DNA from: a virus
IMG/VR virus record: IMGVR_UViG_3300027759_000365
Location: 1-26,782 of that record
DNA: 26,782 nucleotides
Direction: 5' to 3' (one strand)
In this document: positions 1 through 26,782 of the stretch, in pieces
Position numbering within the stretch: the stretch's first letter is position 1
How the letters are laid out: every line of letters starts with the position of its first letter
Notes under the pieces: generated by a model
Database searches by the model: none
What the model was told of the DNA's origin: nothing
What the model saw: only the letters and a program-made list of their open reading frames with translations
Program-made: the position numbers and the translations under genes

Positions 1-2144
1 AATCTAACTGAGGCAACCACGACTCCGCCATCAATCTGCTTTGTTACCTCAGCAAGATTAGTGTTATCTAAAACGATAACAGGGGGTGGTGTAGGGCTGT
101 TTAGGTCATTGAGAATACGGTCATCGCGTTCCCATTTGCCTGGCTTGCGCTTGAATGTTGTTGGTGTGTTGCTCTTCTTATTTGCAGGAACAACAGAGAC
201 TAACTCCATTACAGCCTGAGGGTCATCTGGTGCAACAATAGCTAAGAACATTGGAGGAACATCAGAATTTTCTGGTGTTATCTCTGCTTCTGTTCCAGCA
301 GCAATAAGAGTTTTTTCGTTTGAGTTAGACACATCAAATCTTCTATCCCAAGCGGCTTTATTTTCTTTAGTATAAACTTTTTTACGATCAAGTTTGTCAT
401 CAAATTTTACATAATCGCTAGCAGGCGGGACATACCAACCACGATTGTGGTAGCCAACATCACCAGCTTTATTGGTGTATTTCTTATCTAACCAATCACG
501 GAGGAGCGGTTCGTTATAAGCATTTGGTGTTGTTGCAGGGTTAAATCCAGGCTTAGTAGTTCCATCGGGATTGAAAGAGCCTTTGTAGTACTCACCTAAA
601 ACAGTGTTCATATCAGGCTCTTCTTTATAAACCATTGGTGGGATTGGGTCGCCAGAGTATTCTGGTGAGAGGCGTTGACCTGCAACCCAAGCTCCCCAGT
701 CGCTAACCAGAAGGTTGGTATCTGGAGCACTAAGAGGTGGAAGACGACCAGGCAACTGAGCAAGAGGCTCATCAATTGCTACACGAGGTTCTCCCAAAAT
801 GCCTGAGAAATCTAGGTTATTTGCTGGAAAATTTGATTGTGAGACAGGCTGGAAAGTACTGATTTCTTGAGTTGTATTAGCAGGAACATTGACAGTTCTG
901 CCATCTTCAAGAAGAACACTTACTTCCTGCTTTGCAGGGTCCATTGCAGTGATTTGACCCTTATATTTGTAATCTCCACCAATAATAACGGTAGAGCCGT
1001 TCTTAGCAAACTTTCCTAACTTATCTCGCACCTGAGTCTGAGCATTTTCAGAACGCTCTTCAGGTGTGTAGTTGCCATCTCCAGACGCTGCTGGTGTAGC
1101 AGGTGCTTCTCCTGCAGCTAGAAGACCATCCATATCCCAGTCGTCAGTTTCTTCAACTTCATCTGAGCTAAGTTGGTCAATAAACTTCCAATCAAGTTCT
1201 GGAATTGCTTGTTCAAACATATCTGTTTCGTCAAAGTCAATTTTTTGAACATTGATGTATTCCATTGGAGTGCTATCAAGCATTGCTGAAATTTTAATTG
1301 CAGACTCTCGGTCTACAGGTGTATGAATTTTTTGCACCTTGTCATATGGGTCATCAAGAGACTTGTCATATGTGTGGAAATCATTTTCAATGTTCCCTAA
1401 ATCATCCCAAGCTCCATCGTCCCAGAACTTGCATGTTCCATCATCTTCTACCTTGTAGAGACGGTCAATACCTGAACCATCTAGACGGATGCGAATAAAG
1501 AATTCTGGTTCCATCTCTGATGGCATAAATGAGTTGTAATCAACTCGGTCCATTGGTGCATAGTCATGCATTCCAAGACCTGCAGTAATAGAAGTATTTG
1601 CCTTCTTCTTGTTTTCTCTGTCAACAATTGCTGATGCCCAACGTTCTGCGGCATCTCCACCCCAAAGAGCCCATGCAATACGCCCATTTGATGGGTAATT
1701 GTCTTGTCCAGGCTTATATCCCTTGCCTTTTTTATCTACTTCGTGACGTGGGAAGTATTTTGCAATATGACGAACCTTGCGAATACCAATCTGACCACCA
1801 CGAGCAAGTGTGCGAGCAGTATTGAGACCAACTGGTGTTCCACCACGGTTCTCTTTCTTGCGCCACTCAAGACCACGCTTTGCTTCGGCAATTACAGCAT
1901 CTGGAATCGTGTACATACGGTCATTACTAGCAAAGACACGGATATCTAAATCCGTCATGGCAGCGTTAGCAAGCTCTACAGCTGTGTCTTTTGGCTTCTT
2001 GCCATAAGAGTTCCAGTCAATAGAAGCTACAAGTGCTTTTTTATTGCCAACTTGGACAACAGAGTTTGCTGCTTCGTCAACAACTGCACCAAAGCCCTCT
2101 TTAACAAAGAGAACTAGATTGCCGTTTCTGCCTGCGTATTCCAC
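1..2144 (-). CDS. Large virion-region protein, 3' end outside window (partial)
   Basis: An open frame of 714 codons runs leftward from a GTG at 2144 to the window edge with no stop, so the C-terminus is missing. The GTG lies 4 nt after the stop of the preceding gene, with a GGAG ribosome site just upstream. Residues about 100-172 hold a block (RHEVDKKGKG, then GRIAWALWGGDAAERWA) that I recognise from conserved phage proteins encoded near portal and capsid genes; its function is unknown to me. Around residues 340-400 there is an RDKLGKFA-type motif followed by a small beta-rich stretch (GGDYKYKGQI, then LLEDGRTVNVP). A related RDRKGRFAEMGG motif occurs in the giant protein of this operon. It is probably a structural or virion-associated protein; enzymatic function cannot be assigned. 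The reading frame is clear and its function is not. Confidence 0.75.
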   Translation of the reverse strand, partial: MEYAGRNGNLVLFVKEGFGAVVDEAANSVVQVGNKKALVASIDWNSYGKKPKDTAVELANAAMTDLDIRVFASNDRMYTIPDAVIAEAKRGLEWRKKENRGGTPVGLNTARTLARGGQIGIRKVRHIAKYFPRHEVDKKGKGYKPGQDNYPSNGRIAWALWGGDAAERWASAIVDRENKKKANTSITAGLGMHDYAPMDRVDYNSFMPSEMEPEFFIRIRLDGSGIDRLYKVEDDGTCKFWDDGAWDDLGNIENDFHTYDKSLDDPYDKVQKIHTPVDRESAIKISAMLDSTPMEYINVQKIDFDETDMFEQAIPELDWKFIDQLSSDEVEETDDWDMDGLLAAGEAPATPAASGDGNYTPEERSENAQTQVRDKLGKFAKNGSTVIIGGDYKYKGQITAMDPAKQEVSVLLEDGRTVNVPANTTQEISTFQPVSQSNFPANNLDFSGILGEPRVAIDEPLAQLPGRLPPLSAPDTNLLVSDWGAWVAGQRLSPEYSGDPIPPMVYKEEPDMNTVLGEYYKGSFNPDGTTKPGFNPATTPNAYNEPLLRDWLDKKYTNKAGDVGYHNRGWYVPPASDYVKFDDKLDRKKVYTKENKAAWDRRFDVSNSNEKTLIAAGTEAEITPENSDVPPMFLAIVAPDDPQAVMELVSVVPANKKSNTPTTFKRKPGKWERDDRILNDLNSPTPPPVIVLDNTNLAEVTKQIDGGVVVASVR

Positions 2145-2148
2145 GGTT

Positions 2149-2445
2149 CTACTCCGTCTCTTCTAGGGCTGCATAAGCCTCAAGATCAGTTTCATTCATC
2201 TTTTGTCCAGCATCAAACTTAGCTACAAGGTCTCCCCACATATCTACTTTAATGTCAGTGATGTTTGAACCATCATATTTATCTGCTTCTTCAGAGTTCA
2301 TTGGAACCCACTTACCATTAGAACGAGCAAAAATTCCTAAATCATTTACAGTGAAAATAACAGCAACTAATTCACCGCTATCTGGGTTTGTAAGCGCTTC
2401 CACAGATTGTTCTAAATCAACTGTTGCTTCGTTAGAAATTGCCAT
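2149..2445 (-). CDS. Small acidic protein of unknown function
   Basis: 98 aa. The start is set at the ATG at 2445 because GAGGAGG sits directly upstream; a longer frame to 2475 lacks such a site and would overlap the upstream gene further. It overlaps the end of the upstream gene by 14 bp, so the two are probably translationally coupled. The protein is acidic (many D and E), begins MAISNEATVDLEQ and contains FTVNDLGIFARSNGKW, a short beta-strand pattern. No signal peptide, membrane segment or known motif is visible. It lies between the giant protein and the partial large protein in the late operon, so a virion or assembly role is possible but unproven. Confidence 0.7.
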   Translation of the reverse strand: MAISNEATVDLEQSVEALTNPDSGELVAVIFTVNDLGIFARSNGKWVPMNSEEADKYDGSNITDIKVDMWGDLVAKFDAGQKMNETDLEAYAALEETE

Positions 2446-2749
2446 TTCGAGCCTCCTCAAGGTTTTCTTTGCCAATCCACTCGGTGTCTTCCTCTAAAAG
2501 AGGACGAACTAGGTAATTTCCGTCATAACATGGAAACTCAATTGTACCTTTTTCCTCGTCTATAGATATCTGTTCTAGGTCAACAGGAAAAACATGTGCA
2601 CCAATAATTGTCAGATTATTATCTTCTTCCTCAGGTGAATACCCAAAGTAAGTTACTTTTCCAACAAGGCGCTTGTAGGGCATCTCACCAGAAAGTTTTT
2701 CAAGAACCGCTGGTCCTTCTATGATGACTTTTTCAATTTGGAGAGTCAT
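2432..2749 (-). CDS. Small acidic protein of unknown function
   Basis: 105 aa, acidic, with alternating hydrophobic residues suggesting a compact beta-rich fold (KVIIEGPAVL; KVTYFGYSPEEED; HVFPVDLEQISIDEE). The ATG at 2749 follows the stop of the giant gene by 2 nt, and an AAAGG ribosome site lies inside the end of the giant gene, so it is part of the same transcript. I do not recognise a family. It could be an accessory or chaperone-like partner of the neighbouring large proteins, but nothing in the sequence shows this. Confidence 0.7.
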   Translation of the reverse strand: MTLQIEKVIIEGPAVLEKLSGEMPYKRLVGKVTYFGYSPEEEDNNLTIIGAHVFPVDLEQISIDEEKGTIEFPCYDGNYLVRPLLEEDTEWIGKENLEEARNGNF

Positions 2750-2751
2750 TA

Positions 2752-5700
2752 TTAACCTTTCACAATCTTTGCGTATTCAGGTAATCCAGCAGCAACAAGT
2801 TTCTTCACAAGAGCTGCTCGGACAGCACTGGACATACTTACGCTTGAGAGGTCAGCCCATGAGAGATTCTTCTTCCACATAATTTCGCCACCACCACTCT
2901 TGAGTTTTCCGATTACATCTTCTGCGTCAGATACGAGCTGTCCATACTTATCTCCGCCATTTTTGTAGAAGTCCATTCTACGAAGAAGCTTTCTTGCATC
3001 AAACGAGAAGCTTAAGCTTGAACCGTTATTGGGGGAGGATGATTGATGAGTAAACATATAGTTTCCACCGTTGGCTTTTACATCTGCTTTGGAGGACATA
3101 CCATTGGTATTAATTCCATCCATCCAACGATTGGTTGTTGAATACAAGCCTCCAGATTGGAATATTTCAAATAAGAAGTCTGCCATAGCATCAGTTCCGC
3201 TTGGAGTAGAAGACTGCCAAGTATGATTGAAGTAATTAATTCCTGTTTCGCTGGAAATCTTGTCTGCAACACTTTGAGGAACTAAATAACTAATACGACC
3301 ACGACCTTCTTTATCAACAGAAATCTCGACATCGTCTACAGTAAAGCCATAGTCATCCTTGATTTGTTGAAGAATCTTGTCGCGAAGTTCGCCAGCATAG
3401 TTCTTTGTTCCATCTGTGCTTCGTCCATAAAGCCAAATCATTTTGTTTTCAACAAGACCTTTAATGTCGTCCTTAGTTGCTGGACGAACATTATCTACAC
3501 CACCCATTGCCTTAATTGCATCTTCAATGTCTTTTTCTGTAGCGTTTGCTGGGAGAATTATTTCTACTTTATTATGGAATGCAACAGAGTTGCTACTGTT
3601 GCTTGCATGATTAAAGAAGTTAGCTTTCTCTGCACCTTTCTTTGCACGATGAAGTTTAAATGTTCCTTTTCCAGCTTTTCCGCTGTAAGTAACACCAGTT
3701 CCACTTTGGTCAACAGAGCTACTGTCCCACTTTTTAGAATACTTTAACGAGCCATTTGGTTGTTTTTCCCATTTATCAATATCTAAACCAGAAGACTTAT
3801 CAATGCTTGCATCGTCTATCATTTCAGCGACTCGTGGGTTTGCTGCCCAGTCGGTAAGAGTAAATGTAACTCTAATAGATTCTTTTCCACCCTTTGCAGT
3901 TACTTTTTGAACACGAAGCTCTAGGTCCTCAATTGCATCAGAGTCTCCAAGAACTGTTGCTCCTTTAGCTGCTTCTAATGGATTGTCACCCTTTGCTATT
4001 TTCAATGCTTCAGCAAGGCTTGGTGCATTGTCTACAGGGGATTTAGACCAATCTGCTGGTGCATTAGGTGTTTGAAGTGCAAAACCAGGACCGTTAACTT
4101 CAAACTTAGATTTAAGAGCCTTTGCTTCTGCTTCTTGTTGAGCTTTCTTTTTCTTCTCTTCTAATTCTTTAGCGTATTTCTCGCCTTTAGCCTTAGAAGC
4201 AGAGCGGGACTTCTCAAGAAGAGTTGTGTCAACATCAATGCCTAGCTCTTTAGACTGCTCAACAGTTAGGAACTTCTCACGGCTCCATACTTTGTCTGAT
4301 TTAAGAGTCTGACCTTTGCCAGCAAGAGGACCATCAAAGTATGTAACTTCAATTTCACCAGTTTTTGAATTAGTTTTTGTGACAACACCGTGACTTGTTA
4401 AATCTTGATCGTTAGAGTTTGGTGAAGCGTTAGAGACAATAATTCCTGGAACAAGGTTCTTAGATTCAGGGTCTTTAACAAAGTCACCCTTTAGGAACTC
4501 TTTATAGTCAGAATAGCTGTCTGCACCAAAGTATGACATGTGCTCATTTTCATTCTTCTTTGCAGCAAGTGCCTCTACATCTTTAAGAGCTTTTGCTCCT
4601 TGTAGAGATGGAGCATCGTATGTAGGAATTTCTGCTGGAGTTGCATCAACCTCTGGTGTAGAAGGTGTTGAAGGTGAGCTTGGTGTTGGTGTTGGTTTTG
4701 TCTTTGTTCCACCGCTACCACCGCCGCTTGGTCCATCTAAAATCTCAAGGTATGTAGATACCTTCCAGTTTTTCTTTCCAGTGTCATCCCACTTAATTTT
4801 TGCAACGTCTGTGTAGGTGTAGCCTTCTGGCTTGAGCTTAGACTTACCTGTAATTAGCTCATCTTTGAGAGAAATAACAACACCAGTCTTGCCAGTCTTA
4901 ACATCCTTAACTTTCTGTCCAACCTTAACGATGCTAACTCCATCTGCTGAAACATAAGAACCCTTTTGAGTAGGAATTGCAGCAGGAAGAATACTTCCAG
5001 GAGTTTCTGTCTTAGCCTTAGCCTTAACCTTAGAAGGTGTTACTTTTGCTTTCCACTTTTCACTTTCGATACGACTCTTAAGAGCAGTAAATGAATGCCA
5101 ACGACCCTTAAGGTTTTTAACCTTGCTTGTTCCGTCTGGACCAGTGATGCGGTGATAAACACTAAATGTATTATCCGAGTTACGCTTGACAACAACATCA
5201 AACTTATCTGTTCCGTTGGTCTGTGAGAACACAACGATGTGACCATTTGGAAGTGTGGTGCTTGAGTATTCTTCTTGTACCTTCTTCCAGATAAGATCTG
5301 GATCCATTGGAGTCTTTGCTTCTGCAGCAAGCTCTTCCGTTGTGACTGATTCAAGAACTTCAGCTGGTACATCTTCATCGCCATCTTCTGGTGTGAGAGA
5401 TTGAGTGAGGTCACTTGTAATTTTTTCTTCTGGAGTTGCATCAGGTGCAGTCTTTGGAGCATCGATGTCGCTGATGATTGAGTCAATAAGGTCGTTATCA
5501 ACGCCTTCTTGTCCCTTAAGTGCTTCTAGAAGGTCCTTTGTCTTACCCTTAGAACCAAATAGTTTTTCAGCAAGATTTGATACCTCATCAAGAACCTTTT
5601 GCTTCTCTGCTTCTGGCAGAGAGGTTGACTTCTCTGTCTCAGTTAGAGGAGTGTCAACAGGGTTTAAAGGCTCGATGTTGTCGTTAGCAGATGGAGTGAT

Positions 5701-8700
5701 TCCACCATCTGGAGATTCAGCGATTGCTTTAATTTCTTCTGGTGTGGCTACCTGAGGAATTGATGGGGTTACATCTTCTGCATCAATCTTGGTTTGAACT
5801 TCATCCCAAGAATTGCCAAAGATTAAACCAGAAACTTTTGGATTACTTGCAGTAAGGTTTCCTTCAGTATCTTCAGTTACAACCCAGCCGTCTTTCTTCC
5901 AAGTGTAGTTACCTTCTTTAGTCCAACCTGATGGAGCTTCTGTAGAAGGCTTAGATGCTTCCTTAGGAGCTTCAAATCCTTCAGAATTTGATTCAATACT
6001 TGAGATAGTGAAATTCTTTACAGCACCATCTGAATCCAAAAGACGAATATTAGTTTTTCCGTTCTTTGGATTTTCCCAAATCTGTGCTGTTCCTTCCTTG
6101 GAAGGAATAACTGTTGCAACTCTATCTTTTCCGTTATATAGGAATGAAACTTTTTTTCCAACAGCATCGTTTAACTGCTGAGCTAAATCACCAGAAGGGT
6201 CAAGAGGTATTACAGGGTTAGAATCACTTACTGATTGAATTGGCTCTGAGGCTTCTTCTTCCTGTGGCTCAAGACCGAAACGCTTAATAAGATCTTCACG
6301 ACGAGCCTTTAGCTTTTCCTTGAGGAATGAAGCTGTTTCTGCATCATCTGGGAATGCTTGGTCAACAAGTTGATCAATCTTTTCTGGACTGATTGCTTGA
6401 ACCTTCTTTGCAGACTCAGCAATTTGCTCGTCTGTCATAGAACCAAAGATGTCGTTTGATTCTGAATTAATACTTCCGTCACGGAGTGTATCGATAGACT
6501 TTACATCGTCTGTAAGCTCTTTTGACTTATCTTTTCCTTGTGCACGGAATAGTAGCGAGCCACCTGGATCAACGCGGTAAACATCTCCATCAACTGTAAG
6601 CATGTTGTCGTAAGCAAGACCAACAGAGTCATAGTTGTTAAGCCATGCATCTACTGCAAAATCTTCTTGTGCAGACTTAAGAATGTTTGCATCGTTCTTC
6701 TTGTCTGCAAAATCTTTATTAGAGTTTTCTACAAGCGGAGATACAAGGACGATGTTGCCTTTGCTGTCTTTTCCAAGATACACACGACCAATCTTTGTCC
6801 CAGCTTCTGCGTATAGTGCAGATGCAAGAGCTTCGTTTGCTGCATGCTTATCTGACTTAGGCTTCTTGACGTAGTACTGCTCGCCTGTATCAGGGTCTAC
6901 ATAGAATGCACCTTCGTTTGAGCCAGCTTGACCAGCAATCTTTTTCCAGTTACTAGTATCAAAAGCTTTAACTTCTGTTGACTTAGATTCTGCTGGTGTT
7001 GGCTTCTCTGGCCCCTTTGTGTTGTCTTCAGACAAGTCAAATATTGCTTGTGCTGAATCAGCAAAGTTAGTGTGAAGTTTTCCATCAGCAGCCATTTGAT
7101 TAATTTGATCTGCTGTAAACCAACCAATTTCGGAGTTTTCTCCATCCTTAGGTGTTAAATCGCTAAGTTGCTTTGGTCCAACTTCAAATACATATGTGTC
7201 ATATGCCCATTCTGGACCTACAAAGTTTTGATGGATGTACTTAGGCTCAAGAGATGATAAGTCTCCACCTACTTCTTCGCTAAATTCTTCTTTAGCTGTT
7301 CCGCCAACTGACTTAGCAATTGTTTGGTCTTTATGTGCGCCACCAGGGAATCCCCACTTGCCACCTTCTTGTGAAAGACCAGAAGAACGCTTTGCTAAGA
7401 AGTATTCGTAGACTCCATCGGAGTTCTTACGACGAACTAGAGCACCTGCAGCACCGTACTTGCCCCAGAAACGCTTTCCATTAACTGAGAAGAAGTAACC
7501 TTCTCCAGTTTCTTGGTCGTTTCCTCCGCCAAGTGGTGCAAAGAACGGAAGTTGAGGTGGTGTTAGCTGACCATTGCGTAGTGCTTGAACATCTGTAGAA
7601 GAGATATTCTCTGCGTAATAAACACCATCTGTTCCTTGTGAAATCTTATAACCGTTCCATGTTCCAGCTGAACTCTCTTTCTCTGGAGCTTCATCTGTCT
7701 CAAGAATTGGTTGTTCTACTTCTGGTGTTTCAGGAGTTGAATCTACAGGCTGTGCAATTTCAATAGGTTCGTTACGACGACGAACTTCATATGCTTGATA
7801 CTTAATCCAGCTTGACTTGTATTCCTTGCCATTTGCAAGAAGACGACGAGTAACAACCATCTTTTTATCGTTATCTGGGTCTGGTTCTACAGAAATAATT
7901 TCGTGGTATCCACCGAACTGTGCACTGATGAAGTCACCAGGCTTCATATCTTCAACGGCAATCTTTCCAACGTTAGTTGTGTTCTCGTTTTCAGATACCC
8001 AGTTATTACTTACAAGTCCACCAAGAACAGATTCGATTTGTGAGTCGTTGTCTGAAACTTCTGATGGCTTTGGGGTTGTTGCTGGGCTGAGTTCGTCTGA
8101 AGTTGGTAGCTCCTTTGGAAGAGCGCTTCCAAGTTCTTCTGAAGTCGGAACATCCTTCCCAGCCATACCATCTGCGAAAGCCTTTGCCATAACAAGTTCT
8201 GTGTCTGCTTTTGCTTTCTTAGACTTGCTTGCTGTGTATTGTGCGTTTGCAGCATCAAAGTCAACTTTAGCTTTATCAACGTCAAGAGAATCAATACCGC
8301 TATTTGTAATAGCCATTTCATCAAGAAGATTGTCAAGAATTCCAGGTAACACTGCAACGTCAACAGAAGCATCGTGCCAATCTGTATTTGGGTCAGCTAG
8401 GTCATAGCGAGCAGCAACTGCTTGAAGAACATGGTCTCCATTACCGCCATTAATTACCTTGCGTGCTAGTGAGAGCGTGTCAATTTCACCAGAAGGCTTG
8501 TAGTCCATTCCAAACTGATCGGTGTAACGCTTAAGAATTTCACCATCGAATGGGAGGTTATGTGCAGATACGATTGGATTCTCACCAAAGAATTCCATAA
8601 TCTGCTTGAAAGCATCTTCCTGAGACATTTGCTTCTCAAGGAATCCATCAGAGATTGGATTACCTTCAGAGTCCTTTAGAACTTCTGCTGGGTCTTTATC

Positions 8701-11700
8701 TGTGTAAAAAGAATCAAGTGGCTTCTCTGGGTTCATAAATAGAACCTTGGAGTCGATTACTTCGCCATTCTTTGTCTTAACAAGAGCAACTTGAATTGGA
8801 CTTGGCTTGTTAAATCCACCTGTTGACTCGAAGTCAATGTGTACAACTTCTTCTTGTGCAAGGAGTTCTTTGAACTTCTTTGCATCTCCACCAGCTGCTT
8901 CTGCAATTGCCTTTAGTTTGTCGCCTTGGAATGCAGGAGGAGTTGGCTTCTTAGCCTTTGGTTGTGGTGCAGATGCTTCTAAATCAATAGGAGCAGTCCA
9001 TGTTGCAGCAGATTCTTTCTTTGCTGCATCAAATGCTGCCTTCTTTTCTGCAAAGTCTGGGTCATCCTTCTTTGGACGCTCTAGTGCAGGTTTAGTTCCT
9101 GCTTCTGGAGGAGTTGCACCCTTAATAACTGTAATCTTGGTTGTACCCTTCCAAGTCTTAGTCTGTGACTCGTGACCTGGGTAGTAGCCCTGAACAACCG
9201 CGTTTCCTTCTTCATCGGTTGAGACTCCCTCAACAACAAAGAACTCGTAGTAATCCTGACCCCATTCTTTTTTAAATGTAATATCACCAGGCTTAACATC
9301 AACTGATGCAACTTCAGAAATACCAATTGGATTTTCTGGAGTGTATACAGGTGCAGCATCTGGTGTTTGCCATTCTTCAAGACCTTCTGGAGCAGACCAC
9401 ATTGCTTTAGCTGCTTCTAGATTCTTGTTATATTCTTCAACATCAGCAAGGTATTGCTCACGAGCTGCAGCATCTTTAGGAACAAAAATTCCTAGAGCTT
9501 CATCTTTGTAAACCTTCTTCTGTGGATCATAATCTTTAGCGAAAGGCTTGCTAAGTTCTGGTAGGTCTCCCTTTTGTGGAGCATCTACGTTTCGATAAAC
9601 TTCAATCTCTGTATCTGGGTACCAAAGCTTGGTCTTCTGAGTTGCGTGACCTGGATAGTAACCCTCAACCCAAACGGAACCTGGTTTAGCAGACTCGGAG
9701 TCAGCGTCAGAGTAAATATTTTCAATAGTGAAGAAATCGTTGGTTGTAACATCTCCAGCTTTGAGTTCTGAAACCTTAGCCTTTAGTCTTGCAGGTCCTG
9801 TTGGTTCTCCTGTGTTAACTGTGGTGGCTTCGGGTCCCGCTTCATTCGACGGAGTTTGTTCCGTGCTTTCGGCAGGCGCTTCTTGCTCGGTGGGGGTTCC
9901 TTGTGTGGTTTCAGGTGCTTCTCCTTCTAGAGCGTCTTGGGTCTCCTGTGAAGTAGGTTCGTTATCTGCGCCTTCTGCGTAGATTTCGTTAATGAGAGCA
10001 TTTGTGTCTTCGCCTTGAAGCTGAAGAGCATCGCGAATCGCTTCGCCGGGAACATAACCAACATAATCTTCGCCTTCTGGTGTTTCTTGCGAAATCAAAC
10101 CATAACCAGGCATTTCGTTTCCTGGCTCTAGGGCACGACGAAGTTCGCCCTTAAGATCTTCTTTGTTGTAAGAGTTAGCAATATCTACTGGATTGAAAGA
10201 GAATCCTTCTGGAGCATCCTCTGGAAGAACTGCTTCAGAATTGTTAAATGGATCTTCATTGAGTTCTGTATAACCACTAGGTGCCTCGTCAGTTGAATTC
10301 TTTGGAAGATACTTTGTGTAGTCTCCAGTTTCAGCGTAGTTAGTTTTTTCGTCTTCTGAAAGACCTTCAAGTAGTGGTGGAAGAGTTGCAGGGTCTTCTT
10401 CTCCATCAGGAAGTGGAGCATCTAGAACATCTTCATCACCTAAAGCATCTTTAATTTCATCTGATACTTCTGGTGTTGCTTCAGAAATTTCTGCTTGCTT
10501 TCCACCGCTGTAAATATCTCCAAGAATTGAGTCAGCGTCTTCGCCCTTCTCTTTAAGAGCGTTGTAGATTGCTTCTGCTGGGACAATTTCATCTCCAGCC
10601 TCAAAAGGAAGTCCGCCAAAACCAGTAGCTGGTGATTTCTTAGTTCCTGTTACAGATTGAGTAAGAGCCTCTACAAGTTCATCTGTCTCAAACTTCTGAG
10701 CAAGCTCTGCAGGGTCATCTGTGTAGTCAGGGGAGACCTGTCCATCAATTGGACCTTCTGGTGTGTATTCAACACCTTGCTTTAGCTTGTAAGAACCTTC
10801 TGGGTAATCAAAATCTTCTTGCTTTTCTGGAAGCTTGGCAACTGGCTTTTCTGCTTTTGCTTCTTCAGCTGCTTTCTTTTCTGCAACCTTTTCAATTCCA
10901 GTTTTTACCTTCTTAAGAAGTTCTTTCTTTGTTTCAGACTTAGATGGGTCAACGCCTTCACCCTTGTCGTACTTAGGCTCATCTTGGGTAATGAAATCTT
11001 GAACATCTGCCCATGACTGAACTGCAGCAAATGTCTTATCTTTTCCGTCACGACGGCTTACAAAATAAACTGGCTTAGTTTCATCTACCCAGTTATTTTT
11101 ACCCTTACCAACAGTGACAATATTCTGTCCTTCTGCTTCTTTCTGCTGAGCAGCTTCAAACTTATCTTTTGCAGAAGCATTGGCTACATCAAACTTAATT
11201 ACATCGTAAGCATCATCTGTAAACTTTTTGCCAAGATCAATCTTTGTTCCGTAGTAATCAACATCATCTGCGCTAGGAGACCAAGTTTCGTCAAGCTTAA
11301 ATCCATCTGGAGCGTCTACAACTTCTAGGTCTGCTTCATTAATTACAGGGTCTCCAATAGAAACCTTTGCTGGAGTCTTGCTATATCCATCCTTTGTCTG
11401 CATTGATGGAAGGATTGCTTTAATTGCCTCAGCTGAACTTGCTGGAACTCGAACAAGCTTTCCATCTGGAAGCTCCATATCAAATGTATCGCCATCGATA
11501 CCTTGAGATACTGCTGTTCCAGTGAGACTTTGAACTAAACCATTTGCTGCACGCTTGATAAGTGCACGAAGTCCCCCACCCATCTCAGCAAAGCGGCCCT
11601 TACGGTCACGACGCTGGAGCATTGCACGAGCACGACGAGCTGCAGATGAGTTTCCATCACCAAGAGCTGCAAGAAGTGCATACTGTGGAACCATACCTTG

Positions 11701-12192
11701 AGGCATTGTTGATAGGTGAGTAATTGCATACTCATATTCAACTGATGCTGGGTGTGAAGTCAGAGCAGAGGCAAGAAGAGTACGAGCTTTATCATCTTGA
11801 ATATCTGGGTCATCAATAATCCAACGAGCACGGTGTTGCATCAAGGATGCAAGAGTCATGTCGTTGTCGCGAGTTGAACGTGGGTGTGCAATTGGTAGAA
11901 GGTCTGTATTTTCTACACTTGCAGTAAGAGCCCTATTACTTTGAGCAAGGGTGATGTAGTGAGAAAGCTCTGTAAGAGCCTTGTGCTTACGAACAGAGAA
12001 TGCATCTGATTCGTTTTTAGCAAGAGAACGGGAGATAACTGTTAGAGCTGCCTTCTTTGTGACAGTACGAGTACCAGAGAACTCGGCGTTGGCTTTTTCA
12101 ACAAGCTCTAACGCTGCAGCATTAATCTTTTGTGTCTGTTCTTCAATAGAAGAAAGACGAAGAGCTGATTTCTTTGGGTAGTTGATATTCAC
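2752..12192 (-). CDS. Giant 3146-aa polyvalent-type protein: exonuclease, Nudix, kinase-like domains
   Basis: GTG start, overlapping the upstream TAG by 1 nt, with GAGAGGT upstream. Seen in order: DLLPIAHPRST at 97-107; RRDRKGRFAEMGGG near 194; two diverged copies of a P-EAI--AL---GED----IY--G module (about 500-562 and 672-739); an E/P/T-rich linker (745-800); three beta-modules with a -KPGD/KAGD start (about 806, 960 and 1408), the first two sharing GYYPGH; a DEDDh 3'-5' exonuclease (D1120, E1122; H1211/D1216 in AHNLPFD; H1273/D1278); a Nudix domain (FPGG 1615-1618, EEFSEEVG 1635-1642); a HipA/PI3K-like kinase fold (YYVKK with K1776, D1848 to N1863, D1875 in VDPGG); further small beta-modules; a K/E coiled stretch (about 2655-2695); and a C-terminal domain with GGLYSTTNRW (3014 on) and NGMSSKAD. 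Such concatenations next to portal genes match the 'polyvalent proteins' thought to be injected with phage DNA. It is not a tape measure: it has enzymatic domains and little coiled coil. Confidence 0.85.
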   Translation of the reverse strand: MNINYPKKSALRLSSIEEQTQKINAAALELVEKANAEFSGTRTVTKKAALTVISRSLAKNESDAFSVRKHKALTELSHYITLAQSNRALTASVENTDLLPIAHPRSTRDNDMTLASLMQHRARWIIDDPDIQDDKARTLLASALTSHPASVEYEYAITHLSTMPQGMVPQYALLAALGDGNSSAARRARAMLQRRDRKGRFAEMGGGLRALIKRAANGLVQSLTGTAVSQGIDGDTFDMELPDGKLVRVPASSAEAIKAILPSMQTKDGYSKTPAKVSIGDPVINEADLEVVDAPDGFKLDETWSPSADDVDYYGTKIDLGKKFTDDAYDVIKFDVANASAKDKFEAAQQKEAEGQNIVTVGKGKNNWVDETKPVYFVSRRDGKDKTFAAVQSWADVQDFITQDEPKYDKGEGVDPSKSETKKELLKKVKTGIEKVAEKKAAEEAKAEKPVAKLPEKQEDFDYPEGSYKLKQGVEYTPEGPIDGQVSPDYTDDPAELAQKFETDELVEALTQSVTGTKKSPATGFGGLPFEAGDEIVPAEAIYNALKEKGEDADSILGDIYSGGKQAEISEATPEVSDEIKDALGDEDVLDAPLPDGEEDPATLPPLLEGLSEDEKTNYAETGDYTKYLPKNSTDEAPSGYTELNEDPFNNSEAVLPEDAPEGFSFNPVDIANSYNKEDLKGELRRALEPGNEMPGYGLISQETPEGEDYVGYVPGEAIRDALQLQGEDTNALINEIYAEGADNEPTSQETQDALEGEAPETTQGTPTEQEAPAESTEQTPSNEAGPEATTVNTGEPTGPARLKAKVSELKAGDVTTNDFFTIENIYSDADSESAKPGSVWVEGYYPGHATQKTKLWYPDTEIEVYRNVDAPQKGDLPELSKPFAKDYDPQKKVYKDEALGIFVPKDAAAREQYLADVEEYNKNLEAAKAMWSAPEGLEEWQTPDAAPVYTPENPIGISEVASVDVKPGDITFKKEWGQDYYEFFVVEGVSTDEEGNAVVQGYYPGHESQTKTWKGTTKITVIKGATPPEAGTKPALERPKKDDPDFAEKKAAFDAAKKESAATWTAPIDLEASAPQPKAKKPTPPAFQGDKLKAIAEAAGGDAKKFKELLAQEEVVHIDFESTGGFNKPSPIQVALVKTKNGEVIDSKVLFMNPEKPLDSFYTDKDPAEVLKDSEGNPISDGFLEKQMSQEDAFKQIMEFFGENPIVSAHNLPFDGEILKRYTDQFGMDYKPSGEIDTLSLARKVINGGNGDHVLQAVAARYDLADPNTDWHDASVDVAVLPGILDNLLDEMAITNSGIDSLDVDKAKVDFDAANAQYTASKSKKAKADTELVMAKAFADGMAGKDVPTSEELGSALPKELPTSDELSPATTPKPSEVSDNDSQIESVLGGLVSNNWVSENENTTNVGKIAVEDMKPGDFISAQFGGYHEIISVEPDPDNDKKMVVTRRLLANGKEYKSSWIKYQAYEVRRRNEPIEIAQPVDSTPETPEVEQPILETDEAPEKESSAGTWNGYKISQGTDGVYYAENISSTDVQALRNGQLTPPQLPFFAPLGGGNDQETGEGYFFSVNGKRFWGKYGAAGALVRRKNSDGVYEYFLAKRSSGLSQEGGKWGFPGGAHKDQTIAKSVGGTAKEEFSEEVGGDLSSLEPKYIHQNFVGPEWAYDTYVFEVGPKQLSDLTPKDGENSEIGWFTADQINQMAADGKLHTNFADSAQAIFDLSEDNTKGPEKPTPAESKSTEVKAFDTSNWKKIAGQAGSNEGAFYVDPDTGEQYYVKKPKSDKHAANEALASALYAEAGTKIGRVYLGKDSKGNIVLVSPLVENSNKDFADKKNDANILKSAQEDFAVDAWLNNYDSVGLAYDNMLTVDGDVYRVDPGGSLLFRAQGKDKSKELTDDVKSIDTLRDGSINSESNDIFGSMTDEQIAESAKKVQAISPEKIDQLVDQAFPDDAETASFLKEKLKARREDLIKRFGLEPQEEEASEPIQSVSDSNPVIPLDPSGDLAQQLNDAVGKKVSFLYNGKDRVATVIPSKEGTAQIWENPKNGKTNIRLLDSDGAVKNFTISSIESNSEGFEAPKEASKPSTEAPSGWTKEGNYTWKKDGWVVTEDTEGNLTASNPKVSGLIFGNSWDEVQTKIDAEDVTPSIPQVATPEEIKAIAESPDGGITPSANDNIEPLNPVDTPLTETEKSTSLPEAEKQKVLDEVSNLAEKLFGSKGKTKDLLEALKGQEGVDNDLIDSIISDIDAPKTAPDATPEEKITSDLTQSLTPEDGDEDVPAEVLESVTTEELAAEAKTPMDPDLIWKKVQEEYSSTTLPNGHIVVFSQTNGTDKFDVVVKRNSDNTFSVYHRITGPDGTSKVKNLKGRWHSFTALKSRIESEKWKAKVTPSKVKAKAKTETPGSILPAAIPTQKGSYVSADGVSIVKVGQKVKDVKTGKTGVVISLKDELITGKSKLKPEGYTYTDVAKIKWDDTGKKNWKVSTYLEILDGPSGGGSGGTKTKPTPTPSSPSTPSTPEVDATPAEIPTYDAPSLQGAKALKDVEALAAKKNENEHMSYFGADSYSDYKEFLKGDFVKDPESKNLVPGIIVSNASPNSNDQDLTSHGVVTKTNSKTGEIEVTYFDGPLAGKGQTLKSDKVWSREKFLTVEQSKELGIDVDTTLLEKSRSASKAKGEKYAKELEEKKKKAQQEAEAKALKSKFEVNGPGFALQTPNAPADWSKSPVDNAPSLAEALKIAKGDNPLEAAKGATVLGDSDAIEDLELRVQKVTAKGGKESIRVTFTLTDWAANPRVAEMIDDASIDKSSGLDIDKWEKQPNGSLKYSKKWDSSSVDQSGTGVTYSGKAGKGTFKLHRAKKGAEKANFFNHASNSSNSVAFHNKVEIILPANATEKDIEDAIKAMGGVDNVRPATKDDIKGLVENKMIWLYGRSTDGTKNYAGELRDKILQQIKDDYGFTVDDVEISVDKEGRGRISYLVPQSVADKISSETGINYFNHTWQSSTPSGTDAMADFLFEIFQSGGLYSTTNRWMDGINTNGMSSKADVKANGGNYMFTHQSSSPNNGSSLSFSFDARKLLRRMDFYKNGGDKYGQLVSDAEDVIGKLKSGGGEIMWKKNLSWADLSSVSMSSAVRAALVKKLVAAGLPEYAKIVKG

Positions 12193-13529
12193 TACTGGGC
12201 TACCTCTCGTGTTGGAAGGAGGTCTGCATCAAGGCTGTCGTATGTCATGCTTGCAAGTAATGAAACTCTTTTAAATGGATTGTCATTGTTACGAATTGCA
12301 CGAAGCCAGCTAGCTCTAAAGGCTTGCTCTGCGTCGTAACCTAAGCCAGAAAATTCTGTCATAGAAAAAATAACTTCTTCAGGAGAATCGTATTCTGATT
12401 CTTCTTTAAGTTCTGTAAGAAGCTGCGCCTCTGCGTATGCAGTTGCTAGTAGAAGTTCCATATCCTCTTCATCGCGAACGGGGATTGCTGAACCATCAAC
12501 AACTCCTTCTGGAATTACTGCAAATCGGCACTTACCTTCTGCTTCAATCTCAAGTGAAATGATTTGACACTCTGTTCCTTGAAAGAAGACGCAGTTGGAA
12601 CACTTAACGCCAATATCCTTAACTTCGTTGTCGTATGCAGGTGTGTAACCAGCCCATACCCCATCGCCATCTTGGTCAAATTTTCCATACTTGGTAGTAA
12701 CCCAAACAAGTGCTTCTGCAAGAGCTTGCTCTTCTGGAATCAAACCAGATGCAGTCATTGCTGATGCTGACTTCTTTGTGCTTCGTGGGTGTGAAGCTGG
12801 AAGTAAATCGTTATCTTGCTTGTAGGCAGCAGATGAAGGCTTTCCAGACTTAAGAAGACGCAAGAATGCGTTAACGCGGCCCATTGCCCACTGATTGCGA
12901 GTCATACCGGGGCGGTGCGATACGGAGAAAGCTCCAGCACCACGACGGTAGACGGCCTTGAGCATTGACAAAGACGCTTTACGACCCTTTGGTGCAGTTT
13001 CATTATGTTCTGCAACCTTGTTCTTTAGTGTTGTTTCTGTTTTTGCATCAAAATTAATTTTCTTTGAACCAGATGCAGAACCCTTAGAGTTTTTATCTGA
13101 GCCTTTAATCTGGTCTTTCTTTGGAGCAGGAGTTTGAGCAACTGTTTTCTTACCAGCTGCTGTTACTGGACCACCAGCAACCCAAGCACGACAGGTACGA
13201 GCAGATGCACACTTGAAATCAAAGATTTCGCAGTAGCCAAGTTCTCCAGCTGCATCAATTGATTCAAACTCATCTGCGTTATCTGTTAGACCGCCTTCAA
13301 TGCAAGCTTTCATTTCTGGAGTTTGAATAAATACAGCGCAATTACCACAACGTTGTTGCTTTGCAGTCTCTGCATCTACATTCCACTCAGCTCCTAATGC
13401 AGTCCAATACTCTTCGTTTGGTTCTGCAGGATTAAGAGGTCCATACATTGCTGTATCAATTGCTTTTTTACGATTCTCAAGATTGATTGCAATATCTTGC
13501 GTTGCTGGAGGGCAAGTCTCTTCAGCCAT
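12192..13529 (-). CDS. Portal-adjacent cysteine-rich phage protein (GAGAFS-SHRPG family)
   Basis: 445 aa. Its start codon overlaps the portal stop (TAATG) and its stop overlaps the giant gene's GTG, so it is tightly coupled to both. Two cysteine clusters are visible: C61, C64, C76, C100, C107 and C113 (CGNCAVF ... GYCEIFDFKC), and C310, C313, C321 and C334 (KCSNCVFF ... GKCRFAVIPEG). These are likely metal or Fe-S binding sites (inference). Between them, residues 193-225 carry YRRGAGAFSVSHRPGMTRNQ and WAMGRVNAFLRLL, a block known to me from head-region proteins of actinophages. DLLPASHPRST (241-251) repeats almost exactly in the giant protein, and a third DLLP occurs 10 residues from the C-terminus. 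It could be a head-maturation or scaffold-like protein; no protease signature is evident. Confidence 0.8.
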   Translation of the reverse strand: MAEETCPPATQDIAINLENRKKAIDTAMYGPLNPAEPNEEYWTALGAEWNVDAETAKQQRCGNCAVFIQTPEMKACIEGGLTDNADEFESIDAAGELGYCEIFDFKCASARTCRAWVAGGPVTAAGKKTVAQTPAPKKDQIKGSDKNSKGSASGSKKINFDAKTETTLKNKVAEHNETAPKGRKASLSMLKAVYRRGAGAFSVSHRPGMTRNQWAMGRVNAFLRLLKSGKPSSAAYKQDNDLLPASHPRSTKKSASAMTASGLIPEEQALAEALVWVTTKYGKFDQDGDGVWAGYTPAYDNEVKDIGVKCSNCVFFQGTECQIISLEIEAEGKCRFAVIPEGVVDGSAIPVRDEEDMELLLATAYAEAQLLTELKEESEYDSPEEVIFSMTEFSGLGYDAEQAFRASWLRAIRNNDNPFKRVSLLASMTYDSLDADLLPTREVAQ

Positions 13530-15271
13530 TACTGTCCTACCTCTGGAGTAGTAGCTGGTGGCTCTGCAGGAGTTTCTGCAGGAGCTCCACCTTCAAGAAT
13601 TTGTTGTAACTCTGGAGTTAAAGGCGCAACAGATGACGCTTGTGCAGCAGCCTTAACTGCTTGCATCATTTCAGGAGCAACAGTATTAAGCATTGCTTCT
13701 GTAAGTTCAGGGGTCATTGCACCCTTCTCGGTCATCATACGAAGAGCCAACTCGTTTGGAGTAGGTGCATCTTGGTCTGAGAAGCCGTGAGCACGACGCC
13801 ATGTGTCGCCAGAAACAGCCATACGGTCATAACCAGCGTCTGCATCTGCAGCACGGTCATTGCGTGTTGAAACTGCTGATGGGTCATACCAAACAACAAT
13901 CTTGTTTACTTCAGCTTCTGGGTAACCATTAGCAATGAGGTATGGACGCAAATAAACAACTGTGAGTGCATCACAGATAAGAAGCATCATTGGCTCAATG
14001 TGTGCCTTGTAAAGTGCTTCATCAATTTGAAGTGCGTTTGAATATTTAACGTTTGCGAGTCCTGTTACGACATCCTTTGGAACATCTAGTCCTTGAAGGA
14101 TTCGTTCTAGAACACGGTCAGAACGCTCTGCAAGTGCAGGGTCGAATGAACGCTCAAACTTGAACTGCTTAATCTTATCGCCAAGTTCTGCAGGACCACG
14201 AATGATAAGAGGAACAACTGCGCTCGCTGATTCTTCATCGCGAATCGGAGTTGTCATCGCATCAATTAATTGTTCTTCGAATTCGTCTTCTGCTTCTTCG
14301 GCAGTAAAGCCTGCGCCGATACCATCCTCAGAATCGTATGGGTAGTCTGGGTCCGCCTGCGCCGCAACCGAGAGACCGTCTGGGAGATAAAGAGCGCCAG
14401 CATTGAGGCGAGAACGAGCAGTCGCACGGAATGTCCTATTCAGTAGTAAGAGTTCTGCACATAGATCAAGTAGTGAACGAAGTGATGAATCTGCTTCATC
14501 AGAGAAACGTGGGTGTGAACGCCAGATGCGTCCTACAAATGCTTTGCTACCAAGTCGAGAAACACCAAACGCTGCACCTTGTCCAGCTGCTTGTTCTCTG
14601 CGACCGATAACACTAAAGCCACCCTTAGGGTCTGTAATTACTTCGTCAACAGAACGAATGTCCCAAGACTCAGGAAGACCACTTCCTGGACGAGCAGGCA
14701 TCTGAACCAAATAGCATTCGCCTGAGACGGAAAGATTAAGAGCAGCATCTTTGAGTAAACCTGCTTGACCACCATATGCTGAGTTTAACCTTTCTAGTGC
14801 ACGCTCTGCTGCTGCTGAAAGATTTCCTTCAACAACACGAGATTCATTTACAGACACTGGAGCCTGTGACGGATCATCAACTGCTGCAGCATAAATTCTA
14901 ATTCGTGAAACAACTGATGCAACTAAGTTGAATGCATATTTGATTTCACCAATGGCATCGTAATATTCCCAAGCTTCTGCTTGCCATGCTGATGAAGATG
15001 CGTGACGACGAGTTTTAAATTGCTCGAATTCTGCTTTGTCATTTACCTTTACTTGAACAGCAGCAGCAGTAAGAGAACGAGGAATGTTGTATGCAGCAGA
15101 CATTGCTGGAGTTCCGCTGGTAAAAATATTAGCGAAAGAAGATGGAGCAGGTCTCTGCGGAATTTGTACTACTTGTGTTGAGCGCTTTGTGGATGCGCGA
15201 CGACGGGTTGGGCGCTTAGGAGCTGCAGCTGGTACTTCTTCAACTGGCTCTACTTTTTTGAATACGCTCAC
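13529..15271 (-). CDS. Phage portal protein
   Basis: 580 aa, GTG start with GAAGGG upstream. The portal forms the dodecameric ring at the head vertex through which DNA is packaged and ejected. Recognition rests on the actinophage portal pattern: EAWEYYDAIGEIKYAFN near residue 115, SGECYLV, WRSHPRFSDEADSSLR with LLDLCAELLLLNR following, then LERILQGLDVPKDVVTGLAN and KYSNALQIDEALYKAHIEP, and a late YLRPYLIANG. The N-terminal 50 residues are basic and Pro/Ala-rich, and the C-terminus is a Pro/Thr/Glu tail, as in relatives. The length is normal. It lies in a co-directional late operon directly upstream of the cysteine-rich protein and the giant protein. No terminase gene precedes it, which is unusual. 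Confidence 0.93.
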   Translation of the reverse strand: MSVFKKVEPVEEVPAAAPKRPTRRRASTKRSTQVVQIPQRPAPSSFANIFTSGTPAMSAAYNIPRSLTAAAVQVKVNDKAEFEQFKTRRHASSSAWQAEAWEYYDAIGEIKYAFNLVASVVSRIRIYAAAVDDPSQAPVSVNESRVVEGNLSAAAERALERLNSAYGGQAGLLKDAALNLSVSGECYLVQMPARPGSGLPESWDIRSVDEVITDPKGGFSVIGRREQAAGQGAAFGVSRLGSKAFVGRIWRSHPRFSDEADSSLRSLLDLCAELLLLNRTFRATARSRLNAGALYLPDGLSVAAQADPDYPYDSEDGIGAGFTAEEAEDEFEEQLIDAMTTPIRDEESASAVVPLIIRGPAELGDKIKQFKFERSFDPALAERSDRVLERILQGLDVPKDVVTGLANVKYSNALQIDEALYKAHIEPMMLLICDALTVVYLRPYLIANGYPEAEVNKIVVWYDPSAVSTRNDRAADADAGYDRMAVSGDTWRRAHGFSDQDAPTPNELALRMMTEKGAMTPELTEAMLNTVAPEMMQAVKAAAQASSVAPLTPELQQILEGGAPAETPAEPPATTPEVGQ

Positions 15272-15310
15272 TTGAGATACCCTTCGTCAATTTGGTTACG
15301 GAGCATGAGA

Positions 15311-15595
15311 TTATTTATCCTCATACGCAGTTAACAGCCCTGCTACTGCAGACAGTGCGAACACCGTGGCTACAGCAATAGTTACTGATGTAATGATAGT
15401 AGATATTCCAAAGGCTGATGCCACCCAAATCGAGGTACACCACTCACAAGTGAACAGGTATCCGAGCTTGGAGGTCTCTGGAGGGAACTTTTTCCATATC
15501 CAATTTCTTGGTGTATTGAGAATCGTGTCTCTTGTGACAAGCCGTGTCACTCGGTAGGTCGCTAGACCTAAGACAATGAACTCCAAAAGACTCAA
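15311..15595 (-). CDS. DUF1360-type small membrane protein
   Basis: 94 aa. The N-terminal LLEFIVLGLATYRVTRLVTR segment, a central CEWCTSIWVA segment and a C-terminal hydrophobic stretch (IITSVTIAVATVFALSAVAG) match the DUF1360 family, which is widespread in phages of Gram-positive bacteria. The W/C-rich 'CEWC-S-W' motif is the family hallmark. It starts with an ATGA overlap with the upstream gene and ends 39 nt before the portal start. Two to three membrane passes are likely. The molecular role is unknown in the family; a part in virion assembly or host membrane modification is only a guess. Confidence 0.8.
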   Translation of the reverse strand: MSLLEFIVLGLATYRVTRLVTRDTILNTPRNWIWKKFPPETSKLGYLFTCEWCTSIWVASAFGISTIITSVTIAVATVFALSAVAGLLTAYEDK

Positions 15596-15954
15596 CTAGG
15601 GTCCTCTCCCGAACTAATAAAGCTCCCATATGGGTTCCAACTACGCAATCTGGACCCACAACCGCAGTTGTCATCCTTCATAAACGCAATAATCTTGCCT
15701 GAAACGGTCAAAATGTGAGTTAGCTTCTTGTCTTGCACCATTAACTCTACTTCCTCACGGAAAACAATTCTAGGCCCCTCAGGTGAATCTTCAGCAATCA
15801 ATAAAGTGTTTTGAAGTACAACAGCCCGACATCTATCCAACTTCCTTGTCCCTTTTGGAGCATCTCCAGTGGTTTTTAACATGGTGATGTCGGAAAGAGA
15901 GCCCGGAGGAGCGAGTTTTATAACAGCAGGGAATACGTCAACTATCTTCTTCAC
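15592..15954 (-). CDS. Conserved small protein with CGCGSRLRSWNPYG C-terminus
   Basis: 120 aa. The N-terminal 90 residues look beta-rich (VELMVQDKKLTHILTVSGK). The C-terminus has a CGCGSRLRSWNPYG motif, with two cysteines in a CGCG turn, that I associate with small proteins near packaging genes of actinophages. It overlaps its neighbours by 4 bp (ATGA-type) on the downstream side and by 1 nt upstream, so it belongs to the portal operon. No membrane segment. Function unknown. Confidence 0.75.
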   Translation of the reverse strand: MKKIVDVFPAVIKLAPPGSLSDITMLKTTGDAPKGTRKLDRCRAVVLQNTLLIAEDSPEGPRIVFREEVELMVQDKKLTHILTVSGKIIAFMKDDNCGCGSRLRSWNPYGSFISSGEDPS

Positions 15955-16286
15955 TACTTCTCCGTATATTCAGAAGGGATGTAAAAGTCATTCCACCCCA
16001 AAGCTTCTTTTGCTACTCCTAACGGAATAAGTACTGGTCTAGAACGCTCACTCAAAGGTATGAAGGAAAAGACATCTTCCTTTGTTTTAGCCAACTGGGC
16101 ATTTTTCCAAGAGCGATTCTTTGTGAGACTGCGGATAGGGAAAGCCATAGGGAAGCGAGAGTTCTCAGAGGTCATGGTTTCAAGAGCTCTGGACTGTCGA
16201 GACTTTTTTGCTTTTGGATTAATCCAAACCACAACAGCTAATTCTTCTTCTGTGTAGATACCAGACTGTGTTTCGTACTGTCTCAC
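15954..16286 (-). CDS. Small basic protein of unknown function
   Basis: 110 aa with a GTG start overlapping the upstream stop (GTGA). It is basic and rich in K, R and S (NPKAKKSRQSRALE; IRSLTKNRSWKNAQLAKTK). The C-terminal part (SRPVLIPLGVAKEALGW) could form a short helix after a strand. No known motif. Its position between the HTH protein and portal suggests a head or packaging accessory role, inferred only from context. Confidence 0.65.
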   Translation of the reverse strand: MRQYETQSGIYTEEELAVVVWINPKAKKSRQSRALETMTSENSRFPMAFPIRSLTKNRSWKNAQLAKTKEDVFSFIPLSERSRPVLIPLGVAKEALGWNDFYIPSEYTEK

Positions 16287-16780
16287 TTACTCAACCTTCT
16301 CGCCATTGCTCGGTAGGAAACCCCTGCAGCCTCGGCAATAGCCGCAGTCGGTACACCCATGCTTCTCAGGGTCTTTGCTACAGCCGTCAGCTCATCGTTA
16401 GCTAAAGCCAGAGGACTGTCTGGGGCTGTCTTAGCTCTATACCTTTGGGCTAGAGCACTAAGTTCTTTTAGTCGAGGTTTCATATCGGGAGGGACGCCCG
16501 GAGAAATGGACCTCAGACGAGGTGCAGATTTAGTAGGAACTGAGGTAGTTAGCGATTTTGGAGGTGGAGCAGGGATATCCCTAAATTGCTCCACTATTTG
16601 CGCTCTTTTTACCCAGAAGTGGATTGTGGTCTTAGGTCTTTGTGGCTGTAAGGAGTTACCCAACGCCTGAAGGGACCAACCTGCTTCCCAGAGGACTCGG
16701 AGGCGCGATTCTGCCTCTGGACGCGGCAGAGAGCTGATGAATGTCACTTCATCTGAAGGCAATAGCGGCGTCTGATCCAT
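16283..16780 (-). CDS. HTH DNA-binding protein, candidate terminase small subunit
   Basis: 165 aa and first gene of the leftward late operon. Two helix-turn-helix-like segments are visible: residues about 30-60 (LWEAGWSLQALGNSLQ, then TTIHFWVKRA) and 142-165 (GVPTAAIAEAAGVSYRAMAR). They are joined by a Pro/Ser-rich linker and a helical RLKELSALAQRYR segment. This layout fits a family of HTH proteins found just ahead of head genes in actinophages; a terminase small subunit (pac or cos recognition) or a transcription regulator are both plausible. No Shine-Dalgarno precedes the ATG, and a TACTAT -10 lies 6 nt upstream, suggesting a leaderless message. No large terminase follows, so the packaging assignment is tentative. 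Confidence 0.75.
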   Translation of the reverse strand: MDQTPLLPSDEVTFISSLPRPEAESRLRVLWEAGWSLQALGNSLQPQRPKTTIHFWVKRAQIVEQFRDIPAPPPKSLTTSVPTKSAPRLRSISPGVPPDMKPRLKELSALAQRYRAKTAPDSPLALANDELTAVAKTLRSMGVPTAAIAEAAGVSYRAMARRLSK

Positions 16781-16784
16781 TTGT

Positions 16785-16843
16785 CTATAGTACAGGAGTT
16801 TTGAAGTGTCGTACGGGAGAAAGAGGGGCTATCTCTTTGTACG
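16785..16843 (-). promoter_or_regulatory. Candidate leaderless promoter and inverted repeat of the late operon
   Basis: On the minus strand TACTAT (16792-16787) ends 6 nt before the ATG at 16780, which places the expected transcription start at or within 1-2 nt of the A of the start codon. No good TTGACA-like -35 is seen. Upstream, AAAGAG (16820-16825) and CTCTTT (16833-16838) form an inverted repeat, flanked by CGTAC (16810-16814) and GTACG (16839-16843). It sits where a repressor or activator would act on this promoter. Leaderless messages are common in actinobacteria. Confidence 0.45.
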
Positions 16844-16860
16844 AGAAGGTCGAAAAGATG

Positions 16861-17000
16861 AACATTTACATTAATTGACTTTGGGCTGCGAGTGGGCCCC
16901 GCTTATATTTGGGACTCCGCCAAATCGTTTCCTAAACTTTTTTGCTTCTCTCTTGGCTTTTGCTTTCTTTTGAGTTTTTGCTTGCTGGGTTGCTTTTGTA
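16861..17000. other. Non-coding T-rich tract upstream of the iterons
   Basis: Part of the 644-bp gene-free gap 16,781-17,424. From about 16,938 to 16,998 the plus strand is strongly T-rich, with a recurring TTTTGCTT-type unit (at least three imperfect copies). A GGGCCC palindrome lies near 16,897. Short open frames across it translate to low-complexity F/C/L peptides and are not believable genes. Confidence 0.5.
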
Positions 17001-17095
17001 TTCATCAAGGTCATCAAAGGTCATCAAGGTCATCACTATGTGTGGTCAAGTCATCATTATGTGTGGTCATTGTTGGTCAAGGTGTTTGTTTTATT

Positions 17096-17168
17096 GTCAA
17101 GGTCATCAAGTTGTTAGGAAGTGGTCAAGCCTGGTCACCAGGTCAAGGTCATCAAGTTGTTAGGAAGT
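17096..17168 (+). repeat. Exact 27-bp direct repeat, two copies
   Basis: Copies at 17096-17122 and 17142-17168 are identical over 27 bp (core CATCAAGTTGTTAGGAAGT), with a 46-bp start-to-start distance. The intervening 19 bp contain most of the CCTGGTCACCAGG palindrome. The identity is too long for chance. Confidence 0.9.
17130..17142. promoter_or_regulatory. Palindrome CCTGGTCACCAGG
   Basis: A perfect 6-bp-arm palindrome with one central base, lying between the two 27-bp direct repeats. The same sequence with a different central base (CCTGGTTACCAGG) occurs at 24230-24242 upstream of the Ntn-hydrolase gene. Two such sites in one window suggest an operator for a dimeric regulator. Confidence 0.55.
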
Positions 17169-17201
17169 TATCTATCTAGTCACTAAATCTTTCTAGGTGC
17201 T

Positions 17202-17290
17202 GGGCTAGGTCTTGGGTTAGGTCTTGGGCTTGGGTCTTGGGTCTTGGTCTCTTATGTTGGGCTGGTTGGGCTGGTTGGGTTGGGCTTGGG
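17202..17290 (+). repeat. GGG/CTT repeat tract with G-quadruplex motif
   Basis: The plus strand carries ten GGG runs in about 90 bp, in GGTCTTGGG and GGGCTGGTT repeats, almost without A. From 17259 to 17290 five GGG runs are spaced 6, 6, 2 and 3 nt apart, which meets the classical G-quadruplex pattern; the earlier runs have loops of up to 9 nt. Strand asymmetry of G over C is extreme. It sits between the iterons and an AT-rich stretch (17317-17337). Confidence 0.7.
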
Positions 17291-17293
17291 CTA

Positions 17294-17317
17294 TGCCTAG
17301 AGGCTTGCCTAGAGGCT
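17294..17317 (+). repeat. Tandem 12-bp repeat TGCCTAGAGGCT x2
   Basis: Two perfect contiguous copies, 17294-17305 and 17306-17317, followed by an AT-rich tract to 17337 and then the P1 promoter. Possible regulator site or origin element. Confidence 0.8.
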
Positions 17318-17349
17318 AAAAATAAATCTAAAAAATCTTGCAGAAAGGC

Positions 17350-17403
17350 TTGACAAAGTGCAGGAAGGTTGCTAGATTATCTTTTGTAAGCAATAAGGCT
17401 TAC
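17350..17403 (+). promoter_or_regulatory. Promoter P1 with TGCAGGAAGG spacer and initial hairpin
   Basis: TTGACA (17350-17355), a 17-bp spacer containing AAGTGCAGGAAGGTT, and TAGATT (17373-17378). The predicted start near 17385 is followed at once by GTAAGC-AATAAG-GCTTAC (17386-17403), so the transcript would begin with a hairpin. The same promoter design recurs at 18213 and 18735 and, in variant form, at three minus-strand sites. It drives the first rightward gene. Confidence 0.85.
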
Positions 17404-17424
17404 TTACACAGGGAGAAACAAACG

Positions 17425-17667
17425 ATGTATAAGACTTATGGAGTAGAAATCACAGCAGGCGGAGTTACTTATTATTTCCACCTAGACAACCTGAACAAGG
17501 TTCGTGAGTTGTTCGCAGGTTCTTGCGACATCACCCGCTTCATCGTGACTGAGGAGATTGACGGAAACGGACCTAAGCAGTTCCGCAAGATGGAGATGGC
17601 AGAAGTGCAGGACATCATCTGGGGTCGCACCGCACGAGTCCAAATCTTGCAGGCAGTAAGCGCCTAA
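17425..17667 (+). CDS. Small rightward-operon protein of unknown function
   Basis: 80 aa. The ATG at 17425 is chosen because it lies downstream of promoter P1 with GGGAG 11 nt upstream; an in-frame TTG at 17338 lies before the promoter and cannot be used by this transcript. The sequence shows a beta-hairpin-like start (YGVEITAGGVTYYFHLDN) followed by a helix (NKVRELFAG) and a basic helical end. No cysteine pairs, signal or membrane segment. It is the first gene of the only rightward block and has its own terminator directly after it, so it is an independent unit, probably abundant and early. The family is not recognised. Confidence 0.75.
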   Translation: MYKTYGVEITAGGVTYYFHLDNLNKVRELFAGSCDITRFIVTEEIDGNGPKQFRKMEMAEVQDIIWGRTARVQILQAVSA

Positions 17668-17681
17668 CCCAATAGGACTAG

Positions 17682-17717
17682 AGCCCCTTAGGTCACCCCC
17701 TGACCTGAGGGGCTTTC
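17682..17717 (+). terminator. Strong intrinsic terminator
   Basis: A 14-bp stem (17682-17695 with 17701-17714; one G-T pair) with a five-C loop, followed by TTT. It ends the P1 transcript 15 nt after the stop codon. Confidence 0.85.
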
Positions 17718-17762
17718 CTATGCCACCGCAATAAACACAAACACAAACGACGAGGAGACATT

Positions 17763-17969
17763 ATGAAGAAGATACTCACCGCAGTAAGCAACCGAGTAAA
17801 TGAAATGCTAAACAACCTAGACGAGAAGATTATAAACAGCGAGTGGGCTCAAAGTATCAGAGACGAATACCGCATTGAGAGGACACCTGAGGAGCAGGCA
17901 GAGATGAAGAAACTAGGCAAGTATGGGACACCTGAGAGTCGTGGCAAATACAACAGAGAGGGGTTCTAA
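17763..17969 (+). CDS. Small charged protein of unknown function
   Basis: 68 aa, ATG with GAGGAG 7 nt upstream. Mostly helical and charged (NRVNEMLNNLDEKIINSEWA; RTPEEQAEMKKLGKYG). It is immediately followed by the next gene (TAA then ATG with no gap), so the two are co-translated. No promoter of the P1 type directly precedes it, so it may depend on read-through or an unseen promoter. Function unknown. Confidence 0.7.
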   Translation: MKKILTAVSNRVNEMLNNLDEKIINSEWAQSIRDEYRIERTPEEQAEMKKLGKYGTPESRGKYNREGF

Positions 17970-18209
17970 ATGTATCAAGTGACTAACCCTAAGTCGGGTA
18001 AAAAATACACCTACAGCACCGCAAGACAGGCAGACGCACAAGCTTTAGCCACGAAACTAGGGGTAGAGGTTGTAGAGGTAATAGCAGTAGGCAGTCTGCC
18101 TAACCGCAGACCAAAGGTCTACACCGCAAAGGTCTGCCTATGTGGAAGGCGAGAGGACACCCACGAGTCCTACGATTGCTACAAAGACGACAAACTAACT
18201 AACGGCTAA
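17970..18209 (+). CDS. Small protein with C-terminal Cys/His residues
   Basis: 79 aa. The ATG abuts the previous stop, with GAGAGGGG inside the upstream gene as ribosome site. The N-terminus (MYQVTNPKSGKKYTYSTARQ) suggests a small beta-alpha fold; the C-terminus has CLCGRREDTHESYDC, a possible metal-binding loop. The gene carries one GGGTAAAAA motif (17996-18004) in the sense direction. Promoter P2 starts 4 nt after its stop. Function unknown. Confidence 0.7.
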   Translation: MYQVTNPKSGKKYTYSTARQADAQALATKLGVEVVEVIAVGSLPNRRPKVYTAKVCLCGRREDTHESYDCYKDDKLTNG

Positions 18210-18212
18210 GAC

Positions 18213-18252
18213 TTGACAAAGTGCAGAGAGGTTTATAGACTTACACCGTAAG
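18213..18252 (+). promoter_or_regulatory. Promoter P2 with CTTAC/GTAAG inverted repeat at -10
   Basis: TTGACA (18213-18218), a 17-bp spacer with AAGTGCAGAGAGGTT, then TAGACT (18236-18241). CTTAC (18240-18244) and GTAAG (18248-18252) form an inverted repeat that overlaps the -10 and start. It drives the DUF3846 gene. Confidence 0.85.
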
Positions 18253-18280
18253 CAAGTAACAACAAGACAAAGGACACCCA

Positions 18281-18655
18281 ATGACAACAAAGACAGCCTT
18301 ACAGGTAACAACAACAGGAGAGGTCACAGAGTTAGACCTAGCCTCGGACAGCCTCAACAAACTACAGACCGCAGTAGGTGGGTGGGTGCAGGCGATAGAC
18401 CTAGCCTCAGACCTCTCAATGTGGTGCAACGAAGAAGGCAAACTGACAGGGCTACCGCATAACCCATACGCACAATATATGTGGGACAAAGTATTCGGGG
18501 CACACACGGACTACCTAGTCGGGGACATAGTTCTCACAGGTGGGACAGACTCAGAAGGTGAGACTATTGGACTCACACAGGAGCAGGTAGACATTATGAA
18601 ACTGACCGTAGCAAAGGTGCAGAAGTTCGTAGAACCTAGCATTACACTTATCTAG
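18281..18655 (+). CDS. DUF3846-type phage protein
   Basis: 124 aa. Resemblance to DUF3846 proteins: LNKLQTAVGGWVQAIDL, then MWCNEEGKLTGLPHNPYAQ, then YLVGDIVLTGG followed by GETIGLTQEQ. These features (a 'Q-AVGG-', 'NEEGKL-GLP-NP' and 'GD-VLTGG' series) are the family core, found in phages and mobile elements and of unknown biochemical role. Its promoter P2 lies 40 nt upstream, AAAGGA precedes the ATG, and a strong terminator follows, so it forms a one-gene unit. Confidence 0.85.
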   Translation: MTTKTALQVTTTGEVTELDLASDSLNKLQTAVGGWVQAIDLASDLSMWCNEEGKLTGLPHNPYAQYMWDKVFGAHTDYLVGDIVLTGGTDSEGETIGLTQEQVDIMKLTVAKVQKFVEPSITLI

Positions 18656-18669
18656 TCACGGGACAGAAG

Positions 18670-18699
18670 AGCCCCCTTGCTTAGGCAGGGGGGTTTTTC
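18670..18699 (+). terminator. Intrinsic terminator
   Basis: CCCCCTTGC pairs with GCAGGGGG around a 4-nt loop (TTAG), followed by TTTTT. It lies 14 nt after the DUF3846 stop. Confidence 0.88.
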
Positions 18700-18734
18700 T
18701 TTATCAAACTGTTATACGACACGCCGTAAAGGAC

Positions 18735-18789
18735 TTGACAAAGTGCAGGAAGGTTGGCATAGTTCACTTATTGCTACAGGGAGTAGCAA
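18735..18789 (+). promoter_or_regulatory. Promoter P3 with TGCAGGAAGG spacer and initial hairpin
   Basis: TTGACA (18735-18740), a 17-bp spacer beginning AAGTGCAGGAAGGTT (identical to P1), then CATAGT (18758-18763). TTGCTAC (18771-18777) and GTAGCAA (18783-18789) form a hairpin starting at about +1, as in P1. It drives the two genes at 18812-19218. Confidence 0.8.
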
Positions 18790-18811
18790 ACAGAACAAAG
18801 GAAACGACGAA

Positions 18812-18967
18812 ATGATAAGTGACTTTTTCGGAAACAGACTAGATGACATCTCATATTTTTTTGGAAGTATCGTAGATTGGCTAGAAGAGAACCTAACTAC
18901 TGACGGCCCTTGGCCCGCATTGCTTGCAGTTGTTATCTGCACCGTGGTTGGGATACTGACACTATGA
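18812..18967 (+). CDS. Small single-pass membrane protein
   Basis: 51 aa. The ATG at 18812 lies after promoter P3 with AAAGGA upstream; a longer frame would start inside the preceding terminator. The C-terminal half is one hydrophobic helix (WPALLAVVICTVVGILTL) preceded by an acidic amphipathic part (DDISYFFGSIVDWLEENL). It could act at the host membrane, for example in superinfection exclusion, but this is a guess. It overlaps the next gene by ATGA. Confidence 0.7.
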   Translation: MISDFFGNRLDDISYFFGSIVDWLEENLTTDGPWPALLAVVICTVVGILTL

Positions 18968-19218
18968 CAACAACAAAGACAGAACCACTAGAGGCAGAAG
19001 TAGCAGAGGCTATGAAGAGGCACGACCCTAAACAAGGGCACACCTACAATGCAGAGACGCAAGAGTATTTCACGACCTGTGTGAAGTGTGGGCAAGACAT
19101 CTACGGCGCATACGCAGAGGACGAAGAGCGTGGGCGTGTCTTTATAGGTTGGTTCTCAGATGCGAAGAACGCAAAAGGAAAGCACATTGCAGTTATTCAT
19201 TGTCCAATAATTTGGTGA
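18964..19218 (+). CDS. Small putative zinc-binding protein
   Basis: 84 aa, start overlapping the upstream stop (ATGA) and therefore coupled to it. CVKCGQDIYG in the middle and HC near the C-terminus give a possible C2HC-type metal site. The N-terminus is charged (LEAEVAEAMKRHDPKQGHTY). It is the last rightward gene; the convergent terminator begins 16 nt later. Function unknown. Confidence 0.7.
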   Translation: MTTTKTEPLEAEVAEAMKRHDPKQGHTYNAETQEYFTTCVKCGQDIYGAYAEDEERGRVFIGWFSDAKNAKGKHIAVIHCPIIW

Positions 19219-19233
19219 AGATTTAGAAAGAGG

Positions 19234-19265
19234 AGACCCAAGGGGTAAAAATTCCCCCTGGGTCT
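19234..19265. terminator. Bidirectional terminator holding a GGGGTAAAAAT motif
   Basis: AGACCCA-A-GGGG (19234-19245) pairs with CCCC-C-TGGGTCT (19254-19265); one internal A-C mismatch. The loop is TAAAAATT. It lies between convergent transcription units (the rightward gene ends at 19218, holin stop at 19284). The 5' arm and loop contain GGGGTAAAAAT, one of the 14 copies of the repeated motif. Confidence 0.8.
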
Positions 19266-19283
19266 TCCTGTTCACAGGTCTAA

Positions 19284-19559
19284 CTACTTAGATGCTGCAC
19301 CCTTACTAGGTGCCCTTTTCTTATCTACAGCCGCAAAGACATCATCTATCTCTGCCGCAGTGAGTTTCCCATCTTGTAGATAAGCGCGACTCAACCCCTC
19401 AACTACGGTCGCCACGCCACCTATGCCAGCCATCAAGATTGCTTGTGTGAGTTCTACGCCAGCAATAGCGCCAGCCCCAATCACAGATAACCCAGATGCT
19501 GCGAACACCGCCATAATTCTTGATAGAACCATTTTGGTCTTTTCTGTATTTGCTGCCAT
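19284..19559 (-). CDS. Holin
   Basis: 91 aa. The ATG at 19559 is chosen for its GGAAGGA site; a longer frame runs into the hairpin region upstream. Two hydrophobic segments (MAVFAASGLSVIGAGAIAGV and QAILMAGIGGVATVVEGLSRA) are followed by a charged tail (LQDGKLTAAEIDDVFAAVDKK). This plan, with the 'DGKLT-EI--VF' tail, is typical of actinophage holins that form the inner-membrane lesion timing lysis. Its position after the two wall-active genes supports the call. Confidence 0.75.
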   Translation of the reverse strand: MAANTEKTKMVLSRIMAVFAASGLSVIGAGAIAGVELTQAILMAGIGGVATVVEGLSRAYLQDGKLTAAEIDDVFAAVDKKRAPSKGAASK

Positions 19560-19593
19560 TTTGTGCCGTCCTTCCATAGTCCGCACTAATGAC

Positions 19594-19652
19594 GTTGCTA
19601 CGGGACGCAACAACGCCCAGCCCCTCAATAATAGATGAGAGACTGGGCGTTG
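19594..19652 (-). promoter_or_regulatory. Hairpin between lysin-accessory and holin genes
   Basis: CAACGCCCAG (19611-19620) and CTGGGCGTTG (19643-19652) are a perfect 10-bp inverted repeat with a 22-nt loop. A second small stem, GTTGC...GCAAC, adjoins at about 19594-19611. There is no T tract after it in the leftward direction, so it is more likely an RNA processing, stability or attenuation element than a full terminator. It could tune holin expression. Confidence 0.65.
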
Positions 19653-19663
19653 ATATGAAAGAA

Positions 19664-20095
19664 CTAAGGCAGGATTTCTACTGCCGTGCCACTAAATAAA
19701 GCCTCAATCGTTGCTAAGTCAGAACAATCTTTTGATTCTATGCGCTTATCTTTTTGGAACTCTTGTAGAGCAGAGCAAGTGTTCTCACCGAAGTAGCCAC
19801 TCTTCTCATCTCCTGCAGAGGAGTAGCCAAGTTCAATCAAACGCTTCTGAACTGAGATGACAGAGCGTGAATTGCGAGCGCTTCCGCAGCAAACAAGCGC
19901 AGCCATCTGGACATAAACACCAGAACCTTTGGCAGCTACGTTCGACTGATCGGAATTTTTACCCCTTTTAGCTTCAGGAGCTGCTGCAGCTACAGCTACA
20001 GCTTCTTGCTTCACAACAACTTCTGGTTCTGGGACAACAACAACCGCATCTACTTTTGGAACAATAGGTTCGGCTGGCTTGAATTCTTCTGACAT
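19664..20095 (-). CDS. Peptidoglycan-binding (PG_binding_1-like) protein
   Basis: 143 aa; the ATG at 20095 has AAGGAAGG upstream. Residues 1-55 are a Pro/Val/Ala/Glu-rich linker of low complexity. Residues about 80-135 match the peptidoglycan-binding domain 1 fold (SVQKRLIELGYSSAGDEKSG, YFGENTCSALQEFQKDKRI). C69, C70, C107 and C124 could make disulfides. No catalytic domain is present, so it may work with the lysozyme encoded just upstream, or be the wall-binding part of a split endolysin. It overlaps no neighbour. Confidence 0.8.
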   Translation of the reverse strand: MSEEFKPAEPIVPKVDAVVVVPEPEVVVKQEAVAVAAAAPEAKRGKNSDQSNVAAKGSGVYVQMAALVCCGSARNSRSVISVQKRLIELGYSSAGDEKSGYFGENTCSALQEFQKDKRIESKDCSDLATIEALFSGTAVEILP

Positions 20096-20108
20096 ATAGG
20101 TTTCCTTC

Positions 20109-20777
20109 CTACTTTGATGGGAATTTAGCAACCCACGAATAGAGGTCACCAACTTTCCCTCCATTATAAGCGTTATTGCCTACCCCCCAAGCGCCGAAAT
20201 CTTCTCCTCCACCTGACATTAGGAAAGCAATCCGCGCATTGGCTACTGGGTTGAATAGTTCTTCGTTGGTTGTGAGACCGTATCTCTCACGGCGGTCTGT
20301 TCCAAGACTGCCAATCATATTGATTTGGAACAATCCATAGGAGTTATCTCCTGTATTGGAGTTCTCATTGTGCGATGTAGGTCCTCCACGGGACTCTCGC
20401 ATCGCAATACCCCAAGCAAGTTTCAAGGCTTCTCCCTTGAATCCAACTGCTTTGAGAAGTTCTTTGAGTTCCTCAGGCTCTAATGGCGCTCGACGTTCCG
20501 CATACTTCGCAAGAACTGATGGGGCTGGAGGATTTGTAGTGACTGAAGCTGTCGTAAGTGAGTAGATTTTTACCCCTTTATCGACGCGATCAGGGATCAC
20601 TACGTTCTTCTTTACTGTCGTTGATGTCGTTGTTGATGTATCTGCTACTGCTACTACATTGGATTGGCTATCGTTGTTTCCAACTGCTTGGGCTACCGCA
20701 GCGCTGGCACTCAATAGCACGAAAGCCATTGACAAACCGAACACTACTGTTTCTGCTTCGCGTTTAGAAATACGCAT
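20109..20777 (-). CDS. Secreted lysozyme / lytic transglycosylase (endolysin)
   Basis: 222 aa, AAAGGAG before the ATG. Residues about 10-32 form a signal peptide or anchor (VVFGLSMAFVLLSASAAVAQ). A Ser/Thr/Val-rich linker to about 85 leads to a lysozyme-like SLT domain (110-222): AWGIAMRESRGG with catalytic E128, then NSYGLFQINM, then NPVANARIAFLMS, and WGVGNNAYNGG. The order fits transglycosylase-type muramidases cleaving the glycan backbone. With the PG-binding protein and holin directly downstream it makes the lysis cassette; export by a signal peptide suggests holin-triggered or SAR-type release. A virion-associated wall hydrolase is the alternative. Confidence 0.82.
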   Translation of the reverse strand: MRISKREAETVVFGLSMAFVLLSASAAVAQAVGNNDSQSNVVAVADTSTTTSTTVKKNVVIPDRVDKGVKIYSLTTASVTTNPPAPSVLAKYAERRAPLEPEELKELLKAVGFKGEALKLAWGIAMRESRGGPTSHNENSNTGDNSYGLFQINMIGSLGTDRRERYGLTTNEELFNPVANARIAFLMSGGGEDFGAWGVGNNAYNGGKVGDLYSWVAKFPSK

Positions 20778-20950
20778 TGTTGCTCCTTTGTTAGGGGATA
20801 GGGACAGGTGCTAGTGAAACTGCACCGAAGGGCGTTATATAGCCCTCATCATTTTGTCTAATACGTCTTTACCTCCTAAACCCTAGCACGTTTGCAGGGT
20901 AATCCACCCCCTAAGAATACCCCAAAAGGTGGATTTCCCCCAACAAAAGG
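20778..20950 (-). promoter_or_regulatory. Intergenic region with two inverted repeats upstream of the lysis cassette
   Basis: AATCCACC (20901-20908) and GGTGGATT (20928-20935) form an 8-bp inverted repeat that may end the DUF6011-like gene transcript. AGGGC-GTTATATA-GCCCT (20829-20846) is a second hairpin. On the minus strand CCCTGCAAACGT near 20898-20887 resembles the spacer of promoter P4 (CCCTGCAAATGT), but no convincing -35/-10 pair accompanies it. A dedicated lysis promoter is likely here but cannot be placed. Confidence 0.45.
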
Positions 20951-21571
20951 TTACGGGAGTATGAACGCCTTCCTGCACTCTGGTCCAAGCATCAACTCAC
21001 GGCTCTTAGGGTCTGTGAGTTCAGCACCGCATTTGCCACAGCATTGGTAATGTTCAGCAAACAACTTGGTGTATTTGTATGGGTCAGTCTTGATTATCCG
21101 TGTAAACACAAGGGCGTCCTCAACGGCTGGTCGGACACGAGTGAACGCTCCAACTGAACCATATAACTTCTTGATGTAGGTCTTCTTCATATATTCCTTG
21201 ACCTCAACGAAGACTAAATCTCCGTGCACTTTGTCCTTCAGAAGGTCAGTCATCAACTCAGAAACTGGTATCGCATACTTGCTTTTAGGCACTCCCTGAA
21301 GTGCCCCAATAAGTTCTCCATAGAGGTTAGGTTCTGCCTTTTTTATCAATTCAGCGAAGGCTGGAGATGGCAAGGTTGGCTGGACAACCATCTTTGGGTA
21401 TCCCAAGAAAAGTCCAATCAGGCTTGATGCCTTCTTGATGTCAAGAGTTTTTTTCTCCGCAAGATATGCAGAGACCATCTCTCTCGGGACTTCCCGATTA
21501 TTTACCAAGTCATCAAGAAACTTGATTTGCTTCTCTGATGCTGGTGCGTATGTTGATGTCATTTGTGTCAT
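20951..21571 (-). CDS. DUF6011-like zinc-ribbon phage protein
   Basis: 206 aa, first gene after promoter P4, with AGGGAGG before the ATG. Residues 10-60 (PASEKQIKFLDDLVNNREVP ... KKASSLIGLFLG) match the 'ASEKQ--F---L' helical module seen in many phage proteins. The C-terminus (CCGKCGAELTDPKSRELMLG, PEC) is a zinc ribbon of the DUF6011 type. The central domain is not recognised. Such proteins are common in actinophage early regions and may bind nucleic acid (inference). Confidence 0.8.
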   Translation of the reverse strand: MTQMTSTYAPASEKQIKFLDDLVNNREVPREMVSAYLAEKKTLDIKKASSLIGLFLGYPKMVVQPTLPSPAFAELIKKAEPNLYGELIGALQGVPKSKYAIPVSELMTDLLKDKVHGDLVFVEVKEYMKKTYIKKLYGSVGAFTRVRPAVEDALVFTRIIKTDPYKYTKLFAEHYQCCGKCGAELTDPKSRELMLGPECRKAFILP

Positions 21572-21600
21572 TTGATTTGCCTCCCTGTTGGCTTTAGACC

Positions 21601-21629
21601 AATCTACCTGACATTTGCAGGGAAGTCAA
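21601..21629 (-). promoter_or_regulatory. Promoter P4
   Basis: Minus strand: TTGACT (21629-21624), a 17-bp spacer TCCCTGCAAATGTCAGG, then TAGATT (21606-21601). The spacer contains CCTG...CAGG as an imperfect dyad, and the CCCTGCA core is the complement of the TGCAGG core in P1-P3. It drives the gene at 21571. Confidence 0.8.
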
Positions 21630-21633
21630 GTTA

Positions 21634-22047
21634 TTAGCCTGACTTTTTTGGAGAGAGACTTGGATACTCATCTTCGTAGTATGAGTCGTCCGCAAACCCC
21701 GTATAGGAGTAGGTCGGCTTCACATAGTTCTCTGAGACCTGATGCATAACTGACCACACCTCAGAGAGGCTGTGAGTGAAGTCTGCACCACGAGTCTGAT
21801 ACATACGAGACTTGTAGTTGTTGTATTGCATCTCCTCGATGGTCTTCAACACCCACTCCGCATACTTCTTCTTCGAGACAAACACACGATGTGGGTAGTC
21901 CCGCTGCGGGGTATCTAGAATTTTTACCCCAGCGAACTTCGCCAGAGCTTCCAAACTCTTCTTGTCACGACCACGAACAATCATTTTCTTTTTGTCCTGC
22001 AGGTCTACGACCGCAGATACAAAACCTGTTTCACTAAATAGCCACAT
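21634..22047 (-). CDS. Conserved actinophage protein of unknown function
   Basis: 137 aa. MWLFSETGFVSAVVD, then a charged MIVRGRDKKSLEAL strand-helix, YPHRVFVSKKKYAEWV and finally HSLSEVWSVMHQV follow the pattern of a small protein common in actinobacteriophages ('MWLF...GF-S-V ... YP-RV ... F...VWSVM'). Its function is not known to me. The start has GAAAGGACG upstream, a variant of the recurring leader. It contains a GGGGTAAAAAT motif (21920-21930) inside the coding sequence, read as GVKI. Confidence 0.8.
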   Translation of the reverse strand: MWLFSETGFVSAVVDLQDKKKMIVRGRDKKSLEALAKFAGVKILDTPQRDYPHRVFVSKKKYAEWVLKTIEEMQYNNYKSRMYQTRGADFTHSLSEVWSVMHQVSENYVKPTYSYTGFADDSYYEDEYPSLSPKKSG

Positions 22048-22078
22048 TTGGCGTCCTTTCGTCTTTCATTAGTAGTTG

Positions 22079-22228
22079 TTATTTCTCTCTTGCACTTAGA
22101 AGTGCAGAAGTTATTGCAATAAAGCCAAACGACATTACGAGGTTTGGGTAGTAAGTGACCGCAGCGATTACTGATGCGACGCAAGCGAGCGCAGAGATTA
22201 CTGAAGTCCAAACAATGTTCTTAGGCAT
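22079..22228 (-). CDS. Small two-pass membrane protein
   Basis: 49 aa. The ATG at 22228 overlaps the end of the HTH gene (ATGCCTAA) and is preceded by AAAAGGA. Two hydrophobic segments are present (WTSVISALACVASVIAAVTY and NLVMSFGFIAITSALLS). A longer frame to 22342 would overlap the HTH gene almost fully and is not chosen. Function unknown; holin-like size but far from the lysis genes. Confidence 0.65.
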   Translation of the reverse strand: MPKNIVWTSVISALACVASVIAAVTYYPNLVMSFGFIAITSALLSAREK

Positions 22229-22421
22229 CTGTATTCCTTTTCTTGTCAGGTCGGGTTCTTCCAACCAAACGAGTTGATGGGTCTCTAACGACTGTGCCCT
22301 GCGAATAAATCGCCTTGCGTGCAGTTCGGTATGCGACTCCAAGTTCCTTTGCTACTGCTTCTATTGCGAAACCTTTGTCATAAAGTTCCGAAGCCTGTTG
22401 TGCGATGTTTGCACTCTTCAT
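22221..22421 (-). CDS. Small HTH protein
   Basis: 66 aa. An HTH of the resolvase or sigma-region-4 type is visible: ASELYDKGFAIEAVAKELGV followed by AYRTARKAIYSQG, then a basic tail (VGRTRPDKKRN). It lies in a run of overlapping small genes; its start codon is within a GGTAAAAATG copy of the repeated motif, which also holds the previous gene's TAA stop. It could regulate the phage promoters. Confidence 0.75.
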   Translation of the reverse strand: MKSANIAQQASELYDKGFAIEAVAKELGVAYRTARKAIYSQGTVVRDPSTRLVGRTRPDKKRNTDA

Positions 22422-22423
22422 TT

Positions 22424-22930
22424 TTACCTTTCGTATCCTTCTTCTATGGGTCTTTGGACTGCTCCCCCGATTGTGTCAGGGTCGCCACCTAAAGACGCTA
22501 TCCAATTACGGGTCTCTTCGTCGTCGGGGTCGCTAGTCACTCTACGACCAGCGTTCCAAGTGAACGGAGAGGTTGCTCCCACAGGTAAGACAAACAGGTG
22601 ATACTGATTAGCCGTATCAACAAGTTGGCTTTCGGGTGGGAAGATTTCTATGGCTTCTCTTTCCGCACCAACAAGTTCGTTCTTGATGCGTTGGAAGTGT
22701 CGCCAGTCTCTTATTGCTTTTCTGTTTTGATGTCTGATGCTCAGGTGGATTGCACCTTCTTCAGTTGCCTCAAACAGAAACTTATGAACTACATAGAACG
22801 AGTTAGCCCAAAGGGTTTCGTGTTCCCGTAGTGAGTCTTTTGCTTCCTTCCCGTGTGCGTATGGGACTGCTTCTTGAAACGGCGTCCATACTTTTTGGGG
22901 GAGCGTTCGTCCACCTTTATGCTTTGACAT
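22424..22930 (-). CDS. DUF7694-like conserved phage protein
   Basis: 168 aa. IRDWRHFQRIKNELVGAERE, AIEIFPPESQLVDTANQYHL and FVLPVGATSPFTWN make a very conserved phage block in which a W-x-x-FQ-IKNELVG motif and 'E--LVDTANQYHL' recur; I associate it with DUF7694, whose function is unknown. The C-terminal NWIASLGGDPDTIGGAVQRP is family-typical as well. The ATG overlaps a GGGTAAAAATG motif and follows the CGACGAAAGGACA leader. Confidence 0.85.
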   Translation of the reverse strand: MSKHKGGRTLPQKVWTPFQEAVPYAHGKEAKDSLREHETLWANSFYVVHKFLFEATEEGAIHLSIRHQNRKAIRDWRHFQRIKNELVGAEREAIEIFPPESQLVDTANQYHLFVLPVGATSPFTWNAGRRVTSDPDDEETRNWIASLGGDPDTIGGAVQRPIEEGYER

Positions 22931-22952
22931 TTTTACCCTGTCCTTTCGTCGC

Positions 22953-23141
22953 TTATGGGTAGAGCAAGTTCTTGCAGAAAGAACTCATCTCTTCTACTGG
23001 AACTCGGCACGCTTCAGGTGTCGTGATGTGGTCTGCGAACGCAAACACCGCAAGGAATAGCAGGAACAAGATTGTCCCAACTACATAGCGCCCTCGCTTA
23101 GTGAGGCTTACGCCTAACCATCTCTCAACTGCATTTATCAT
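22953..23141 (-). CDS. Small single-pass membrane protein
   Basis: 62 aa, ATG at 23141 preceded by the CGACGAAAGGACA leader, under promoter P5. A charged N-terminus (MINAVERWLGVSLTKRGR) precedes one strong membrane helix (YVVGTILFLLFLAVFAFADH), and the outer part has two cysteines. Function unknown. Confidence 0.7.
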   Translation of the reverse strand: MINAVERWLGVSLTKRGRYVVGTILFLLFLAVFAFADHITTPEACRVPVEEMSSFCKNLLYP

Positions 23142-23164
23142 TTCGTGTCCTTTCGTCGTTTTGG

Positions 23165-23205
23165 CTTACAGATGTAAGTCTATCAGACCTTCCTGCATTT
23201 TGCAA
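23165..23205 (-). promoter_or_regulatory. Promoter P5 with CTTACA/TGTAAG inverted repeat
   Basis: Minus strand: TTGCAA (23205-23200), a 17-bp spacer AATGCAGGAAGGTCTGA, then TAGACT (23182-23177). CTTACA (23178-23173) and TGTAAG (23170-23165) make an inverted repeat over the -10 and start, as in P2. The spacer core TGCAGGAAGGT is identical to P1 and P3 although the promoter faces the other way. Confidence 0.85.
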
Positions 23206-23210
23206 GTAGG

Positions 23211-23513
23211 TTATGAAACTTTCTTTTTTGCGTCAAGCATTTGTCGGGCACGCTTGGCTCGCATTTTCCTATCCCAACGCTCGGCACGATTACCAATGCG
23301 CTCGGCAGATGAACCAATGAAGTCAAACAACTTTCCTAGTGCAATCATAGGAAGAAAAATTGCTAACCCTAAAAACTCTTCATCACCTTGTGCCTTATCT
23401 AGTGCCTTTGGGTTATAAATGTAGGTGGTGTTATCTCCACGCTTTGCAGGCTTCATACTTCTCCTTGCACGCTTGTAAGTGCCATAGATGGCGCTGTCTG
23501 GTAATCCATACAT
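23211..23513 (-). CDS. Basic protein with one hydrophobic segment, unknown function
   Basis: 100 aa. N- and C-terminal parts are rich in K and R (YKRARRSMKPAKRG; RWDRKMRAKRARQMLDAKKK). The middle has a hydrophobic, probably membrane-inserted stretch (EEFLGLAIFLPMIALGKLFD). It follows promoter P6 and the CGACGAAAGGACA leader. Function unknown. Confidence 0.65.
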   Translation of the reverse strand: MYGLPDSAIYGTYKRARRSMKPAKRGDNTTYIYNPKALDKAQGDEEFLGLAIFLPMIALGKLFDFIGSSAERIGNRAERWDRKMRAKRARQMLDAKKKVS

Positions 23514-23518
23514 CTTGC

Positions 23519-23568
23519 TGTCCTTTCGTCGTTAGGACAACTATAACAGGAAGTGCAGGAAGATGCAA
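23519..23568 (-). promoter_or_regulatory. Promoter P6
   Basis: Minus strand: TTGCAT (23568-23563), a 17-bp spacer CTTCCTGCACTTCCTGT, then TATAGT (23545-23540). The spacer carries the TGCAGGAAG core in inverted orientation. TGTCCT (23519-23524) and AGGACA (23534-23539) form an inverted repeat around the ribosome site of the next gene. It drives the gene starting at 23513. Confidence 0.75.
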
Positions 23569-23631
23569 GTCTTTGCAAGAAAATCTTTGGAAAGTTATTT
23601 GGAAGTGCTATCCAGCCTGGAGGAAATCTAC

Positions 23632-24195
23632 TCAGGAACTCTGGGTCAAGAGATAAACAGGCTCACCTGAGTTGGGGTCAAGACGGCAAGCGATGGCGAC
23701 CGCGTTCTTTGCGCTGCTGCGTGCGTGGGACATCGTTCTTTTTTTACCCTCTGAAGCTTGATACATCGCACCTAATGCGTAGTCAGCCCCAGTTCCCAGA
23801 GCGTGAAAGCCTCTTTCTTCGTGACACCAGTCGTAGCCAGAGCCAATCTCATAGATGGTTCCGTGCACAATCACTAAAACATTTGAGTCTTGCTCTCCCT
23901 TTTCACCGTATTGAGCCTCATCAAAGCAGGCTTTGAGTGCAGGTATGAACTTAGAGGAGATGAACTTGTCCAGTTTGATGCCAATATCAGTAGCAGCAGG
24001 TAAAGGTGGTTTGAGTGTGTGCGCCAAAAGGTTCACGGCACGCATATCCCCGGCCGCACCTAAAATGTATTGACCATTACGAACAACTTTCCCAGCATCT
24101 TTCGGCAGGATAAAAGAACGATTGTCTTCGCAGACGCGGGAATCATAGGCAACAACAGCCCAGCCTTCCCCTTGTATCGCAGCAATCGTAGTCAT
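23632..24195 (-). CDS. HslV/proteasome-like Ntn hydrolase
   Basis: 187 aa. MTTIAAIQGEGWAVVAYDSR begins with Thr-2, which would be the N-terminal nucleophile once Met is removed, as in HslV and proteasome beta subunits. D18, K36 (GKVVRNGQYILGAAGD), the glycine turn at 46-50, and GTGADYALGAM (134-144, matching the GSGG-YA-AA segment of HslV) follow the order of the family. The length (about 175 aa in HslV) fits. No HslU-type ATPase is visible nearby. Phage-encoded proteasome-like proteins of this type occur in actinophages, with unknown substrates. AGGGAGA precedes the ATG. It contains one GGGTAAAAA motif. Confidence 0.8.
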   Translation of the reverse strand: MTTIAAIQGEGWAVVAYDSRVCEDNRSFILPKDAGKVVRNGQYILGAAGDMRAVNLLAHTLKPPLPAATDIGIKLDKFISSKFIPALKACFDEAQYGEKGEQDSNVLVIVHGTIYEIGSGYDWCHEERGFHALGTGADYALGAMYQASEGKKRTMSHARSSAKNAVAIACRLDPNSGEPVYLLTQSS

Positions 24196-24228
24196 TGCGT
24201 TCTATCTCCCTTGTTCACGCAGCGATGG

Positions 24229-24243
24229 GCCTGGTTACCAGGC
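24229..24243. promoter_or_regulatory. Palindrome GCCTGGTTACCAGGC
   Basis: A perfect palindrome with 6-bp arms, 34 nt upstream of the Ntn-hydrolase start and just after a GGGTAAAAAT motif (24247-24256). The inner 13 bp equal the CCTGGTCACCAGG site at 17130 except for the central base. Possible operator. Confidence 0.55.
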
Positions 24244-24257
24244 TAAATTTTTACCCT

Positions 24258-24506
24258 TTAGTCTTCCCACAGCAGATCTCGAAGAAGGTCTTCGTGACGA
24301 TCAGCGTGATGGGAATTGTTCTTCACCGAAATATCTTCAGAATCAATCAGTCTGTCTAAAGACAACACCGCAATGTGCCCTAACTCCTCAAACATAATAA
24401 CAAGTTTGGTTTCTCCGTCATTTGGGTCGTCAATGATGGCGGCGACAAAAGGCGCGGCTGAGCCATTTTGATGGAACTCTTTATCAACTATTCCGGGTAT
24501 CAACAT
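24258..24506 (-). CDS. Small acidic protein of unknown function
   Basis: 82 aa with a beta-alpha look (AAPFVAAIIDDPNDGETKLV, IMFEELGHIAVLSLDRLID) and an acidic, His-containing tail (NNSHHADRHEDLLRDLLWED). No clear ribosome site precedes the ATG, so either the start is later or translation is weak or leaderless. It lies between the structured non-coding region and the Ntn hydrolase. Function unknown. Confidence 0.6.
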   Translation of the reverse strand: MLIPGIVDKEFHQNGSAAPFVAAIIDDPNDGETKLVIMFEELGHIAVLSLDRLIDSEDISVKNNSHHADRHEDLLRDLLWED

Positions 24507-24570
24507 ACAAGAACTTTACTACTGATTGCTTGGTTCTATAAGGAGGCTAACCGCATCAGTTTCCGTCTTT

Positions 24571-24746
24571 AGAGGGGCTGAGCGAGCCTAAAAGTGCTCC
24601 TCAGGCAACACCTCTCCCCCTCAGGGAGTAGGAGGAGAGATGCGGCGGAAGGTAGAGCCGCCTCATCGCACTACGCGAGTATTCTCAGCGCTGCGCGGAG
24701 CTTCTAGAATAACTCAGGATTTTTACCCCTATTTCTTCCGCAGCGC
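24571..24746. ncRNA. Structured non-coding segment with four consecutive hairpins
   Basis: The gene-free gap 24507-24751 holds several stems. CTGAG-c-GAGC pairs with GCTC-CTCAG (24578-24587 with 24596-24604). CTCTCC pairs with GGAGAG (24612-24617 with 24634-24639). GATG-c-GGCGG pairs with CCGCC-t-CATC (24639-24648 with 24658-24667). GCGCTGCG pairs with CGCAGCGC (24688-24695 with 24739-24746), its loop holding a GGGGTAAAAAT motif. No tRNA T-loop or other known RNA signature is visible. A small RNA, a processed leader or an origin-type element are all possible; the strand is undetermined. Confidence 0.45.
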
Positions 24747-24751
24747 ACGTT

Positions 24752-24973
24752 CTACTCGTCTTCTACTAAACCAATCTCGTTTGAGACCGCAACTACGTCC
24801 CAGCCGTAGAACTCCTGAATAAGAACTCCAGCCAATCTAATAGCCAAATCCTCGTCATCTTCGCCCTCTTGACGCATCTCTTCGTTGAGAACAACTGTTG
24901 TAATCATTGAGAAGTAGTCCCCAACGAACATCACGCTCTTTGTTAGAGGTATCAAATCAACTGCTTCACTCAT
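24752..24973 (-). CDS. Small acidic protein of unknown function
   Basis: 73 aa, ATG overlapping the upstream stop by 4 bp, with AAAAGGG as ribosome site. SVMFVGDYFSMITTVVLNEE followed by EDDEDLAIRLAGVLIQEFYG gives a compact alpha/beta protein with an acidic middle. No known motif. It is part of the tightly packed leftward early cluster. Confidence 0.65.
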   Translation of the reverse strand: MSEAVDLIPLTKSVMFVGDYFSMITTVVLNEEMRQEGEDDEDLAIRLAGVLIQEFYGWDVVAVSNEIGLVEDE

Positions 24974-25344
24974 ACGGCTACCCTTTTCTCTTTTACTGTC
25001 CAGTTACCATCGGCATCTACCGAGAGAACATCATCTCCATCAAACGCCCACGCCCATTTGCAACAAGGCTTTTTGTTTTTATCCGCAGGGTGTTGTCCGC
25101 CCGTGACATTACTAGCAAGCATCGGAAAAGTTTCTAGGAACTTCACAACGCAATCGTGACACATTATCCAATCAAGACCTTCTCTTGGTGGATAGTTATC
25201 TGTAAAACCGCCGTAATACCCTGAGTTTAGAAAGTCTAAACGCAAACCATCATCAGGAACTCTTTCCTGCTGTGTGCACGGAACTGCTGTCCCGCACGCA
25301 TCGCACATCTCATAGCCGTGTACTGGGTCTTCAGTTACCGACAT
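24970..25344 (-). CDS. Putative zinc-binding protein, conserved phage type
   Basis: 124 aa. MCDACGTAVPC near the N-terminus and MCHDCVVKFLETFPML in the middle make two CxxC pairs likely to bind one zinc. Between them, RLDFLNSGYYGGFTDN follows a pattern I know from small phage proteins. A further CC and HP occur near the C-terminus. The ATG overlaps a GGGTAAAAATG motif and overlaps the upstream gene by 14 bp. Function unknown. Confidence 0.72.
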   Translation of the reverse strand: MSVTEDPVHGYEMCDACGTAVPCTQQERVPDDGLRLDFLNSGYYGGFTDNYPPREGLDWIMCHDCVVKFLETFPMLASNVTGGQHPADKNKKPCCKWAWAFDGDDVLSVDADGNWTVKEKRVAV

Positions 25345-25747
25345 TTTTACCCTCTACTTCTTTTATCAACTCAACAACATCTCTTACATCAACTTCGTCA
25401 TCAGGAAGATAACTCATCTGCAAGTGACTTACAAGGTCTCTGACTTTCATCTTCTTTCTTTTTCTCCCCACTCTGTGACTCTGAGTAGATTTCACTTCTC
25501 CAGTTTGAGTGAACCCGATAGAGTAACTTTTCTTTACTCTTTTATATCTATTAGAAACTCCACCCGTAGTTTTGTATCCGAGAAGTATTGCAAGTTCTGC
25601 TGCCGAAACTCCTCGCTCAATTTCTTCTACGATAAGTTTGTCAAACTCCAAGACTTCGGGAGCATCTCTTTTAGCCCCTCTTGCTTTCTCTCGCTGAAGT
25701 GGTCTTAGTTCTTTTAGTCGCGCAACTACTTTTTCATCTGCTTGCAT
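25331..25747 (-). CDS. HTH DNA-binding protein
   Basis: 138 aa, basic. A helix-turn-helix is visible in ERGVSAAELAILLGYKTTGG, followed by VSNRYKRVKKS. The N-terminal arm is strongly basic (RLKELRPLQREKARGAKRDA), the middle is basic too (RVGRKRKKMK), and the C-terminus is acidic. It is a reasonable candidate regulator for the repeated promoter or GGGTAAAAA sites, but nothing direct links them. It overlaps both neighbours by 14 bp. Confidence 0.72.
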   Translation of the reverse strand: MQADEKVVARLKELRPLQREKARGAKRDAPEVLEFDKLIVEEIERGVSAAELAILLGYKTTGGVSNRYKRVKKSYSIGFTQTGEVKSTQSHRVGRKRKKMKVRDLVSHLQMSYLPDDEVDVRDVVELIKEVEGKNVGN

Positions 25748-26141
25748 AGTTGTCTAGCCTCCTATTATCTTCGTCTTGATTTAGGTGTTGCCATTGTTTC
25801 TTTCCGATTTTTACCCCACTTCGCCAAGCATCTGCCAGCAAAATATCATTGGCAGCCGACTTCAGCATCGGTGTTTCTATATCTCTACGACCATCAAACG
25901 CTTCATTGAGATAGTCATAAATAGCGCCATCTATAAACTCCATACGCAAGTCTTTGTTGTCTAATGATTTATCGTGATACGACATACTTCTTGACTCGGC
26001 AACAAAAAACTCTACGGCTTCTAACCGCAGGTGAAGAAACTCTTCTTCAGAAAGAAAAGTTTGATACAAACTAAAGATGCCAACCGCATCATTTAGTCCA
26101 ACGTAGATACTGAACTTCTCTGTAAAGATAATAGTTTTCAT
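25734..26141 (-). CDS. Protein of unknown function
   Basis: 135 aa from the ATG at 26141, which overlaps the upstream TGA (ATGA); an upstream in-frame ATG at 26171 would lie inside the preceding gene. IIFTEKFSIYVGLNDAVGIF suggests a beta-rich start, then a helical acidic region (SEEEFLHLRLEAVEFFVAES). The tail contains a GGGGTAAAAAT motif (25807-25817, read as GVKI). No recognised domain. Confidence 0.65.
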   Translation of the reverse strand: MKTIIFTEKFSIYVGLNDAVGIFSLYQTFLSEEEFLHLRLEAVEFFVAESRSMSYHDKSLDNKDLRMEFIDGAIYDYLNEAFDGRRDIETPMLKSAANDILLADAWRSGVKIGKKQWQHLNQDEDNRRLDNYASR

Positions 26142-26545
26142 TGGATTTTTACTTCCAATCCAGTTTTCCAATCTGACAATTCTTGTTTAGGTGCGAACTC
26201 AATAACCCGCACAAGGGCTTCTCTTGCTATGGAACCGCGATGAACCCAAGAGGTTGCGTTACCAAAAAAAGCTGGACTGTGGTCTGTCCCTACTTCCCAC
26301 TTAGATTTATCGGTAACCTTCGTGTCAATCTGAAACACAACTAATCTGTCGTGCTTTACGAATACTGGCTCTTCGCCTTTTTTACCCATATGGAAGTGCG
26401 ACATCAACCTGAAGCCCATAAACGCTAAGCAATCATTTTCACTTTCACTTGCATAGACTTCACCGAACGCTGAGAGTAATCCCTCTCGCTCAATGCCTTC
26501 CTGATTACAAACCGCAGTTGCGTGGTAAAGGTATCTAGGCAACAT
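26138..26545 (-). CDS. ADP-ribosyltransferase/KptA-like fold protein
   Basis: 135 aa. The ATG at 26545 is chosen for the GGAGGT site 6 nt upstream at the end of the previous gene; a longer frame lies mostly inside that gene. LPRYLYHATAVCNQEGIERE followed by GLLSAFGEVYASESEND matches the start of ART-fold enzymes (YHAT ... I-EGL ... VY-S), with H8 in the place of the NAD-binding His. The C-terminal WVHRGSIAREALVRVIEF is also typical of small phage proteins of this group. A catalytic Glu/His cannot be placed with certainty, so it could modify host protein or RNA, or be a catalytically silent relative. Confidence 0.55.
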   Translation of the reverse strand: MLPRYLYHATAVCNQEGIEREGLLSAFGEVYASESENDCLAFMGFRLMSHFHMGKKGEEPVFVKHDRLVVFQIDTKVTDKSKWEVGTDHSPAFFGNATSWVHRGSIAREALVRVIEFAPKQELSDWKTGLEVKIQ

Positions 26546-26547
26546 CT

Positions 26548-26782
26548 CTACACCTCCTGCTCTGATAGGTATGAAGCAATCTCTTCTTGTGTAGCGCCTT
26601 GCAACTTCTGCAACCGCACCCAAATATCTCCTGCACGAACATACATTTCCATAAACGCAAACAACTTATCCATTGAGTAATCTTTATGATTTTTATGGCG
26701 CTCTATTTCGCTTTCCATAAACTTCATAAACATTGCCGTAGCAAGTGTGGTTACTTCTAGTTCTGTTTCGCTTAGTTCTAGG
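26548..26782 (-). CDS. Helical protein of unknown function, 5' end outside window (partial)
   Basis: The frame is open up to the right window edge (77 codons plus one base), so the true start is upstream; the internal ATG at 26733 is not well supported. The visible part is helical and charged (LSETELEVTTLATAMFMKFM; ERHKNHKDYSMDKLFAFMEM), with QGATQEEIASYLSEQEV at the C-terminus, possibly an HTH-like helix pair. Its GGAGGT at the 3' end serves the next gene. Confidence 0.6.
   Translation of the reverse strand, partial: LELSETELEVTTLATAMFMKFMESEIERHKNHKDYSMDKLFAFMEMYVRAGDIWVRLQKLQGATQEEIASYLSEQEV

Follow-up and report, generated by a model that had tools for sequence, protein, structure and literature searches.

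The window analysed here is a 26.8-kb virus record (IMGVR_UViG_3300027759_000365; 26,782 nucleotides), in which a tailed-phage portal gene (PHROG 776) lies on the minus strand at positions 13529-15271. As had been noted earlier, the window contains a gene-free gap between divergent genes; it extends over 16781-17424, with a leftward gene (16283-16780) starting at its left edge and a rightward gene (17425-17667) on its right. The leftward gene encodes a 165-aa protein with a homologue in Microbacterium phage Cece, gp60, which is annotated as a helix-turn-helix protein (39% identity), and searches with the 165-aa protein gave no match in Pfam or PHROG and no convincing match in PDB. We considered this protein as a small terminase and dropped the assignment, because in Cece it is gp1 that is annotated as small terminase, and the homologue of gp1 lies 20-26 kb off in the relatives. 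Neither a TerL nor a TerS homologue was found within the 26.8-kb window. The head-gene region, at 2752-12192, holds a 3146-aa minus-strand reading frame, in parts of which a likeness to an exonuclease and to a NUDIX hydrolase can be seen by eye. The features discussed below are listed in Table 1.

Table 1. Features in and around the gap of the window, and the second noncoding gap of five relatives (positions in the respective records).
Feature	Position	Strand	Basis
165-aa protein with two helix-turn-helix-like segments, opening the leftward packaging/portal operon	16283-16780	-	conserved beside the portal operon in aligned relatives
TACTAT, the putative -10 box of a leaderless promoter whose ATG (16780) follows after 6 nt	16787-16792	-	pattern in relatives
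~111-bp conserved block, proposed to be recognised and cleaved by the terminase at the end of the direct terminal repeat (DTR)	16837-16947	.	alignment, pattern, model matches
Predicted cleavage point/DTR end, between two bases	16898/16899	.	homologous base to four deposited DTR ends
Predicted DTR part within the window, may extend past the window	16899-26782	.	homology with Microbacterium phages, inference
ATTTGG-N7-CCAAAT dyad on the inner side of the predicted cut, close to it	16907-16925	.	window and some relatives
GGTCATCAA-type repeats including both 27-bp copies	17002-17168	+	confined to relatives at or above ~97% portal identity
Tandem tract rich in G/T, containing a single G4-type match (17259-17290)	17193-17290	+	sequence
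Perfect 12-bp tandem repeat, TGCCTAGAGGCT x2	17294-17317	+	sequence
AT-rich stretch, UP-element-like, directly upstream of the early promoter	17318-17349	+	similar A/T run in L002, L004, L005, L015
Candidate early promoter P1, TTGACA-17-TAGATT, spacer AAGTGCAGGAAGGTTGC	17350-17378	+	many relatives have the motif at equivalent positions
Candidate early promoter P2, P1 motif with 2 mismatches	18213-18241	+	motif
Candidate early promoter P3, P1 motif	18735-18763	+	motif
Second gap, L112 (G002)	47570-48127		relatives
Second gap, L105 (G013)	92070-92714		relatives
Second gap, L094 (G003)	44049-44478		relatives
Second gap, L087 (G012)	57521-57858		relatives
Second gap, L113 (DSL-LC01)	17498-18279		relatives

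On account of its repeats, the gap had been taken for a replication origin or a master regulatory switch. We estimated chance levels for the repeats from 500 dinucleotide shuffles of the region 16861-17337. The GGTCA iterons are real: 11 copies, all on the plus strand, were counted in this region, against a mean of 1.4 and a maximum of 5 in the shuffles, none of which reached 11. None of the 500 shuffles matched the five copies of GGTCATCA in the same region or the exact 27-bp direct repeat (17096-17122 and 17142-17168) either. The palindrome CCTGGTCACCAGG (at 17130), the perfect 12-bp tandem repeat and the AT-rich box were also found as described. The GGG runs and the G-quadruplex (G4) pattern exist as well (14 runs and one G4-type match), but they are not unusual, as base composition explains both: the shuffles carry 12.4 GGG on average, 137 of the 500 reach 14, and a G4-type match arises in 33. 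The G/T strand bias, described as extreme and not explained by coding, does give the highest G+T content of any 250-bp stretch in the window (0.70 at 17039-17288), although the second-highest stretch (0.672 near 9758) falls within a coding region.

We then gathered 80 related loci via the portal and compared their gaps side by side. The helix-turn-helix gene is kept upstream of the portal in nearly all of them, and in most cases an intergenic gap and rightward genes come next, in this order; in exceptions such as L059 and L073/L074, apparently coding sequence takes the place of the gap. The repeats in the gap change fast and are gone by ~84% portal identity. Arrays of GGTCATCAA appeared only in relatives with ~97% portal identity or more, the other phages having different repeats or none. 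The tract of the near relatives carries substitutions, and in one of them (L004) it also differs by more than 130 bp in length.

The sole conserved part of the gap is a block of ~111 bp, which the original prediction overlooked and which overlaps the left edge of the region that it had delimited. The block has the architecture TTGTACG-N15-TGAACNTT...TTTTGGCCTGTGAG..GG...AAATCGTTCCGGGCTTTTTT, includes GTAC/TGAAC boxes, and can be aligned almost without gaps across 35 distinct sequences from diverged freshwater phages. A fixed-spacing pattern for the block was found in 92 of 2.9 million IMG/VR contigs, in 59 variants. When 26 representatives were anchored at the predicted cut (see below), ungapped pairwise identity was 0.73 at -30 to -11 and 0.58-0.66 in the adjoining 20-bp bins; beyond the block, it was ~0.25-0.36 past +50 and 0.30-0.34 before -90. 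A blastn search of the gap DNA against cultured phages gave short, low-scoring matches only.

Judged by the portal, the nearest annotated phages are DSL-LC01, assembled from a lake metagenome, and Microbacterium phages of 186-195 kb. A model of the block, built from freshwater phage sequences only, was searched over whole genomes and matched Pumpernickel at 19917-20022 (E = 1.4e-6), DSL-LC01 (2.1e-5), A3Wally (6.2e-4) and Cece (0.003); the whole genomes of Zooman and Big4 gave no match at E <= 10, and Arthrobacter phage Mimi, which has a direct terminal repeat (DTR) of ~20 kb, gave no match. A second match was found at the extreme right end of the Pumpernickel record, where the copy is truncated: it starts at model position 67 and 5 further bases are left in the record, which places the end at position 62/63. 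In Pumpernickel and A3Wally, the genes at the left and right ends repeat each other, indicating that these genomes carry DTRs, and the DTRs of the deposited Microbacterium phage genomes are 15.5-20.0 kb long. We mapped the final 60 bases of each record, with the ends as deposited in GenBank, to the internal copy and so located the DTR ends at 19963 in Pumpernickel, 15503 in A3Wally, 17079 in Zooman, 18079 in Cece and 17669 in Big4. Those of Pumpernickel, A3Wally, Zooman and Cece fall on one aligned base inside the block (in A3Wally between GCTGAGAGGAAA and ATCCTTATATTGG, in block orientation), and the deposited end of Big4 lies ~9 bp off this common site. Going by the deposited sequences, a physical genome end is thus located at the block in four cultured relatives; in Pumpernickel, A3Wally and Cece the block was recognised with the model, in Zooman from its position. 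As the four genomes are mutually related, they do not amount to four independent proofs.

Two further observations concern the relatives. The DTR end of Mimi is at 19868 (L118 19565-19959, record coordinates), with GTTTC 28 nt from the end, a distance equal to that in the freshwater block; this end is possibly a distant version of the block. In DSL-LC01, the coding sequence annotated over the helix-turn-helix gene (L113 46806-47402; OQ999401) begins before the block and runs across it. Its start codon is probably wrong, as homology starts near 47062-47080.

The coincidence of four DTR ends at one aligned base, together with the terminal copy in Pumpernickel truncated there, led us to read the block as a terminase cleavage site and DTR boundary. 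We therefore consider it likely, with good though not full confidence, that the gap of the window contains the boundary of a long DTR in a large freshwater actinobacteriophage, with the block serving as the terminase cut element and the cut predicted as given in Table 1. We infer from homology that the phage of the window has the same ends and that its terminase binds and cuts the block; the 165-aa helix-turn-helix-like protein is a possible binder of the block. In the proposed scheme, the terminase would cut the replicated concatemer at the block. The DNA to the left of the cut, with the helix-turn-helix gene, the portal and the head genes, would then be unique, and that to the right would be the terminal repeat, of which each packaged molecule would carry a copy at either end. 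The G/T stretch with its many repeats would form the noncoding tip of the terminal repeat, whose first genes would make up a short rightward operon transcribed from host-type promoters that have a spacer motif in common.

The terminases in long freshwater contigs are homologous to those of the Microbacterium phages (57-60% identity for TerL and 33-39% for TerS). On the repeat side, some 20-26 kb separate the terS homologue from the block, a distance comparable in magnitude to the 15-20 kb repeats of the Microbacterium phages. Several points count against the DTR reading. In the Microbacterium phages, the left end of the DTR lies 62 bp before terS, in a noncoding leader, whereas terS of the freshwater phages lies within an operon and has no such leader; the left DTR end of the freshwater phages was sought around terS and in the gap upstream of it in the relatives, and was not located there. 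Furthermore, the IMG/VR records checked are classed as 'linear' and carry no end repeats, and DSL-LC01 was deposited as a circular genome. The ends of the IMG/VR contigs seen do not cluster at the predicted cut, which is uninformative, since no clustering is expected where the internal copy continues through the cut site. One genome of 160704 bases (G003; L019/L020) holds two portal regions, which are related but not the same, and two copies of the block at a distance of 136.6 kb. We rejected this pair of blocks as proof of a DTR, because the overlapping ends are only 72-85% identical; the record is probably a chimera of two strains or similar.

If the block marks the DTR boundary, the repeat-rich, G/T-biased stretch beside it is most likely the fast-changing noncoding tip of the DTR, and not a demonstrated replication origin. 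A G/T-rich tract of unrelated sequence also follows the block in DSL-LC01 (0.78 over 250 bp), and the Microbacterium phages have repeat-rich DTR tips without G/T bias, so the position is common and the sequence is not. One may speculate that the tract itself is functional, stalling or priming DNA synthesis beside the cut (e.g. by R-loops or G-quadruplexes) so that the DTR is duplicated during packaging, in a telomere-like manner, but we regard this as improbable.

The idea of a regulatory switch proved partly right, in that divergent candidate promoters, a leaderless one leftward and a strong, conserved one rightward, flank the gap. On the left side, the pattern of TACNAT, 6-7 nt and ATG was observed by eye in relatives. 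On the right side, the motif TTGACAAAGTGCAGGAAGGT of P1 is repeated at 18213 and 18735 and is found again in many relatives at equivalent places; most of the records with the motif have it within a few kb of the gap and nowhere else. These three predicted copies are of the sigma70 type, with -35 and -10 hexamers at a 17-nt spacing, recurring upstream of genes. Between the two hexamers, GCAGGAAGGT is fixed (17358-17369, 18221-18232 and 18743-18754), which suggests that the spacer may be an operator of a phage regulator. Alternatively, the whole region might serve purely transcriptional control: the divergent promoters would be accompanied by arrays of operators, and the block would be where the promoter of the late (portal) operon is regulated. 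The leaderless -10 pattern beside the helix-turn-helix gene, the early promoter with its family-wide spacer motif and the GTAC/TGAAC boxes in the block would all fit. Nevertheless, the block is found just upstream of the helix-turn-helix gene in DSL-LC01 but, in Pumpernickel, A3Wally and Cece, in a gap of 630-710 bp between convergent genes, 6-10 kb from that gene, and thus is not its promoter. Since the block also coincides with genome ends, the promoters, which are real candidates in themselves, leave the block unexplained, and we give this alternative little chance.

We regard as very unlikely that the gap is an iteron origin, in which an initiator would bind the GGTCATCAA repeats and melt the AT-rich box. 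The clustered same-direction repeats, far above chance, and the AT-rich box next to them do resemble such origins. Unlike in iteron origins, however, the repeat architecture was not found in relatives beyond near-identical ones, and no initiator was recognised near the gap among the window proteins scanned, many of which have no assigned function. In addition, GC and keto skew in five longer relatives showed no origin-like extreme: the GC skew shifts with gene strand alone, and no genome-wide extreme falls at the gap in their contigs. The AT-rich box, moreover, occupies the UP-element position of the early promoter. Finally, another gap looks more origin-like. Five relatives have a second large noncoding gap ~2.4-2.9 kb upstream of the terS homologue (Table 1), which is AT-rich and contains hairpins (ACTATCA..TGATAGT), GTATAGT repeats and an ACGCGT core. 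GCAGGAAGGT motifs are present in this gap in four of the five, all except DSL-LC01, and in both orientations in some. From its sequence, the second gap appears to be the better origin candidate; it is a candidate for either the origin or the other end of the terminal repeat.

A cos site, with a staggered cut and cohesive, non-redundant ends, would account for a nearly rigid conserved element adjoining packaging genes, as is typical of cos regions, but the cultured relatives bearing the block have DTRs of 15-20 kb and not unique cohesive ends, which makes the chance of this alternative very slim indeed. That the block encodes a structured RNA, riboswitch or terminator is next to negligible: a small dyad and a T-run at the end of the block might hint at it, but an Rfam search with the block gave no match of substance, RNAalifold on the block alignment gave no consensus structure on either strand, and the fixed-register covariation of the dyad (180 versus a shuffle mean of 172) was not above that of the shuffles.

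The DTR boundary proposed here is a single-base prediction, made from sequence only, of the chromosome ends of a large group of uncultured freshwater actinobacteriophages (92 contigs sharing one fixed-spacing pattern). With the predicted cut anchored on cultured relatives, the genomes could be opened at their true ends, and the genes in the terminal repeat could be identified. As the compact terminus element is conserved across host genera and present in cultivable Microbacterium phages, it may also permit studies on how very long DTRs are made. A narrow search of the PMC literature found no description of this terminus element.

Among known systems, the proposed terminus is most directly comparable to those of the Microbacterium phages Pumpernickel, A3Wally, Zooman and Cece (186-195 kb, long DTRs), in which a homologous block lies at the DTR end, followed by a noncoding, repeat-rich DTR tip of 570-650 bp. 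Portal, TerL, TerS and the helix-turn-helix protein are homologous as well, the terminases being those of the contigs of freshwater relatives. The two systems differ in that (i) the block lies between convergent genes in the Microbacterium phages and upstream of the helix-turn-helix gene in the window, (ii) the Microbacterium phages lack the G/T strand bias, and the genes in their repeat point towards the end, not away from it, and (iii) the left DTR end shortly before terS in the Microbacterium phages has no counterpart at that position in the freshwater relatives. Actinomycetia phage DSL-LC01 (Dishui Lake metagenome) resembles the window in that the block lies upstream of the helix-turn-helix gene and has a G/T-rich tract after it, and its terS homologue lies ~26 kb from the block. 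It differs in being deposited as a circular 129-kb genome and in the unrelated sequence of its tract, and its terL is near the block, unlike in G012 and G003. In T5 and SPO1, early genes lie within the terminal repeat. DTRs of ~10 kb or more are known from T5-, SPO1- and Streptomyces cluster BE1-type phages (PMC5557969, PMC5764925), that of cluster BE1 being ~11 kb (PMC5764925), and DTRs exceeding 10 kb form an established kind (PMC5557969); the likeness proposed for our phage to T5, SPO1 and cluster BE1 is in the long-DTR kind.
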